From assembly GCF_024171895.1 (NCBI RefSeq), contig NZ_JAMTCQ010000008.1:992001-1056000 (forward strand): a stretch of 64,000 nt of DNA, read 5' to 3'. The position numbers and the translations under genes were made by a program. The notes under the pieces were generated by a model. The model had not been told where the DNA came from and did no database searches. It worked only from the letters and a program-made list of their open reading frames with translations. Below, in pieces: positions 1 to 64,000 of the stretch. The stretch comes from Prauserella halophila (lineage in GTDB: Bacteria; Actinomycetota; Actinomycetes; Mycobacteriales; Pseudonocardiaceae). Within the stretch, counting starts at the first letter, position 1, and each line of letters opens with the position of its first letter.

Positions 1-486
1 CACGACATCCACGACCTGTTCGACGCCGCCGAGATCGACGGCGGCACCGGGGACGGGATCAACGCCCTCACGCTGGCGGAGTTCCTCGAGCAGTACGCCC
101 CCGACGTCGACTTCCCCGAGCTCGGCTCGGACGGGCCCGTGCCGGCGATCACCCAGCAGCACTGCCACCAGCACGCCGTCGCGGGCAACGCCGCCGACCA
201 GCGGGTGATGGCCAAGGCCGGGATCTCCTGCCGCACGCTCGACTCCGGCTGCTGCGGCCTGGCCGGCAACTTCGGCATGGAGCAGGGCCACTACGACGTG
301 TCCGTCGCCGCCGCCGAGCGGGCACTCGTCCCGGAGGTGGAAGCCGCGTCCGGGGACACGCTCGTGCTCGCCGACGGGTTCAGCTGCCGCACCCAGATCG
401 CGGACCTGACGTCGCGGCGTGCGCTGCACCTGGCCGAGATCCTCGACCGAGCCCTGGGCGGCCGTGGCCACCGGCCGTCCCGGTGA
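1..486 (+). CDS. FAD/(Fe-S) oxidoreductase, D-lactate dehydrogenase-like, C-terminal part (5' end outside window)
   Basis: The reading frame is open from the first base, so this is the end of a larger gene. The visible 161 residues match the C-terminal Fe-S (CCG) module of membrane-associated FAD/(Fe-S) lactate or glycolate dehydrogenases: a HCHQHA motif near residue 54, LDSGCCGLAGNFG near residue 80, then DGFSCRTQI. The paired cysteines of CCG modules bind Fe-S clusters that pass electrons to the respiratory chain. The N-terminal FAD domain would lie upstream. The stop codon overlaps a possible GTG start of the next gene (GTGA), which suggests an operon. The family assignment is firm; the substrate is not known from this fragment. 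Confidence 0.8.
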   Translation, partial: HDIHDLFDAAEIDGGTGDGINALTLAEFLEQYAPDVDFPELGSDGPVPAITQQHCHQHAVAGNAADQRVMAKAGISCRTLDSGCCGLAGNFGMEQGHYDVSVAAAERALVPEVEAASGDTLVLADGFSCRTQIADLTSRRALHLAEILDRALGGRGHRPSR

Positions 487-536
487 CCGGAACAGTCCTC
501 TTGCCGGCGCCCGTCGCGGACCCCGACCGTGAGCCC

Positions 537-1361
537 ATGGACGCCATCGACGACGCCACCACGGCAGACCTCGCGAAACGCCTGCGGCGGGCCTACGAGA
601 CGGGTACGCCCACCGACCCGATCGTCGAGGCCCGTCCGGAACTCACGGTCACGGACGCCTACCGGATCCAGCAGGAGCAGGTCCGCGGCTGGGTCGAGGC
701 AGGCGAGATCGTCAAGGGGCACAAGGTGGGCCTGTCCTCGCCCGCGATGCAGCAGCAGATGGGCGTCGACCAGCCGGACTTCGGCCATCTCACGAGTGGC
801 ATGTTCCACCTCGAGCACCAGCCGATCACGGCGGCGTTCCTGCAACCGCGCATCGAACCCGAGGTCGCGTTCGTCCTCGGCAGGGAGCTGACCGGGCCCG
901 GCGTCACGGTGGCCGACGCGGCGAGGGCGGTCGAGTTCGTGCTGCCCGCGCTCGAGATCGTCGACTCGCGCATCCGGGACTGGCGCATCTCGATCGTCGA
1001 CACGGTCGCCGACAACGCCTCCTCCGGCGGTGTGGTGCTCGGCACGAAGCCGACTCCGCTGCCGGCCGTCGACCTGCGGCTGATGGGCTGCAGTCTGTAC
1101 GTCTCGGGCGAGCTGGCGGCCACCGGAACGGGCAGCGCGGTGCTGGGCTCGCCGCTCAACGCCCTCGTGTGGCTGGCCAACACGATCGGCCCGCTGGGCA
1201 TCTCGCTCGAACCGGGGCACGTCGTGCTGCCGGGAGCGATGACGCCGGCCTTCTCCGTCGGGCCCTCGGAGACCGTCGTCGCCCACATGAATGGTCTCGG
1301 AGACGTCACGGCCACCTTCGGTGCCGACACTGCGTCACCCTGGTCCGCACCGGCGAAATGA
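537..1361 (+). CDS. 2-keto-4-pentenoate hydratase-like protein (MhpD/BphH family)
   Basis: A 274-residue protein of the fumarylacetoacetase-like fold, typical in length for 2-oxopent-4-enoate hydratases, which add water to the dienol products of aromatic meta-cleavage. Visible family features are KGHKVGLSS, EPEVAFVLGREL (metal-binding glutamates), PALEIVDSRI and the C-terminal LPGAMTPAF. I chose ATG 537 because it begins the conserved part. A GTG at 483, overlapping the upstream stop as GTGA, would add 18 poorly conserved residues and cannot be excluded. No other aromatic-degradation gene is present, so the true substrate is open; decarboxylases of the same family look alike. Confidence 0.75.
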   Translation: MDAIDDATTADLAKRLRRAYETGTPTDPIVEARPELTVTDAYRIQQEQVRGWVEAGEIVKGHKVGLSSPAMQQQMGVDQPDFGHLTSGMFHLEHQPITAAFLQPRIEPEVAFVLGRELTGPGVTVADAARAVEFVLPALEIVDSRIRDWRISIVDTVADNASSGGVVLGTKPTPLPAVDLRLMGCSLYVSGELAATGTGSAVLGSPLNALVWLANTIGPLGISLEPGHVVLPGAMTPAFSVGPSETVVAHMNGLGDVTATFGADTASPWSAPAK

Positions 1362-1816
1362 CCATCCTTTTCGCAGGTCACAGCAGATGACCCGGGATCA
1401 GTCAGTTGACGGATCGGACGTCAATCCCGCAGTGTTGTATCCCACGAGCGCTCACTGAGAAGTCCCGACAACGGCGATTTCACATTACTGTCATAAGACC
1501 GGTTCAATCCCGGGATGTTCAGCGCGCGCCGCACGCGGCAGGCGAACCCTGCCCGGGTACGGCGCGTGTCTGCGCACCAGCGCCGTTCGCCACAACGAAG
1601 AACTGCGCGCGAGGGCTCATTCGAGCCCGACAGGCCCACACAACGGCGTGTGGTCAACGTTTCGGTGCCATGCCCGCCGCCGGAAGGTGGACGGGACGCC
1701 ATCGACGAGTCCCCTACTGACCATCGCATCACCAGACCGGACCGTTAGCCGACCGGATCACACCGGCCGGCTGGCAGCGCGGCCTGGCGGTGCCGAGCCA
1801 AGGAGGGCGGCAAGCC
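1362..1816. other. Intergenic region upstream of gltB
   Basis: About 455 bases without a convincing gene; short open frames here have no ribosome binding site or recognisable product. It must hold the gltB promoter. The stretch near 1485-1500 (TTTCACATTACTGTCATAAG) is AT-richer than its surroundings and could be a regulator site such as a GlnR box, but the match is too loose to claim. The gltB ribosome binding site AGGAGG is at 1801-1806. Confidence 0.5.
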
Positions 1817-4800
1817 GTGACCCGCCACGCCCCGCGTAAGCCGAACACCGGTCTCTACGACGAGAGCCACGAGCACGACGCCTGTGGTGTCGCTTTCGTC
1901 GCCGATCTGTCCGGCCGTCCCGACCACGAGATCGTCCGTCAAGCGCTGGTTGCTCTGGGCAACCTGGAGCACCGTGGCGCGCGCGGCGCCGAGACCGAGA
2001 CCGGCGACGGCGCCGGCATCCTGATCCAGATCCCGGACGCGTTCTTCCGCGAGGTCACCGACTTCGAGCTGCCCGAGCCCGGCGCGTACGCCGCCGGCAC
2101 GGCGTTCCTGCCTACCGACGAGGCCGCCCGCGACAAGGCGATGTCGGCCATCGAGCGCATCGCCGCCGAGGAGAACCTGCGCGTGCTCGGCTGGCGCGAC
2201 CTGCCGGTCGACGCCGAGCACGTCGGCCCGAGCGCCCGCGAGGCGATGCCGTACTTCGCCCAGGTGTTCCTCGGCGCGCAGCGGGACGTCGAGGACACGC
2301 TGGCCGGGCTCGAACTCGAACGCGCCGCGTTCGTCGTGCGCAAGCGTGCCGAGCACCAGCTCGAGGACTCCGGGGTGTACTTCCCGAGCCTGTCGGCGCG
2401 CACGATCGTGTACAAGGGCATGCTCACCGAGCCGCAGGTCCCGAAGTTCTTCCCGGACCTGACCGACGAGCGCGTCGTCAGCGCCATCGGCCTCGTGCAC
2501 TCGCGCTTCTCCACGAACACGTTCCCGTCGTGGCCGCTGGCACACCCGTACCGGTACGTGGCGCACAACGGCGAGATCAACACGCTCAAGGGCAACCGCA
2601 ACTGGATGGACGCCCGCGAGTCCCAGCTCGACACCGACCTCATCCCCGGGCCGCTGCGCCGGATCTACCCGGTCATCACCCGCGGCGCGAGCGACTCGGC
2701 GTCGTTCGACGAGGTGCTCGAGATGCTGCACCTCGGCGGCCGGTCACTGCCGCACGCGGTGCTCATGATGATCCCGGAGGCGTGGGAGAACCATGCCGAG
2801 ATGGACGCGGCCCGCCGCGCGTTCTACGAGTTCCACGCCACGATGATGGAGCCGTGGGACGGCCCGGCGCTGGTCTCGTTCACCGACGGCACGCAGATCG
2901 GCGCCGTGCTCGACCGCAACGGCCTGCGGCCCGCGCGGTACTGGATCACCGACGGCGGCCTCGTCGTGCTGGCCAGCGAGGCCGGCGTGCTCGAGTTGGA
3001 CCAGTCGTCGATCGTCCGCAAGGGCAGGCTCGAACCGGGCCGCATGTTCCTCGTCGACACGGCCGAGGGCCGGATCGTCGACGACGACGAGGTCAAGGGC
3101 CAGCTCGCCGCCGAGAACCCGTACGCCGAGTGGCTCGATGCGGGCAGGCTCAAGCTGGCCGACCTGCCCGAGCGGGAGCGTGAGGTGCCCACGCACGCCT
3201 CGCTCGTGCGCAGGCAGCAGGCGTTCGGCTACACGGCCGAGGAGCTGGACGTGCTGCTCGAGCCGATGGCCCGCACCGGCGCCGAGCCGATCGGGTCGAT
3301 GGGCAACGACTCCCCCGTGGCGCCGCTCTCGAGCGGCCAGCGTCCGATCTTCGACTACTTCACGCAACTGTTCGCCCAGGTGACGAACCCGCCGCTGGAC
3401 GCCATCCGCGAGGAGCTCGTCACCGCGCTGGGCACGCAGCTCGGCTCGGAACCGAACCTGCTCGAGGCCGGCCCCGAGCACGCACGCAAGATCGTCCTGT
3501 CGTTCCCGGTGCTCGACAACGACGACCTGGCCAAGCTGGTCCACGCCAACGACGACGGCACCCTGCCCGAGTACTCGTCGTACACCGTGCACGGCACCTA
3601 CGACGTGGCGGGCGGCGGCGAGGCGCTGCAGCGCAGGCTCGACGAGATCCGCACCGAGGTGTCCCGGGCGATCTCCGACGGCGCGCGGCTGATCGTCCTG
3701 TCGGACCGCGGGGTGGACCCGGGTCAGGCGGCGATTCCGTCGCTGCTGCTGACCGGCGCGGTGCACCACCACCTGGTGCGCGAGAAGAGCCGCACCCAGG
3801 TCGGGCTGATCGTCGAAGCCGGCGACGCCCGCGAGGTGCACCACATCGCGCTGCTGATCGGCTACGGCGCCGCTGCGGTGAACCCGTACCTGGCGATGGC
3901 CACCGTCGAGGAGCTCGCCGAACAGGGGCGCGTGGCCGGGGTCAGCGCCAAGGAGGCCACGACCAACCTCATCAAGGCGCTCGGCAAGGGCGTCCGCAAG
4001 ACGATGTCGAAGATCGGCGTGTCCACGGTGGCCTCGTACACCGGTGCGCAGATCTTCGAGGCGATCGGCCTCGGCTCCGACGTCATCGACACGTGCTTCA
4101 CGGGCACCACGTCGCGGCTCGGCGGTGTCGGCTTCGACGTGCTGGCCCGCGAGGTCACCGAGCGGCACCGGCGCGCCTTCCCCGCCGACGACGTGCGGCC
4201 CAGCCACCGCGAGCTCGCCACCGGCGGCGACTACCAGTGGCGGCGCGAGGGCGAACCGCACCTGTTCAACCCGCAGACGGTGTTCAAGCTGCAGCACTCC
4301 ACGCGGGCGGGTAAGTACGAGATCTTCAAGGAGTACACCAAGTCCGTCGACGAGCAGGCCGAGCAGCTGATGACGCTGCGCGGGCTGTTCAAGTTCAAGG
4401 AGGGCGAGCGGCCGCCGGTGCCGATCGAGGAGGTCGAACCGGTCTCGGAGATCGTCAAGCGGTTCGCCACGGGCGCGATCTCGTACGGGTCCATCTCGGC
4501 CGAGGCGCACGAGACCCTCGCGATCGCGATGAACCGGCTGCAGGGCAAGTCCAACACCGGTGAGGGCGGCGAGGACGCCGAGCGCCTGTACGACCCGGAG
4601 CGCCGCAGCGCGATCAAGCAGGTCGCGAGTGGACGGTTCGGCGTGACGAGCGAGTACCTCGTCAACGCCGACGACATCCAGATCAAGATGGCGCAGGGCG
4701 CCAAGCCCGGTGAAGGCGGGCAGCTGCCCGGCGGCAAGGTGTACCCGTGGATCGGCAAGACCCGGCACTCCACGCCGGGTGTGGGGCTCATCTCCCCGCC

Positions 4801-6358
4801 GCCGCACCACGACATCTACTCGATCGAGGACCTCAAGCAGCTGATCCACGACCTGAAGAACGCCAACCCGGCCGCGCGCGTCCACGTGAAGCTCGTGTCC
4901 GAGGTCGGCGTCGGCACGGTCGCCGCGGGTGTGTCGAAGGCGCACGCCGACGTCGTGCTCATCTCCGGTCACGACGGCGGCACGGGCGCGTCCCCGCTGT
5001 CGTCGATCAAGCACGCGGGCGGCCCGTGGGAGCTCGGCCTGGCCGAGACGCAGCAGACGCTGCTGTCGAACCGGCTGCGCGACCGGATCGTGGTGCAGAC
5101 CGACGGTCAGCTCAAGACGGGCCGCGACGTGCTGATCGCGGCGCTGCTGGGTGCCGAGGAGTTCGGCTTCGCCACCGCACCGCTGGTGGTGTCGGGCTGC
5201 ATCATGATGCGCGTCTGCCACCTGGACACCTGCCCGGTCGGCGTGGCGACGCAGAACCCCGCGCTGCGGGAGAAGTTCAGCGGCAAGGCCGACTACGTGG
5301 TGAACTTCTTCGAGTACATCGCCCAGGAGGTGCGGGAGTACCTGGCGGCGCTGGGTTTCCGGTCGATCGCCGAGGCCGTCGGCCACGCGGAGCTGCTCGA
5401 CACCCGCGACGCCGTCGACCACTGGAAGGCCGAGGGCCTGGACCTGTCACCGATCTTCGAGGTGCCGGAGATCGAGCCGGGTGCCGCCCGGCACCAGGTC
5501 GTCGCGCAGGATCACGGCCTGGACTCGGCACTCGACAACACGCTGATCCAACTGGCCGAGGGCGCGCTGCGTTCCGGCGACCACGTCACGCTCGACCTGC
5601 CGGTGCGCAACGTCAACCGGACGGTCGGCACCATGCTCGGGCACGAGCTGACCAAGCAGTGGGGCGGCGAGGGCCTGCCCGACGACACGATCGACGTCAC
5701 GTTCACCGGCACGGCGGGCCAGGCGTTCGGCGCGTTCGTGCCGAAGGGCATCACGCTGCGGCTGCTCGGTGACGGCAACGACTACGTCGGCAAGGGACTG
5801 TCCGGCGGGCGCATCACCGTGCGGCCGCCCCAGGACTCGCCGGTCGTGGCCGAGGAGCACATCATCGCGGGCAACGTCATCGGCTACGGCGCCACGGGCG
5901 GCGAGCTGTTCCTGCGCGGCAAGGTCGGCGAACGGTTCTGTGTGCGCAATTCCGGCGCACTGGCCGTCGTCGAGGGTGTCGGCGACCACGGCTGCGAGTA
6001 CATGACCGGTGGCCGCGTGGTCGTGCTCGGGAGGACGGGCCGCAACTTCGCCGCGGGCATGTCCGGTGGCGTGGCCTACGTGCTCGACCTCGACCCGGTC
6101 CGCGTCAACGGCGAGATGGTCGATCTGGAAGGACTCGACGAGGAGGACGTCGAGGTCCTGCTCGAAGCGGTCGAGAAGCACTACACCGAGACCGGGTCGG
6201 CCGTGGCGCACACGTTGCTCACCGACTGGGAGTCCGCACTGCCGCGGATCACGAAGGTCATGCCCAAGGACTACAAGCGTGTTCTGCAGGCGAGCGCTCA
6301 GGCCGAGCGCGACGGCAGGGACGTGAACGAGGCGATCATGGAGGCGGCTCATGGCTGA
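1817..6358 (+). CDS. gltB: Glutamate synthase (NADPH) large subunit
   Basis: Large subunit of GOGAT, which makes glutamate from glutamine and 2-oxoglutarate. The 1513 residues contain the class-II glutamine amidotransferase domain (roughly 20-430), the central and FMN-binding synthase domains (about 450-1230) and the C-terminal beta-helix GXGXG domain (about 1250-1500). GTG 1817 is the start because AGGAGG lies 10 bases upstream; it leaves a 22-residue propeptide before the nucleophile Cys in HDACGVAF. The 3Fe-4S cysteines are seen as [15 protein letters not shown] near residue 1128. The gene ends in ...EAAHG and its stop overlaps an ATG (ATGGCTGA), as is usual where gltD follows directly, but here a duplication separates the two genes. 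Confidence 0.98.
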
Positions 6359-6445
6359 CCATCGCGGAGTTCACGGAGCAGCAGTCATGGACGCCGACCG
6401 GGCGTGGGTGTCCCACAAGACAATGGAGGCGGCTCATGGCTGACC
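6338..6445 (+). repeat. 23-bp direct repeat (6338-6360 and 6423-6445) flanking a 62-bp insert at the gltB/gltD junction
   Basis: The end of gltB, with its overlapping ATG, and the start of gltD with its ribosome binding site are the same 23 bases, repeated 85 bp apart. Each copy holds GGAGGCGGCTCATGGCTGAC. In the first copy it reads as the last codons and stop of gltB; in the second it is the Shine-Dalgarno and start of gltD. The simplest history is one overlapping junction that was split by an insertion duplicating its target. The insert, 6361-6422, ends in GGGTGTCCCACAAGA, also seen at the chlID/cobO junction. Confidence 0.9.
6351..6443 (+). CDS. Possible 30-residue junction ORF between gltB and gltD
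   Basis: ATG 6351 overlaps the gltB stop and opens a 30-codon frame that ends in MEAAHG, the same residues as the gltB C-terminus, with its TGA overlapping the gltD ATG. It begins MAD, as GltD does. The frame exists because the 85-bp duplication happens to link the two copies in frame. No product is recognised. Its likely effect, if translated, is to hand ribosomes from gltB to gltD. It may have no function of its own. Confidence 0.35.
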
Positions 6446-7890
6446 CCAAGGGTTTTCTGAACACGCAGCGGGAGACACCGAAGTCTCGTCCCGTCGACAT
6501 CCGGATCAAGGACTGGCGTGAGGTCTACGAGGACTTCGACCGTACGAAGCTGAAGGACCAGGCGGGCCGCTGCATGGACTGCGGCATCCCGTTCTGTCAC
6601 CAGGGCTGCCCGCTGGGGAACCTGATCCCCGAGTGGAACACGCTGACGTGGCGGGACGACTGGGCCGACGCGATCGAACGGCTGCACGCCACGAACAACT
6701 TCCCCGAGTTCACGGGCACGCTGTGCCCCGCGCCGTGCGAGACGGCGTGCGTGCTGGGCATCAACGACGACCCGGTGACGATCAAGCGCGTCGAGATTTC
6801 GATCATCGACCGCGCCTGGGAGGAAGGCTGGGTCACACCGCAGCCGCCGACGACGAAGACGGGCAAGACGGTCGCGGTCGTCGGCTCGGGTCCGTCGGGC
6901 CTGGCTGCCGCCCAGCAGCTGACACGCGCGGGCCACGACGTGGTCGTGCTCGAGCGGGCCGACGCGATCGGCGGGCTGCTGCGGTACGGCATCCCCGAGT
7001 TCAAGATGGAGAAGCACCGCCTCGACCGTCGTCTCGACCAGATGCGCGCGGAGGGCACCGAGTTCCGCACGAACGTCGACGTCGGCGTGGACGTCACGGC
7101 CGACGAGCTGCGCTCGCAGTACGACGCGGTGGTGCTGGCCGGCGGCGCGACGGCGTGGCGGGACCTGCCCGCTCCCGGCCGGGACGCCACCGGCGTGTAC
7201 CAGGCGATGGAGTACCTGCCGCCCGCGAACAAGGTGGCCAGCGGGGAGCTGGACGTCTCGCCGATCGACGCGGCGGGCAAGGACGTCGTGGTGATCGGCG
7301 GCGGCGACACCGGCGCCGACTGTGTGGGCACGGCCCACCGGCAGGGTGCGAACTCGGTGACGCAGCTGGAGATCATGCCGAAGCCGCCAGAGTCGCGGTC
7401 GGAGGCCCACCCGTGGCCGACGTACCCGATGATCTACCGCGTCTCCTCGGCCCACGAGGAGGGTGGCGAGCGGCTGTACTCGGTGAACACGCAGGAGTTC
7501 GTGGCCGACGCCGACGGGAACCTGCAGGCCCTGCGGATCGCCGAGGTGCAGCGCGGCGACAGCGGCGGTTTCGAACCGGTCGAGGGCACCGAGCAGGACC
7601 TGCCCGCGCAGCTGGTGCTGCTGGCCATGGGCTTCGTCGGGCCGCAGCAGGCCGGGCTGGTCGAGGACCTGGGCGTCGAACTGGACCAGCGTGGCAACGT
7701 CGCGCGGGACGAGTCGTTCCGGACCAGTGTGGACAACGTGTTCGTCGCCGGTGACATGGGCCGGGGTCAGTCGCTGATCGTGTGGGCGATCGCCGAGGGC
7801 CGTTCGGCGGCCGCTGGCGTCGACGCGTACCTCACCGACCGGGACATGCTCCCGACGCCGATCGCACCGACGGACCGGCCGCTCTCGTAA
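6436..7890 (+). CDS. gltD: Glutamate synthase small subunit
   Basis: The NADPH-oxidising, FAD-containing beta subunit of GOGAT, 484 residues, normal length. The N-terminal Fe-S region has CMDCGIPFCHQGCPLGN and, later, CPAPCETACVLG. The FAD-binding Rossmann motif GSGPSGLAAA is near residue 155 and the NADPH motif GGGDTGADC near residue 290. GAGG upstream of ATG 6436 is the ribosome binding site, itself part of the duplicated junction. It passes electrons to GltB, so the two genes should be cotranscribed despite the 77 bases between gltB stop and gltD start. Confidence 0.98.
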   Translation: MADPKGFLNTQRETPKSRPVDIRIKDWREVYEDFDRTKLKDQAGRCMDCGIPFCHQGCPLGNLIPEWNTLTWRDDWADAIERLHATNNFPEFTGTLCPAPCETACVLGINDDPVTIKRVEISIIDRAWEEGWVTPQPPTTKTGKTVAVVGSGPSGLAAAQQLTRAGHDVVVLERADAIGGLLRYGIPEFKMEKHRLDRRLDQMRAEGTEFRTNVDVGVDVTADELRSQYDAVVLAGGATAWRDLPAPGRDATGVYQAMEYLPPANKVASGELDVSPIDAAGKDVVVIGGGDTGADCVGTAHRQGANSVTQLEIMPKPPESRSEAHPWPTYPMIYRVSSAHEEGGERLYSVNTQEFVADADGNLQALRIAEVQRGDSGGFEPVEGTEQDLPAQLVLLAMGFVGPQQAGLVEDLGVELDQRGNVARDESFRTSVDNVFVAGDMGRGQSLIVWAIAEGRSAAAGVDAYLTDRDMLPTPIAPTDRPLS

Positions 7891-8001
7891 CCCCTGCCGG
7901 CGCGCACCGGCGCGGTGCAGCTGCGCAACGGCGGCGCGGTGCAACGACATAACGGCATAACGGAGCAGCGGCGCAACAGAACAGCGGCGCAGCTCGACAC
8001 C

Positions 8002-8052
8002 ACGCGGCGGGTGGGTGGGCGTTCCCGACGGAGCGCACGCCCACCCGCCGCG
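8002..8052. terminator. GC-rich hairpin after gltD
   Basis: Left arm 8002-8022 and right arm 8036-8052 (ACGCCCACCCGCCGCGT) pair over 17 bases with a 4-base bulge and a 13-base loop. It lies about 110 bases after the gltD stop. There is no U-tract, as is common for actinobacterial terminators, so termination is inferred from position and strength. Confidence 0.55.
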
Positions 8053-8071
8053 TGTTCTGCACTCATGCCCG

Positions 8072-8218
8072 CGTGTTGCGCTTTCCGGGGCCCGTGTTGC
8101 GTTCCCCGGGGCGCGTGTTGCGTTCCCCGGGGCCCGTGTTGCGCTTTCCAGGGTCCGTGTTGCGCTTTCCGGGGCCCGTGTTGCGCTTTCCGGAGCCCGT
8201 GTTGCGTTCTCCGGGGGC
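8072..8218. repeat. Seven-copy 21-bp tandem repeat
   Basis: CGTGTTGCG recurs at 8072, 8093, 8114, 8135, 8156, 8177 and 8198, exactly 21 bases apart, each followed by a variant of TTTCCGGGGCC or TTCCCCGGGGC. The period equals seven codons, so frames on both strands stay open across it, which produces long but unconvincing ORFs of heptapeptides (AQHGPRK on the minus strand). No ribosome binding site or known domain supports a gene. The same unit and period recur inside chlID at 18364-18447. Confidence 0.85.
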
Positions 8219-8314
8219 GTGTCCCCCGTCGGCACGCTGTCAGGAGGCGGCGGCCGACGATGTACGGCTGCAGAACACGCGGGGCTGAGTGCAGAACACG
8301 CGCGAGGACGCAGT

Positions 8315-8383
8315 CGCGCGGCAGCGCGGCAACGCGACATTGGGGGCCGGTGGTCGGGCGACGGGTGGGCGCAGTCACGCGGG
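8315..8383. repeat. Dispersed intergenic repeat, copy A
   Basis: About 69 bases matching 14357-14419. Shared blocks are CGCGCGGCAGCGCGGC, then GGGGGCC, CGGGCGACGGG, GGGCGCAG and CACGCGGG, with one 6-base gap. Nearby, GCAGAACACGCG occurs at 8271-8282 and 8291-8302, and its reverse complement at 8049-8060, so the region is built from several small repeats. Confidence 0.7.
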
Positions 8384-8440
8384 CCACACCACACCGCGTT
8401 GACTTTCCGCGCCGGGCGGGCCTAGCCTCGAACGGCTCAT

Positions 8441-8529
8441 GCGATGGTGGCTGGAAGCCGGTGAGAACCCGGCACGGTCGCGCCACTGTGATCGGGCACG
8501 TGCCCCGTAGTCAGACCCAACGCCATCGC
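8441..8529 (+). promoter_or_regulatory. Cobalamin riboswitch upstream of cbtB-cbtA
   Basis: The B12-box core is clear: GGAAGCCGGTGAGAACCCGG, then CACGGTCGCGCCACTGTGA, and the 3' element TAGTCAGACCC. The closing P1 stem pairs GCGATGG (8441-8447) with CCATCGC (8523-8529). It ends about 30 bases before the cbtB ribosome binding site AAGGAGG. Riboswitches of this class lower expression of downstream cobalt and B12 genes when adenosyl- or methylcobalamin binds, which fits the cobalt transporter that follows. Confidence 0.95.
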
Positions 8530-8572
8530 CACCGTTCCGATCGGGCCGCGACAAGCCCAAGGAGGTTCAGCG

Positions 8573-8806
8573 ATGTCACAGCCGAACGTCGTCTCCATCC
8601 CACGCACCGGCGCCGTCCCCCGCCCCGATGCCATCCGCATTCCCCTGCGCGACATCGTGCCGTGGGCGATCTTCACCACCCTGCTCGCGCTGCTCGTGCT
8701 CTTCTTCGTCAGCACCGAGGCGGGCGCCGTCTCGCTCGTGTCCGACGGTCTGGTGCACGAGTTCGTCCACGACGGCCGGCACCTGCTGGCCTTCCCGTGC
8801 CACTGA
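8573..8806 (+). CDS. cbtB: CbtB, small subunit of a cobalt transporter
   Basis: A 77-residue protein with one membrane span (about residues 28-47) and a C-terminal histidine-rich tail, HEFVHDGRHLLAFPCH, as in the CbtB family. CbtB and CbtA are a B12-regulated putative cobalt uptake system. AAGGAGG sits just before ATG 8573 and a cobalamin riboswitch lies directly upstream, so expression should rise when cobalamin is scarce. cbtA starts 16 bases after the stop. Confidence 0.93.
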   Translation: MSQPNVVSIPRTGAVPRPDAIRIPLRDIVPWAIFTTLLALLVLFFVSTEAGAVSLVSDGLVHEFVHDGRHLLAFPCH

Positions 8807-8822
8807 CCGGCCGGGGGTCACC

Positions 8823-9752
8823 ATGATGAGGACCTTGCTGGTCCGCGGCATGCTCGCGGGCCTTGCCGCCGGTCTGCTCGCGGCCGCGTTCGCCTACGTC
8901 GTGGGCGAACCGCCGGTCGGCGACGCCATCGCACTCGAGGAATCACACGCCACCGCATCTCATGGCGACGCTGCCTCGCACGACGATACCGCCTCGCGCG
9001 GCGACACGGCTCACGCGGAATCCCACACTCACGCCGGATCGCCCGGCCACGCGTCGGAATCCGGTGCTGCGCCCGAATCCGGTGGCGTGCCCGAGTCCGG
9101 AGAGGACGGAGGACACGAACACGGTGACGACGCGCTCGTCGGCCGTGGGGTACAGAGCACGATCGGCCTCGCCACCGGTGTGACCGGGTATGCCGTCGCG
9201 GTGGGCGGGCTGTTCGCGATCGCGTTCGCCGTGGCGCAAGGCCGCGTGACCACGCTGCGGCCCCGCGTGTCGGCCGCGCTGCTGGCCGCAGGCGGGTTCG
9301 CGGTGGTGGTGCTGGTGCCGTTCCTGAAGTATCCGGCGAATCCGCCGGCGGTGGGCCAGGCGGGCACGATCGAGGATCGCACCGCGCTCTACTTCGGATT
9401 CCTGGCACTGTCGGTGGCGACCGCGATGGTGGCGGTCGCCGCAGGCCGAGCGGTGGCCGACCGCTCCGGCGCCGCGTGCGGCGGGCTGCTGGGCGTGGGC
9501 GGATACGTCACCGTCATGACCATCGCCGCTGCCCTACTGCCCGCGGTCGACGAGGTTCCGGACGGCTTCCCCGGCTCGCTGCTGTGGGACTTCCGGCTCG
9601 CCTCGCTCGGCACGCAGGCCGTGCTCTGGTGCGCGCTCGGTCTCGGGTTCGCAGTACTCGCCGAGAAAGCACTGGGACCCGAGACGGCACCGAGCCCCGA
9701 GAAGGCACCGGGACAGGCCCGTGACGGCGCCCCGAAGGCGGCGCGTCAGTGA
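8823..9752 (+). CDS. cbtA: CbtA, membrane subunit of a cobalt transporter
   Basis: A 309-residue integral membrane protein with several hydrophobic spans (first at about residues 8-27, others from about 115 on). Between the first and second spans is a long His/Asp/Ser-rich segment (residues about 40-105, many SH, HGD and HEHGDD steps), a plausible outward-facing metal-collecting loop and typical of CbtA. ATG 8823 follows the cbtB stop closely, so the two are one riboswitch-controlled operon. The last 7 bases overlap the end of the convergent cobD. Confidence 0.93.
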   Translation: MMRTLLVRGMLAGLAAGLLAAAFAYVVGEPPVGDAIALEESHATASHGDAASHDDTASRGDTAHAESHTHAGSPGHASESGAAPESGGVPESGEDGGHEHGDDALVGRGVQSTIGLATGVTGYAVAVGGLFAIAFAVAQGRVTTLRPRVSAALLAAGGFAVVVLVPFLKYPANPPAVGQAGTIEDRTALYFGFLALSVATAMVAVAAGRAVADRSGAACGGLLGVGGYVTVMTIAAALLPAVDEVPDGFPGSLLWDFRLASLGTQAVLWCALGLGFAVLAEKALGPETAPSPEKAPGQARDGAPKAARQ

Positions 9753-10699
9753 CGCCGCGCCGCGGCGACCCCGGCGGTGACGACGAGCGAGACCAGCCCG
9801 ACGAGTCGCGACAGGCGCACGGACCGTGCCAGATCGGCAGCTCCCGGCGACGGTCCGGCGCCGAGCGTGCCACGGTTCTCGGTGCGCCCGCCGTAGACGT
9901 TGGTTCCGCCCAGCCGCACGCCGAGCGCGCCGGCGAACGCGGCCTCGACGGGACCGGCGTTGGGGCTCGGGTGCCGGTGGGCGTCGCGGCGCCACGCCCG
10001 GATCGCCGCGCCCGGCCTCCGGCCGAGACCGGGTGCGGCGACGGCAGCGGCGAGGGCCGACAGCCGCGACGGGACGAGGTTGGCGACGTCGTCGGCGCGT
10101 GCCGCCGCCCAGCCGAACCGTTCGTACCGGGCGCAGCGGTGCCCGACCATGGCGTCGAGCGTGTTCAACGCGCGGTAGCCGAGCAGCCCCGGCAGGCCGG
10201 CGAGCCCGCCCCACACGAGCGGGGCGACGACCGCGTCGGACGTGTTCTCGGCGATCGACTCGGTCGCGGCGCGGGCGAGCCCCGTCGCGTCGAGCTCGGT
10301 GGCGTCGCGTCCGCACAGGTGCCCGAGACGTACGCGCGCCTCCGGCAGCTCGCCCGCCGCCAGGTGCCCGGCCATGACGTCGCCTTCGCGGGCCAGGCCG
10401 GTGCCGCCGAGGACGGCCCACGTCGTGGCGGCCGTGGCGGCGAACCGGGCCAGCGGCCTGCGCCGGGTCGCGGCCGACACGATCGCGCCGGCGGCCGCTG
10501 CGCCGCCCGCGCACACTCCCGCGTACACGGCACCGCGCACGCGGGAGTCGGCCCACATGCGCCGCTCGAGCGCGGCGGCCGCGGTACCGAACAGGGCGAC
10601 GGGATGCCCCCGCCGGGGGTCGCCTGCGACGACATCGGCCGCATACCCGGCCACAATCCCGGCAGCGGTGACAGCTTGAACACGGACCACAGCGCTCAC
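9746..10699 (-). CDS. cobD: Adenosylcobinamide-phosphate synthase
   Basis: CobD/CbiB joins the aminopropanol arm (or its phosphate) to adenosylcobyric acid, a membrane-linked late step of B12 synthesis. The 317 residues show the family start DVVAGDPRRGHPVALFG, the ESIAENTSDAVVAPLVW region and LNTLDAMVGHR. The product is hydrophobic with several membrane segments. I chose GTG 10699 (MSAVVRVQAVTAAG) since upstream residues are not conserved. It is divergent from cobU with only 27 bases between the two start codons, and its 3' end overlaps the end of cbtA by 7 bases. Confidence 0.95.
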   Translation of the reverse strand: MSAVVRVQAVTAAGIVAGYAADVVAGDPRRGHPVALFGTAAAALERRMWADSRVRGAVYAGVCAGGAAAAGAIVSAATRRRPLARFAATAATTWAVLGGTGLAREGDVMAGHLAAGELPEARVRLGHLCGRDATELDATGLARAATESIAENTSDAVVAPLVWGGLAGLPGLLGYRALNTLDAMVGHRCARYERFGWAAARADDVANLVPSRLSALAAAVAAPGLGRRPGAAIRAWRRDAHRHPSPNAGPVEAAFAGALGVRLGGTNVYGGRTENRGTLGAGPSPGAADLARSVRLSRLVGLVSLVVTAGVAAARRH

Positions 10700-10726
10700 C
10701 CTAACGAGTGGTCCAGAATGCCCTGC

Positions 10727-11371
10727 ATGACGAACGATCCGAAGCGGCGCCTCGCCGAGTTCGCGGCAGGCCGACTCGAAGCCGCGGCCTCCGCACTGCG
10801 CGGCCGCCGGGCCCCGGTGCAGCGGGCCAACGACGTCGAGGGCGGCAAGACGCTCGTGCTCGGCGGCGTCCGGTCGGGCAAGTCCCGCTACGCCGAACAG
10901 CTCGTGGGCAGATATCCCGGGGTGACCTACATCGCCGCGGGCATGCCCCCGAGCGACGACGACCCGGACTGGAGCGCCCGCGTGGCGGCCCACCGCGCAC
11001 GCAGACCGTCACACTGGGCCACGGTGGAGACGGGCGACGTCACGGCCGCCCTGCGTGACGCCGATTCCCCGGTGCTCATCGACTGCCTCGGCACGTGGCT
11101 GACGCGCGTGCTCGACGAGTCCGGCGCGTGGGAACAACGCGACGGCTGGCAGCAACGCGTGGACGAACGGCTCGGTGCGTTCGCCGACGCGTGGCGGCAG
11201 GCCAGCGTACCCGCCGTCGCGGTGAGCAACGAGGTCGGCAGCGGCGTCGTCCCCGCATCGGCGTCGGGACGCATCTTCCGGGACGTGCTCGGCGCACTGA
11301 ACACCACCGTGGCCACGCATTCCGACGCGGTTCGGCTGATCGTCGCCGGCCGTGTACTGACGCTGGAATAG
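10727..11371 (+). CDS. cobU: Adenosylcobinamide kinase / adenosylcobinamide-phosphate guanylyltransferase
   Basis: CobU (CobP) phosphorylates adenosylcobinamide and adds GMP to give adenosylcobinamide-GDP. The P-loop GGVRSGKS appears near residue 46 and the conserved IDCLGTWLTR and SNEVGSGVVP motifs follow. The catalytic part is of normal length, but it is preceded by about 40 residues (MTNDPKRRLAEF...) that most CobU proteins lack. ATG 10727 is chosen, with ATG 10718 three codons upstream also possible. It heads a tight cobU-cobT-cobS operon, with cobT 9 bases downstream. Confidence 0.93.
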   Translation: MTNDPKRRLAEFAAGRLEAAASALRGRRAPVQRANDVEGGKTLVLGGVRSGKSRYAEQLVGRYPGVTYIAAGMPPSDDDPDWSARVAAHRARRPSHWATVETGDVTAALRDADSPVLIDCLGTWLTRVLDESGAWEQRDGWQQRVDERLGAFADAWRQASVPAVAVSNEVGSGVVPASASGRIFRDVLGALNTTVATHSDAVRLIVAGRVLTLE

Positions 11372-11380
11372 GAGAACTCC

Positions 11381-12400
11381 GTGCAGATCCCCCCGCTCGA
11401 CGACGACGCCCGCGACGCAGCGCTGCAGCAGCTCGACGGCCTGGTCAAACCGGTCGGCGCGCTCGGCAGGCTCGAAGAGCTGGCCGCGTGGCTGTGCGCC
11501 GCGCACGGCTCGGTGCCGCCGCGCCCGCTGGACGACGTCCGGGTCGTGGTGTTCGCGGGCGATCACGGGGTGTCGGCGTCCGGGGCGGTGTCGGCGTATC
11601 CGCGGCATCTGACGGCGGCGATGGTGCGCGTGTTCCTGGCGGGCGAGTCCGGCGTGAACGTCCTGGCCCGCGACGTGGGCGCGCGCGTGCGCGTGCTGGA
11701 CCTGGCGGTCGACGATCCGCTCGACGACGTGCCCGCCGAGGTGCGGCGGCACAAGATCCGGCGGGGTTCGGGGGCCATCGACGTGGCCGACGCGCTGGAA
11801 CCCGGTCAGGCCCGGCAGGCGTTCGATGCGGGCACCGCGGCCGCCGACGCCGAGATCGACGACGGGGCGGACCTGCTCGTCCCCGGTGACATGGGTATCG
11901 GCAACACCACGATCGCCTCGGCGCTCGTGGCCGCGGTGCTGGGGCTGCCCGCCGAGGACGTGGTCGGCACGGGCACGGGCGTCGACGACGACGGCCGTGC
12001 CCGCAAGGTGGCGGTGCTCGACAAGGCCCTCGCGCGCGCCACCACCGACGATCCGTTCGCCGCGCTGACGTCGCTGGGCAGTGCCTGCGCGGCGGCGACG
12101 GCCGGATTCCTGGTACGTGCGGCCGGGCGGAGGGTGCCGGTCGTGCTGGACGGGGTGTTCCCGTGTGCGGCGGCGGTCGTGGCACGGGAGATCGCGCCGG
12201 GCGCCGAGCAGTGGTGGGTGGCCGGGCATCGGTCGACCGAGCCGGCGCAAGCGTTTGCGCTCAAGGCGCTGGGACTGGAGCCGATCCTCGACCTCGGGCT
12301 GCGACTCGGTGAGGGCAGCGGTGCCGTGCAAGCCGTTCCGGTGCTGCGCAACGCCCGCGCCGTGCTCGCGGGCATGGGACGGCTGGCCGACCTTGGCTGA
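11381..12400 (+). CDS. cobT: Nicotinate-nucleotide-dimethylbenzimidazole phosphoribosyltransferase
   Basis: CobT activates the lower ligand dimethylbenzimidazole by making alpha-ribazole phosphate. The 339 residues include LVKPVGALGRLEELA, the FAGDHGVSASG motif, GDMGIGNTT and the C-terminal RLGEGSGAV, which carries the catalytic glutamate. GTG 11381 follows AGGAGAA. Its stop overlaps the likely TTG start of cobS, so translation of the two should be coupled. Confidence 0.96.
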   Translation: MQIPPLDDDARDAALQQLDGLVKPVGALGRLEELAAWLCAAHGSVPPRPLDDVRVVVFAGDHGVSASGAVSAYPRHLTAAMVRVFLAGESGVNVLARDVGARVRVLDLAVDDPLDDVPAEVRRHKIRRGSGAIDVADALEPGQARQAFDAGTAAADAEIDDGADLLVPGDMGIGNTTIASALVAAVLGLPAEDVVGTGTGVDDDGRARKVAVLDKALARATTDDPFAALTSLGSACAAATAGFLVRAAGRRVPVVLDGVFPCAAAVVAREIAPGAEQWWVAGHRSTEPAQAFALKALGLEPILDLGLRLGEGSGAVQAVPVLRNARAVLAGMGRLADLG

Positions 12401-13262
12401 GCACGAACCTGCGGCGCACGAACCTACAGCGCACGAACCTGCGGCCGATCCCGGTTCCGGGGACGGACCGCCGTCCGGGGGCGATCCGGCACTCGGACGC
12501 GCCGCGGCCGACGGTCTGCGGATGGCGTTCGGCACGTTGACGGCGCTGCCCGTGCCCGCACCGCGGACGGTCGACCGCCGCGTCGCGGGCACAGCCATGA
12601 CGGCGGCACCGCTCGCCGGCCTGGCGCTCGCCGTCGCGGCCGGGCTCGTCGTCTGGCTGGGCCGGCTGCTCGGACTGCCCGCGTTCGTCGTGGCGGCGCT
12701 GGCACTCGCCACGCTGGCACTGGCCACGCGCGGACTGCACCTCGACGGCCTCGCCGATACGGCCGACGGCCTGAGCGCGTCCTACGACCGCGACCGCGCG
12801 CTCGACATCATGCGCCGCGGCGACGCCGGGCCGACGGGCGTCGCCACGCTGCTGCTGGTCCTCCTGGTGCAGACCGGCGCCCTCGCGGGCGTGGTGGCCG
12901 CGGGCGGCGGGGTGACGGCCGTCGTCGTGGCGGTGGTCGCGAGCCGCGTGGTGCTGCCGTTGTGCTGCACCCGGTTCGTCCCGTCGGCGCGGCCGGAAGG
13001 TCTCGGCGCGGCCGTGTCGGGCGCGGTCCCGGTGACGGTCGCCGCCGCGGTGGCACTGACTGTCGCATCGCTGTCCGTCCTGGCCGGATTCGACCCGGCC
13101 GTCGCGTGGTGGCAGGGTCCCGTCGCGGTGCTGACCGGCTGGGCTGCGGCGGGTGTGCTGCTCCGGCGGTGCGTACGCAGACTCGGCGGCAGCACCGGCG
13201 ACGTCCTCGGCGGCGGCGTCGAAATCGCACTCGCCACGACCCTCCTGGTACTCAGCATCTGA
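12393..13262 (+). CDS. cobS: Adenosylcobinamide-GDP ribazoletransferase (cobalamin synthase)
   Basis: CobS (CobV) joins adenosylcobinamide-GDP to alpha-ribazole, the last assembly step, at the membrane. The signature LHLDGLADTADGLSASYDRD is present, followed by several hydrophobic spans. The family usually starts near GLRMAFGTLTALPVP, about 40 residues in. A TTG at 12393 overlapping the cobT stop (TTGGCTGA) gives a 289-residue protein with an extra N-terminal run of HEPAA/HEPTA repeats encoded by 15-bp units (12400-12445). ATG 12522 is a shorter alternative but would cut into the conserved start. Confidence 0.9.
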   Translation: MAEHEPAAHEPTAHEPAADPGSGDGPPSGGDPALGRAAADGLRMAFGTLTALPVPAPRTVDRRVAGTAMTAAPLAGLALAVAAGLVVWLGRLLGLPAFVVAALALATLALATRGLHLDGLADTADGLSASYDRDRALDIMRRGDAGPTGVATLLLVLLVQTGALAGVVAAGGGVTAVVVAVVASRVVLPLCCTRFVPSARPEGLGAAVSGAVPVTVAAAVALTVASLSVLAGFDPAVAWWQGPVAVLTGWAAAGVLLRRCVRRLGGSTGDVLGGGVEIALATTLLVLSI

Positions 13263-13391
13263 CCCTCGCGCGTGTCCTGCGCCCAGCACCGCGTGTTCTG
13301 CGTTCGGTGCAGGAACGGGTCCGGAACGGAACCACGTTCGGCGCCGTCGCGCCGGGGCGTCCGTGCCTGGCCCGGCCGAGCACGGCCGCCA
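13263..13391. repeat. Short repeat-bearing spacer after cobS
   Basis: No gene. The first 50 bases carry GCGTGTCCTGC and CGCGTGTTCTGC, the same short motif seen in both orientations around 8049-8302. Confidence 0.5.
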
Positions 13392-13980
13392 CTAGACGAC
13401 GTCGAAGTTCGCCATCATTACCATGTCCTCGTGTTCGAGGTTGTGGCAGTGGAACACATAGCGGCCCCGGTACCCGTCGAACCGCACGAGGATCCGCGCC
13501 GCCTCGGCGGGCCGCAGGTCGACGGTGTCCTTCCAGCCGTGGTCGTACGGTCCGGGGCCGCCGGTCCCCCTGCCGAGGACCTGGAACGGCGCGAGGTGCA
13601 GATGGACGGGGTGGTGGAAGTCCGCCGTCAGTTCCCAGATCTCCGTACTGCCGAGCGCCGCGGTCGCCTGCACGGAGTCCGGCGCGAACGGTTCGCCGTT
13701 CACCACCCACCCGTGCGCCCCGTCGATGCCCTGCGAGCGGAACGTCATCTGTCGCGTTCGGACGGCGTCGCTCTCGCGTAGCCGTTCGAACGTGGGACTG
13801 AGGACGTCCGGAACGCCACGGTCGTCGCTGACCGCGCGGGTGACGTCGAACCGCATCACCGTCGCGGTGGAGCCGTCGCCGAGATCGTTGACCATCCGGG
13901 CCCGGCTTCCTGCGCGGAGTTCGCGGAAGTCGACGAGCACGTCGAACCGCTCGGCCGGTGCGAGTTCCACCGCGTCGTGT
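13392..13980 (-). pseudogene. Multicopper oxidase, C-terminal fragment
   Basis: The minus strand encodes the last 195 or so residues of a multicopper oxidase: LAPAERFDVLVDF, the HPVHLHLAPFQVL copper ligands, YDHGWKDTVDL and the C-terminal HCHNLEHEDMVMM with the T1 ligands. The family is normally 450-500 residues, and the two N-terminal cupredoxin domains are absent. Upstream of VELAPAERF the frame stays open but turns into sequence antisense to a plus-strand thioesterase fragment, so the gene was broken near 13980. It cannot make a working enzyme unless the rest is supplied elsewhere. Confidence 0.8.
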
Positions 13981-13985
13981 TCGCA

Positions 13986-14346
13986 CCGGCAACCTACGCG
14001 GACCTGTCCACCGAACCGGGCCCGACGACTCTGGGTGCCGAGCCGCCCGTCCTGCCCGATCCGGCGGAGTGCACGGACCCGGTGCCGCTCCTGGACCTGT
14101 CGGAGGCCACCATCAGTGCGCGTGTCGACTACCGGCTGCACCGGGTGCCCGGGTTCTGGCACGGCAGGCCGTCACGGGAGCCGGTGTCGGAGTTCTGGAT
14201 GCGCTTCGCCGACGGGCGCGATGCCGACCCTGTCGGGCTGGCCATGCTCGTCGACGCCGCGGCACCCGTCGCACTCGACCTCGGCGTGGCCGGTTCGTCC
14301 ACCGTGGAACTCACCGTGCACGTGCGCGCCAGGCCCGCGCCGGGGT
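13986..14346 (+). pseudogene. Acyl-CoA thioesterase-like protein, internal fragment
   Basis: The plus strand reads TYADLSTEPGP, then DYRLHRVPGFW, EPVSEFWMRFADGRDADP, LAMLVDAAAPVALDLG and STVELTVHVRARPAPGWL, which match the second half of hot-dog TesB-like acyl-CoA thioesterases of actinobacteria. The N-terminal half is missing, and after PGWLACRAA the frame runs into a dispersed repeat, so the C-terminus is also lost. It abuts the multicopper oxidase fragment head to head, leaving a scar of two truncated genes. Confidence 0.7.
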
Positions 14347-14356
14347 GGCTCGCGTG

Positions 14357-14419
14357 CCGCGCGGCAGCGCGGCGTCGGGGGGCCGTGGCCGGGCGACGGG
14401 CGGGCGCAGGACACGCGGG
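14357..14419. repeat. Dispersed intergenic repeat, copy B
   Basis: Matches 8315-8383 in the same orientation (see that entry). It ends at the cobC stop codon and forms the boundary of the thioesterase fragment, so it may mark a rearrangement end. Confidence 0.7.
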
Positions 14420-15469
14420 TCAGCGAAGGGCTGCCAGGGCGTCGAGGAAACCGTCCATGTCGGACCGCACGGCGATGCGCAGCCAGTCCGGTCCGAGGCC
14501 GGGGAAAGTGTCCGCGCGCCGCACGGCGTAGCCCGCCTCGCGCAACGCCAGCCGGATCTTCTCCCCGTCCGGCACGCGCATCAGCACGAACGGCGCCCGC
14601 GGTGTGCCTGCCACCTCCACGCCGAGGTCCCGCAACCGTGCGACCAGCCGGTCGCGGTCGGCCTCGGCGACGCGGGCCAGCTCGTCGGCCTCGGCCACGG
14701 CACCGGGCCTGCTGCACGCCGCCATCGCGACCGCAGCCGGGGTCGAGACCGACCACGGCGGCTGCAGCCCGCGCAGCCGCTCGACGACGGCGGGTTCGGC
14801 GAGCACGTACCCGGCGCGCAGCCCGGCGATGCCCCACGTCTTCGTCAGGCTCCGCACCACGGCGATCCCCGGAATCCGCTCCGTTGCGAGGCTTTCCGGC
14901 TCCCCGGGAACCGCGTCGAGGAACGCCTCGTCGACGACGACCAGCCTGCCGGGCCGCGCCAGCGCCCGGATCGACGACGCCGGGTGCAGCACCGACGTGG
15001 GGTTCGTCGGGTTGCCTACGAACACGAGGTCGACGTCGGCGGGCACCGGGTCGGCGTCGAGCGCGAACCCGCCGGACGCGGGCAACTCGACCCGCGTCAC
15101 GTCGTGTCCCGCGGCGAGCAGCGCCGCCTCCGGCTCCGTGAACTGGGGATGCACCACGGCGGGCCTGCACCCGGGCCAGGCGTGCGCCAGCAGCGTGAAC
15201 GCCTCGGCGCCGCCCGCGGTCGGCAGCACGTCGTCGGGGTGGCGGCCGTGCCGCGCCGCGATCGCCTCGGTGGCACCGGACACGTCGGGATAGGCGGCGA
15301 CAGCCGAGAGGCTGTCGCGCAGTTCGGCCAGCAACCATTCCGGCGGTTGCGGCACGCGGACGTTCACCGCGAGGTCGACGAGGCCGTCGCCGACCTCGCG
15401 GTCGCCGTGATGCCACAGGTCGATGTCGCGGGTGCGATGCTCGCCGCCGGCACGCTCCCCGCCGGTCAT
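14420..15469 (-). CDS. cobC: Cobalamin biosynthesis aminotransferase CobC (threonine-phosphate decarboxylase-like)
   Basis: A 349-residue PLP enzyme of the histidinol-phosphate aminotransferase fold. Visible are the FVGNPTNPTSV motif, VVDEAFLDAV, and the PLP lysine in RSLTKTWGIAGLRAGY. In B12 clusters this type supplies the aminopropanol arm, like CobC of Pseudomonas and CobD of Salmonella. ATG 15469 overlaps the cobB stop by 4 bases (ATGA), and it is the last gene of the riboswitch-led chlID-cobO-cobB-cobC operon. Confidence 0.85.
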   Translation of the reverse strand: MTGGERAGGEHRTRDIDLWHHGDREVGDGLVDLAVNVRVPQPPEWLLAELRDSLSAVAAYPDVSGATEAIAARHGRHPDDVLPTAGGAEAFTLLAHAWPGCRPAVVHPQFTEPEAALLAAGHDVTRVELPASGGFALDADPVPADVDLVFVGNPTNPTSVLHPASSIRALARPGRLVVVDEAFLDAVPGEPESLATERIPGIAVVRSLTKTWGIAGLRAGYVLAEPAVVERLRGLQPPWSVSTPAAVAMAACSRPGAVAEADELARVAEADRDRLVARLRDLGVEVAGTPRAPFVLMRVPDGEKIRLALREAGYAVRRADTFPGLGPDWLRIAVRSDMDGFLDALAALR

Positions 15470-16806
15470 CGGGCCGCCCTCCGGTGCACCGCATCCGCGA
15501 ACGTCCGCGCCAGCTCGGGATGTCCCGCCCAGTGGACGTGCAGGTAGGACGCGTGCAGCGTCGGCGTCGCGAAGCCCTCCGCCTCGCCGTTCCATCGCCA
15601 CGCCGGTGTCGACCCCGCCCGCGGTTCGACCACGGTGCGGTGGAATTCGTGCCCGCGTGCCACATCGCCCTCGGCGGCGAGGACGTTGTCGCGGGCCGCG
15701 GTCGCCGTCCGGTAGCCGAGCGCGCCGCGCCGGGTCATCCGGGCCGTCGCGTCGAGCGCGCCGACCATCGGCAGCCCGTCCAGTTCCCGGCACAGGTACA
15801 GCAGGCCCGCGCATTCGGCCACCGCGGGCATCCCGCCGGAGAGGGCCTCGCCGATCGCGGTGCGCAACGGTGCGTTCGCCGAAAGCTCCTCGAGATGCGC
15901 CTCGGGGAATCCGCCGCCGAAGTACATGCCGGCACACTCGGGCGGCAGCGCCTCGTCCTGCAACGGATCGACGTCCACGACGTCGACACCGTGGGCTGCG
16001 AGCAACTCGACGGTCTCGGTGTACCGGAACGTGAACGCCTCCCCCGCCGCGGCGGCCACGACGGCGCGCGGTCCACTGTGGACCGGCCCGGGCGACCACG
16101 GCGCGGCCGTCAACCGCCGCGCTCCACGTGCGACCCGCAGGACGGCGTCCAGGTCGACCCCGTCCGCGATCCAGTCGGCCAGCTTGGGCAGCAACTCCCG
16201 CGCACCGGTCTCGCGCTCACCCGCGGGGACGAGCCCGAGATGCCTGCTCGGCGCGTGGATGTCGTCGCTGCGCCGCAGCGCACCCAGCACGGGAATCCCC
16301 GTCGGCGCGAGTGCCCCGCGGATCTCGTCCTCGTGCCGTTGCGAACCCAGCTTGTTCAGGATCACGCCGGCGAGCTCGAGGTCCGGGTCGTAGCGTGCGA
16401 ATCCCAATACCAGTGCCGCGACGCTCCGGCTCGCCGCACTCGCGTCGACAACCAGCACCACCGGCGCGTCGACGAGCCGTGCGACGTGCGCCGTGGACGC
16501 GTAGCCGTCGGTGCCGAGCGCACCGTCGAACAGGCCCATCACGCCTTCGATCACCGCGACGTCGGCACCGCTCGACCCGTGCTGCAGCAGCGGAACGACG
16601 CGGTCCTCGCCCTGCAGGAACGGATCGAGGTTGCGCGCAGGCCTTCCGGTGGCCATGGCGTGATAGCTCGGGTCGATGAAGTCGGGGCCGACCTTGTGCC
16701 CGGACACCGCGGTCCCGCGGCCGCGCAGCGCCGCCATCAGGCCCGTCGCGACGGTCGTCTTGCCGTGCCCGGACCCGGGCGCGGCAACGACGACGCGGGC
16801 TACCAC
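15466..16806 (-). CDS. cobB: Hydrogenobyrinic acid a,c-diamide synthase
   Basis: CobB amidates the a and c side chains of hydrogenobyrinic acid with glutamine and ATP before cobalt insertion in the aerobic route. The 446 residues show an N-terminal dethiobiotin-synthetase-like P-loop (APGSGHGKTTVATG), GHKVGPDFIDPSYH and VIEGVMGLFDG. The C-terminal glutamine amidotransferase domain has the nucleophile Cys in AECAGLLYLCREL and a late histidine in the ASYLHVHWAGHP segment. Its GTG start overlaps the cobO stop by 7 bases. CbiA of anaerobic pathways is similar, but the presence of CobN and CobG supports CobB. Confidence 0.94.
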   Translation of the reverse strand: MVARVVVAAPGSGHGKTTVATGLMAALRGRGTAVSGHKVGPDFIDPSYHAMATGRPARNLDPFLQGEDRVVPLLQHGSSGADVAVIEGVMGLFDGALGTDGYASTAHVARLVDAPVVLVVDASAASRSVAALVLGFARYDPDLELAGVILNKLGSQRHEDEIRGALAPTGIPVLGALRRSDDIHAPSRHLGLVPAGERETGARELLPKLADWIADGVDLDAVLRVARGARRLTAAPWSPGPVHSGPRAVVAAAAGEAFTFRYTETVELLAAHGVDVVDVDPLQDEALPPECAGMYFGGGFPEAHLEELSANAPLRTAIGEALSGGMPAVAECAGLLYLCRELDGLPMVGALDATARMTRRGALGYRTATAARDNVLAAEGDVARGHEFHRTVVEPRAGSTPAWRWNGEAEGFATPTLHASYLHVHWAGHPELARTFADAVHRRAAR

Positions 16807-17402
16807 TCGATGCCCCGCTGGCCCTTTTGCCCGGCATCCATCGGGTGGGTGACCTTCGACATCTCGGCGACGAGGTCGGCCGCGTCCACGAGGGCCTGCG
16901 GCGCGTTGCGGCCGGTGATCACCACGTGCTGGCGGCCGGGCCGATTCCGCAGTGTCTCCACCACGTCATCGACGTCGACCCAGCCCCAGTGCAGCGGGTA
17001 GGTGAACTCGTCGAGCACGTAGAAGTCGTGCGTCTCCTCGGCGAGCCTGCGCTTGATCTCCGCCCAGCCCTCACGAGCATTCTCGGCGTGGTCCTCGTCG
17101 GTGCCCTTCTTGCGGGACCAGCTCCAGCCCTCGCCCATCTTGTTCCACTCGACGGGCCCGCCCTGACCGGTCTCCCCGAGCGTGCGCAGCGCGTTCTCCT
17201 CGCCCACACGCCACTTGGCCGACTTGACGAACTGGAACACGCCGATGTTCCAGCCCTGGTTCCACGCCCGCAGCGCCATCCCGAACGCCGCCGTGGACTT
17301 TCCCTTCATCGGTCCCGTGTGGACGGCCAGGATCGGCCGGTTCCGCCGCTGTCGCGTCGTCAGTCCGTCGTCCGGCACCACGTCCGGCTTCCCCTGCGGC
17401 AT
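16800..17402 (-). CDS. cobO: Cob(I)yrinic acid a,c-diamide adenosyltransferase
   Basis: CobO (BtuR/CobA type) adds the adenosyl group to the corrinoid cobalt. It is 200 residues long with the P-loop HTGPMKGKSTAAFG and the conserved QFVKSAKWRVGEE and LDEFTYPLHWGWVD stretches, normal for the family. ATG 17402 begins MPQGKPD; the ribosome binding site GGAGGG is just upstream and lies inside a duplicated 19-bp junction sequence shared with the end of chlID. Longer in-frame starts exist upstream but enter the junction insert. Confidence 0.95.
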   Translation of the reverse strand: MPQGKPDVVPDDGLTTRQRRNRPILAVHTGPMKGKSTAAFGMALRAWNQGWNIGVFQFVKSAKWRVGEENALRTLGETGQGGPVEWNKMGEGWSWSRKKGTDEDHAENAREGWAEIKRRLAEETHDFYVLDEFTYPLHWGWVDVDDVVETLRNRPGRQHVVITGRNAPQALVDAADLVAEMSKVTHPMDAGQKGQRGIEW

Positions 17403-17515
17403 CAGGCCGCCCTCCGTTTCTTGCGGGACACCCTCCCCTGCTGTGGCGAAAAAGCGTGCCACAGCGGGGGCCCAACCCGGTCGGGCGTCCTGAACAACCC
17501 ACCGTCAATCCTCAT
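17402..17515 (-). CDS. Possible 37-residue junction ORF between chlID and cobO
   Basis: ATG 17515, directly after the chlID stop, opens a 37-codon frame ending in KKRRAA, like the chlID C-terminus VKRRAA, with its TGA overlapping the cobO ATG (TGATG). It arises because a 114-bp (38-codon) duplication joins two copies of the junction in frame. The frame crosses a strong hairpin (17434-17466). No known product is seen. The shape parallels the 30-residue frame at 6351-6443. Confidence 0.35.
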   Translation of the reverse strand: MRIDGGLFRTPDRVGPPLWHAFSPQQGRVSRKKRRAA

Positions 17516-17534
17516 TCAGGCCGCCCTCCGTTTC
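17402..17534 (-). repeat. 19-bp direct repeat (17402-17420 and 17516-17534) flanking a 95-bp insert at the chlID/cobO junction
   Basis: Each copy is TCAGGCCGCCCTCCGTTTC on the plus strand. One forms the end and stop of chlID; the other holds the cobO ribosome binding site and overlaps its start. Between them are 95 bases with a hairpin whose arms GCTGTGGC and GCCACAGC are extended by CCCC/GGGG (17434-17466). On the minus strand the insert has GGACGCCCGACCGGG and ends GGGTGTCCCGCAAGA, both nearly identical to blocks in the gltB/gltD insert. Confidence 0.9.
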
Positions 17535-19636
17535 ACCTCGTCGGTCAGCTTCTCGGCCGCCACGTCCCCGACGGCCACGTGCTCGGCACCGAGCCGGCCT
17601 GCCAGCGTCTTCGCCAGGCCGAGCCGCATGCGACCGGATTCACAGTCCATGACCACAGTGGACACCCCGCTGCGCGCCAGGCCGTCCGCGGTGGTGTGGG
17701 CACGCTGCAGCGCCTCGGGGCCACTGGTCGCCCGGCCGTCGGTCACGACGACCAGCAGTGGCCTGCGGTCGCCGTCGCGCAACGCCTCGACCCGCAGCAC
17801 CTCGGCCGCACGGGTCAGCCCTTCTGCTAGCGGCGTGCGCCCGCCGGTCGGCAACTCCTCCAGCCGTGCGGCCGCGACATCGACGCTGCCGGTCGGTGGT
17901 AGCGCCACCTGCGCCTCGGACGCGCGGAAGGTGACCAGCCCGACCTTGTCGCGGCGCTGGTAGGCATCCAGCAACAGCGACAGGACGGCGGTCTTCACCT
18001 CGCGCATGCGCGTTTTCGACCCCATCGAGCCGGACGAGTCGACACACAGCAGGACGAGGTTGCCCTCCTTGCCTTCCCGCCGGGCGAACCGCAGGTCCCG
18101 GGGCAGCACGACCGGACCGGCTCCGTCGGCGCGCGGACCACGCTGTGGTCGCTGCCGCGCCGCCGCCCGCAGCGTCGCGACGAGGTGCGGCGATCCGCTC
18201 CGCTCACCGTCCGGGCGGACGCCGACGATCCGGCCACGGTCCCCTTCGGCGCGGGAACGCCTGCCGTCCGCGCCCGCACCGGCGCCGTCGACGGTGAACA
18301 GCTTCGCCCGGTACGGCGTGTCCGTGCCGGCCCGCTGTTCGGTGTGTGGCTGGGCACCGTCGCCGTGTTCCGCGTCCGGATCGCCGTGTTGCGGATTCCG
18401 GGGCTCGTGTTGCGGGTTCCCGTTGCCGTGCTGCGGATTCTCGTCGGGCGCGCCCCCGCCGGGGCCGCCGTCAGGACCGTCGTCGTCGGGACCGTCACCG
18501 GGTCCGTCGTCATCGGGGCCGCCGTCGTCGGGGCCACCGTCGTCGGGACCGCCGTCGTCGGGACCGCCGGGACTGCCGTCGCCGCCGCTCTCGTCGTCCG
18601 GATCGTCGCTGTCCGGGTTCTGCTCCGGCGGCTCGGCGTCCTGGAGTGCCTGTTCCAGCTGCTCGGAGTCGATACCGGGAGCATCGAACGGGTTGCGCCT
18701 GCGCCGGTGCGGCAGGGCCAGCCTCGATGCGACGCGGATGTCCTCTGTGGACACGGTCGTGCGGCCGCACCAGGCGGCGTGGGCTGCGGCGGTGCGGGCC
18801 GTGACGATGTCGGCGCGCATGCCGTCGACCTCGAACGCGGCGCACACCTCCGCGATCTGCAGCAGCGCCTCGTCGGTCAGTTCCACCGACGGCAGCAGCT
18901 TGCGGGCCGCGGCGATCTCGGCGGCCAGCGCGGCGTCGTCGTCGGCGTATCCCGCAGCGAAGGCGTCCGGATCCGATTCGTAGGCCAGCCGCCGCCGCAC
19001 GACCTCGACCCGCTCGGCGGCGTCCCGGCTCGACGAGACCTCGACGGTCAGCCCGAACCGGTCCAGCAGCTGTGGCCGCAGTTCGCCTTCCTCGGGGTTC
19101 ATCGTTCCGATGAGGACGAACCGGGCGGCGTGCGAGACCGAAGCACCCTCCCGTTCGACCGTCACCCGTGCCATCGCCGCGGCATCGAGCAGCGTGTCGA
19201 CGAGGTGGTCGTGCAGCAGGTTGACCTCGTCCACGTAGAGCATCCCGCGGTGCGCGCCCGCGAGCAGGCCGGGCTGGAAATCGGTGACGCCGTCGCGCAG
19301 CGCACGTTCCAAGTCGAGCGAACCGACGACCCGCTCCTCGGCGGCCCCGACGGGCAGTTCCACCAGCCGGGCCGGCCTGCGGGACGACGGGACCGTCCGG
19401 TGTGGACCGTCGGGGCACGACGGGTCGGGCGCCGCCGGGTCGCAGGAGAACCGGCACCCGTCGACGACGTCCACATCGGGCAGCAACCCCGCGAGGGCGC
19501 GCACCATGGTGGATTTCGCCGTGCCCTTCTCGCCGCGCACCAGCACCCCGCCGATCGACGGTGAGATGGTGCACAACAGGAGGGCGAGGCGCAGTTCGGC
19601 CATTCCGACGACTGCCGTAAACGGGTACAGCCGCAT
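17516..19636 (-). CDS. ChlI-ChlD fusion type chelatase subunit, probable cobaltochelatase partner of CobN
   Basis: A 706-residue AAA+ and VWA protein: N-terminal ChlI-like ATPase (about 1-310; Walker A RGEKGTAKST, Walker B-like MLYVDEVNLL), an acidic linker (about 340-430) and a C-terminal VWA metal-ion domain (VDSSGSMGSKTRM). Such proteins power metal insertion into tetrapyrroles. With cobN in the same region and no photosynthesis genes, cobalt insertion into hydrogenobyrinic acid a,c-diamide is the likely role. The linker is repetitive: GPDD/GPDDG units (18481-18575), then NPQH-type heptapeptides from a 21-bp repeat (18364-18447). ATG 19636 is chosen; GTG 19642 is also possible. A B12 riboswitch precedes it. 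Confidence 0.88.
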   Translation of the reverse strand: MRLYPFTAVVGMAELRLALLLCTISPSIGGVLVRGEKGTAKSTMVRALAGLLPDVDVVDGCRFSCDPAAPDPSCPDGPHRTVPSSRRPARLVELPVGAAEERVVGSLDLERALRDGVTDFQPGLLAGAHRGMLYVDEVNLLHDHLVDTLLDAAAMARVTVEREGASVSHAARFVLIGTMNPEEGELRPQLLDRFGLTVEVSSSRDAAERVEVVRRRLAYESDPDAFAAGYADDDAALAAEIAAARKLLPSVELTDEALLQIAEVCAAFEVDGMRADIVTARTAAAHAAWCGRTTVSTEDIRVASRLALPHRRRRNPFDAPGIDSEQLEQALQDAEPPEQNPDSDDPDDESGGDGSPGGPDDGGPDDGGPDDGGPDDDGPGDGPDDDGPDGGPGGGAPDENPQHGNGNPQHEPRNPQHGDPDAEHGDGAQPHTEQRAGTDTPYRAKLFTVDGAGAGADGRRSRAEGDRGRIVGVRPDGERSGSPHLVATLRAAARQRPQRGPRADGAGPVVLPRDLRFARREGKEGNLVLLCVDSSGSMGSKTRMREVKTAVLSLLLDAYQRRDKVGLVTFRASEAQVALPPTGSVDVAAARLEELPTGGRTPLAEGLTRAAEVLRVEALRDGDRRPLLVVVTDGRATSGPEALQRAHTTADGLARSGVSTVVMDCESGRMRLGLAKTLAGRLGAEHVAVGDVAAEKLTDEVKRRAA
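18364..18447. repeat. 21-bp tandem repeat inside the chlID linker
   Basis: CGTGTT starts at 18364, 18385, 18406 and 18427 with a 21-base period, as in the intergenic array at 8072-8218. Read on the minus strand it gives NPQH-type heptapeptides. Shared unit and period in unrelated places suggest a spreading repeat. Confidence 0.75.
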
Positions 19637-19699
19637 GCACACTCCCTTGCTCGACGGCGGGTTTCCACGCCCACCGGGTTTCACACCACGCAAGCCCGC

Positions 19700-19795
19700 G
19701 GCCACCGAAGCTCTGACTTCCCGGCCTACCGGCCGGTCACAGTGGCGGGACCGTCCCGGATTCGCACCGGGTTCCACGACGACCGCTTCCTGCGG
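19700..19795 (-). promoter_or_regulatory. Cobalamin riboswitch upstream of chlID-cobO-cobB-cobC
   Basis: On the minus strand: TGGAACCCGGTGCGAATCCG, GGGACGGTCCCGCCACTGTGA, a GGCCGG-containing hairpin, then GGAAGTCAGAGCTTCGG. GAAGC (19789-19785) pairs with GCTTC (19711-19707) near the closing stem. It lies 65-160 bases before the chlID start, so the operon for cobalt chelation and adenosylation should be repressed by cobalamin. The divergent cobL starts at 19858, so the riboswitch transcript must start close to or within the cobL 5' region. Confidence 0.95.
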
Positions 19796-19857
19796 CATCA
19801 TCGCACACGTTCCACCGCCCGCGGGTGTTCGCCGCAACACAACTACCGTGGCTCAGC

Positions 19858-21048
19858 GTGAGAATCACCGTGGTGGGCATCGGCGCGGACGGGTGGCAGG
19901 CACTGCCACCGGACTCGCGCGCCGAGCTCGAGACGTGCGACGTGCTGCTCGGCGGGCCCCGGCAGCTCGACCTGGTTCCCGACGGCCCGTACGAGAAGCG
20001 CCCCTGGCCCAGTCCGCTGCTGCCCGCGCTCGACGACGTCCTCGCGGAGCTGGCCGACCGCCGCGTCGGCGTGCTCGCCAGCGGGGATCCGCTGCTGTCG
20101 GGCATCGGCGGCACGCTGGTCCGCAGGCTGGGCGCCGATGCGGTGCGGATCGTGCCGGCGGTGTCGTCGGTGACACTGGCCCGCGCGCGACTGGGCTGGA
20201 CCGCCGAGGAGACCGATGTCGTCAGCGCCGTCGGCCGCGACGCCCACAAGGTGCTCCGCGCGCTGGCCCCCGGCAGGCGGGTGCTCGTGCTCAGCTCCGG
20301 CGCCGACACCCCGGGAGACATCGCGGCCCTGCTGGCCGGGCACGGGTTCGGCGACAGCACCCTGACCGTGCTGGAGAACCTGGGCTCGGCCGGGGAACGC
20401 CGCCTCGACGGCACCGCCCGCGACTGGCCGCACCCACCGGGCGCGCCGCTCAACGTCGTCGCGATCAGCTGCGCCGGGCAGGCTCACCCCCTCCTGGCCG
20501 GCCTGCCCGACGAGGCGTTCGACCACGACGGCCAGCTCACCAAGCGCGACCTGCGCGCCAGTGCGCTCGCCCGGCTCGCGCCGACACCCGGCGAGCTGCT
20601 GTGGGACGTCGGAGCCGGTGCGGGCAGCGTCGCCGTCGAGTGGTGCCGCACACATCCCGCCAACCGGGCGATCGCCGTGGAATCACGGCCCGAACGCGCC
20701 GAACGCATCACCCGCAACGGTGCGAACCTCGGCGTCCCGGACCTCGACGTGGTCACCGGACGGGCACCCGAGGTGCTCGCGGACCTGGACACCCCGGATG
20801 CGGTGTTCGTCGGCGGCGGCGTCGGGGGCGCCGGGGTGCTGACCGCCTGCTGGGACGCGCTGCGCCCCGGCGGCAGGCTGGTGGCCCACGGCGTGACGCT
20901 CGAGGCCGAACAGGCGCTGGCCGCGCAGTACGCCGACCGCGGCGGCGAGCTGACCAGGATCTCCGTCGAACGCGCCGCACCGCTGGGCGGCCTGACCGGG
21001 TGGACCCCCGCCCGCGCTGTAACGCAATGGAATGTGAGGAAGCCGTGA
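19858..21048 (+). CDS. cobL: Precorrin-6Y C5,15-methyltransferase (decarboxylating)
   Basis: CobL (CbiET fusion) methylates C5 and C15 and removes the C12 acetate carboxyl. The 396 residues have an N-terminal tetrapyrrole methylase domain (ITVVGIGADGW, LASGDPLLSGIG) and, from about residue 210, a SAM-dependent CbiT-type domain (LLWDVGAGAGSVAVEW). GTG 19858 fits the conserved start. Its stop overlaps the cobM start as GTGA. Confidence 0.96.
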   Translation: MRITVVGIGADGWQALPPDSRAELETCDVLLGGPRQLDLVPDGPYEKRPWPSPLLPALDDVLAELADRRVGVLASGDPLLSGIGGTLVRRLGADAVRIVPAVSSVTLARARLGWTAEETDVVSAVGRDAHKVLRALAPGRRVLVLSSGADTPGDIAALLAGHGFGDSTLTVLENLGSAGERRLDGTARDWPHPPGAPLNVVAISCAGQAHPLLAGLPDEAFDHDGQLTKRDLRASALARLAPTPGELLWDVGAGAGSVAVEWCRTHPANRAIAVESRPERAERITRNGANLGVPDLDVVTGRAPEVLADLDTPDAVFVGGGVGGAGVLTACWDALRPGGRLVAHGVTLEAEQALAAQYADRGGELTRISVERAAPLGGLTGWTPARAVTQWNVRKP

Positions 21049-21830
21049 CCGTCCATTTCATCGGTGCCGGACCGGGCGCCGCCGACCTGATCACCGTCCG
21101 CGGGCAGCAGCTGCTCGCGAGCTGCGGCGTCTGCCTCTACCCGGGCAGCCTCACGCCGACCGACCTGCTCGCGCATTGCCCGGACGGTGCCACGCTGGTC
21201 GACACCGCCGACCTGACGCTCGACGAGATCATCGGTGAGCTGGCCTCCGCACACGAGGCGGGCCACGACGTCGCGCGGCTGTGTTCCGGCGATCCGGCCG
21301 TCTACAGCGCGGTCGCCGAACAGATGCGCCGCCTCGACGCCGCCGGCGTGCCGTACGACGTCGTCCCGGGTGTGCCCGCGTTCTCCGCGGCCGCGGCCGT
21401 GCTGGGCCGGGAGCTGACCGTGCCGACCGTCGGGCAGAGCCTCATCCTCACCCGGGCGCAGGCCCGTTCGACCTCGATGCCCGAGGGCGAGGAGCTGGCG
21501 ACACTGGGCGCATCGGGAGCGACGCTGGCCCTGCACCTGGCGGTGAACCGCGTCGAGCAGGTCGTCGAGGAGCTCCTGCCGCACTACGGCGCGGACTGCC
21601 CCGCCGCCGTGGTCGCCAAGGCCACGCAGCCGGGCGAGACCGTGCTCCGCGGCACCCTCGGTGACATCGCGGGCCGGGTGCGGGACGCCGGACTGAACCG
21701 CGCGGCGATGATCTTCGTGGGCCAGGTCCTGGCCGCCGAGAACTTCCCCGACAGCTTCCTGTACTCCGCGGGCCGCGAACGGCATGCACCCGGTGACCCC
21801 TACTGCGAAAACGGGGGACAGCCCCACTGA
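21045..21830 (+). CDS. cobM: Precorrin-4 C11-methyltransferase
   Basis: CobM (CbiF) methylates C11 of precorrin-4. The 261 residues start MTVHFIGAGPGAADLITVRG and contain the SAM-binding CSGDPAVYSAVAEQ and the family segment SLILTRAQARSTSMPEGEEL. GTG 21045 overlaps the cobL stop. Length and motifs are normal. Confidence 0.97.
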   Translation: MTVHFIGAGPGAADLITVRGQQLLASCGVCLYPGSLTPTDLLAHCPDGATLVDTADLTLDEIIGELASAHEAGHDVARLCSGDPAVYSAVAEQMRRLDAAGVPYDVVPGVPAFSAAAAVLGRELTVPTVGQSLILTRAQARSTSMPEGEELATLGASGATLALHLAVNRVEQVVEELLPHYGADCPAAVVAKATQPGETVLRGTLGDIAGRVRDAGLNRAAMIFVGQVLAAENFPDSFLYSAGRERHAPGDPYCENGGQPH

Positions 21831-21862
21831 CCCGACCGCCCCGCGACCGAGACCGTGGAGGC

Positions 21863-22471
21863 ATGACGGGCGACATTCTGGGCAGTGCGTGGCTCCTGCC
21901 GTTGCTGGCACTCGCCGTGCTGGCCGACGGTCCGCTGCCGTTCCTGCCCAGTGAACCGGTCCTCCTCTCGTCGGTCGCGGCGGCAGGCGATCCCGGCCGC
22001 GTGGCCGCCCTCGCGGCGGCGGCCTTCGTGGGATCGCTCGCCGGGGACGCGGTGCTGTACACGCTCGGCCGGTCGTCGCACCGGTTCCTGCGTGGCAGGC
22101 GCGACGACACCCGGGTGCGCAGGCACCTGCACCGCAGGCCGATGCTGACGCTCGTGGCGGTGCGATTCCTGCCCGGCGGCCGCCTGGTCAGCGTCGCGGC
22201 GGCCGGCCGGGTGCGGATTCCGGTGGCCCGGTTCGCCGCAGCCACGCTCGTCAGCTCCGCCGTCTGGTGCGGATACATGACCGGCATGGGCCTGCTGATA
22301 GCCCCGGTCACCCGCGGTGATCCGGTGCTGTCACTGCTCGCCGGGATCTGCATGGCCACGGTCATCGGCGCTGCGGGCGAGGCCGTCCGGAGGATCGGGG
22401 CCGCCCGCCGGAGCGCCGCGCCGGCAGCTCCGCTGCCGGCGCATGCAGCGCTGCCCACTGCTGTGCGGTGA
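21863..22471 (+). CDS. VTT (DedA/SNARE-associated) family membrane protein
   Basis: A 202-residue protein with about five hydrophobic segments and the VTT pattern: PFLPSEPVLLSS near the start, GSLAGDAVLYTLGR, then VAVRFLPGGRLVSVAAAGRVRIP, comparable to the RF.P..R..... motif of DedA proteins. DedA members are linked to lipid flipping and membrane homeostasis. It starts 32 bases after cobM, with GTGGAGG just ahead of ATG 21863, so it is likely cotranscribed with cobL-cobM. A role in cobalamin synthesis is not evident. Confidence 0.75.
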   Translation: MTGDILGSAWLLPLLALAVLADGPLPFLPSEPVLLSSVAAAGDPGRVAALAAAAFVGSLAGDAVLYTLGRSSHRFLRGRRDDTRVRRHLHRRPMLTLVAVRFLPGGRLVSVAAAGRVRIPVARFAAATLVSSAVWCGYMTGMGLLIAPVTRGDPVLSLLAGICMATVIGAAGEAVRRIGAARRSAAPAAPLPAHAALPTAVR

Positions 22472-22502
22472 GCCCGCGGGGCAGGGCTGTGGCGGGCACC
22501 CC

Positions 22503-22534
22503 GTTGTCGGCGAGCCATGTTGTCGGCGAGCCAT
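22503..22534. repeat. Perfect 16-bp tandem duplication
   Basis: GTTGTCGGCGAGCCAT occurs at 22503-22518 and again at 22519-22534 with no gap. It lies in the 265-base spacer between the VTT gene and cbiD, in which I see no gene. Confidence 0.8.
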
Positions 22535-22623
22535 CGGCGCACCGCGGCGCGGTGCGCGTGCGGTGTACACCCGGTCGACCGAATTTCCCACCACGCCCGG
22601 TAACCACCCTGCCGCCCGGGGAT

Positions 22624-22676
22624 GCCCCGAAGGGCACCTTGGGGGCGCTCAACGCCCCCAAGGTGCCCTTCGGGGC
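22624..22676. terminator. 24-bp perfect hairpin between two convergent genes
   Basis: Left arm 22624-22647 and right arm 22653-22676 are perfectly complementary over 24 bases with a 5-base loop (CTCAA), followed by GTTTTCC. The position between the convergent VTT gene and cbiD fits a two-way terminator. The long GC-rich arms built of CCCCGAAGGGCACC and CCTTGGGGGCG are also the kind of palindrome that recurs across some actinobacterial genomes. Confidence 0.85.
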
Positions 22677-22736
22677 GTTTTCCTGCCCACCCGGATGCAC
22701 ACCTCCTGCGCCGGTGTGGTTACGAAGCGTATGCGG

Positions 22737-23807
22737 TCAGCCCGACCTGCCGACGATCGTGCCCGCGCGGTCGATGGCGACGACGTCGACGTGTACGGGC
22801 GCATCGCCGAGCACCTCGGCCGCCTGCTCCCGAGCCCGTTCGGCCACCAGGTCGCCCAGCTCCAGGCCCGCTTCGCGGGCGAGTTCCAGCGCATGCAACG
22901 CCGTGTTCGCACCATCGATCGTGGCCACCAGCTCACCCCGGCCCGCCCGCTCGGCGATGTCGGCCAGCAACGCGAGGTCCACCTGCGAGCGCTTCGAATG
23001 CAGGTCCAGATGCCCCGCGGCCAGTTTCGACAGCTTCGCGAACCCACCGGACAGCGTCAGCCGCGGCACCGGGTTCTTGCGCAGGTACTTCAGCACCGCC
23101 CCCGCGAAGTCGCCCATGTCGAGCAGCGCCTCGTCCGGCAGGTCGTACATCTCCTTCGCCACGCGCTCGGACGTCGAGCCGACGGCGCCCGCGACGTGCT
23201 CCAGCCCCAGCGCCCGCGCGACGTCGACCCCGCGGCGGATGCTGTCGATCCACGCCGAGCACGAGTACGGCACCACCACACCCGTCGTCCCCAGTATCGA
23301 CAGACCGCCGACGATGCCGAGCCGCGGATTCCACGTGTGCCGGGCCATCTCCTCACCGCCGTCGACGCCGATCTCCACGACGAGGTCGGCGCCGCCACCG
23401 TGCTCGGCGGCCACCCGCTGCACCGCCTCGGTCATCAACCGCCGCGGCACCGGGTTGACGGCGGCCTCGCCGACGTCGAGCGGCAGCCCGGGCAGCGTCA
23501 CCGTGCCGACCCCCGCACCCGCGCGGAACGTGACCCCGCTACCGGCCTGCCCCGGCCGCACGGTGGCGATCACCAGTGCACCGTGCGTGACGTCCGGGTC
23601 GTCGCCCGCGTCCTTGATCACCCCGGCGCTCGCCTCGCCGTCACCGAGCCGCTCGGTGGCCAAGGCGAACGACGGGCGCCGCTCCTTCGGCAGCCGCACC
23701 TCGACCGGGTCGGGGAACGCACCGGTCAGCAGCGCGGTGTAGGCGGCGGTCGTCGCCGCCGTGGCACAGGCTCCCGTCGTCCAGCCATACCGGAGCTGCT
23801 CGGTCAC
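22737..23807 (-). CDS. cbiD: Cobalt-precorrin-5B (C1)-methyltransferase
   Basis: CbiD methylates C1 of the corrin ring. The 356 residues open with LRYGWTTGACATAATTAAY, the family signature, and contain KDAGDDPDVTHGA, VTLPGLPLDVGEAAVNPVPR, GTTGVVVPYS and GDFAGAVLKYLRKNPVPRLTLSGGFAKL. The start is GTG 23807. CbiD is classed with the anaerobic pathway, yet it is the only C1-methylase visible here, beside aerobic-type CobG and CobN. It is divergent from cobK, with 76 bases between. Confidence 0.95.
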   Translation of the reverse strand: MTEQLRYGWTTGACATAATTAAYTALLTGAFPDPVEVRLPKERRPSFALATERLGDGEASAGVIKDAGDDPDVTHGALVIATVRPGQAGSGVTFRAGAGVGTVTLPGLPLDVGEAAVNPVPRRLMTEAVQRVAAEHGGGADLVVEIGVDGGEEMARHTWNPRLGIVGGLSILGTTGVVVPYSCSAWIDSIRRGVDVARALGLEHVAGAVGSTSERVAKEMYDLPDEALLDMGDFAGAVLKYLRKNPVPRLTLSGGFAKLSKLAAGHLDLHSKRSQVDLALLADIAERAGRGELVATIDGANTALHALELAREAGLELGDLVAERAREQAAEVLGDAPVHVDVVAIDRAGTIVGRSG

Positions 23808-23883
23808 ACAATCACTCCGTCAGTGCTCGCTTACGTCACACACTCGCCCGGCCGGGCGGAGAGCTCGGTCAGACTGTCGGGTC

Positions 23884-24636
23884 ATGGGAAGTATCGCTCC
23901 ACACGTACTGGTCCTCGGCGGCACGTCCGAAGCTCGCGCACTCGCCGCCGAACTCGTGGCCCGCGACATCCCGGTGACATCGTCCCTCGCGGGCCGCGTG
24001 GCGAAGCCGCGCCTCCCTGAGGGTGACATCCGAGTGGGTGGTTTCGGCGGCCCCGACGGTCTCGCGCGGTGGCTGGCCGACCACGACGTCCGCGTCGTCG
24101 TCGACGCGACGCACCCGTTCGCGAGGCGGATCTCCGCGTCCGCCGCCACGGCGACCGCGGCGGCCGGGGTGCCGGTGCTGCGCCTCGAACGGCCCGGATG
24201 GCAACCGGGCGCGGGCGACGACTGGCACTGGGCCGACACACTCGCCGACGCGGCACGACTGCTGCCCGAACTCGGCACCAGGGCGCTGCTCACCACCGGC
24301 AGACAGGGACTCACCGAGTTCGCCGACCTCGACATGTGGCTGCTCGCCCGCTGCGTCGATCCGCCGGACGAGACCGACGGCCCGCTGCCTGCCCGCCTCG
24401 AGGTGACGCTGTCCCGCGGTCCGTATCGCGTGGCCGAGGAGACGGAGCTGCTCCGGCGGCATCGCATCGACGTACTCGTGACGAAGGACAGCGGCGGGGA
24501 CCTGACCGTGGCGAAGCTCCACGCGGCACGCGAAGCGGCCGTTCCGGTCGTCGTCGTACGTCGTCCGCCACGACCGGATATGCCCCATTCGGCCGATGTA
24601 AAATCCGCCGTACGCTGGCTTGTCGACCACCTGTGA
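23884..24636 (+). CDS. cobK: Precorrin-6A reductase
   Basis: CobK (CbiJ) uses NADPH to reduce a double bond of precorrin-6A. The 250 residues start HVLVLGGTSEARALAAEL, and show VVVDATHPFARRISA, LTTGRQGL, LSRGPYRVAEE and LVTKDSGG, all typical. ATG 23884 is the natural start. It is followed at 51 bases by the unrelated emb gene. Confidence 0.96.
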   Translation: MGSIAPHVLVLGGTSEARALAAELVARDIPVTSSLAGRVAKPRLPEGDIRVGGFGGPDGLARWLADHDVRVVVDATHPFARRISASAATATAAAGVPVLRLERPGWQPGAGDDWHWADTLADAARLLPELGTRALLTTGRQGLTEFADLDMWLLARCVDPPDETDGPLPARLEVTLSRGPYRVAEETELLRRHRIDVLVTKDSGGDLTVAKLHAAREAAVPVVVVRRPPRPDMPHSADVKSAVRWLVDHL

Positions 24637-24687
24637 CCCCAGCCCCGCGGGTGTGGCGCCGGCGGAGCCCCGCTAGCGTGACCTCCG

Positions 24688-27600
24688 ATGCCGCCAGCGA
24701 TCTCGACCTCGACGGACAATTCCGGCGAACAACCGGGGCACTCGGGCAGCTCCACCGGATCAACGGGCCCTCGCGCGAACACACAGAAGAAGTGGCTCGC
24801 CACGATCCTGGGGCTCGTCGCCGCCGTGTGCGCCGTCGCGTACCCGTTCCTGCCCGTGGTCCAGGACACCGCGCGGATCAGCTGGCCCGCAGGCGGCAGC
24901 ACCGAACAGGTCAACGCCCCGCTCGCCGGATACTGGGCCCAGGAACTCACGGCCGACGTCCCGTGCGCGACGGCCAGATCGCTCGACGACCGCGCCGCAG
25001 GTACGGCGAACCTGCTCTCGACGATCCCGCCGGAACGCATCGAGGACGGCGCCGGCATGCAGCTGCGGGTCAACGACCACACCCTCATCGCGTTCAGCCG
25101 CGGCGAGCAGGTCGCCCGCCAGCCGCTGCCCGCGGGCGACTGCACCATCTCGGTGTCCTCGACCGCCGAGCACACGAGCCTCTCGGTCGACGGCACCCCG
25201 GTGTATGCCGAGGACGGCGACGTACGACCGCGGGTCGTCGGCATCTACTCGTCGATCGAGACCGGGCAGGACCCGGTCGACGGGCTGGCGGTGTCGATCA
25301 CCCCGGACACCCGCTACCAGTCGGAACCGACGGTGCTGAAAACCGTCGTGGGCGGCATCGCCGTCGTCGCACTGCTGGGCTGCCTGTTCGTGGTCAACCG
25401 GCTCGACCGCGGCTTCGCCCGCCGCGCACCGCGCTGGGCCCCGACCGGCTGGTGGCGGCTGACCGGGCGCGATGCGCTCGTCGTCGGGATGCTCGGTGTC
25501 TGGGTGTTCATCGGCCCCGTCACCGCCGACGACGGCTACATCCTGTCGATGGCCCGCGTCGCCGAGGACGCCGGGTACCTCACGAACTATCACCGGTGGT
25601 TCGGCGTCGCTGAGGCACCGTTCGGCTGGTTCTACCACGTCTACGAGCTGATGGCGCACGTCAGCACGGTCGCGCCGTGGATCAGGCTGCCGTCGTTCCT
25701 GCTCGGCGTGCTCAGCTGGCTGCTCATCAGCCGCGAGGTGATGCCCCGCCTCGGCAGGGCGGTCCGGTCCAGCCGTGCGGCCGGCTGGGCCGCGGCGACG
25801 GTGTTCCTGGTCTGGTGGATGACCTACAACACCGGTACCCGGCCCGAACCGGTCGCCGCGGTCGGCTCGCTGCTCGCCCTCTGCGCCGTCGAGCGCGCAC
25901 TGGTCACCCGGCGGCTGCTGCCGGTCTGCCTCGGCCTGCTCGCCGCCGCGTTCACCCTGGCCGCCACCCCCACGGGACTCATCGCGGTCGCCCCGTTCCT
26001 GGTCGCGGCCAAGCCGCTGTTCCAGCTGCTGCGCCAGCGCGCCCGCGACAACGGCTGGATTCCGGTACTCGCCCCGATCGCAGGCGCCGGCCTCCTGGTG
26101 CTGGTCGTCGTGTTCGCCGACCAGACGTTCGCCACGGTCCTGGAAGGCACCCGCCTGCGGACCGCGGTCGGGCCGAACCTGTCGTGGTTCCAGGAGCTGA
26201 ACCGCTACGAGCTGCTGTTCACCGACTCCGCGGACGGCTCGGCCACCCGCCGGTTCCCGGTGCTGCTGCTTCTGCTGTGCACGGCTGCGTGCCTGGCCGT
26301 GCTGTTGCGCCGCAGCCGGATCAACGGGGCCGCGCTCGGGCCGAGCCGCCGCCTCATCGGCACCACCGCGGTGTTCTTCCTGCTCATGGCCCTGACGCCG
26401 ACCAAGTTCACGCACCACTTCGGTGCCTTCGCCGCGGTCGGCGCAGCCATGGCCGGGTTGACGGCACTGGCGGTCAGCGCGTCGGTGCTGCGGTCGCGGC
26501 GCAACCAGGCACTGTTCGTGGCCGGACTGCTCGGCGTCGCCGCGCTGGCACTGACCGGGCCGAACGCGTACTGGTTCGTCTCCCGCCTCGGCGTGCCGTG
26601 GTGGAACATGGCGCCCCAGCTGTTCGGCATCAAGCTGGCCACGGTGCTGCTGGCCGGTGCGGCGCTGTTCGCGCTGTACGCGTTCGTCGAGAACATCCGC
26701 GCGGGACGTCCGCAGGCGCCGCAACCGTCGCAGCACCGCATGCTGTTCCGCGGCTCGCTCGCGTTCGTCATGGTCAGCGGACTGTTCGTCGCCGCAGAGG
26801 TCGGCTCCATGGCCAAGGCGATCCACGAGCAGCGCGACACGTACTCGTTCGGCAAGGCCAACGCCGAGCACGTGCTGGGCTCCAGTTGCGGCCTCGGCGA
26901 CTACGTGATGGTCGAACGCGACCCGGTGTCGAGCATGCTCGAGCAGCTGCCAGCGGGCCGGCAACGCACCGCCCCGCAGCAGGAGACGCAGCCGGGACAG
27001 AACCGGCCCGGGGAGCTGCCCGAACCGGCGCAGGCGAACGGCCCCGTGCAGGCGGGTTTCCACACCGAACCGCTCGGCGACGGCGACGCGCTGGCCGAAC
27101 CGCCGCACGGGTTCACCCCGGAATCGGTGCCGATGTGGAGCAGCTACAACGAGTCCGCGAACCCGACCGGACAGCTGCGCACGCACTGGTTCGGGCTCGG
27201 CGAGCGCGGCGACGCCGACCAGATCACACTGTCGGCCTACGCACCGGGCGGCAAGGCCACGCGGGTGGGGCTGGAGTTCGGCAGGCCGACCGCGCAGGGC
27301 TTCGAGGTCGTGGGCACCGAAGAACTACTCGCCTCCGGCGACGGCGACGGCGAGTGGAAGGACCTGCGGCTGAGTCTCGACCGGACCCCCGATCGCGCCA
27401 CCGCCGTGCGCGTGGCCGCCCACGACGACGACCTCACCGAGGACGGCTGGGTCGCCGTGACCGCACCACGCCTGCCGACGTTCACCACGCTGACCGAACG
27501 CGTCGGCGACGCGCCCGTCTACATCGACTGGCCTGCCTCGTTCGTCTACCCGTGCCTGAACCCGATGACGATCCGCAACGGCATCTACGAGATGCCCGAG

Positions 27601-27876
27601 TACCGGATCGTCGCCGAGCCGCTGGCCCACGAGTCGAACATCGCCAGCAGCCAGGGCGGCGGCCCGATCGGCAACCTCGAGGAGGTCGCCGACGACCCCG
27701 AGGTGCCGAGCTACGTGCGGGGCAACCCCAGCCAGGCGTGGGGCTCGCTGTACGAGGTCAGGCCGTATCTCCAGGGCACGGAACCGACGGTCGAGACGGG
27801 TGAGCGGACCATGTGGGGCTGGCAGTCCCCCGGCCCCGGCCCGCAGCAGCCGGACGGCAACTCCAAGAGCCGCTGA
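24688..27876 (+). CDS. Arabinosyltransferase of the EmbA/EmbB/EmbC family
   Basis: A 1062-residue GT-C membrane glycosyltransferase that builds arabinan chains of arabinogalactan or lipoarabinomannan from decaprenyl-phosphoarabinose. It has one N-terminal span (about residues 33-53), an extracytoplasmic domain to about 210, about a dozen spans (to about 710) with the catalytic ADDGYIL motif in the first loop, and a large C-terminal carbohydrate-binding region. Length and order fit Emb proteins. Mycobacteria carry embC-embA-embB together; here one copy stands alone inside the B12 region. Which paralog it represents cannot be told by eye. Confidence 0.93.
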   Translation: MPPAISTSTDNSGEQPGHSGSSTGSTGPRANTQKKWLATILGLVAAVCAVAYPFLPVVQDTARISWPAGGSTEQVNAPLAGYWAQELTADVPCATARSLDDRAAGTANLLSTIPPERIEDGAGMQLRVNDHTLIAFSRGEQVARQPLPAGDCTISVSSTAEHTSLSVDGTPVYAEDGDVRPRVVGIYSSIETGQDPVDGLAVSITPDTRYQSEPTVLKTVVGGIAVVALLGCLFVVNRLDRGFARRAPRWAPTGWWRLTGRDALVVGMLGVWVFIGPVTADDGYILSMARVAEDAGYLTNYHRWFGVAEAPFGWFYHVYELMAHVSTVAPWIRLPSFLLGVLSWLLISREVMPRLGRAVRSSRAAGWAAATVFLVWWMTYNTGTRPEPVAAVGSLLALCAVERALVTRRLLPVCLGLLAAAFTLAATPTGLIAVAPFLVAAKPLFQLLRQRARDNGWIPVLAPIAGAGLLVLVVVFADQTFATVLEGTRLRTAVGPNLSWFQELNRYELLFTDSADGSATRRFPVLLLLLCTAACLAVLLRRSRINGAALGPSRRLIGTTAVFFLLMALTPTKFTHHFGAFAAVGAAMAGLTALAVSASVLRSRRNQALFVAGLLGVAALALTGPNAYWFVSRLGVPWWNMAPQLFGIKLATVLLAGAALFALYAFVENIRAGRPQAPQPSQHRMLFRGSLAFVMVSGLFVAAEVGSMAKAIHEQRDTYSFGKANAEHVLGSSCGLGDYVMVERDPVSSMLEQLPAGRQRTAPQQETQPGQNRPGELPEPAQANGPVQAGFHTEPLGDGDALAEPPHGFTPESVPMWSSYNESANPTGQLRTHWFGLGERGDADQITLSAYAPGGKATRVGLEFGRPTAQGFEVVGTEELLASGDGDGEWKDLRLSLDRTPDRATAVRVAAHDDDLTEDGWVAVTAPRLPTFTTLTERVGDAPVYIDWPASFVYPCLNPMTIRNGIYEMPEYRIVAEPLAHESNIASSQGGGPIGNLEEVADDPEVPSYVRGNPSQAWGSLYEVRPYLQGTEPTVETGERTMWGWQSPGPGPQQPDGNSKSR

Positions 27877-27900
27877 CGAGAACCGCTGAGCGGCGACCGC

Positions 27901-28440
27901 TCACTCCCGCCAGGTCAGCAGCTCCGAGACCCGGCGCCTGCCCGTCGGCACCGCCGGCGTCCCCGATACGGCGTCGTCGCGCGGCGGGCGGCCCACGGAT
28001 ACCGCGTGTTCGGCGTGCCACGGCCCCTCGACGCCCAGCAGGAGGTCCGCGGCGCGGACGTTGTCCTCGGGGTAGAACGTGGCCAGGCACGAGTCGTAGC
28101 CGAGCGCGGACGCGGCCAGGATGAGCGACTGCGCGACCCTGCCCAGGTCGAAGGGCGTGTCACGGAACCCGTCGTCGCGTGTCAGCAGCACCAGCACCAG
28201 GGGCGCACCCGCGAGATGGCCCGCGTACGCACCGCAACCGGCGAGCTGTCGCCGCACGGTGGCGTCGGTGACCGCGACGAACCGCCACGGCTGCCGGTTC
28301 CGTGCCGAACCGGTGCGCCGCGCGACATCGACCATCTGCTCGACATCCTCGCGCGGCACCGGATCGGCCGTGAACCGACGCCGCGACGGCCTGCCGACGA
28401 GGTCGCGCAGGCCGTCGACGGGGTCTTCGGCACCGGACAT
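27901..28440 (-). CDS. Nitroreductase family protein
   Basis: A 179-residue FMN-dependent nitroreductase-like protein: an early RRRFTADPVPREDVEQ, the FMN/substrate segment SARNRQPWRFVAV and the later FDLGRVAQSLILAASALGYDS. It begins 17 bases after the end of cobIJ and so is probably in the cobG-cobH-cobIJ operon. Position invites the idea of BluB, which makes the lower ligand dimethylbenzimidazole from FMN, but BluB is usually longer and has a different QPW context, so I keep the general name. Confidence 0.75.
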   Translation of the reverse strand: MSGAEDPVDGLRDLVGRPSRRRFTADPVPREDVEQMVDVARRTGSARNRQPWRFVAVTDATVRRQLAGCGAYAGHLAGAPLVLVLLTRDDGFRDTPFDLGRVAQSLILAASALGYDSCLATFYPEDNVRAADLLLGVEGPWHAEHAVSVGRPPRDDAVSGTPAVPTGRRRVSELLTWRE

Positions 28441-28457
28441 CAGTCGTTCCCGAGGGG

Positions 28458-29981
28458 TCAGTCGTAACTACGCGGAGTCCAGACGAGTGGGGTGCCGTCG
28501 GGCTGGGTCCGCACCCGCGTGCGGGACGAGCCGACGATGAGCACGCACCGCATGTCGACCTCGGCCGGATCGAACCCGCCGAGCGTCTCCACCCGCACGG
28601 CCTCCTCGGCACCGCCGATGTCACGGGCGATCACGACGGGGGTGCCGGCGGCCCGATGCCGCAACAGCACGTCGCGCGCGGTCGTCAGCTGCGTGGTGCG
28701 ACTGCGCGAGGCGGGGTTGTACAGCGCCACGACGAGATCCGCCCCGCCTGCGGCGTCGAGGCGGCGTTCGATGACGTCCCACGGCTTGAGCCGGTCGGAC
28801 AGCGAGACCATGGCGAAGTCGTGACCCAGCGGGGCGCCGACCCGGGAGGCGGCCGCGTGCGCCGCGGTCACGCCCGGCAGGACCCGTACCGAGACGTCGG
28901 CGAACTCGGATGCCTCCGCCTGTTCCAGGACCGCCGAGGCCATCGCGAACACGCCGGGGTCACCCGACGACACGACGGCCACCCGCGCGCCGTCTGCGGC
29001 CAGCTGCAACGCGTCGCGGGCGCGGTCGGCCTCCACCCGGTTTCCCGACGCGTGCCGCTCCTGCCCGGCCCGCTGCGGCACCTTCGCCACATAGGGGCCG
29101 TAGCCCACGAGGTGCTCGGCCTCCCGCAGCGCCTCGTCGGCCTCGGGCGTCAGCCACTCCGGGCCTGCGGGTCCGAGACCGACGACCACGACGTCGCCGC
29201 GGGCCGGGTCGTTCCCGGGCGCAGGCGCTTCGTCCGCACCCGCCTTGCGCGAGGCGTACGCGGGGCTCGGCACCACGGCCAGCGAGAAGTACGGCACCGT
29301 CTCGGGATCGACGTCGGTCAGCGGTCCGACCCGCTGCACCTGCCAGCTCGCACGTTCGACGTAGTACGCCTCGTCGAGCCGGCCCGCCTCCTCGAGCGCC
29401 TCGTGCACCGCACCGAACGTCCGACCGAGCTTGAGCACCGCGGCGGCCTCGGTGTCGGCGAGCCTGCGGGCGAGCTCCGGGGCCGGCAGGGTGCCCGGCA
29501 GCAGCGTGAGTACCTCGTCCCGCTGCACCAGCGGACGACCGAGCTCGGCGGACGCGCCGCTGACGGACGTCACGCCCGGCACGACGCGGGCCTCGTAGCG
29601 GTCGGCGAGGCGTTCGTGCATGTACATGTACGAGCCGTAGAAGAACGGGTCGCCCTCGCACAGGAGCACCACGTTGCGGCCCTCGTCGAGGTGCTCGGCC
29701 AGGCGCTTCGCGGCCAGCTCGTAGAACTCGGCGATCGCGCCCTCGTACCCGCCGGGATGGTTCGTGGTCTCCGTCGTGACCGGATACATGAGGCGCTCTT
29801 CGAGCTGCCCGTCACGCAGGTACGGCTCGGCGACCGAGCGCGCGATGCTGCGGCCGTGCCGCGCGCAGTGGTAGGCGATGACGTCGGCCTCGGAGATCAG
29901 CCGCGCGGCCTTGACCGTCACGAGTTCGGGATCGCCGGGGCCGAGGCCCACGCCGTGCAGCACACCGGTCCCGGAGCTCAC
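28458..29981 (-). CDS. cobIJ: Fused precorrin-2 C20-methyltransferase / precorrin-3B C17-methyltransferase
   Basis: Two tetrapyrrole methylases in one 507-residue chain. The CobI half (about 1-245) starts LHGVGLGPGDPELVTVKAA and has CEGDPFFYGSYMYMHERL. The CobJ half (about 255-507) starts VVVGLGPAGPEWLTPEA and has VVSSGDPGVFAMASAVLE and VALYNPASRSR. CobI adds the C20 methyl that is later lost; CobJ drives ring contraction after CobG. Such fusions are common in actinobacteria. GTG 29981 overlaps the cobH stop (GTGA). Confidence 0.96.
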   Translation of the reverse strand: MSSGTGVLHGVGLGPGDPELVTVKAARLISEADVIAYHCARHGRSIARSVAEPYLRDGQLEERLMYPVTTETTNHPGGYEGAIAEFYELAAKRLAEHLDEGRNVVLLCEGDPFFYGSYMYMHERLADRYEARVVPGVTSVSGASAELGRPLVQRDEVLTLLPGTLPAPELARRLADTEAAAVLKLGRTFGAVHEALEEAGRLDEAYYVERASWQVQRVGPLTDVDPETVPYFSLAVVPSPAYASRKAGADEAPAPGNDPARGDVVVVGLGPAGPEWLTPEADEALREAEHLVGYGPYVAKVPQRAGQERHASGNRVEADRARDALQLAADGARVAVVSSGDPGVFAMASAVLEQAEASEFADVSVRVLPGVTAAHAAASRVGAPLGHDFAMVSLSDRLKPWDVIERRLDAAGGADLVVALYNPASRSRTTQLTTARDVLLRHRAAGTPVVIARDIGGAEEAVRVETLGGFDPAEVDMRCVLIVGSSRTRVRTQPDGTPLVWTPRSYD

Positions 29982-30607
29982 AGGATCTCCTCCTTCGTGG
30001 CCAGCGCGTTGACCGCGGCCACGGCCAGCGCGCTGCCGCCACGGCGCCCGCGCACGGCCAGATACGGTGCAGGTGCGCGCATGGTCAGCAGGTCCTTCGA
30101 CTCGACGGCACCCACGAACCCGACCGGGACGCCGATGATCGCGGCGGGCTTACCGACGCCCTCGTTGATCAGCTCGAGCAGGCGGAACAGCGCGGTGGGC
30201 GCGTTGCCGATCGCGACGACCGAGCCGGGCAGCCGGTCCCGCCACAGGTCGAGCGCGGCCGCGGAGCGGGTGTTGTTGAGCTGCTCGGCCAGCCGCGGGA
30301 CGCGGTCGTCGGACAGCGTGCAGACGACCTCGTTGTCGGCGGGCAGGCGGTGGCGCGTGATACCGCTGGCGATCATGTTCGCGTCGCACAGGATCGGGGC
30401 GCCCGCCTCGAGGGCCGCACGGCCCGCGTCCACGAAGTCCAGGCTGTAGGCCAGGTCGTCGACGAGATCGGTCATGCCACACGTGTGGATCATTCGCACC
30501 GCCACGCCTGCGACGTCGTCCGGCAACACGGCGAGATCGGCCTCCTCCCGGATGGTCGCGAACGAATGGCGGTAGATCTCCGCTCCGTCCCGGATGTAGT
30601 CGATCAC
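29978..30607 (-). CDS. cobH: Precorrin-8X methylmutase
   Basis: CobH (CbiC) moves the C11 methyl to C12 to form hydrogenobyrinic acid. The 209 residues start MIDYIRDGAEIYRHSFATIREEADL and include MIHTCGMTDLVDDL (catalytic histidine), ILCDANMIASGITR, IGNAPTALFRLLELI and VGFVGAVESKDLL. GTG 30607 is chosen with GGAAGGA upstream; the longer open frame to 30895 has no conservation. It follows cobG by 55 bases. Confidence 0.96.
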   Translation of the reverse strand: MIDYIRDGAEIYRHSFATIREEADLAVLPDDVAGVAVRMIHTCGMTDLVDDLAYSLDFVDAGRAALEAGAPILCDANMIASGITRHRLPADNEVVCTLSDDRVPRLAEQLNNTRSAAALDLWRDRLPGSVVAIGNAPTALFRLLELINEGVGKPAAIIGVPVGFVGAVESKDLLTMRAPAPYLAVRGRRGGSALAVAAVNALATKEEIL

Positions 30608-30662
30608 TGCTGTCCTTCCCGTGTCGTGCGGTCGGATGGTCTCGCACCCGCAGGCGAGGTCG

Positions 30663-31973
30663 TCACCGGCGCTGCGCGGACAGGGCCTCGGCGACCCGGT
30701 CGAGCCCGACGAACGTACCCCCGACGTGATAGCCGCCCTCCGCGGCGACCACGTCGATGTGAGATCCGCCCGGTCTGCCGCACCGCCGTGAACACCCTGC
30801 GAAGTGGGCGTCGACGCCGTCGGGGGCGAGCGCGAGGGCGTCGGCACGCACGTCGGCGTGGGATTTCGCGCACCGCGGCGCCCCGATGCAGGCACTCACG
30901 CCGAGTAATCGGTCGCCGGGGTCGGCGACGAGATCCGGGGATCCGGCGAGCTGTTCCGGCGACGTGTCGTGCACCACGACGGTCCGCCACGGGGTGACGG
31001 TGAGCACCGTGTCGTCCTCACCTCCTGCGAGCTCGCGGGCGGCCAGCCGGTGCAGTGTGGTGGCTGCCAGCTCCCCGAACCGCGGCGCGGCGACGACGGC
31101 ACCGGTGCCCGGAACCGGCCCGACCCGCACCGGGGAGGCGAACCGCTGCGGCGCGGGGTCCGCGTGCGCGCTCGCGTAGGTCCCCAGTGCCTCGACCACG
31201 GGTGACGGGTCGATCTCGCGGAGCCGCCACGCCGCGCCGCGGACCTCGTCGAACGCCCGCGCGCCCGCGACCATCGCCCCCGCCGCGCGGGATGCCGGTA
31301 CCCGCAGCCCGGTGTCGGCGCCGGCCACGAGCACGGCCCCGGTGCCGGCCGCCGTCGCGCGCCAGCACAGGTCGGCACCGGCCGCGACGTCGCCGCTGCC
31401 GTCGTCGAGGGCGAACAGGAACCGGCCGGGCAAGCCGGTCAGCTCGGGTGCGGCACGCAACCCGGCGTCGAGTTCGCGCACCAGCGGTCGGATGTCGGCG
31501 AGCCTCGCCGGGGGGCCGGAACCCGCCGCCGTCCCGGTGCCTGCGGCGGCGCCGCCGGGCTCGTCCATCCCGGGCTCGTCCATCCCGGGCTCGTCCGCCT
31601 CGGGCCCGCCGGCCGGAGCGAGGCCGGACAGCGGCGAGCCGAGGATGTTGCGGATGCGCTCGTGACCCGGCGACGGCAGCAGCCCCGCCCCGGCCAACCG
31701 GCCGACGAGAGCGTCGACGTCGCGGATCGCGCGCAGCTGCAGATTGGCACGGGAGGTGAGGTGGACCCGACCGTCGCCGAGCTCCTCGGCGCAGATGGCG
31801 ATCGCCCGCGCCTGCGCGGACGACACCCCGCCGCCGGGCAACCGGATGCGGGCGAGCGGACCGTCGGCGGCGTCGTGCGTGGCGAGCACCCCGGGACACG
31901 CGTCCGCGCGGAGCCGGACGGTGCCGGGTCGATCGGTGCCGGGTCGATCAGCACCGGGTCGGGTCGTGGCCAT
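30663..31973 (-). CDS. cobG: Precorrin-3B synthase (monooxygenase)
   Basis: CobG is the oxygen-dependent step of the aerobic B12 route, making the hydroxylactone needed for ring contraction. The 436 residues resemble sulfite/nitrite reductases. An N-terminal ferredoxin-like half holds HLTSRANLQLR, and the C-terminal siroheme/4Fe-4S-type motif is CIGAPRCAKSHADV...HFAGCSRRCGRP. Two short internal repeats stand out: DRPGTDRPGT near the start and three EPGMD-like units (about residues 130-142) from a 15-bp repeat. Its presence marks this as an aerobic-type pathway. Confidence 0.93.
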   Translation of the reverse strand: MATTRPGADRPGTDRPGTVRLRADACPGVLATHDAADGPLARIRLPGGGVSSAQARAIAICAEELGDGRVHLTSRANLQLRAIRDVDALVGRLAGAGLLPSPGHERIRNILGSPLSGLAPAGGPEADEPGMDEPGMDEPGGAAAGTGTAAGSGPPARLADIRPLVRELDAGLRAAPELTGLPGRFLFALDDGSGDVAAGADLCWRATAAGTGAVLVAGADTGLRVPASRAAGAMVAGARAFDEVRGAAWRLREIDPSPVVEALGTYASAHADPAPQRFASPVRVGPVPGTGAVVAAPRFGELAATTLHRLAARELAGGEDDTVLTVTPWRTVVVHDTSPEQLAGSPDLVADPGDRLLGVSACIGAPRCAKSHADVRADALALAPDGVDAHFAGCSRRCGRPGGSHIDVVAAEGGYHVGGTFVGLDRVAEALSAQRR

Positions 31974-32156
31974 GCGCCCACTCTAGGCAGCCTCCCCGGC
32001 GCTCCGGACCCCTCGTGGCTGCCCCGCGAGGCGACCGGCGTGGCACGAAGGGTCCGTTCGCGGCGCCTCCCCCAGGTCAGCGCGCCCCGGAGCAATACGT
32101 CACCTTGACTCCCCTCGCCCACCCCCGGAGAGTTGACGGCCGAGGAGGAACCACCT

Positions 32157-35100
32157 GTGATCTTGCTGCTGTCCACGTCGGACACCGACCTGTTGAGTGC
32201 GCGCTCGAGCGGCGCCGACTACCGTCTTGCCAACCCCGCCCGCCTCGACCTCGAGGAACTGCCCGGACTGCTCGAGGACGTGCCGATCGTCGTCGTGCGC
32301 ATCCTCGGCACCGAGCGCACGTGGGCCGAGGGACTCCGCATCGTGCGCGAGAGCGGCGCACACGTGGTGGTGCTCGGCGGCGAGCAGGCGCCGGACGCGG
32401 AGCTGATGGGACTGTCGACGGTCCCCGTCGGTACCGCGACCCAGGCGCACACCTATCTCGCCCACGGCGGACCGGAGAATCTGGCCCAGCTGCACCGTTT
32501 TCTGTCCGACACCCTGCTGCTCACCGGTGACGGGTTCGAGCCCCCCGCCGAGCAGCCCTCGTGGGGTGTGCTGCCGCGGACCTCGAGCGGTCCCGCCGAC
32601 GGCCCGGTCGTCGCGATCCTCTACTACCGCGCACACCACCTGTCCGGCAACACCGCGTTCGTCCACACTCTCGCCGATCAGGTGGAGGCCGCGGGCGGAC
32701 GGCCGCTGCCGATATACTGCGCCTCGCTGCGCTCGCGCGAGCCGGAGATGATGGCCGAGCTCGAGCACGCCGACGCACTGTTGGTGACCGTGCTGGCTGC
32801 AGGCGGCACCCGCCCGTCCGAGGCGGGTGCGGGCGGCGACGACGAGTCATGGGACGTGGCCGAACTCGCCGCGCTGGACATCCCGACGCTGCAGGCCATG
32901 TGCCTGACCAGCGACCGCGACACCTGGCTCGACAACGACGAGGGCCTCTCGCCCATGGACGCGGGCAACCAGATGGCCGTGCCCGAGTTCGACGGCAGGC
33001 TCATCACCGTGCCGTTCTCGTTCAAGGAGCTCGACGAGGACGGCCTGCCCCACTACGTGCCGGACGCCGAACGGGCCTCCCGGGTCGCCCGCATCGCGCT
33101 CGCGCACGCACACCTGCGTCACACCCCGGCTTCCGACCGCAGGATCGCGCTGATGCTGTCGGCATACCCGACGAAGCACTCCCGCGTCGGCAACGCGGTC
33201 GGGCTGGACACCCCGGCCTCGGCCGTCGAACTGCTCCGCCGGATGCGGTCCCAGGGGTACGACCTGGGACCGGACGCGTTCCCGGGCGTCGATCCGACCG
33301 GTACGGACCAGCCCGACGGCGACGCGCTGATCCACGCGCTGATCGAGGCGGGCGGCCAGGATCCGGAGTGGCTCACCGAGGAGCAACTCGCGGGCAACCC
33401 GATCCGGGTTCCCGCCGCGCGCTACCGGGAGTGGTTCGAACAGCTGCCGCAGCAACTGCGCGACGAGATGATCGAACACTGGGGACCGCCTCCGGGCGAG
33501 CTCTACGTCGACGGCGGCTCCGGCGATGACGACGGCGACATCGTCCTGGCCTCGCTGCAGGCGGGCAACGTCGTGCTGATGATCCAGCCGCCGCGCGGAT
33601 TCGGTGAGAATCCGGTCGCGATCTACCACAACCCGGATCTGCCGCCCAGTCACCACTACCTGGCCACGTACCGGTGGCTGGAGGAGGAATTCGGCGCCGA
33701 CGCCGTGGTGCACCTCGGCAAGCACGGTTCGCTGGAGTGGCTGCCCGGTAAGACGGCCGGGTTGTCGTCGGCGTGCGCACCGGACGCCGTACTCGGCAAT
33801 CTGCCGATGATCTACCCGTTCCTCATCAACGACCCTGGCGAAGGCGCACAGGCCAAGCGCAGGGCCCATGCCACGATCATCGACCACCTCGTGCCGCCGA
33901 TGGCGCGCGCCGAGAGCTACGGCGACATCGCCAAGCTGGAACAGCTGCTCGACGAGCACGCCAACATCTCGGCGATGGACCCGGCGAAGCTGCCCGCGAT
34001 CCGCCAGCAGATCTGGACCCTGATGCAGGCGGCCAAGCTCGACCACGACCTCGGACTCGAGGAGCGTCCGCACGACGCGGAGTTCGACGACATGCTGCTG
34101 CACGTCGACGGCTGGCTGTGCGAGGTCAAGGACGCCCAGATCCGCGACGGGCTGCACATCCTCGGCGAGGCGCCGACGGGTGAGGCCCGCGTCAACCTCG
34201 TGCTGGCGATGCTGCGGGCCAACCAGATGTGGGGCGGAACCCAGGCCGCGGTGCCGGGGCTGCGCAGCGCGCTCGGGCTCACCGGGGACGCACCGAAGTC
34301 CGATGTGGACCGGATCGAGGCCACCGCCCACGAGCTGGTCGAGGCGATGGAGCAGCGCGGCTGGTCGCCGGACGCCGTCGACGAGGTCTGCGCCGACACG
34401 GGCGCCGAGGTACGGGCGGACGTCGCCTCAGTGCTGCGGTTCGCGGCCGAGGAGGTCGTGCCGCGGCTCGCCGGCACGAGCGGCGAGCTGGACGCGATCC
34501 TGCACGCGCTCGACGGCGGATACATCCCGGCGGGCCCGAGCGGATCGCCGCTGCGCGGTCTGGTCAACGTGCTGCCGACGGGCCGCAACTTCTACACGGT
34601 CGACCCGAAGGCGATCCCGAGCAGGCTGGCGTGGGAGACGGGCCAGTCGCTCGCCGACTCGCTGCTGAGCCGGTACCGCTCGGACAACGACGACGAGTAC
34701 CCGCGTTCGGTGGGGCTGTCGGTGTGGGGTACGTCGGCGATGCGCACCTCCGGCGACGACGCCGCCGAAGTGCTCGCACTGCTGGGCGTCCGGCCGGTGT
34801 GGGACGAGGCCTCACGCCGCGTGACGGGGATCGAACCGATTCCGCTCGACGAACTGGGCAGGCCGCGGATCGACGTGACGGTGCGCATCAGCGGATTCTT
34901 CCGCGACGCGTTCCCGCACGTGGTGAATCTGATCGACGACGCGGTCGGCCTCGTGGCGGCACTGGACGAACCGGAGTCGCAGAACTTCGTCCGCGCCCAC
35001 GTGCGTGCGGACGTGTCCGACCACGGCGACGAGCGCCGCGCCACGACCCGGATCTTCGGTTCGAAACCGGGCTCCTACGGTGCGGGGCTGCTGCCGCTGA

Positions 35101-35765
35101 TCGATTCGGGCAACTGGCGTGACGACTCCGACCTGGCGGAGGTCTACGCCGTGTGGGGCGGCTACGCCTACGGCCGCGGCCTCGACGGCGCCGAGGCGCG
35201 CGCGGACATGGAGACCTCGTACCGGCGGATCGCGGTGGCGGCGAAGAACACCGACACCCGCGAACACGACATCGCCGACTCGGACGACTACTTCCAGTAC
35301 CACGGCGGCATGATCGCCGCGGTGCGCGCGCTGACCGGCAGAGCGCCGCGCTCGTACATCGGCGACAGCACCAGCCCGGATGCGGTGCGCACGCGGTCGT
35401 TGTCCGAGGAGACCACGCGGGTGTTCCGGGCCCGTGTCGTCAACCCGCGGTGGCTGGCGGCGATGCGGCGCCACGGCTACAAGGGCGCGTTCGAGCAGGC
35501 CGCGACGGTGGACTACCTGTTCGGCTACGACGCCACGGCCGGGGTGGTCGACGACTGGATGTACGAGAAGCTCACCGAGTCCTACGTGCTCGACAAGGAG
35601 AACCAGGACTTCCTGGCCCAGGCCAACCCGTGGGCGCTGCGGGGCATCATCGAACGCCTGAACGAGGCGGCCGACCGGGGCATGTGGGCCGAGCCCGACC
35701 CGGAACTGATGTCGGCGATGCAGGAGGTCTACCTCCGGATCGAAGGCGACCTGGAAGACAGGTGA
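32157..35765 (+). CDS. cobN: Cobaltochelatase, CobN subunit
   Basis: The large, corrin-binding subunit of the ATP-dependent aerobic cobaltochelatase, 1202 residues, normal length. Recognisable stretches include AILYYRAHHLSGNTAFV, MLSAYPTKHSRVGNAVGLDTP, MIQPPRGFGENPVAIYHNPDLPP, VHLGKHGSLEWLPGK and ILHALDGGYIPAGPSGSP. GTG 32157 is preferred (GGAGG 10 bases upstream); TTG 32133 would add 8 residues. The AAA+/VWA partner is probably chlID at 17516-19636, since no separate cobS/cobT-type chelatase subunits are seen. It is divergent from cobG and convergent with ilvD. Confidence 0.97.
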   Translation: MILLLSTSDTDLLSARSSGADYRLANPARLDLEELPGLLEDVPIVVVRILGTERTWAEGLRIVRESGAHVVVLGGEQAPDAELMGLSTVPVGTATQAHTYLAHGGPENLAQLHRFLSDTLLLTGDGFEPPAEQPSWGVLPRTSSGPADGPVVAILYYRAHHLSGNTAFVHTLADQVEAAGGRPLPIYCASLRSREPEMMAELEHADALLVTVLAAGGTRPSEAGAGGDDESWDVAELAALDIPTLQAMCLTSDRDTWLDNDEGLSPMDAGNQMAVPEFDGRLITVPFSFKELDEDGLPHYVPDAERASRVARIALAHAHLRHTPASDRRIALMLSAYPTKHSRVGNAVGLDTPASAVELLRRMRSQGYDLGPDAFPGVDPTGTDQPDGDALIHALIEAGGQDPEWLTEEQLAGNPIRVPAARYREWFEQLPQQLRDEMIEHWGPPPGELYVDGGSGDDDGDIVLASLQAGNVVLMIQPPRGFGENPVAIYHNPDLPPSHHYLATYRWLEEEFGADAVVHLGKHGSLEWLPGKTAGLSSACAPDAVLGNLPMIYPFLINDPGEGAQAKRRAHATIIDHLVPPMARAESYGDIAKLEQLLDEHANISAMDPAKLPAIRQQIWTLMQAAKLDHDLGLEERPHDAEFDDMLLHVDGWLCEVKDAQIRDGLHILGEAPTGEARVNLVLAMLRANQMWGGTQAAVPGLRSALGLTGDAPKSDVDRIEATAHELVEAMEQRGWSPDAVDEVCADTGAEVRADVASVLRFAAEEVVPRLAGTSGELDAILHALDGGYIPAGPSGSPLRGLVNVLPTGRNFYTVDPKAIPSRLAWETGQSLADSLLSRYRSDNDDEYPRSVGLSVWGTSAMRTSGDDAAEVLALLGVRPVWDEASRRVTGIEPIPLDELGRPRIDVTVRISGFFRDAFPHVVNLIDDAVGLVAALDEPESQNFVRAHVRADVSDHGDERRATTRIFGSKPGSYGAGLLPLIDSGNWRDDSDLAEVYAVWGGYAYGRGLDGAEARADMETSYRRIAVAAKNTDTREHDIADSDDYFQYHGGMIAAVRALTGRAPRSYIGDSTSPDAVRTRSLSEETTRVFRARVVNPRWLAAMRRHGYKGAFEQAATVDYLFGYDATAGVVDDWMYEKLTESYVLDKENQDFLAQANPWALRGIIERLNEAADRGMWAEPDPELMSAMQEVYLRIEGDLEDR

Positions 35766-35774
35766 CGTCCTCGC

Positions 35775-35815
35775 CCGTGGGTGCATGACGGGCCGGGCCC
35801 GTCATGCACCCACGG
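35775..35815. terminator. Near-perfect palindrome between cobN and ilvD
   Basis: CCGTGGGTGCATGACGGGCC pairs with the following 20-21 bases (to 35815) with almost no loop, directly after the cobN stop. The convergent ilvD ends at 35885. It fits a bidirectional terminator. Confidence 0.85.
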
Positions 35816-35877
35816 CTCACACCTCACGGCTCACACCTCACGGTGTGCTCACACCTCGCGGTGCTCACCCTCACGGT
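35816..35877. repeat. 14-bp tandem repeats in the cobN-ilvD spacer
   Basis: CTCACACCTCACGG appears twice in a row, followed by two decayed copies (CTCACACCTCGCGG and CTCACCCTCACGG). Confidence 0.75.
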
Positions 35878-35884
35878 GCCCAGC

Positions 35885-37558
35885 TCAGGAGCAGACGGCT
35901 CCCTTCGCCGCCGTGCCCACCGTTTTCGCGTACTTGGCGAGCACGCCGGTCCGGCGCGGCACCGGGGGCAGCTGCCACCCCTCGGCCCGGCGCGCCAGCT
36001 CCTCGTCACCCACGCCGACGTCGAGCGTGCGCCGCTCCATGTCGAGGGTGATCGGGTCGCCGTCGCGGACGAACGCGATGGGCCCGCCGTGCGCGGCCTC
36101 CGGCGCGACGTGCCCGATGCACAGGCCCGTGGTGCCGCCCGAGAACCGGCCGTCGGTGAGCAGCAGCACGTCCTTGCCGAGGCCCGCACCCTTGATCGCA
36201 CCGGTCACCGCGAGCATCTCGCGCATCCCCGGCCCGCCGCGCGGCCCCTCGTTACGGATCACCACCACATCACCGGCCTGCAGCGAACCGAGCGCGTCCA
36301 TGGCGGCCTGTTCGCCGTCGAACACCCGCGCCGTGCCCTCGAACCGGGCCGAGTCGAATCCCGCGCTCTTCACGACCGCACCCTCGGGCGCGAGGCTGCC
36401 GTGCAGGATCGTCAGCCCGCCGGTCGGATGGATCGGTTCGCTGAGCTTGCGGATGACGTCGCCGTCCAGCTCCGGCGGCGCCAGCTCGGCGAGGTTCTCG
36501 GCAACGGTCTTCCCGGTGACCGTCAGGCAGTCACCGTGCAGCAGGCCCGCATCGAGCAGCGCCTTCATCACCACGGGCACGCCGCCGACCCGGTCGACGG
36601 CGGTCATCACGTGCTTCCCGAACGGTTTCACGTCGGCCAGGTGCGGCACCCGGTCGCCGACGCGCGAGAAGTCGTCGAGCGTCACCTCCACCTCGGCCTC
36701 GTTGGCGATCGCCAGCAGGTGCAGCACCGCGTTCGTCGACCCGCCGAGCGCCATGACCACCGCGATCGCGTTCTCGAACGCCTCGCGGGTGAGGATGTCG
36801 CGGGTGGTGATGCCCTTGCCCAGCAGTCCGACGACGGCCTCGCCACCGTCTCGGGCGAACCGGTCGCGGCGCCGGTCCACCGAGGGCGGGCTGGCCGAAC
36901 CCGGCAGCGACATGCCCAGTGCCTCGGCGGCGCACGCCATCGTGTTCGCCGTGTACATGCCACCGCAGGCACCTTCACCGGGGCAGATGGCGCGTTCGAC
37001 CTTGTCGACCTCCTCCCGCGTGATCAGCCCGCGGGCACAGGACCCCACGGCCTCGAACGCGTCGATGATCGTCACCTCGCGGCCGTCGACACTGCCGGGC
37101 AGGGTCGAGCCCGCGTAGAGGAACACCGACGCCACGTCGAGGCGGGCGGCGGCCATGAGCATGCCGGGCAGGCTCTTGTCGCACCCGGCGAGCAGCACGG
37201 CGCCGTCGAGGCGTTCGGCCTCCATCACCGTCTCCACCGAGTCGGTGATGACCTCCCGTGACACGAGCGAGAAGTGCATGCCCTCGTGTCCCATCGAGAT
37301 CCCGTCCGACACCGAGATGGTGCCGAACTCCATCGGGAACCCTCCCCCACCGTGCACACCCTGTTTGCTCGCCTCGGCGAGCCGGTCCAGCGACAGGTTG
37401 CACGGGGTGATCTCGTTCCACGACGACGCGATCCCGATCTGCGGCTTCGTGAAATCGTCGTCGTCCATGCCGACCGCTCGCAGCATCCCGCGAGCCGCCG
37501 CACGTTCCATTCCATCGGTCACCTCGCGGCTGCGAGGTTTCACGTCGTGTTCGGCCAT
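35885..37558 (-). CDS. ilvD: Dihydroxy-acid dehydratase
   Basis: IlvD dehydrates dihydroxy acids in valine, leucine and isoleucine synthesis. The 557 residues include the Fe-S cysteine segments [11 protein letters not shown] and [18 protein letters not shown], and the C-terminal [13 protein letters not shown] with the catalytic serine. ATG 37558 ([21 protein letters not shown]) is preferred. The minus-strand frame continues much further upstream but only as antisense of tex. It is divergent from tex with 42 bases between starts. Confidence 0.97.
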
Positions 37559-37600
37559 GGGGAGATCCTCCCCCGAATCGTGCCGGGGCGGCAGGGCACA

Positions 37601-40036
37601 ATGCCCTGCGTGGTTCAGACGGTGTCCATTCCCCAGAAGATCGCCGACGAGCTCGGCGTCCGCCCCGGCCAGGTGGAGGCGACGGTCGAGCTCCTCGACG
37701 GTGGCGCGACCGTGCCGTTCATCGCCCGGTACCGCAAGGAGGTGACCGGCACCCTCGACGACACGCAGCTGCGTACGCTCGAGGAACGCCTGCGCTACCT
37801 GCGGGAACTCGAAGATCGGCGGACGGCCGTGCTCGAGTCGATCGACTCGCAGGGCAAGCTCGACGACGAGCTCAAGGCCAGCATCATGGCGGCCGACACG
37901 AAGGCCCGCCTCGAAGACATCTACCTGCCCTACAAGCCGAAGCGCCGCACCAAGGCGCAGATCGCGCGGGAGGCCGGACTCGAACCGCTCGCCGAGGGGC
38001 TGCTCGGCGACCCGGCGACCGAGCCGCAGGCGGCGGCCGCGGCGTTCGTCGACGCCGAGAAGGGCGTCGCCGATGCGCAGGCCGCGCTGGACGGCGCGAA
38101 GGCCATCCTCGTGGAACGCTTCGCCGAGGACGCCGACCTGATCGGTGAGCTGCGCGAGCGCATGTGGAACCACGGCTGGATGACGTCGAAGGTCCGGGAC
38201 GGCAAGGAGACCGAGGGCGCCAAGTTCGCCGACTACTTCGACTTCGCCGAGCCGCTCACGAAGCTGCCGTCGCACCGGGTGCTGGCGCTGCTGCGCGGTG
38301 AGAAGGAGGAGATCCTCGACCTGACGACCGAGCCGGACCGGCCCGCGGACCCGGAGGAGGAGCCCCGGACCGGGCCGACCGAGTACGAGATGCGGATCGC
38401 CGAGCGCTTCGGCGTCGACAACCAGGGCAGGCCCGCCGACAAGTGGCTGTCGGACACGGTGCGCTGGGCGTGGCGCACGAAGATCCTGCTGCACCTGGGC
38501 ATCGACCTGCGGATGCGGCTGCGGCAGGCCGCCGAGGACGAGGCCGTGCGCGTGTTCGCCACGAACCTGCGCGACCTGCTGCTCGCCGCACCGGCGGGCA
38601 CGCGCGCCACGATGGGCCTGGACCCCGGCTACCGCACCGGCGTGAAGGTGGCCGTCCTCGATTCCACCGGCAAGGTCGTGGCCACGGACACGATCTACCC
38701 CCACAAGCCGCAGGCGCGCTGGGACGAGGCGACGGCGAAGCTGGAGAAGCTGGCGCGCGAGCACGACGTCGAGCTGATCGCGATCGGCAACGGCACCGCC
38801 TCGCGCGAGACCGACAAGCTGGCGGGCGACCTGGTCAAGGCGAAACCCGAGCTGGCACTGAACAAGGTCATGGTGTCCGAGTCGGGTGCCTCGGTGTACT
38901 CGGCCTCGGCCTACGCGGCGCGGGAGCTGCCGGACCTGGACGTGTCGCTGCGCGGTGCCGTCTCGATCGCCCGGCGCCTGCAGGACCCGCTGGCCGAGCT
39001 CGTGAAGATCGATCCGAAGTCGATCGGCGTCGGCCAGTACCAGCACGACCTGTCGGAGTCGAAGCTGTCCCGCTCGCTCGACGCGGTCGTCGAGGACTGT
39101 GTGAACGCTGTCGGGGTGGACCTCAACACGGCGTCGGTGCCGCTGCTCTCGCGGGTGTCGGGCATCGGCGCGTCGCTCGCGGAGAACATCGTGTCCCACC
39201 GCGACTCCGCGGGCCCGTTCCGCGACCGGGACGGGCTCAAGGACGTCGCACGGCTCGGGCCGAAGGCGTTCGAGCAGTGTGCGGGCTTCCTGCGCATCCC
39301 GGATGGCGACGACCCGCTCGACGCCTCCGCCGTGCACCCCGAGGCCTACCCTGTCGTGCGGCGCATCCTCGACGAGACCGGCACCGGCATCCGGGAACTC
39401 ATCGGCAATGCGCGGGCGCTGGGCGGCGTCAGTGCCGAGCGGTTCGTCGACGACACGTTCGGCCTGCCGACCGTCACCGACATCCTCTCCGAGCTGGAGA
39501 AGCCCGGCCGGGACCCGCGTCCCGAGTTCACGACCGCGGCGTTCGCGGACGGCGTCGAGACCCTGTCCGACCTCGATCCGGGGATGCGACTGGAGGGGGT
39601 CGTCACGAACGTGGCCGCCTTCGGTGCGTTCGTCGACGTCGGCGTGCACCAGGACGGTCTCGTGCACGTGTCGGCCATGTCGCACAACTTCGTCAACGAT
39701 CCGCGCGAGGTCGTCAAGCCGGGCGACGTCGTGACCGTGAAGGTGCTCGACGTCGACGTGCCCCGCAAGCGCATCTCGCTGACGCTCCGCCTGGACGACG
39801 AGGTCACGCCGGGTGGGCAGGACGGCGGCAAGCCCCGTGGCGGCACGCGGCAGCAGGGTGACGGCGGCGACCGGGGCGGTAAGCAGGGCGGACGCCAGGG
39901 TGGCAAGCAAGGTGCCAAGCAGGGCGGCAAGCAGGGCGGCAAGCAGGGTGGCAAGCAGAACCGGCAGGGCGGCAAGCAGGCTCCGGCGGGCGGCGCGATG
40001 GCCGACGCCCTCCGCAAGGCCGGTTATAACGACTGA
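37601..40036 (+). CDS. Tex-family RNA-binding transcription accessory protein
   Basis: An 811-residue Tex protein: N-terminal helical region with [12 protein letters not shown] and [18 protein letters not shown], a YqgF-like core ([18 protein letters not shown]), helix-hairpin-helix segments ([17 protein letters not shown]) and a C-terminal S1 domain ([29 protein letters not shown]). The last 60 residues are an added Gly/Lys/Gln-rich tail made of GGKQ units from 12-bp repeats (39870-39985), probably extra RNA contact. ATG 37601 is used; GTG 37610 is an alternative. Confidence 0.95.
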
Positions 40037-40180
40037 CCGGCAGGCACGGGCCCATTCCTCCCTCGCGTGACCTCGGCGAACACGATCGAGCCGGAGAACA
40101 CGTGGCGAGGTGGGCACACAACGTCGACAATGTCGTAGATCGCGGCGCGAACGTCGCCGGATCACGTGAGGGAGGACCGG

Positions 40181-40645
40181 ATGACGTCGACCGGAGGTTT
40201 GAGCGCGAAAACCCGTGAGCGCCTCCAGCAGGAACTGGATGCGCTGCGGCAACAGCGCGAGTCGCTGGCTCCGCGGCTGGGAGAGGATCCGATGGGCGAC
40301 AGCGCCGACCAGGCGGATCTGCTCGAGCGCGCCGAGTCGGTGTCGAAACTCGACCGGCGGATCGCCGAGATCACGGACCTGCTGCAGGGCGGTCCGACCG
40401 CCGAGCAGGAGGAGGGGCTGCTGCCCTCGGGCACGCAGGTGACGCTGAAATTCGCGGACGGCGACACCGAGGACCTGCTCGTGGTCGGGTTCGCGGCCGA
40501 GGCCGACGACGAGCAGTCGAGCCTGACCGCCGACAGTCCGCTCGGCCGCGCGATCGCGGACCACGCGGCGGGCGACACGATCACCTACCGCACGCCCGGC
40601 GGCCAGGTGTCGGCGGAGATCGTCGAGCTCACACTCCCCGGCTGA
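40181..40645 (+). CDS. GreA/GreB-family transcription factor
   Basis: A 154-residue protein with an N-terminal coiled coil (about residues 8-70) and a C-terminal FKBP-like Gre domain, ending with [23 protein letters not shown]. Gre factors enter the RNA polymerase secondary channel. The acidic tip expected of true GreA is replaced by [19 protein letters not shown], and mycobacteria have a shorter GreA-like protein with a different, inhibitory role, so cleavage activity is uncertain. GGGAGGA precedes ATG 40181; an ATG at 40166 would add five residues. Confidence 0.85.
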
Positions 40646-40649
40646 GTTC

Positions 40650-40687
40650 CGCCCGCCGCCGCGGCGGCACCACCGCGGCGGCGGGCG
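40650..40687. terminator. Terminator hairpin of the GreA-family gene
   Basis: CGCCCGCCGCCGCGG (40650-40664) pairs perfectly with CCGCGGCGGCGGGCG (40673-40687) around an 8-base loop, directly after the stop. The right-hand island repeat starts inside this hairpin sequence and retains only its loop and right arm. A second stem, GAGCCGGCCCGGT with ACCGGGCCGGCTC, follows at about 40703-40756. Confidence 0.85.
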
Positions 40688-40884
40688 TCGTTGCCACGGA
40701 ATGAGCCGGCCCGGTCCTCGCCACCGCTGTCGCGGCAGGGGAACCGGGCCGGCTCACCGGGCTCTGTCGACCGGGCCCGCGCGGTTCTGGCGGTGTGACC
40801 CTGCCGGTGGACTCAGCCTGTGGAGGTCGGGGGCGCCCTCGCCAGTCGGCGTAGTATCAGGAGGCGGACCGTCGGCGTCCTCGG
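40664..40884. repeat. Left flanking direct repeat of the island (also a remnant of the metallophosphoesterase 3' end)
   Basis: Bases 40664-40758 match 58822-58916 with one clear mismatch, and a weaker match continues to 40884 (59032 on the right). In the right copy this sequence is the terminator and last codons of the metallophosphoesterase. In the left copy those codons have decayed, keeping only patches such as CAGTCGGCGTAGT and CCGTCGGCGTCCTCGG. The pair brackets the toxin island and suggests the GreA-family and phosphoesterase genes were neighbours before it arrived. Confidence 0.85.
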
Positions 40885-40954
40885 GGCGGGCGCCCCTGCG
40901 CCTGGTGCGGCTCGGGGCCTCCGGCACACGAATGCTGGACCGCTGGACCTCCGG

Positions 40955-41003
40955 CGATGCGCGGATCGCACCCTCACGACCGATCGCAGACCCGTGCCTC
41001 ACC
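40955..41003. repeat. Cassette-boundary repeat, copy 1
   Basis: CACGACCGATCGCAGACCCG is followed by TGCCTCACC. Related copies are at 43701-43740 and 46249-46296, and shorter pieces at 41363-41385 and 47142-47165. The copies near 41383, 43736, 46295 and 47163 abut the 3' end of a 93-94 aa immunity gene, so this element marks the downstream edge of those cassettes. Confidence 0.7.
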
Positions 41004-41040
41004 ACGAGGAGACGAAAATTCGCTCGACCGCGCAGCTGGT

Positions 41041-41313
41041 TTACTGCGAGCCTCCCAGGAATCCGCTCCCAGTAAATCTTTGCTCAGCTAATCGGATGGC
41101 CCAGAGAACGAAGCGTATAGGAACATCGGGAGTTGAGGGTTCAATACTCAAGACTGCATCCGACCACTCATCTCCTTCTGTTACGCAGATCGCAAGAGAC
41201 TGACCCCTCTTACCTTGAAGGGAATCATGAAATTCTAGCACCCATTGATCCATGCCGAGGTCAAAGAACCTAATAACCTCAACCTCTCGCCCTTCGAAGA
41301 CTTCACGCGACAA
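41041..41313 (-). CDS. Small acidic protein of unknown family, probable immunity accessory (copy 1)
   Basis: A 90-residue protein, MSREVFEGREVEVIRFFD at the start, then DQWVLEFHDSLQ and PDVPIRFVLWAIRLAEQRF. I do not recognise the family. A second copy, about 80% identical by eye, is at 46819-47091. In both places it lies about 70 bases downstream of a 93-aa immunity gene on the same strand, so the two genes travel as one module. Immunity or helper function is inferred only from that context. Confidence 0.65.
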   Translation of the reverse strand: MSREVFEGREVEVIRFFDLGMDQWVLEFHDSLQGKRGQSLAICVTEGDEWSDAVLSIEPSTPDVPIRFVLWAIRLAEQRFTGSGFLGGSQ

Positions 41314-41382
41314 TGTGCAGATCCTGTTCTACTCCAGGACGGTCACGAAGCGTCCAGCCGACGGCGCCGACCCGTGCCTCAC

Positions 41383-41664
41383 CTACTCCCCACGCGCCAC
41401 CGCCGCATCGAACTCCTCCAACCACGCACGAAAATCCACTTCACCAAAAAGATAGCCGTTATTATGCGGCCTAGACGGATCCGGCATCGCACACCCAAAA
41501 AGCCAGCCCAAAGTATCCCACACTAGCTCATCGTCTATCTCCGGAAGATCATCCAACGTAGCCCACGGCGCTGCCCAGTCATCGACGTCCTCCCGTGACC
41601 GGCGCCCTTCCAGCAAGTCCACGATCGCTTTCCGCACTTCATCCCGACTCGGGACATTCACCAC
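41383..41664 (-). CDS. 93-aa immunity family protein (copy 1)
   Basis: A 93-residue acidic protein: SRDEVRKAIVDLLEGRRSREDVDDWAAPW, a central ID(D/E)ELVWDTLGWLFG and a C-terminal EVDFRAWLEEFDAAVARGE. Three paralogs lie in the window (43736, 46295, 47163). The copy at 47163 overlaps the end of the large RHS toxin gene, the classic position of a cognate immunity gene, so all four are probably immunity proteins. Here the GTG start overlaps the stop of a toxin-tail remnant (41658-41760). The downstream 90-aa gene completes a two-gene module. Confidence 0.75.
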   Translation of the reverse strand: MVNVPSRDEVRKAIVDLLEGRRSREDVDDWAAPWATLDDLPEIDDELVWDTLGWLFGCAMPDPSRPHNNGYLFGEVDFRAWLEEFDAAVARGE

Positions 41665-41760
41665 GACTTCACCAACTTCCTCGCCGCGTCAAACAGATGA
41701 TGCAAACCTTTGGTCTTTACATGGATTGGCAACTCGGTGAAATCCGCGCCGTACCGCCAC
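41658..41760 (-). pseudogene. Remnant of a toxin C-terminus
   Basis: The minus strand reads WRYGADFTELPIHVKTKG, then LHHLFDAARKLVKSW and stop, with the TGA overlapping the immunity gene start. The ending resembles that of the large RHS protein (HYRFDELGRLVGSW). It lies in the same frame as the kptA gene just upstream, separated from it by the kptA TGA (41784) and seven or eight codons. I read it as the tail of a deleted toxin. Confidence 0.65.
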
Positions 41761-41783
41761 CCTGAAGGAACGTGGCCCTGGTC

Positions 41784-42371
41784 TCAGTCCCGTGCCTCGG
41801 GATGTAGGAATCGCGGGGGAACCGATTCGGCGAGCCATATCTGGTCGTTGCCGCGGAAGAACTCGACCCCGGCTTCGTGGGCCGCAGCGGCGTCCACTTC
41901 CAGGATCGCGACATCGACGGCCTTGCGCCCGCCGACCTGTGTGGCGGTTTCCCGGTCGGTGGACAGGTGCACATACTGCCGCCGCATCGGCAGTAGCCCA
42001 GTGGTCAGGATCTCCGACACGGTGTGTGTCGCGGTGCCGTGGAACAGCGTGCTGGGTGGTCGCTGGGCGGTCCTCGCGATCCGCCCCGACGTGCTGTGCC
42101 CGTACAGCGCCCGGATCGATGCACCGGAAAGCTCGTAGCGCCGCTTGTCCGAGCCGCGGATTACCTCGGCCAAGTCCTCGCGGGCGACATCGGACCACCG
42201 ACGGTGGCGGGACAGCGCCGCGAGCACCTCGTCCACGGCCACCCATCCGGCGTCGTCGAGCTCGAGGCCGTACCGGTCGGGCCGGTGCCGCAGCATCCGC
42301 GCCAGCTCCTTGCTCAGCGCGATCCGCCGGTCCCGCCGATCACGCGTCGGCGCATTTCGTGCATTGCTCAT
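41784..42371 (-). CDS. kptA: RNA 2'-phosphotransferase (KptA/Tpt1 family)
   Basis: Tpt1/KptA proteins remove an internal or terminal 2'-phosphate from RNA, using NAD+ and forming ADP-ribose 1'',2''-cyclic phosphate. The 195 residues have the N-terminal winged-helix part (LSKELARMLRHRPDRYGLEL, GWVAVDEVLAAL) and the ADP-ribosyltransferase-like part (SIRALYGHS, LFHGT, YVHLSTD). These cover the usual catalytic Arg-His-Arg-Arg positions as far as I can judge. GGAG precedes ATG 42371. Bacteria lack the matching tRNA splicing, so its role here is unclear; its place among toxin and immunity genes is suggestive. Confidence 0.9.
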   Translation of the reverse strand: MSNARNAPTRDRRDRRIALSKELARMLRHRPDRYGLELDDAGWVAVDEVLAALSRHRRWSDVAREDLAEVIRGSDKRRYELSGASIRALYGHSTSGRIARTAQRPPSTLFHGTATHTVSEILTTGLLPMRRQYVHLSTDRETATQVGGRKAVDVAILEVDAAAAHEAGVEFFRGNDQIWLAESVPPRFLHPEARD

Positions 42372-42419
42372 CTCCAGCCAGCCTATCCGGACATTTCGGT
42401 TGAGCGCTAGGGTGTTCTG

Positions 42420-42690
42420 ACCAGCCAGGCGAAAGGGGTTCGACCCCTCGACCTCGAGGGGTGTGGGGTTTGTCGCAGTACTCGGACCGTCGGCTGTGGT
42501 TGAACCAGTCGACCCATTCCGCGGTGGCGATCTCGAGGGCGTCGAAGACGAGTCGGCTGGTCGCCGTCGTGGCCACTGACCAGCCCAGGATCCGACGGGC
42601 GTAGGTGCCCGGTGACGAACGCGGTGTAGCGCCGGCCCGACCATGTCGAAACATGCGTGAAGTCCGCCACCCCAGGGGACCTCGCGATAA
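42420..42690 (-). pseudogene. IS3-family transposase (OrfB) fragment
   Basis: Minus-strand pieces in two frames read VADFTHVSTWSGRRYTAFVTG, then YARRILGWSVATTATSRLVFDALEIA and EWVDWFNHSR, which are parts of the DDE integrase core of IS3-type OrfB. A frameshift separates the pieces, and catalytic segments are missing. It is a dead relic at the edge of the kptA cassette. Confidence 0.8.
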
Positions 42691-42960
42691 TTGCATCGAA
42701 GTTCAAAGATGGACCTTGGCGGTCTACCGGAGTCGAATTCGTACGACCTGAAACGGCCCTGGCCGATTTTACCGAACCCGATTTCAAGTTGCCGATTCCG
42801 TCTGCCGATCGGGAAATATTTCTCCGCAATTTTCGAGCGAGAGGGGAAGCGATATAAAGCCGAAGGGGCATCCCGGGATCTTGAGTCAGTTTATCGACCA
42901 ATCGCTGATCCACGGTAACGGGGCTGCTGCAGGGTTCTGTGACATCTGGGTTCGCTTGCT
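42691..42960. other. Region without recognisable gene
   Basis: AT-richer than the core genome. Short open frames exist on both strands (for example 42657-42857, plus, with SADREIFLRNFRARGEAI), but none has a clear ribosome binding site or known homology. It could be debris of a toxin cassette. Confidence 0.4.
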
Positions 42961-42987
42961 GATGTGCGGGCGTGGAAGGATGCCACT

Positions 42988-43250
42988 GTGCCCAAGCCCT
43001 ATCCCCGTGAGTTCCGTGAGGACGTGGTCCGGGTCGCGCGTAACCGCGGGCCTTGTGTGACGCTGGCGCAGGTCGCCGGCGATCTCGGTGTTCATCCGAA
43101 GACGTTGCAGAAATGGCTGCGCGTGGCCGATGGCGAGGACGGCGCCAAGTCGAGTGTGCCCTCGGACGCAGCGGCCGAGTTGCGGGAGCTCAAGCGCCGT
43201 AATCGGCTGTTGGACCAGGAGAACGAGGTGTTCAGGCGGGCGGCGGCGAC
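42988..43250 (+). pseudogene. IS3-family transposase OrfA, 3'-truncated
   Basis: Reads VPKPYPREFREDVVRVARN, VTLAQVAGDLGVHPKTLQKWL and LRELKRRNRLLDQENEVFRRAAA, the helix-turn-helix and leucine-zipper parts of IS3 OrfA. It stops matching after FRRAAA at about 43250, where it runs into the 3' end of the minus-strand 146-aa gene. The rest of OrfA and all of OrfB are absent here. Confidence 0.85.
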
Positions 43251-43672
43251 AGTTCATGAACCTCGACGGAACATTCCGTCGAGACGATATCATATATTCC
43301 GTGGCCATCGAAGCCAATCCGATAATGATGAACATCTTCCAGTTTCAGTACCCCGCCAAGCTCGTAACCCGGAGAACTGCGCCCAAAGGGTGCGGACTGA
43401 ACCATTCGCCTGATATATTCTGAATCCAATATTTCGATCAATGAAAATTCGTAGTGATCCTTGTGTGGCCAGACACTACTGTAATCGTCGTCGACCCACC
43501 GATATTCAAATACCGCAGGAAAGAAGACGATGGTCCTTCGTCCCCCTGCGAGAGCCGACACGTACCCTATCGACATCTCGACCCCGTTCCCATTCGGCTT
43601 CGTCACTACCTGAACGTCCGGCGCATCGTCCAGCCCGGTATACAGGTGGTCACCCTCGAATATTCGGTACAT
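43232..43672 (-). CDS. Putative immunity protein, 146 aa, 3' end altered by IS3 sequence
   Basis: An unrecognised protein (MYRIFEGDHLYTGLDD..., FEYRWVDDDYSSVWPHKDHYEFSLIEILDSEYIRRMV, GYELGGVLKLEDVHHYRI). Low basic content and its place among immunity genes suggest an immunity function. The last ten or so codons (VHELSPPPA) lie at the OrfA junction, so the original C-terminus is probably lost or replaced. No cognate toxin is adjacent. Confidence 0.55.
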   Translation of the reverse strand: MYRIFEGDHLYTGLDDAPDVQVVTKPNGNGVEMSIGYVSALAGGRRTIVFFPAVFEYRWVDDDYSSVWPHKDHYEFSLIEILDSEYIRRMVQSAPFGRSSPGYELGGVLKLEDVHHYRIGFDGHGIYDIVSTECSVEVHELSPPPA

Positions 43673-43735
43673 TTTCCTCCTCTATGGAACCTCTACGTCA
43701 TACCGCACCCCCTTGACCGATCACAGACCCATGCC

Positions 43736-44020
43736 TCACCTCTCCCCACGCGCCACCGCCGCATCAAACTCCTCCAACCACGCACGAAAATCCACTTCAT
43801 CATGAAGATATCCGGGATTCTCCGGATCAGACGGATCCAACGTCGCACACCCAAAAAGCGTGCCCAAAGTATCCCACACCAGGCGATCGTCTATCTCCGG
43901 AAGATCATCCAACGTACGCCACGGCGCTGCCCAGTCATCGACCTCCTCCCGGGACCGGCGCCCTTCCAGCAAGTCCACGATCGCTTGCCGCACTTCATCC
44001 CGACTCGGGACACTCACCAC
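43736..44020 (-). CDS. 93-aa immunity family protein (copy 2, 94 aa)
   Basis: Close paralog of the proteins at 41383, 46295 and 47163, with SRDEVRQAIVDLLEGRRSRE and EVDFRAWLEEFDAAVARGER. The GTG start overlaps the stop of a short toxin-tail remnant at 44014-44075, which reads IKKGLHYLFDAAGKLVKSW. The boundary repeat (43701-43740) lies at its 3' end. It lacks the 90-aa companion gene that follows copies 1 and 4. Confidence 0.75.
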   Translation of the reverse strand: MVSVPSRDEVRQAIVDLLEGRRSREEVDDWAAPWRTLDDLPEIDDRLVWDTLGTLFGCATLDPSDPENPGYLHDEVDFRAWLEEFDAAVARGER

Positions 44021-44075
44021 GACTTCACCAACTTCCCCGCCGCGTCAAACAGATAATGCAAACCTTTCTTGATAC
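44014..44075 (-). pseudogene. Remnant of a toxin C-terminus
   Basis: Only about 20 codons remain (IKKGLHYLFDAAGKLVKSW, stop). They match the tail at 41658-41760 (LHHLFDAARKLVKSW) and resemble the end of the large RHS protein. Confidence 0.6.
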
Positions 44076-44279
44076 ACCTCAGACGTAGCAGCGGCACACG
44101 TTAACCACGTTCACCACCCGCACGACGGTATTGTGCTTCGCTTAGCACAGGAAATCATCGATTGATGATCCGGCCCGTCCACCCCAGGCGACGACCTGTG
44201 CTTACCCACCTGTGTTCACACTCGTGGCGACCATCGCACCTGGACGACGTCGCCAGGTGCGGTAAACGTGGACGACCAA
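44076..44279. other. Region without recognisable gene
   Basis: No supported coding frame on either strand. I see no promoter or repeat I would name. Confidence 0.4.
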
Positions 44280-44687
44280 TCATTCGCCTATACCAACCAA
44301 AACTGCGACGTTTCTCGGTCGACCATCCGTCTCGTCACTGTCCGCCAAGGATGCGGAAATATCGCTCAACACCGAAACAGCCGTATGAAATTCCTCGCTG
44401 GAAATACGTTTAAAACGCGTAGCATCGGGCCAGACGATAATAACACTATCAGTTTCAAGTTTATATATACCTTCCCAAACCGAATCAGCAAGCGCATCCC
44501 AACTCCGAGAGCTAACCAACGGAGGATCTAACGGCAAACCAGCACGAACTGCCTCGAAGAACGATTTACGCCCAGTGCTGTCTCGTATCGAGAATACGAG
44601 AACAGCCGAAGCACGCGGACCGCCCGTCGATATCACCTCTTCCGCAGTCCCAGGATCGACAAAACTTACACCCGACCCAAAATCCAT
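44280..44687 (-). CDS. Barstar-like immunity protein
   Basis: A 135-residue protein with the barstar pattern in its C-terminal half: KSFFEAVRAGLPLDPP, then SRSWDALADSVWEGIY (compare the barstar NWDALWD motif), then DSVIIVWPDATRF. Barstars bind and block guanyl-specific ribonucleases. The gene starts 6 bases after the stop of an RHS tip that ends in an RNase N1-like domain, which is strong support for a toxin-immunity pair. The SxSWDALAD variation in place of the common GxNWDAL should be noted. Confidence 0.78.
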   Translation of the reverse strand: MDFGSGVSFVDPGTAEEVISTGGPRASAVLVFSIRDSTGRKSFFEAVRAGLPLDPPLVSSRSWDALADSVWEGIYKLETDSVIIVWPDATRFKRISSEEFHTAVSVLSDISASLADSDETDGRPRNVAVLVGIGE

Positions 44688-44693
44688 GCCGCA

Positions 44694-46030
44694 TCACCGA
44701 ACCCGAACGAATGATGGACTTCCTGAGTCACCGTAGTGAGTCCAAGTATAATACACTTCCCTACTTTGGGAGTTTCTGACGACACGAAGTGGGCCAGGTC
44801 CAGCAGTCCCAGGAGGCGGAGCGACCCCGTATTCGTGGTACGGAGAGTGCTCGCCCTTTGCTTCAGGTAGATAACCGCTCCGGTTCTTAAAATTCGCGCC
44901 CCATTTCTTCGCTGTCGATCCGGACGACTTCGTACCGACATCAATATGTGCCAAAATGTCTGCCAGCGCATCCTCTTCAGGAGCAGGAAGTTTGCCAGTT
45001 ATCCACGGGATCTGCTTGTCTTGCTTACCCCGATGTATCGATGAAGTGGAGCTCGCGTTTTCCGATGGCTGGTCAGGTTCCCCGCAGTGCCAGATTTGGT
45101 TGGTGCGGGTGCCGTCCGAGCGAGTATGACCGCCGGTGACACAGTCGGTGTCGTCCTCGACACGAACACGTCCGCTCCGGCCCGGGCCACTAGCGGGGTT
45201 TCCGACCTCGTCCGGCTCGAATCGCTTCGGGCCGCCACCGTCTATGTCCGTGTTGTTGCTGTACGGATCCAGCACTCCCAGGTGGATCGGATCGGCGTTC
45301 GCGGCGGCGTCCAGGATCCCTTGGACATTCGCTGCGATCGTCTCCACTGGATCGGGCTGCGGATGCGGTGTCATCGCGTCCCGCCTGATCTGTGCCGCCC
45401 GCTGCGCCCGCCGGGCGGCCTCGGCTCCCTGCTTGGCCGCGTCTTGGCCCGCCGCCGCCAGACCACCAGTACACAGCGCCCCACACGCGCTTCCGGATCC
45501 AGGCGACCCGGTCACGCCGGGCCCCCGAGGCCCCGGAGGACCGGGCCTCACATGGGAATGACTCCAGTCAACCCGCCAGGACGGTACCGGCGTGGGCCGC
45601 GGCGCCGCTTTCGTCGGTCGCGAGGCCGGAGCGTCAGCAGACGTTCCGGCCACGACCCCCACCAGAAACCCGCCGAGTAAAGCAGCCGAACTCACCGCGA
45701 CACACGCGGTCCCCATAGCAGGCGCCGCCGGCCCAGTTGCAGCCGCCGCCGTACAGTGCACCAACGTCCCAGTCGGATCCGTATGGCGTAATGGATCGGA
45801 CCCGGCATACCGGTACCGGTTGGCATTACCCCCATCCCGCGGGTCCAGGGCCGCCGTATCCCGCGAGGCGAACGCGCCCGTCCCCGGCCGATACCACCGC
45901 GAGCCCATACTCACGTTGCCCGAGCCCGCATCGGTGAACTGGCCCTGAAAAACCACATCCGGCTGCGCCCCGCCGGACGCGGTCACCGCACCGAACGGAC
46001 CGAAACTCCGCGAACCCGGGAAGATCGTGC
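44694..46030 (-). pseudogene. Orphan RHS tip ending in an RNase N1/barnase-like toxin domain
   Basis: Starts inside the conserved RHS core end (SRSFGPFGAVTASGGAQPDV, WYRPGTGAFASRDTAALDPR), then diverges after NANRYRYAGSDP into a new tip of about 400 residues. The last 70 residues read WGANFKNRSGYLPEAKGEHS, YHEYGVAPPPGTAGPGPLRVV and YYTWTHYGDSGSPSFVRVR, which fit guanyl-specific ribonucleases (NREG.LP, EYTV.TPG, YYT.DHY.SF). The tip itself looks intact, but there is no RHS N-terminus, signal peptide or clear start; upstream it is joined to IS3 sequence. About 190 bp of its 5' end is nearly identical to the main rhs gene, so it could be recombined onto it. Confidence 0.8.
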
Positions 46031-46110
46031 TCGGCCCGGACCTCACCGACCATCCGGACCGCCCGCGCACGCAACGCGGCCGGATACCTCGTCGACGTAC
46101 TCCCCGACAC
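46024..46110 (-). pseudogene. IS3-family transposase OrfA, N-terminal fragment
   Basis: Reads MSGSTSTRYPAALRARAVRM, then VGEVRAEHD, the usual start of IS3 OrfA, and breaks off at the edge of the RHS core sequence of the orphan tip. It differs from the OrfA at 42988, so more than one IS3 element has been involved in the island. Confidence 0.7.
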
Positions 46111-46248
46111 AACTCCATCCTTCCCACAAGAACGGAGTCTCCGGACACGCCGGGCCGGTTCAGATTCTTACGAAGAAGGACAATTTCTTGCTGTTCGTCG
46201 GGTTCCGACCCACGCCACACGCGCATCAGTCCGCCACACGTGCCGACG

Positions 46249-46296
46249 ATGCGCGTACCGCACCCCCACGACCGATCGCAGACCCGCGCCTCACCT
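46249..46296. repeat. Cassette-boundary repeat, copy 3
   Basis: GATGCGCG, then CACCCCCACGACCGATCGCA and GACCCGCGCCTCACC; near-identical to 40955-41003. Copy 2 at 43701-43740 is more diverged. It abuts the stop codon of the immunity gene at 46295. Confidence 0.7.
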
Positions 46297-46576
46297 ACTC
46301 CCCACGCGCCACCGCCGCATCAAACTCCTCCAACCACGCACGAAAATCCACTTCAATATGAAGATAGTAGTCATTCTGCGGATCAAACGGATCCAACGTG
46401 GCACACCCAGAAAGCCTGCCCAAAGTATCCCACACCAGGCGATCGTCTATCTCCGGAAGATTATCCAACGTACGCCACTGCGCTGCCCAGTCATCGACCT
46501 CCTCCCGAGACCGTCGCCCTTCCAGCAAGTCCACGATCGCCTGCCGCACTTCATCCCGACTCGGCAACTTCACCAC
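46295..46576 (-). CDS. 93-aa immunity family protein (copy 3)
   Basis: Paralog of the copies at 41383, 43736 and 47163, with DDWAAQWRTLDNLPEIDDRLVW and a final EVDFRAWLEEFDAAVARGE. The GTG start overlaps the stop of a degraded HINT-toxin remnant (46570-46790), so the ancestral toxin-immunity overlap is still visible. Confidence 0.75.
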   Translation of the reverse strand: MVKLPSRDEVRQAIVDLLEGRRSREEVDDWAAQWRTLDNLPEIDDRLVWDTLGRLSGCATLDPFDPQNDYYLHIEVDFRAWLEEFDAAVARGE

Positions 46577-46790
46577 GACTCCACCAACCTTCCTAGCTCG
46601 TCAAACCGGTAATGTGACCCCTTGCCGCCATCACGACCGAGCCGCACCTGTCGTATCCGCTCGCACTCGTCAGTACGCAGTAGATCGCCCGATTCGATAG
46701 CCGGGAATTGCCCGCCAAGACCCTCGTCACAGACTTAAACCGCATGCCCTCCGTGGCCGTAACACTGCCCGTGTCCTCATCACGAGGATA
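46570..46790 (-). pseudogene. Degraded HINT-toxin end of an RHS protein
   Basis: From the 3' end upward the frame reads GGKGSHYRFDELGRLVESW before the stop, preceded by GDLLRTDECERIRQVRLGRD. The first part matches the end of the large RHS protein (KIRQVRPDFDGREG and HYRFDELGRLVGSW). The second joins its HINT segment (EPGDLLRTAQGERVRV) directly to that tail, so the toxin core was deleted. Further upstream, past a stop, DEDTGSVTATEG (about 46745-46785) matches the HINT segment DETGSVTATEG. Confidence 0.75.
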
Positions 46791-46818
46791 CGAAACTGCT
46801 CGCGACTGGGCAGCCAGT

Positions 46819-47091
46819 TTACTGCGAACCTCCGAGGAATCCGTTCTCAGTAAACCTTTGCTCAGCTATTCTGATAGACCAAAGAACAAAGCGGATAGGA
46901 ACATCGGGAGTTTGGGGATCAATACTCAAGACCGCATCCGACCACTCGCCCCCTTCTGGGACGCATATCGCAAGATTCTGACCCCTCTTATTTTGAAGAG
47001 AATCGTGAAATTCTAGCACCCATTGATCTATGTCAGGATCAAATAACCTAATGACCTCAACCTCGCGCCCTTCGAAGAATTCACGCGACAA
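46819..47091 (-). CDS. Small acidic protein of unknown family, probable immunity accessory (copy 2)
   Basis: Paralog of the 90-residue protein at 41041-41313 (MSREFFEGREVEVIRLFD, DQWVLEFHDSLQNKRGQNLA, same ending FLGGSQ). It follows the 93-aa immunity gene at 47163-47444 by about 70 bases on the same strand, directly downstream of the rhs gene. This copy is probably the one belonging to the intact toxin locus. No fold or catalytic motif is recognised. Confidence 0.65.
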   Translation of the reverse strand: MSREFFEGREVEVIRLFDPDIDQWVLEFHDSLQNKRGQNLAICVPEGGEWSDAVLSIDPQTPDVPIRFVLWSIRIAEQRFTENGFLGGSQ

Positions 47092-47162
47092 TGTGCAAAC
47101 CCTGTTCTATTCCAGGACGGTCACGAAGCGTCCAGCCGACGGCGCAGACCCGTGCGCCTCAC

Positions 47163-47444
47163 CTACTCCCCACGCGCCACCGCCGCATCAAACTCCTCCA
47201 ACCACGCACGAAAATCCGCTTCACCAAAAAGATAGCCGTTATTAGCCAGATTAGACGGATCTATTGTCGCACACCCAAAAAGCCAGTCCAAAGTATCCCA
47301 CACAAGCTCATCGTCTATCTCCGGAAGATCATCCAACGTAGCCCACGGCGCCGCCCAGCGATCGACCTCCTCCCGGGACCGGCGCCCTTCCAGCAAGTCC
47401 ACGATCGCCTGCCGCACTTCATCCCGACTCGGGACACTCACCAT
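47163..47444 (-). CDS. 93-aa immunity protein of the intact RHS toxin (copy 4)
   Basis: A 93-residue acidic protein (SRDEVRQAIVDLLEGRRSREEVDRWAAPW, DELVWDTLDWLFG). Its ATG 47444 overlaps the stop of the 3587-residue RHS protein (ATGGTGA), so it is translationally coupled to the toxin, as immunity genes of polymorphic toxins often are. Function is inferred from this position; the fold is not recognised. Confidence 0.8.
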   Translation of the reverse strand: MVSVPSRDEVRQAIVDLLEGRRSREEVDRWAAPWATLDDLPEIDDELVWDTLDWLFGCATIDPSNLANNGYLFGEADFRAWLEEFDAAVARGE

Positions 47445-50400
47445 GACCCCACCAACCTTCCTAGCTCGTCAAACCGGTAATGAGGCCCCTCACGGCCATC
47501 AAAATCGGGCCGCACCTGTCGGATCTTCCCACTATGGTCCACCGTCTCCATCCACGTCCGTTTGATATCCCGCACCGGATCCCATTCGCGAACCTTTCTC
47601 ATTCCTGCCATCTCGCCAGGGTTATTCGCAGGGCGGAGTTTGCGATAGTACCGGATTCTGCCGTCAGGGAGTTCGCGTGTAGCCGCCTTCCCGTATTTCT
47701 TCTGGAGGCGGCGGTGCTCCTTCAGGGGAGCACCTTCGGCCACGCTGGATGGGATCCCCGCACCCGGTTCGCATCCGGGCCCGGTGTTGTGGACGAGGAG
47801 GGCGAGGGTGTCCGCCTCCACGTGGTAGGTGTGGATGCCGTCCACGGTGAGGTTGTGGACTCGTTGGGTCCGCTGGGTGGTGTCCGTGTCCACCACCCGC
47901 ACCCGCTCGCCCTGGGCGGTGCGCAGCAGGTCGCCGGGTTCGATCTGCGAGGCCGCCAGCCACCGGCCCTCATCGTCGATCCAGAACGGATGCCCCTCCG
48001 TGGCGGTGACACTGCCCGTCTCGTCACCGGCGGGCCCGTCCGTGTCCACGGTGAGTGTCACCAGGCTCTTGCGTCCCGAACCGGTGATCACCTCGGTCAC
48101 CTCACGCGGGCCCTGCTCACCCGACTCCGGATCCGTGGCCAGCACCCGGTCGCCGCGCTGCACCTCCTCGATCGGCCGGCGCGACCCATCAGCCAACTCC
48201 ACCTCGGTCCCCGGCACGAAACTGTTCGGCCGACACACCGAGCCCGTGCCCCGCTTCGGCACGGCCGAGGGCAACCCCGCATCCGGACTCGGCGGCCCCA
48301 CCGACGGCACCGACGACCCCGACCGAGCCGGACCGGCCGACACCGACACGCGCGCAGCACCCCCCACACTGTCCGGCACGAACCGCGGCGCCGTCTTACC
48401 CGAGGCCGCCCTCCCCCCGACAACACCCAGATCGATCGTCGGCTTGTTCCGCAACCGATCCAGATGCCGCTGCACCCCCGGCGAGATCGCCACCGACTTC
48501 GGCGGAGCCGCCGCCGGCGTCAACGCCGCCCGACGCACCCGCGCCCGCCGCGCCGCCACCCGCGCCGCCTCCCGCGCCGCAGCCGCCGCAGCCGCCCGCG
48601 AGGCAGCCGAACCACCCGACGAGACCACACCACGCACACCCACAACCGCCGAGCGGCGCACCACCGACCGCGCCCCGGACCGCACCACGCGCCCACTATC
48701 ACGCCGGAACGACCGCTTCGACGGCCGCTTCGACGACGGCTTCGACGACCGCTTCGGCGACGGCTTCGCCGTCTTACCCGCCCCGACATGGCGCCTCGAC
48801 GACTGACCGACAGAACCGGCCTTACCACCCCCGACGACCTTCCGCGCACCGCGATAGCCGGCCTTGACCCCCTTCGCGATCTTGCCGACCGGCGTGAACC
48901 CGACAGCGAACGACCCGCACGAACCCCACGAACCACCAACGCAGCCCATGAAATCGTTGTAACCGGACATCTCCTTGGTCACCTCGACGACCCCGTCCCA
49001 GATCTCGCTCCAGAAGTACCCACGCGGATCGACCCGCGCCATCGGATCCCCACCCGCATAGGCATACCGATTCGCATTCCCCCCATCCCGCGGGTCCAGG
49101 GCCGCCGTGTCCCGCGAGGCGAACGCACCCGTCCCCGGCCGATACCACCGCGAGCCCATACTCACGTTGCCCGAGCCCGCATCGGTGAACTGGCCCTGAA
49201 ACCCCACATCCGGCTGCGCCCCGCCGGACGCGGTCACCGCACCGAACGGACCGAAACTCCGCGAACCCGCCAGACTCCCCTCAGCCGGATCAAGCACCCC
49301 GACCAGATCCGTGTGCCGATCCGACCACGCGATCCCACCAGCGGCACCCAGCGAGTCACCGCCCGGCGTGTAGGTGTAACTGCTCGACCCGTCCGAGGCG
49401 ATGTCCAGGCTCTTACCCACATACGACAGCTGACGCTCGCCGGCGTTCACGAGCCGGTTCAACGCGTCGTACGAGTAGCTCGTGCCACCGTCCGAGACCA
49501 GCTCGTCGAAGGCGTTGAACACCACGTCGGTCGTCTGCCCGCCCTGTGTGCGAGAGGACAGCGTGCCGCGCGCGGTGTACGAGTACGACGTGTCCCCGAA
49601 GGACAGCAGCTGGTTTCGCGCGTTGTAGGTGGCCGACTCATCACCACGCTGAACCAGGTTCCCGGCAGCGTCCCACTCGTAGTTCGTCGTGGAGGACCCA
49701 TCACTCCACGAACCGAGCCTGCCTGCCCGGTCGTAGGTGTAGGTATTCTCCGCCGCCCCGGCCACGCCGGTCGTGGTCTTCGAGGCGAGCCGGCCCGCCG
49801 GACCGTACCCGTACGAGATCGACCCGATCTGGCTTCCACCGCCGTCGGTGACCGTGTCCCCGAGCAGCCGCCCCGACTCGTCGTACTCGTACGAGCGGGA
49901 CGCGCCGTCCCCGTAATCCACGGTCGATATCCGACCCGCCTCGTCGTAGCCGTAGGAGGCGGTGGTCCCGGACACCGGATCCGCCGCCGAAGCCAGCCTG
50001 CCCGCGGCGTCGTAGCCGTACTCCACGGTCCCCGCATCGGTGACCGCCTTGGTCAGCTGCCCGCCGTCATCCCAGGAGAACTCGGTAGAGCCGGACGGAC
50101 CGTGTGCCGCGACCACATTGCCACGGTCGTCGTACTCATACGTGTTCTCCCCGGCCGGGGCCGAAGCGCTCAGCATCCGCCCCGTCTCGTCGTAGGTGAA
50201 CTCCCGATCCGCGGTGGCGGCCTTCGCGCCGGTGGCCGTTTGGCTCACCAGATTGCCCATCGGGTCGTACGAGTTGTTGATCGTCACGCCACCCGGCTTG
50301 GACAGGCTCGACACGTTGCCGCGCTCGGTGTAGGCGACGGTGTAGGTGCGATCGGCCTGGTCCGGTGTCTGCTCGGTGGCCGGTTCGATCGTCGACTCGG

Positions 50401-53400
50401 TCAGACCCCACGAGTTGGCCGTGAACACCGTGGCGTTGCCGTTGCCGTCGGTGGCGCGGGTCAGGTTCCCCGCAGCGTCGTAGCCGTAGCTCCTGGTGAT
50501 CGAGGTGTCCCCGTCCACCGGGCGAGTCACCGCGCGCAGCTGGTCGTACGCGTCGAACTCCCGAGTCGTGGTGTGCCCGAGCTCGTTGGTGCTCTCGGTC
50601 CGGTTGCCCGCACGGTCATAGCCGAAGCTTCGGGTGGCCAACACTTCGCCGTCCGAAGCCACATCGGACTCCGACGTAACCCGGCCGGCGTTGTCGTAGG
50701 AGAAGCGAGTGGTTGCCGTCGCCGGATCGCTCACCTCCACCGGACGCCCGGCAGCGTCGTACTGTGCGGTGATTTCCGTACCAGCGGCGTCGGTCATCGA
50801 CACCGGATCGCCTTGGTCGTTGTGCACCAGGGTGGTTGCCCGGCCCGCAGGGTCGGTCCTCGTCGCCAGATTGCCCAGATCGTCGTAGCGGAACCTCGTG
50901 GTGAGTGCCTGCTCCGGAGAAGGCTCGCGTTCCACCACGGACTCGGTGATCTTGCGACCCAGCTGATCGTAGGTGGCGTGCGTGCGCGCGCCGTTCGCAT
51001 CCCGCACGGACAGTTGCCAGCCGGTCGCCGTATACGTCGCGGTCGTGACCCCGCCTGATCCGTCGCCGGACAAGGACGGATCGATCTTCTTGCGCTGGTT
51101 GCCCAGCTCGTCGTACTCGAACTTCGTGGTGTGCCCGGCTTCGTCAGTTCCACTGGACACCCGCCCGGCGGCGTCGTACGACGCCGTGGTCGTGGCGGTG
51201 ATCGGCTGATCGGCGCCCGGAGGAGTATACGACGGGCGTGTCGTGCTGGTCTGCCGTCCGGCTCGGTCGAAACCGTGGCGCGTGACATCGCCGTTCGGGT
51301 CTTGCTCGGCGACAACATCACCGAACGTGTTGTATCCGGTCTTGCTCACCGGCCGCGAGGTCGACGGTTGTTCACCGTTCGACTCCACTTGCACAGCAGG
51401 ACCGGTCGCACTGATCTCGCGTCCGAGCCGGTCGTACTCGTACTCTGTGGTGAACTTCGCCGGGTCCGCTCCCTCCGCGGTACCGCGTGGATCGGTGACG
51501 CTGACCAGCAGGCCACGTTCGTCCCGCTGCGTCGTGGTAACCAGGGTTTCGCCGCCGCCCGGATGGACGGTCTCCCGGATCGTCTCGCCCACGGCATCGT
51601 AGGCATAGTCCGTCCTCGTCAGCTGATCGCCGGCCGCGTTCCGCTCGATCACCCTGGACGGGTTGCCCAGTTCGGTGAACCGGGTACGCGTGGAGCGCAG
51701 CTCCTCATCCCCGTCATAGTCGGTAGTCCGGTAGGCACGACCGCCCGGGTCGTACTCGGTCACCGTGGAGTATCGGCCCTGTCCCCGCGTTTCCTTGGTG
51801 ACCTTGCCGTGCCCGGTGTAGGCATAGCTGCTCAGCAGCAGGTCGCGGGTCTCGCCGGTGTCCGGATCCTCGTAGCCGACAAGATGCTCCGTGGCCTTCA
51901 ATCCGTCGTTGTAATAGGTGTACGCGGTGGTGTTACCCATCGCGTCGGTCACCTCGGCGAGTCTTCCCGCCGGGTCGTAGGCACGGGATTCAAGGACCAC
52001 GTCACGCCCGGTTCCGCCGTCCCCGGTGAAGTCATGGACGGTTGTGGTCGCCAAGCGGTGTCCGTCGGCAGTGTAGGTATAACTGAACACCGTTCCGGCC
52101 TTGGTGGTCCGCCGCTGCACCTCGCCGAACTGGTCGTGGGTAACCTGCTCGGTACCGCCTTCCGGGTCGGTGACCGTGTTTCGTCGCCCCAGCTCGTCAT
52201 AGCCGTACTTCGTGGTACGAGACGGATCATCTCCAGCGATGTCCTCGACGGTCGAGGACGCCAGTCGCCCATGCGCGTTGTAGTTGTTCACCAAGCGCCG
52301 TTGGTGCGGCTCATTGGTGATGGGATTGGTCACCTGCGGATCTGTCTCGGACAGTATGCGGCCGGCCGCGTCGTAGTCGAACGTGGTCCGCGTCGTCTGC
52401 CCGGAGCTGGCGGCCACGACCGATTCCTGTGTCACCCGGCCGAGCCCGTCGTGGCTGTACTCGGTAACCAAGCCCACGGGGTCGGTCTCGGATACCCGGT
52501 CTCCCGCGCTGTTGTAGGCGTAGCTGGTCTCTCCGCCCTTCGGATCCGTCATTGTGGCCAACAGTCCGGGCGGCTGGGTTCCGCCATCCGGTGCTGATTC
52601 CGTGCCGTCGGTATAGGTTCGGGTTTGCGACAGCTGTGCACCATTGCTGGCGTCGGGAGACTTGATCTCCGTGATCTGCCCGGTGCTCGTGTAGCTGTAG
52701 GTGGTGAGATACCGCCCGTCGCCCTGTCCGGCCGACCGCGCATCCCGGAACTCGGTGACCTTGTCGTTGCGCGGGTCGAGCGGATCGTCCTCGTTCAGGA
52801 AGTACGACCAGTAGGCGGTGTAACACGCTTCGGTGTTGTCCGTGCGGCAACGAGTGCGGGACAGCCGGTTGCCCCGTTCATCGTGCCGCAATCGGGTCAC
52901 GTGGCCGTTCTCGTCGCTGATGGTGCGCACGAACCCGCCGGCGTCGTAGCTGTACACCGTGGTTCCGCCACCCGGATCCGTCCGGGACACCAGTCTGCCG
53001 CCACGTGTCGGATCGTAGGTTCGACGCGTGACATTCCCGGCGGGATCGGTCACCTCCACACTGTGCGCGGCCACACTGGCGGCGTAGTGCTTGGATACCT
53101 CGGCCGAGCTCAGCGCGCGACGGTACATGGCGACCTCGCCGATCGACCCGTCGAAGTAGGACCATGCTTCGTCCGGACGCGCCGGCCAGTCCGGCCCCTG
53201 GGTCATCTTGCCGGTGCCGACGAAGTGGTGCCGCCGCCTGCTGTCGATCTCGCCCTTCTGGCGCCCGACCTCGTTGCCGTCCAGGTACAGCCACTGCCAG
53301 TCCAGGTTCGCGGTGAGCGCGACGTGATGCCACTCGCCGTCGTTGACCGTCTCGTCGGTAACGATCCCTTTCGCCTTATCGTTCCAGAGATGCCCGTACA

Positions 53401-56400
53401 GCCTGCCGTCTGTTCCGACATAGAGGATGGGCATCGCGCCGGGGGTTTCCGTATCCCCGGGCAACGAGTCCGCATTGGACAGCAGGACGCCGCCGCCGTC
53501 GGAGCTGGTCTTGAACCACAACTCGAGGGACGTACGGGTGCGGTTCTGCACCAGCCCGTCCGGAAGACGGACGTAGGAGTCCGCTCCGTTGAATTGTGCG
53601 GCTCCTGCCGAGTTCATCGCAGGCACGGCGTCGCGACCCACATTGTGATAGGCACCGTGGGAGAGCGCCGGATCCGATTCCGCTCTGAGTGCGGACGACT
53701 TCTCTTCCAATCCCCACAGGGCGAGCGGGCCGCTGTCCCGTACCGCGTTCCGGTAGTCCGCGCGACCGCCCCGGGCGGTGTAGTGGGTGCTGACCTCATC
53801 CGCCGAGACCGGCCGTTGATACAGGGCGACCTGACTGATCGCCCCGTCGAAGTGCCCCCAGGCGTCCGAGGGCCGCTCCGGCCAGCCAGCAGTTGTCACC
53901 ACACCGGCTCCGACGTAGGCATGCAAGTAGCGTGTCTGGATCTGCCCGGACTCACTACCCACTTTCGCGCCATCCAGGTACAGCGTCTGCTGGTTCCTCG
54001 TGGCCGACAGCGTTACGTGGTGCCACTGGCCGTCATTGACGGCGTCCGAACTGGCGATTCCGGACACTTCACCGTTCCAGAAATGCCCGTACAGCTTGCC
54101 ATCGGTGCCCACATACAGAGCCGGAGTCGACCCGGTTTCGCTGATCTCGTCGCCAGGGCGAAAGTTGCCCTGGGAGAACAGTACGCCGCCCTCATCCGAG
54201 CTGGTCTTGAACCACAGCTCAACAGACATCTCGTTGTTGGCACTGGCCGCGTGCATCGGCAGTGTGACCTTGGCTTTCTCCCCGTCGAACTGCCGTGCCG
54301 ACGAGTCGGGCAGTGGTCCCGACACGCGCGTGCCAACCTTGGCGTAATAGCTGGCCCGGCGCAGCTCCGGTTTTCCCCCCGCCCGGTCACCGCTCGATTC
54401 GTCCAGCCGCCAGTACGCGTCCGGTCCCGACCGAGTCACCGATTCGCCGAATCGATGGCCGTCCCCCTCGACGCGCGGCATGCCGATCTGGTGCGTCCCG
54501 CCATTGGCGTCGGTGTACTCCGTCACGCGCGAGGTGGCGTTGTCGTAGCTGATGCTCGCCTTGCGCACATCACCGGACTCGGTCACCGACGTCAGGCGGT
54601 CCGTAGCGGCCCGCGCCGCGTGGTGTTCAGCCACCGTGGTGGGACCGAGAGGACGCTGGTAGACGGCGACCTCGCCGATCCGCCCGCTGAAATTGCCCCA
54701 GCTGTGTTCCGGACGAGCAGGCCAGTCCAAGGTCGTCACGACGCCGGCGCCGATGTAGGCATTCCCGTAGTAGTCCCGGACGCGTCCGTCCTGCGAACCC
54801 ACCTTCTGCCCGTCCAGGTACAGGGTCTGCGAATCCGGCTCGCTGGAGAGCACGACATGGTGCCACTGACCGTCGTTGACCGCGTCGCTGGTCGATATCC
54901 CGGCGACATTCCCGTTCCAGAAATGCCCGTACAGCTTGCCATCGGTGCCCACATACAGCACCGGAGTCGACCCGGTTTCGCCGATCTCGTCGCCAGGGCG
55001 GAAATTGCCCTGGGAGAACAGCACGCCGCCTTGGTCGGCGCTGGTGTTGAACCAGAGTTCCACCGCGCGGTACTCGGAGTCGTGGACCGGGTTTCCGTGC
55101 AGCTTCACGTAGCTGGACGTGCCGTTGAACTCAGCCGCGCGAGAGGGAACGTCCGTGAGCGGCCCCTCGCGTCCCAGTTCTACGTCCGAGTAGTCCGCGG
55201 TCCGATCGGACCAGTATCCCGGTTGTTCGCTGTCCGCGGTCTCACCGGACGTCTCGGCAAGCCGCCAGTATCCGTGCGGATTGGCATCCAGTGTGGTCGG
55301 GCGATACTGCCCACCCTGCTCGTAGCCGTAGCTGGTGCACACACCGGTCGGGTCGCATGCGGATACGAGACGATCGCCGGTGTACTCGTAACTCCACGTC
55401 GCCGCGGGCTCCGGTCCAGTGGTGACCCCCGTGACGTGCCCATCCGAGAAGCTGAAGTCCAGGTACCGGCCTGAAGCCTCGTCGGTGGCCCTGCTCAGCT
55501 GTCCCGAATCGTCGTAGTCGAGTTTCTGGTTGCGCCCGGCAGCATCAGTGATCCTGGTCAGGTGACCGGACTCATCGAACCGGTAGGTCGTTCCGCCCTT
55601 CGCGCGGAGTACCCAGTCCCCGGAGTCGGTTACCAGGGTAGCCGACTCACCGGCCGGGGTGGCATAGCTTCCGTCCGGGTTCTGCCCGTAACGCACCTGC
55701 CGTCCGTCCGGATAGGTCACCACCACGTTTCCGGAGCCGTCGTCGTCCGGTACCACCCGCATGTCCCAGCGGGTGGTCCAGCCCGAGCCGAACACCAGAT
55801 CACCACGCGGATCCAGGCTGTTGTAGGTGCGGCGCACCGACAACGCCGGACCGGCGGTACTCACTTCCGCATCGGTGTCGGCTCTGGTGTAGTTGCCCAC
55901 CCCGGGATCAACGTCGCTGTCGGCGTCGGATGCCGACGCCAGCCTGCTGGTGATCGCCGGTTGCGCCACTCTGGTGTTCAGGTAGGCAGCACGCGTCCAG
56001 CGGCTGGAGTCCTTGCCATCGGTGATCCGGCCTTGCCACGAATAGGTTTTCCCCCAAGACAGGGTGTCGTCCGGGACGGACCAGACTCCCTCGTCGAGCC
56101 AGCCGGAGGACGTGCAGTTGTCCCCGCCCTCGTCACAAATCCGGAACTCGTACTGCAGGCCATCCCCCGGCCAGTCGTCCCTGTCCTGTCCTTCCAGCAA
56201 CAGAGTGGGGGTGAGTGAACCCGCGTCGTAGTCGCTCGGCGGCGACATCGACTCGACCTCGGGAACCTGGTTCGGGATGGTGAGCTTCACCTTTGCCGAC
56301 ATCGGCACGTCGTTCCACGAGAATCGGGTCTCTCCCCGCTTGGCCATGTCCCAGCGAATCGTGTAATCGCCCGGTGGTAAGGACTTCACCCGCGCATCAA

Positions 56401-58201
56401 CCGTCGCGGACTGTCCCGGCTCGACCCTCTTGGACATCTTCGTGAACGCTGCCCACTCCTGGTATGGCAGCTCGTTCCCGTCGCCGTCCCAGATCCGGTA
56501 GCCGAGTTCGTACCCGTTGTCGGGTGTCCAGGTGTCCTTGCCATCGTTGGTGACCGTGACCTGCATCGTTCCGTCATCGGTGCTGGTGACGGTGTCCGTC
56601 ATCTGCAGATTCCGGTACAGCGCCCAGTAGGGCGTATAGGTCACGTCCAGCGCCGGAGGGTTGGCCGATGCGGCGCTGGCGAACTTCTTCCAACCGTACG
56701 AGTCCGTGTAAGAAGAGCCGAGCCGCAAGCCGAAATTCGGTCCACCACGTGCCCATCCGTGTACCAGGTCACGTCCGGCGGTGCCGAGGTCGATATTCAC
56801 CCACCGTGATCCGCAGCCATCCCGCCCGTGGGCAAAATCCTTGCGAGCGAGACGCTCACCGGCCGCTGGTCCCGGCCACGACTTGTTGCCACTGACAGAC
56901 CACGGTTCGGTCACCGTGCGGACCCACACGGGCCGCGGGTCGCACGAGTACGAATAGGTGTTGTACACATTCAGCCGGGCGCCCAGTACGTACATTCCGG
57001 ACAGGTCGGTCGAGACCTTGTCGAACTTCAGGAACGCGGCGGCCACGTTGTCTCCGCCGTTGTATGTCCCCACCTTCAAGTTCGGCTCGCCGGAGTAGTC
57101 GTCGGTGTACGGCGACATAACATAGGTGGACCCGTTCGAGTCCTTACGAACCACCGTCGGATCAACCGACACCGGGTACTCGCGGGCCGGATCGTTGAGC
57201 CACTCCTGGTCAGCCGACACATGCAGGACCTGGCTACCGGGCTCTCCGGAGAGCTCGTAGTTGACGTCGTGCGAGACGGCGCCGTCGCCGGAGCGTTCAT
57301 CGACCGCCGAATCCTCCATGTAACCCGGCGGGATCACCGCCTCAACCGCACCGTCGCCGTCGGCCAGTTCCACCCCGCCGTGGTCGGTCATGCGGGCGGT
57401 CAGACCTTCGAGCTCCAGCGGGAACTTCCACTCCGTCGGCGCATCCGGGGATTCGAGCACGATCGTTTCCTTGATCCCCGTGGCGGTGGCGCGCATCTCG
57501 AGATCCGCCCCAGCACGCACATCCGGGTAGGTAATGCTCTGCCCGGACGCGTCGCCCTGCACGTCCCGCGCTCCAGCAACGCCGAAACCCACGGACTTGT
57601 CGGTGTCGACGTTGAACCGCGCGACCTCGGAAGCATTAGCCGACGGCGCGAAACGCTTCGTTTCCGAGTCCGCCTTCGACTTCCAGCCGCCACCATTCCC
57701 GCGCACCAGTGTGGAGTCGATCTTCTTCCACTTGCCGTCTTCCGCTCGGTAGTTCCGGCGATGTTGGTACTGACGCAGCGTCTTGGTGCCGTCACCGTTG
57801 TCGAAGACCGCGTGCCGGGGGCCGCGCTTCTCCGGAGTCGCGTCCGGCGAAGGCGAGCTGGCCCGACGTGTCCGCTCTGGCTCGGTCTCCTGCACCTCAA
57901 CGCCCGTCTCGGCCTGGCCGGAACCATCCACCACTGGTTGCTTCCGCCGTTCATCCGGTCCGAGACCGTTATTGGCCGGTTCAGCGTTATGACTCGCGTC
58001 GGCCAGACCCGCCCGTTCGCTGGTCTCCTCCGCGGAAACCTCGTGTCCGCGGTCTGCGGCACTTCCCTGATGCTGTTCCGGCAGGTCAGCAGAACTGGCG
58101 AGATCCGGGCCAGACAAGGACGGCACCGATCCGACGGCCAGCGCGAACACAACCGTCATCGCGAACAGGCGGATGCCGCGGAACGACCCCCCAGATTGCA
58201 T
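47438..58201 (-). CDS. Giant secreted RHS/YD-repeat polymorphic toxin with HINT pretoxin domain
   Basis: A 3587-residue protein. A signal peptide (about 1-35) is followed by a DNRLRE-type domain (about 340-520), an Ig-like domain (540-660), the first YD repeats from about 880, and three LamG domains (about 975-1190, 1262-1478, 1490-1707). A long YD-repeat shell runs to about 2980, then the RHS core end (SFGPFGAVTASGG near 2978; NRYAYAGGDP near 3050). A Lys/Ser- and Ala/Arg-rich linker leads to a HINT autoprotease (about 3320-3470; CRPNSFVPGTEV to LLVHNTG). The toxin is the last 115 or so residues (YYRKLRPANNPGEM, REWDPVRDIKRTW, ending HYRFDELGRLVGSW); its activity is not recognised. GAGGGG precedes ATG 58201. 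It likely poisons competitors after release from its shell. Confidence 0.93.
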   Translation of the reverse strand: MQSGGSFRGIRLFAMTVVFALAVGSVPSLSGPDLASSADLPEQHQGSAADRGHEVSAEETSERAGLADASHNAEPANNGLGPDERRKQPVVDGSGQAETGVEVQETEPERTRRASSPSPDATPEKRGPRHAVFDNGDGTKTLRQYQHRRNYRAEDGKWKKIDSTLVRGNGGGWKSKADSETKRFAPSANASEVARFNVDTDKSVGFGVAGARDVQGDASGQSITYPDVRAGADLEMRATATGIKETIVLESPDAPTEWKFPLELEGLTARMTDHGGVELADGDGAVEAVIPPGYMEDSAVDERSGDGAVSHDVNYELSGEPGSQVLHVSADQEWLNDPAREYPVSVDPTVVRKDSNGSTYVMSPYTDDYSGEPNLKVGTYNGGDNVAAAFLKFDKVSTDLSGMYVLGARLNVYNTYSYSCDPRPVWVRTVTEPWSVSGNKSWPGPAAGERLARKDFAHGRDGCGSRWVNIDLGTAGRDLVHGWARGGPNFGLRLGSSYTDSYGWKKFASAASANPPALDVTYTPYWALYRNLQMTDTVTSTDDGTMQVTVTNDGKDTWTPDNGYELGYRIWDGDGNELPYQEWAAFTKMSKRVEPGQSATVDARVKSLPPGDYTIRWDMAKRGETRFSWNDVPMSAKVKLTIPNQVPEVESMSPPSDYDAGSLTPTLLLEGQDRDDWPGDGLQYEFRICDEGGDNCTSSGWLDEGVWSVPDDTLSWGKTYSWQGRITDGKDSSRWTRAAYLNTRVAQPAITSRLASASDADSDVDPGVGNYTRADTDAEVSTAGPALSVRRTYNSLDPRGDLVFGSGWTTRWDMRVVPDDDGSGNVVVTYPDGRQVRYGQNPDGSYATPAGESATLVTDSGDWVLRAKGGTTYRFDESGHLTRITDAAGRNQKLDYDDSGQLSRATDEASGRYLDFSFSDGHVTGVTTGPEPAATWSYEYTGDRLVSACDPTGVCTSYGYEQGGQYRPTTLDANPHGYWRLAETSGETADSEQPGYWSDRTADYSDVELGREGPLTDVPSRAAEFNGTSSYVKLHGNPVHDSEYRAVELWFNTSADQGGVLFSQGNFRPGDEIGETGSTPVLYVGTDGKLYGHFWNGNVAGISTSDAVNDGQWHHVVLSSEPDSQTLYLDGQKVGSQDGRVRDYYGNAYIGAGVVTTLDWPARPEHSWGNFSGRIGEVAVYQRPLGPTTVAEHHAARAATDRLTSVTESGDVRKASISYDNATSRVTEYTDANGGTHQIGMPRVEGDGHRFGESVTRSGPDAYWRLDESSGDRAGGKPELRRASYYAKVGTRVSGPLPDSSARQFDGEKAKVTLPMHAASANNEMSVELWFKTSSDEGGVLFSQGNFRPGDEISETGSTPALYVGTDGKLYGHFWNGEVSGIASSDAVNDGQWHHVTLSATRNQQTLYLDGAKVGSESGQIQTRYLHAYVGAGVVTTAGWPERPSDAWGHFDGAISQVALYQRPVSADEVSTHYTARGGRADYRNAVRDSGPLALWGLEEKSSALRAESDPALSHGAYHNVGRDAVPAMNSAGAAQFNGADSYVRLPDGLVQNRTRTSLELWFKTSSDGGGVLLSNADSLPGDTETPGAMPILYVGTDGRLYGHLWNDKAKGIVTDETVNDGEWHHVALTANLDWQWLYLDGNEVGRQKGEIDSRRRHHFVGTGKMTQGPDWPARPDEAWSYFDGSIGEVAMYRRALSSAEVSKHYAASVAAHSVEVTDPAGNVTRRTYDPTRGGRLVSRTDPGGGTTVYSYDAGGFVRTISDENGHVTRLRHDERGNRLSRTRCRTDNTEACYTAYWSYFLNEDDPLDPRNDKVTEFRDARSAGQGDGRYLTTYSYTSTGQITEIKSPDASNGAQLSQTRTYTDGTESAPDGGTQPPGLLATMTDPKGGETSYAYNSAGDRVSETDPVGLVTEYSHDGLGRVTQESVVAASSGQTTRTTFDYDAAGRILSETDPQVTNPITNEPHQRRLVNNYNAHGRLASSTVEDIAGDDPSRTTKYGYDELGRRNTVTDPEGGTEQVTHDQFGEVQRRTTKAGTVFSYTYTADGHRLATTTVHDFTGDGGTGRDVVLESRAYDPAGRLAEVTDAMGNTTAYTYYNDGLKATEHLVGYEDPDTGETRDLLLSSYAYTGHGKVTKETRGQGRYSTVTEYDPGGRAYRTTDYDGDEELRSTRTRFTELGNPSRVIERNAAGDQLTRTDYAYDAVGETIRETVHPGGGETLVTTTQRDERGLLVSVTDPRGTAEGADPAKFTTEYEYDRLGREISATGPAVQVESNGEQPSTSRPVSKTGYNTFGDVVAEQDPNGDVTRHGFDRAGRQTSTTRPSYTPPGADQPITATTTASYDAAGRVSSGTDEAGHTTKFEYDELGNQRKKIDPSLSGDGSGGVTTATYTATGWQLSVRDANGARTHATYDQLGRKITESVVEREPSPEQALTTRFRYDDLGNLATRTDPAGRATTLVHNDQGDPVSMTDAAGTEITAQYDAAGRPVEVSDPATATTRFSYDNAGRVTSESDVASDGEVLATRSFGYDRAGNRTESTNELGHTTTREFDAYDQLRAVTRPVDGDTSITRSYGYDAAGNLTRATDGNGNATVFTANSWGLTESTIEPATEQTPDQADRTYTVAYTERGNVSSLSKPGGVTINNSYDPMGNLVSQTATGAKAATADREFTYDETGRMLSASAPAGENTYEYDDRGNVVAAHGPSGSTEFSWDDGGQLTKAVTDAGTVEYGYDAAGRLASAADPVSGTTASYGYDEAGRISTVDYGDGASRSYEYDESGRLLGDTVTDGGGSQIGSISYGYGPAGRLASKTTTGVAGAAENTYTYDRAGRLGSWSDGSSTTNYEWDAAGNLVQRGDESATYNARNQLLSFGDTSYSYTARGTLSSRTQGGQTTDVVFNAFDELVSDGGTSYSYDALNRLVNAGERQLSYVGKSLDIASDGSSSYTYTPGGDSLGAAGGIAWSDRHTDLVGVLDPAEGSLAGSRSFGPFGAVTASGGAQPDVGFQGQFTDAGSGNVSMGSRWYRPGTGAFASRDTAALDPRDGGNANRYAYAGGDPMARVDPRGYFWSEIWDGVVEVTKEMSGYNDFMGCVGGSWGSCGSFAVGFTPVGKIAKGVKAGYRGARKVVGGGKAGSVGQSSRRHVGAGKTAKPSPKRSSKPSSKRPSKRSFRRDSGRVVRSGARSVVRRSAVVGVRGVVSSGGSAASRAAAAAAAREAARVAARRARVRRAALTPAAAPPKSVAISPGVQRHLDRLRNKPTIDLGVVGGRAASGKTAPRFVPDSVGGAARVSVSAGPARSGSSVPSVGPPSPDAGLPSAVPKRGTGSVCRPNSFVPGTEVELADGSRRPIEEVQRGDRVLATDPESGEQGPREVTEVITGSGRKSLVTLTVDTDGPAGDETGSVTATEGHPFWIDDEGRWLAASQIEPGDLLRTAQGERVRVVDTDTTQRTQRVHNLTVDGIHTYHVEADTLALLVHNTGPGCEPGAGIPSSVAEGAPLKEHRRLQKKYGKAATRELPDGRIRYYRKLRPANNPGEMAGMRKVREWDPVRDIKRTWMETVDHSGKIRQVRPDFDGREGPHYRFDELGRLVGSW

Positions 58202-58741
58202 GAAGACCCCTCGCAGTCTGCCGAGCCGCGATCGGCCCGGCGCTGATCGAACTCATCCAGTGCGATACACGAAGTGGATGAAGCGGATGAACAGACCAAA
58301 ACGCGCCGGGACGTTAGGGGAGATCGCAGGAATGATCAATACCGGACCTTCCAGCAGTGCCCGATACCCGTTATCGACTCGGACCGGCCCGATTCCCGAC
58401 GATGACCAGCGAAAACGGTGGCAAACTTCAGTGGCTTCGCCGACCCTGTCACGCCCAGACGCGTCGTGTAGCCGAGATCACGTCACAGCATGGGTCTGCA
58501 CGAGAAATCCAGAACCGCAATGCGTCCGCAAGCCGCCGATGTCCGTACCCGTGGTGCTCCGTTCAGCGGATCCGCCGTCCCGCAACGGATTCTGTCCTCC
58601 TCAAGACGGACTCAAGCTCGTGAACGTCGTAACGATCATGTGACGGCGCGCAGCTCCAACGTTCCTATGGAGGGGTGGCGTGGTTCTGACGGCGCTACTC
58701 GCCTGGCCGGAGTGCCAAACGTGCCCCCAACCGTCACCCCT
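58202..58741. other. Upstream region of the rhs gene
   Basis: About 540 bases with no gene I can support. It must hold the rhs promoter. Composition is lower in GC than the core genome, as in other parts of the island. Confidence 0.45.
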
Positions 58742-58821
58742 GACCGCGAGGGACTCGTTCCCTCGATGGGCAGCAGCGGCGACTGCTACGACAAGGCGAT
58801 GATGGAGTCCTTCTGGTCCCC
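58742..58821 (+). pseudogene. IS3-family transposase (OrfB) fragment at the right island edge
   Basis: Reads DREGLVPSMGSSGDCYDKAM, then MESFWS, the well-known segment around the catalytic Asp/Glu of IS3 OrfB. It is cut off exactly where the right flanking repeat begins (58822), so this edge was formed by IS-linked recombination. Confidence 0.85.
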
Positions 58822-59032
58822 GCGGCACCACCGCGGCGGCGGGCGTCGTTGCCACGGAATGAGCCGGCCCGGTCCCCGCCACCGCTGTCGCGGCAGGGGA
58901 ACCGGGCCGGCTCACGTCCTGTCGGCCGGGCCCGCTCACCCGGTTCTGCCGGTGTGACTCAGCCTGCGCAGGTCAGACTCGCTTCACCCCAGTCGGCGTA
59001 GTCCCAGGAGGACGAACCGTCGGCGTCCTCGG
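58822..59032. repeat. Right flanking direct repeat of the island
   Basis: Counterpart of 40664-40884, nearly identical over the first 95 bases. It includes the stem GAGCCGGCCCGGT / ACCGGGCCGGCTC, which probably terminates the metallophosphoesterase gene, and the gene's last 25 codons. Confidence 0.85.
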
Positions 59033-60782
59033 CGATCAACCGCACGGTGTCGGCACCGACGATCGCCGCGTCCACCGTCACCGCTGCCTCGCCCTGCCGG
59101 ACCACCCCGCTGCGGTAGACCTCCTCGCCGTCGGCCTCGACGACGAACTCGACATCCCCGAAATCGTCACCGGGGAGCGGACGCCGCTGCGACCCCTGCG
59201 GGATGTTGTCGTCCAGCCCGGCCTCCGCCGTCAACCGCGAACACCGGCCACCCGCGTAGACCGTGGCCGAAGCCGGGGCGAGCATGCCGAGGCCGTGCTC
59301 GTAGGTCTCACCATCGATCGCGATCGCTCCGCGGTCGGCCGGCGCCGGTCCGCCGTTGGTGCGGTCACGCTCGACCGGACCGTGGGTGTTGCTCTCGGCG
59401 AGAAACGGCAGGTCGGAGACGCGTGTCTCGCCGCTCGGGGCCGTGGCGACTTCCACGTCCAGGGACGCCGCGGCGACCTCCCGGCCCGCCCGGTCCCGTG
59501 CGACGACGCCGACGCCCGCGTCCCCGGACGTCTCCGGCGCCCGCAACGTCCAGGTCTGCCGCTCGCGCTGTCCCGGTTTGACGGGACCGACGGAGCGCGT
59601 CGTGCCCGTTTCCACCTCCCAGCCGTCCGGCAGTTCGAGTTCGACGGTCGCGCCGCCGAGCGCGCCGTTGCCGAGCCGGGCGAGAGTCGCCGTGACGTCC
59701 ACCTGCCGTCCCGGCGCCACGGCCTCCACCGGGGTGTCCAGTATGAGCGTGGTCCGCCCGGCGCCCTGTTGCGCCTTCGGCACGGTCAGCTCGTTGATCA
59801 CGCTGCCGTCGCGCGCATCGCGTGCACGGACGACGGCACCGTCGTGGCCGGTCGTGACCTGGATGTACTGCCGGTTCAGCACCGCGCCGGTGTCCACGGC
59901 CGTGAAGCCGTCCGGGTGGCCGCCGGGAACCTGGACCCGCTCGGCCCACCAGTCCTGGCCGATGTCCGCGTGGGTGTGGGAGGTGAACAGCACGGCCTGG
60001 GGATAGTCGCCGAGAACTTCGCGGATCTGCTCTTCCATCAGGTGGTAACGGCCCGCGTCACCGTCCGACCGGGTCACCGTGTCCGACAGCGGATAGTGCG
60101 TGAAGACGAAGAACGGTTCGCCACTGCGGCCACGGGCTTCCACCCGGTCCCGGAACCACTCCATCTGCTGCTCGCCGATGTGAACGTGATCGTCGAGGTT
60201 CGAGTCCTCCCACCACATCAGTTTGTCGGGTCCGATGCCGATCAGCGGGACACCGTTCACGACGCGCTCGCCGTAGACCTTGTCGGTTCCGGCGAAGTCG
60301 AAGTAGGTGCCGTAGAGGTCCTCGGGGGTGAAGCCGTTCGGCCAGCCGGACTGGCACAGGGTCTGCTGGTCGCACCAGGCGGGCGCGTAGGCCTCGTGAT
60401 TGCCGAACGAGGTCAGCAGCGGCTGGTCCCGATCGTGTGCGTCCATGGTCTCGCGGACCTCGGCGTACTCCTCGGCATAGCCGCGATCGACGATGTCGCC
60501 GTTGATCACCGTGGCGGCCGATCCGGGCGCGGCCTGCTCGGCGTCGGTGAGCACGGCGTCCCAGTCGTCGATGTGTCCCTGGATGTCGCTGAAGACGTCG
60601 AACGTGGTCGTGCCGGGATCGCCGGGCCGCTGGTCGGCCGGGGCCGGACCACCGGATCGCTCCGGCCCTTCGGCCGCGGCGATGCCGGGCTGTGCCAGCA
60701 GGGCCGCGCCGGTGACCACGGCGAGCAGCGCACGCAGCCGGGGCCGGTGCGTTCGGGTTCGGGAAGTGGGTTGCTTGGCCAT
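58959..60782 (-). CDS. Secreted metallophosphoesterase with NPCBM domain
   Basis: A 607-residue exported protein: signal peptide (basic start, then LRALLAVVTGAALLAQPGIAAA) and a calcineurin-like phosphoesterase domain (about 55-320) with FSDIQGHIDDW, NGDIVDRG, SFGNHEAY and FTSHTHADIG, the metal ligands. A NEW3-like beta domain (about 340-440) and a C-terminal NPCBM carbohydrate-binding domain (about 450-607; SNTHGPVERDRTNGG near its start, ending WDYADWGEASLTCAG) follow. The substrate is unknown; such proteins act outside the cell on phosphoesters near glycans. Its last codons are duplicated at the other end of the island. Confidence 0.9.
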   Translation of the reverse strand: MAKQPTSRTRTHRPRLRALLAVVTGAALLAQPGIAAAEGPERSGGPAPADQRPGDPGTTTFDVFSDIQGHIDDWDAVLTDAEQAAPGSAATVINGDIVDRGYAEEYAEVRETMDAHDRDQPLLTSFGNHEAYAPAWCDQQTLCQSGWPNGFTPEDLYGTYFDFAGTDKVYGERVVNGVPLIGIGPDKLMWWEDSNLDDHVHIGEQQMEWFRDRVEARGRSGEPFFVFTHYPLSDTVTRSDGDAGRYHLMEEQIREVLGDYPQAVLFTSHTHADIGQDWWAERVQVPGGHPDGFTAVDTGAVLNRQYIQVTTGHDGAVVRARDARDGSVINELTVPKAQQGAGRTTLILDTPVEAVAPGRQVDVTATLARLGNGALGGATVELELPDGWEVETGTTRSVGPVKPGQRERQTWTLRAPETSGDAGVGVVARDRAGREVAAASLDVEVATAPSGETRVSDLPFLAESNTHGPVERDRTNGGPAPADRGAIAIDGETYEHGLGMLAPASATVYAGGRCSRLTAEAGLDDNIPQGSQRRPLPGDDFGDVEFVVEADGEEVYRSGVVRQGEAAVTVDAAIVGADTVRLIAEDADGSSSWDYADWGEASLTCAG

Positions 60783-61007
60783 GCCGTCAGCCTGGCCGTG
60801 CCACCGAACCGGTGGCCGACATCGAAACGATCTTGTCCCCTCCTCCGGGTGAACGGAGAGAATCGTGACCGATTGACCGATATGTCGCTGTGACGAACGC
60901 GACCGCTCCGCGGACTCGGCAGCGACTGCGAGACGTGCGGGGCATGCGGGAGTGCGGAGCGTGCGAGGCCCGGCGGACGGTACGGCCGCGCCGGTCGGAC
61001 GTCTCGG
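60783..61007. other. Spacer between the metallophosphoesterase and mftR
   Basis: About 225 bases with no supported gene. It must carry the phosphoesterase promoter; TTGACCGATATGTCGCTGTG near 60871 is AT-richer but I would not call a promoter from it. Confidence 0.4.
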
Positions 61008-61685
61008 TCAGCTGCCTCGCGTCTCCTCTCCGAAGTCTGCGCCCGCCGCGGAATCAGCGCCCCGTCCGGAGGCCGCACCCTCGCCGGCCCCGCCGAATCC
61101 GCGAGCGAGGTCGGTGAAGGCGGTGTCCAGCACGGCGCACAGATCGCTGCCCGGACGGCCGAGCCAGTGTTCGTACGCGGCGAGTGCGGTGCCGAGCGCG
61201 GCGTGGGCGATCGCCTGCGGCCGCAGCCCGCCGGTCTCCTCGCCGAGCCGGTCGGCGGCGAATTCGGCGACGACGGCGCGCCAGTCGGCATAGCGCAGGG
61301 TCGAATGCGCCTGCAGCGCGGGCACGCGCAGGATCAGCTCGAGGCGTCTGCGATGCCGTTCGGTCTCGCCGGGTGCGACACGGTTGAACTCCACGACGAC
61401 CGCGCGCAGCGATTCCATGAGCGGTTCGTTGTCCGGCCGCGCACAGAATCCTGCTCGCATCTGGTCGAGCTGCTCGGTGAACGCGCCCCACACGACGTCG
61501 TTCTTCGAGTCGAAGTACCGGAAGAACGTGCGCCTGCCGATGCCCGCGGCTGTGGCGATGTCGTCGACGGTGGTGGCGTCGAAGCCGTCGCGGTCGAACA
61601 GCCGGAACGCGACCTTCTCCAGTTCGACCTGACTGGTCGAAGGGCGCCGACCCGGCCGTCCGGGCGAACTTGCCGCGGTGCTCAC
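61008..61685 (-). CDS. mftR: Mycofactocin system TetR-family regulator
   Basis: A 225-residue TetR repressor: helix-turn-helix in VAFRLFDRDGFDATTVDDIATAAGIGRRTFFRYF (about residues 24-57), then FDSKNDVVWGAF and a ligand domain. The sequence fits MftR, whose reported effectors are acyl-CoAs. GTG 61685 is preferred for its GGGGG-type ribosome binding site; ATG 61700 would add five residues. It is divergent from mftA, and a perfect TetR-type palindrome lies between them. Confidence 0.92.
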   Translation of the reverse strand: MSTAASSPGRPGRRPSTSQVELEKVAFRLFDRDGFDATTVDDIATAAGIGRRTFFRYFDSKNDVVWGAFTEQLDQMRAGFCARPDNEPLMESLRAVVVEFNRVAPGETERHRRRLELILRVPALQAHSTLRYADWRAVVAEFAADRLGEETGGLRPQAIAHAALGTALAAYEHWLGRPGSDLCAVLDTAFTDLARGFGGAGEGAASGRGADSAAGADFGEETRGS

Positions 61686-61701
61686 TCGACCCCCTTCCAT
61701 T

Positions 61702-61716
61702 TGACACCCGGTGTCA
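61702..61716. promoter_or_regulatory. Probable MftR operator
   Basis: TGACACCCGGTGTCA is a perfect inverted repeat (7-bp arms, 1-base centre) in the 80-base mftR-mftA spacer, 17 bases from the mftR start. Its place suggests that MftR represses itself and the mft operon here. Confidence 0.75.
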
Positions 61717-61765
61717 TTACCGTCGGGTGTGCTGTACCACACAACGACGTGAAAGGTAGCCTGCC

Positions 61766-61864
61766 ATGCCCGAGAACACGACTGTCACCACGGCCGAGGC
61801 CGACGTCGAGGAAGACCTGCTCGTCGAGGAGGTCTCCATCGACGGAATGTGCGGTGTCTACTGA
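61766..61864 (+). CDS. mftA: Mycofactocin precursor peptide
   Basis: A 32-residue peptide, MPENTTVTTAEADVEEDLLV at the start and EEVSIDGMCGVY at the end. The C-terminal IDGMCGVY is the hallmark of MftA; its last Val-Tyr pair is decarboxylated and crosslinked by MftC and becomes the redox cofactor mycofactocin. It is too short for routine gene finding. GAAAGG lies upstream of ATG 61766. It overlaps mftB by 11 bases. Confidence 0.97.
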   Translation: MPENTTVTTAEADVEEDLLVEEVSIDGMCGVY

Positions 61865-62144
61865 GGCATTCGCCCCGGACCGGCCGTACCGGCTCTCCCC
61901 GAGTGTCGCTCTGCGGCCGGAACCGTTCGGGGCGCTCGTCTACGACTTCACCACGCGGAAACTCTCCTTCCTGAAGACCCGACTGCTCGTCGACGTCGTG
62001 CACGCGCTGGAAGCGGCGCCGGATGCACACGCGGCACTGCGGTCGGCCGAGGTACCCGACGGTGAACACGACCAGTACCTCGACGCCCTCGCGGGGCTCG
62101 CCTCCGCGGGCACGATCGAAGCCAGAGGTGACCAGGACTCATGA
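61854..62144 (+). CDS. mftB: Mycofactocin precursor-binding chaperone
   Basis: A 96-residue RiPP recognition protein that binds MftA and presents it to MftC. The body (YRLSPSVALRPEPFGALVYDFTTRKLSFLKTRLLVDVV...) is typical, with a PqqD-like fold expected. The best start is GTG 61854, inside the last codons of mftA. Its stop overlaps the mftC ATG (ATGA). Confidence 0.92.
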   Translation: MSTEAFAPDRPYRLSPSVALRPEPFGALVYDFTTRKLSFLKTRLLVDVVHALEAAPDAHAALRSAEVPDGEHDQYLDALAGLASAGTIEARGDQDS

Positions 62145-63358
62145 AACTCGTCGAGCATTTCCAGCACGGACTCGACGCACCGATCTGCCTGACGTGGGAA
62201 CTGACCTACGCCTGCAATCTCTCGTGCGTGCACTGCCTGTCCTCCTCCGGCCGCCGCGATCCCCGTGAACTGTCCACAGAGGAATGCAAGGCGGTCATCG
62301 ACGACCTGCAACGGCTGCAGGTGTTCTACATCAACATCGGCGGTGGCGAGCCGACCATCCGCTCGGATTTCTGGGAGATCGTCGAATACGCCGTCGCCCA
62401 CCAGGTCGGCGTGAAGTTCTCCACCAACGGGGTACGGATCACGCCGGAACGCGCGCAGTGGCTGGCCGAATCCGACTACGTGGACGTGCAACTGTCACTC
62501 GACGGCGCCACCCCCGAGGTCAACGACCCGGTCCGCGGTGACGGCTCGTTCGAGACGACCATGACCGCGATGCGCAACCTGCGCGACGCCGGTTTCACGG
62601 GGTTCAAGATCAGCGTGGTCATGACCCGCCACAACATCGGCCAGCTCGACGAGTTCAAGCGCATCGCCGACGAGTTCGACGCCCAGCTGCGGATCACCCG
62701 GTTGCGTCCGTCCGGGCGCGGCGCGGACACCTGGGACGAGCTGCACCCGTTGCCGGAGCAGCAGCTCGAACTCTACGACTGGCTCGTCGCCCACGGCGAC
62801 AACGTGCTCACCGGCGACTCGTTCTTCCACCTCAACGCGCTGGGCTCGACGCCGCTGCCGGGGCTGAACCTGTGCGGTGCGGGACGCGTGGTGTGCCTGA
62901 TCGACCCGGTCGGCGACGTCTACGCCTGCCCGTTCGCCATCCACGAGGAGTTCCGTGGGGGCAACGTGCGCGACGAGGGCGGTTTCACGTCCGTGTGGCG
63001 GGAATCCGGCCTGTTCACCCGCCTGCGCGAACCGCAGACCGGCGGGGCGTGCAGTTCGTGTTCGGCGTTCGACACGTGCCGGGGCGGCTGCATGGCGGCG
63101 AAGTTCTTCACCGGACTTCCCCTGGAAGGCCCGGATCCCGAGTGCGTCAAGGGCAACGGCGAGCGGGCCCTCGAACTCGTCGGAGCGGGCGCGCCGAAAC
63201 CGACGCCGGACAAGGACCACTCCCGCCCCGGCAAGAAGAAGCAGACGGGCGTGCCGGTCGCGATCGGCTGGGGCCCGCCCGAACCGGAGCGCCTGCCCGA
63301 CCGTGCCTGTGACACCAGCCCGCTGGCGGGTATGCCTGCCCCGAAGGAGATGCGCTGA
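62141..63358 (+). CDS. mftC: Mycofactocin radical SAM maturase
   Basis: MftC uses SAM and Fe-S clusters to decarboxylate and crosslink the C-terminal Val-Tyr of MftA. The 405 residues carry the radical SAM motif CNLSCVHC (about residues 25-32), the SAM-binding NIGGGEPTIRSDF, and the C-terminal SPASM cysteines in CGAGRVVCLI, YACPF and CSSCSAFDTCRGGC. The stop overlaps mftD as TGATG. Confidence 0.97.
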   Translation: MKLVEHFQHGLDAPICLTWELTYACNLSCVHCLSSSGRRDPRELSTEECKAVIDDLQRLQVFYINIGGGEPTIRSDFWEIVEYAVAHQVGVKFSTNGVRITPERAQWLAESDYVDVQLSLDGATPEVNDPVRGDGSFETTMTAMRNLRDAGFTGFKISVVMTRHNIGQLDEFKRIADEFDAQLRITRLRPSGRGADTWDELHPLPEQQLELYDWLVAHGDNVLTGDSFFHLNALGSTPLPGLNLCGAGRVVCLIDPVGDVYACPFAIHEEFRGGNVRDEGGFTSVWRESGLFTRLREPQTGGACSSCSAFDTCRGGCMAAKFFTGLPLEGPDPECVKGNGERALELVGAGAPKPTPDKDHSRPGKKKQTGVPVAIGWGPPEPERLPDRACDTSPLAGMPAPKEMR

Positions 63359-64000
63359 TGGCGAGCACGAAGGACTGGTTCGAAACCGTCGCCGAGGCGC
63401 GTGAGCGCGCGCGCAAGCGGCTGCCGAAACCGGTGTTCCTGGCGCTGCACGCGGGTTCCGAGGCCGGCGGAACGCTGGCCGACAACACGGCGTCGTTCGC
63501 CGAACTCGGCCTACGGCCCCGGATCGCCGACCTGCCCGCCGAACGGGAGCAGGCGACGCGGGTCCTCGGCTCCGATCTCTCCCTGCCGGTGATCGTCTCG
63601 CCCACCGGCGTGCAGGCGGTGCACCCGGACGGCGAGGTGGCGGTCGCCAAGGGCGCGGCACAGTCGGGCACGGGGATCGGGCTGAGCTCGTTCGCCTCCA
63701 AGCCCATCGAAGAGGTCGCCGCGGTCAACGACAACACACACTTCCAGGTGTACTGGCAGGGCAGCCGCGACGACATGCTCGCGCGCATGGAACGTGCCAA
63801 GCGGGCAGGCGCGAAGGCGCTCATCGTCACGCTGGACTGGGTGTTCGCGACCGCCCGCGACTGGGGCTCGCCACCCATTCCCGAGAAGGTCGACCTGAAG
63901 ACGGCCGTCAAGTTCGCGCCGCAGGTCCTGACGCGGCCCGGCTGGCTCGCCACGTACCTGCGCTCGGGCTCGCTGCCGGACCTGACGACCCCGAACATCG
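63358..64000 (+). CDS. mftD: Pre-mycofactocin synthase, 5' part (continues past window)
   Basis: The first 214 residues of an FMN-dependent alpha-hydroxy-acid oxidase-like enzyme (LGSDLSLPVIVSPTGVQAVH, GLSSFASKPIEEVAA, FQVYWQGSRDDMLARMERA). In mycofactocin clusters this member oxidises the intermediate AHDP to pre-mycofactocin. ATG 63358 overlaps the mftC stop. The C-terminal FMN-binding half lies outside the window. Confidence 0.95.
   Translation, partial: MASTKDWFETVAEARERARKRLPKPVFLALHAGSEAGGTLADNTASFAELGLRPRIADLPAEREQATRVLGSDLSLPVIVSPTGVQAVHPDGEVAVAKGAAQSGTGIGLSSFASKPIEEVAAVNDNTHFQVYWQGSRDDMLARMERAKRAGAKALIVTLDWVFATARDWGSPPIPEKVDLKTAVKFAPQVLTRPGWLATYLRSGSLPDLTTPNI

Follow-up and report, generated by a model that had tools for sequence, protein, structure and literature searches.

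What separates chlID from cobO in the genome of Prauserella halophila, and how did it get there? The last 19 bases of chlID (GAAACGGAGGGCGGCCTGA, minus strand) occur a second time at the start of cobO, and the two copies, 114 bp apart from start to start, are identical. The downstream copy supplies the ribosome-binding site of cobO together with a TGA that overlaps the cobO ATG. Within positions 17300-17700 of the window (the whole stretch of DNA that was analysed, 64,000 nucleotides long), this was the only direct-repeat family reported. We propose that the junction most likely harbors a small mobile element, belonging to a family of Pseudonocardiaceae and Nocardia, which inserted between the two genes recently, as judged by parsimony. 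No protein of the element's own is visible.

Table 1. Features at the chlID/cobO junction and the sister insertion at gltB/gltD (positions are those of the window)
Feature	Position	Strand	Evidence
Target-site duplication, upstream copy (chlID end, GGAGG and stop codon)	17516..17534	-	Exact 19-nt repeat; single copy in six empty sites
Target-site duplication, downstream copy (ribosome-binding site; TGA overlaps cobO ATG at 17402-17400)	17402..17420	-	Exact repeat; empty sites
Inserted mobile element, 95 nt, long-hairpin form	17421..17515	-	Absent from orthologous junction in 6/6 congeners; dispersed family
Hairpin H1, 5' arm (end of upstream duplication and first four insert bases)	17512..17526	-	Fold; duplex (L023, -21.3 kcal/mol)
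Hairpin H1, 3' arm ("guide"), complementary to 5' arm, 14 pairs, one G.A mismatch	17483..17497	-	Duplex, fold, family-wide permutation test
Hairpin H2, long form, CCCCGCTGTGGC-N10-GCCACAGC-A-GGGG	17435..17469	-	Fold; paired changes by eye
Mini-ORF, 37 codons and stop, from ATG after chlID stop to TGA overlapping cobO start	17402..17515	-	Translation
chlID-type cobaltochelatase subunit gene, ORF as listed	17516..19840	-	TIGR02442 (NCBIfam); ORF list
cobO, cob(I)yrinic acid a,c-diamide adenosyltransferase	16800..17402	-	TIGR00708 (NCBIfam)
AdoCbl riboswitch upstream of chlID, within 5' part of listed chlID ORF	19698..19786	-	RF01482, 52.9 bits
gltB/gltD insertion, short form (duplications 6338-6360 and 6423-6445, element 6361-6422)	6338..6445	+	Repeat list; family match; junction empty in G001, G004

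A first-pass annotation, made from the sequence alone, had described the 19-base repeat with its 114-bp period and a 37-residue frame linking the chlID stop to the cobO start. Both held; the product of this frame is MRIDGGLFRTPDRVGPPLWHAFSPQQGRVSRKKRRAA*. The likeness that had been seen between its KKRRAA end and the VKRRAA end of chlID held only in the sense of duplicated DNA read in one frame. The strong hairpin placed at 17434-17466 exists and belongs to the mobile element (H2 in Table 1). Its proposed role in modulating cobO remains an unsupported suggestion: we found no intrinsic terminator or sigma-70-type promoter within 17200-17800, and there are no expression data. As to the riboswitch-controlled operon in which this was thought to happen, an AdoCbl riboswitch was indeed found upstream of chlID. 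The listed chlID ORF of 774 codons overlaps it (window 19627-19840, minus strand). Since the TIGR02442 match begins only at residue 72, the true chlID start probably lies near 19630, downstream of the riboswitch. NCBIfam also names a cobB gene. A second AdoCbl riboswitch is present elsewhere in the window (8441-8529, plus strand, 51.8 bits).

The upstream repeat and the insert together (114 nt) fold with -53.5 kcal/mol (z -2.21), and 4 of 200 shuffled sequences fold as well. In the long-form stem, GCTGTGGC/GCCACAGC, paired changes could be observed by eye among related long-form copies (CTGTGG/CCACAG, CTGCGG/CCGCAG, TTGCGG/CCGCAA). Rfam 15 has no family over the insert at the gathering score; when matches with E up to 5 were admitted, the sole one in the insert region was sR38 (17510-17572), with 13.7 bits against a gathering score of 50. 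A Pfam domain search of three mini-ORF products at E up to 1 gave nothing.

For comparison within the genus we used seven genomes, and the cobO start region could be located in all of them. In the six others the chlID/cobO junction is GAGGTGAAACGGAGGGCGGCCTGATGCCGCAGGG-like, with a single copy and no insert. The first-pass annotation had named a spacer present in all relatives as the finding that would refute an insertion, so the insertion reading is supported. Because all six congeners have a single-copy, insert-free junction, parsimony makes it likely that the element inserted recently and duplicated 19 bp of its target. It is possible, as a caveat, that an empty site also results from recombination between the two duplications.

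Eight of nine other insertion sites queried were read in the same genomes (L062 was left out). Elements L063 and L044 are absent from all six other genomes, and so is L060, but the junctions there differ more. No full L037 element is found in the five readable others (the sixth was unreadable), L068 is absent from four of four readable genomes, with altered junctions, and L051 from both of the two looked at. At the L042 site one genome is without the element and one has a degenerate version; L077 is absent from one genome and shortened or degenerate in four. From these mixed states we conclude that decaying shared insertions coexist with fresh ones. Another copy of the own genome, L104 (about C4:440372-440461), is degenerate and lacks the H2 core; it is shortened in G001, G002 and G005, and G004 has none. 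No mobilising enzyme was found, and transposition was not seen.

A covariance model built from eight copies of the own genome found nine matches there below E 1e-8, with the next match at 0.02. The seven genomes of the genus yielded 62 matches at E 0.001, 2 to 17 per genome, the 17 being those of G006. Six matches to the core pattern occur in the own genome, all of them in elements. Beyond the genus, a Pseudonocardiaceae sample had matches in 69 of its 297 genomes, spread over 22 of 46 genera (E 1e-5). Only 17 of 397 genomes matched in a sample of the order (E 1e-6); two of these lay outside the family, both in genus g65. In a sample of the class, model R2 matched 3 of 394 genomes at E 1e-5, two of the own genus and one of g65. 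An exact search for the core gave two matches in Nocardia vermiculata, and on these rests the identity of g65, which we take to be Nocardia. According to NCBI taxonomy, Prauserella and Amycolatopsis belong to Pseudonocardiaceae and Nocardia to Nocardiaceae. The large samples were run with stricter filters and few candidates were scored per genome (12, 8 and 11 for family, order and class), so copy numbers and absences in them are soft.

The anatomy of the family was studied in 148 copies at 118 loci, which fall into 56 junctions when grouped by their outer flanks. For the second copy set, 60 stretches were picked from the best matches of the family sample. Rows dropped on the way were, from 74 matches, two of L015 (the same record as L040) and a cut-off copy of L066; from 82, two partial matches; and then L081, L025 and L193_365. 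L011/L201 and L013/L212 are apparently the same records, so that three copies are counted twice; the junction-level tests use one copy per junction. In an initial clustering into 46 groups, tandem copies had drawn unrelated loci together, and the outer-flank grouping was used in its place. Tandem arrangements are found at 27 of the 118 loci. At L019 of the own genome (C4:53146-53298), for example, two copies follow each other with a period of 77, and there is no third duplication after the second.

The family is found between genes. At 110 of 118 loci, the first start coincides with the end of an upstream ORF that has 60 codons or more; the stop of this ORF lies one base into the start codon (80 loci) or five bases after the first base of that codon (22), both being common overlaps. 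Eight loci have no upstream ORF by this criterion. On the downstream side, an ORF of that minimum length opens immediately past the array at 106 loci and is missing at 12, and both co-oriented ORFs are present at 99. At random RTG sites taken from the same strand of 58 longer loci, the corresponding counts were 94 of 870 upstream, 526 of 870 downstream and 55 of 870 for both; on the other strand, both ORFs were met at 42 of 870 sites. Upstream and joint placement are thus far above background, whereas the downstream criterion is lenient and says little alone.

The duplication starts at about the GGAGG and extends past the start codon, which lies within it in 118 of 148 copies. In 65 of those 118 it measures 13-23 bp; most others are longer, partly by way of tandem copies, and many duplications over 24 nt were read as products of such copies. 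Among 44 junction representatives with a duplication of at least 13 bp, 32 have identical sequences on both sides. An insertion duplicates roughly the segment from the Shine-Dalgarno sequence to the start codon, so that no stop is lost from the upstream gene and the downstream gene still has a ribosome-binding site and a start.

The element body begins with a 5' consensus near ANNATYGCGG, followed by a loop, the guide and GACCGGGTGCGGGTGTCCCGCAAGACA. It takes part in two hairpins: H1, formed by the internal guide and the upstream target copy, and H2 near the 3' end, which in the family reads GCGGG-TGT-CCCGC. Seven of the 56 junctions have both short and long forms. Covariation in H2 is limited. 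In alignment A3, one pair has both of its bases replaced in 4 of 80 distinct rows, and none of 500 shuffles reaches that; when the count is of such pairs or of pair types instead, 92 of 500 shuffles do no worse. The alignment was fitted to the H2 structure, and the signal rests on one pair. In 97 short cores this pair is C-G 92 times, T-A four times and T-G once, with the changes confined to two junctions.

Most copies also contain a mini-ORF running from the first start to a stop that overlaps or abuts the second. Closure at that point is seen in 95 of 114 copies. Among the junction representatives, 38 of 44 close there (p 5e-13 when compared with one third) and the remaining 6 do not. The 3' core shows conservation at each of the three codon positions, the non-consensus cells numbering 41, 84 and 47 at positions 1, 2 and 3 (97 distinct cores). 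Since this variation is not concentrated at third positions, the constraint on the core is likely one on the nucleic acid and not on the peptide, and we read the frame as preserved for coupling, the bases themselves for structure. The alternative that it is the peptide which is conserved is unsupported, third positions being no more variable than others. At three loci (L037, hisF/hisI-like, in G006; L098, the same site in G004; L044, miaA-like, in G004; names by eye), the downstream gene opens, past the last duplication, with an element-like 5' half (GCGACAATCGCGGAGC, GCGAGGATGGCGGAGC and GTGAGGATCGGGGGC), an appearance that would fit a decayed copy turned N-terminal extension.

The guide is matched to its own target. 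The pairing involves roughly 12 bases of the element, those preceding GACCGGG, and on the other side the spacer and start codon in the upstream copy of the duplication. In the window copy this pairing had escaped the first-pass annotation. Over 56 junctions, the mean duplex energy is -19.2 kcal/mol for a guide with its own target and -12.3 kcal/mol when guides are exchanged between junctions, and none of 10,000 permutations reaches the former; for the spacer alone the values are -6.5 and -4.6 kcal/mol (again 0/10,000). The same test on the initial 46-group clustering agreed (0/10,000). When only the 32 junctions with identical duplications are used, the difference persists for the whole arm (-20.0 against -12.4 kcal/mol; 0/10,000) and for the spacer (-7.2 against -4.9; 0/10,000). 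The specificity is, however, statistical and not absolute. At 38 of 56 junctions at least one guide from another junction pairs better, at 18 none does, and the median rank of the true guide is 2. Part of the pairing is common to all, because many targets share GGAGG...RTGA, and shuffled guides still form 9.9 pairs per element compared with 11.9 for the true ones. The non-Watson-Crick cells of the upper stem (53 junctions) comprise 31 G.U, 6 A.C and 25 other mismatches. The G.U share is 0.84, against 0.68 with shuffled guides. This excess over A.C tips the balance towards pairing as sense-strand RNA, though the support is only moderate since the shuffled control already has 68% G.U. In the literature searched, from which subscription papers were mostly missing, a target-matched segment with a long duplication is not described.

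A sister insertion lies in the same window at gltB/gltD, where a 23-nt exact repeat recurs 85 bp apart. The claim that the chlID/cobO insert is of the same kind held, the inserts of both junctions being members of one family. The gltB/gltD site is filled in G000, G002, G003, G005 (g1), G088, G020 (g15), G054 (g4) and G081 (g44), and empty in their congeners G001, G004, G109, G058, G009 and G049, so that each of the four genera has filled and empty members; G006 has a different short insert there. We read this pattern as the result of separate insertions, but loss by recombination between the duplications would also leave empty sites. By flank similarity, L173 (G063) and L218 (G077) are family copies at chlID/cobO, tandem and with different arms, and chlID/cobO may therefore be a recurrent insertion site. 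Two other repeat-containing regions were observed in the window. An array of 21-bp units (CGTGTTGCGTTCCCCGGGGC-like) at 8001-8302, surrounded by strong inverted repeats, is outside the mobile-element family, and an ORF of 3587 aa at 47438-58201 (minus strand) has a few internal 27-nt repeats and perhaps encodes a giant repeat protein.

How might such an insertion be tolerated? We infer, without expression or reinitiation data, that ribosomes finishing chlID would reinitiate on the mini-ORF and then on cobO by means of the overlapping or abutting stop and start codons. Coupling would survive in this way, and the insertion would be tolerated. H1 may mask the start left over in the first copy, and an unidentified enzyme acting in trans is presumed to move the element. 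Survival of harmless insertions could explain site, orientation and frame, but not by itself the matched arm.

Two explanations of the matched arm remain, and the evidence does not separate them; we hold them to be equally good. One is guided insertion, in which the element finds its site by pairing. Taken by itself, we lean slightly against it. That the match is there at birth is suggested by the junctions with identical duplications, which match as strongly as all junctions, and by the mix of filled and empty gltB/gltD sites in four genera. A bolder version, no more than possible, is that the 12-nt arm acts as RNA and recognises the spacer and the start codon where two genes overlap, that the element inserts there with a duplication restoring both genes, and that it settles anew at the same junction in other genera, as at gltB/gltD, where four genera each have filled and empty members. 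New target specificity would arise as the arm drifts.

The other is that complementarity arose after insertion, by rapid selection for a hairpin that conceals the spacer and start codon left behind in the first copy, with guide mutations fixed site by site. This too falls a little short of being the better bet. At an ABC-transporter junction, a start ATG goes with a guide CAT (L018) and GTG with CGC (L034, L048). At another junction that two copies share, the target sequence GGAC goes with GTCC in the guide of L056, and GAAC with GTTC in that of L057; common descent of that insertion is not established. Guides common to different junctions (L051 and L060; L200, L204 and L207) suggest that the guide travels with the element, and L063, absent from all six other genomes, is imperfect just upstream of the start. 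However, the match is equally strong in the 32 junctions with identical target copies, and the window copy, with a 19/19 duplication and six of six congeners empty, already has its 14 pairs with one mismatch.

A third possibility is fold-back copying, in which the strand growing during insertion turns back on itself, so that a stretch of target is written into the element as the matching arm. L012 and L035 have contiguous 12-bp matches to their own targets, and by eye the guide of the chlID/cobO copy (L023) has no close match among the other listed copies. However, it seems unlikely, as L063, L051 and L060 are not exact complements, and L051 and L060, at two junctions of one genome, have one guide despite different targets.

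It could also be argued that the family is a true MIRU, that is, the mycobacterial element or its direct descendant. MIRUs are short mobile repeats at start codons, with an internal ORF coupled to the downstream gene by overlap (PMC12548453), and their 77-bp units occur in tandem between two co-oriented genes (PMC4213456), which recalls the tandem loci described above. Against this, models R1 and R2 matched only Pseudonocardiaceae and one other genus (397 genomes of the order at E 1e-6, 394 of the class at E 1e-5, Mycobacterium presumed to be sampled), and the present element has a long duplication, a matched arm and H2. We regard a true MIRU as highly improbable. Finally, a repeat made locally by tandem duplication or slippage, with no mobile element involved, or an attenuator kept for cobO control, would fit the exact repeat and the strong hairpin but is virtually ruled out by the same kind of insert at 56 junctions with non-matching outer flanks, by the six congeners lacking it here and by the absence of a terminator-like site.

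The small mobile element that we favor can be set beside several known systems. Our literature search turned up papers on MIRUs, MITEs and Rickettsia palindromic elements, and no title resembling the present family. Like MITEs and REP/ERIC-type elements, it is small, dispersed and structured, without a transposase of its own, and it meets the MITE expectation of a target-site duplication on insertion. It differs from both in the length of the duplication and in its co-oriented junction placement. A MITE with inverted termini, as MITEs are defined (PMC10969869), was ruled out by the lack of terminal inverted repeats: in 56 representatives the longest terminal match was 3.9 nt, against 3.6 in shuffled sequences. 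Rickettsia palindromic elements, of about 150 bp, are frame-keeping insertions integrated in genes (PMC10969869). The present insertions likewise preserve reading frames, but they are found between genes, not in them, and bring a mini-ORF of their own.

Group II introns (EBS/IBS) and the guide sequences of IS200/IS605 pair with the target beside the insertion point. In an element as small as ours no intron domain or transposase was seen (Rfam being the only dedicated model search), and the element makes a target duplication, which sets it apart from both. The resemblance is one of working only, by analogy. If it is true that the arm directs insertion, the element would be a mobile one guided by nucleic acid, very small in size and moved by an enzyme still unknown.

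The closest likeness in habit is to MIRUs, on whose range papers differ: they have been assigned to "many mycobacteria" (PMC12548453) or only to M. leprae and the M. tuberculosis complex (PMC4213456). Both kinds of element are inserted where one gene stops and the next starts, and both have an internal ORF that is coupled to its neighbor. MIRUs target short DTGA sites, duplicate only a few bases and are not known to have dyad symmetry. In the present family, by contrast, the ribosome-binding site and start are a target duplication (19 and 23 bp in the window), one arm is complementary to the element's own target, the H1 and H2 hairpins are formed, and the hosts differ. Because two defining features of MIRUs are absent here and the sequences have not been compared, we do not file the family as MIRU. 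The family illustrates a way in which small ORFs and N-terminal extensions may be added to operons, and it offers clean empty sites and fresh copies, with a target-matched pairing arm as a new ingredient. In our view it appears to be another answer, besides that of MIRUs, to the problem of living inside operons without breaking them.
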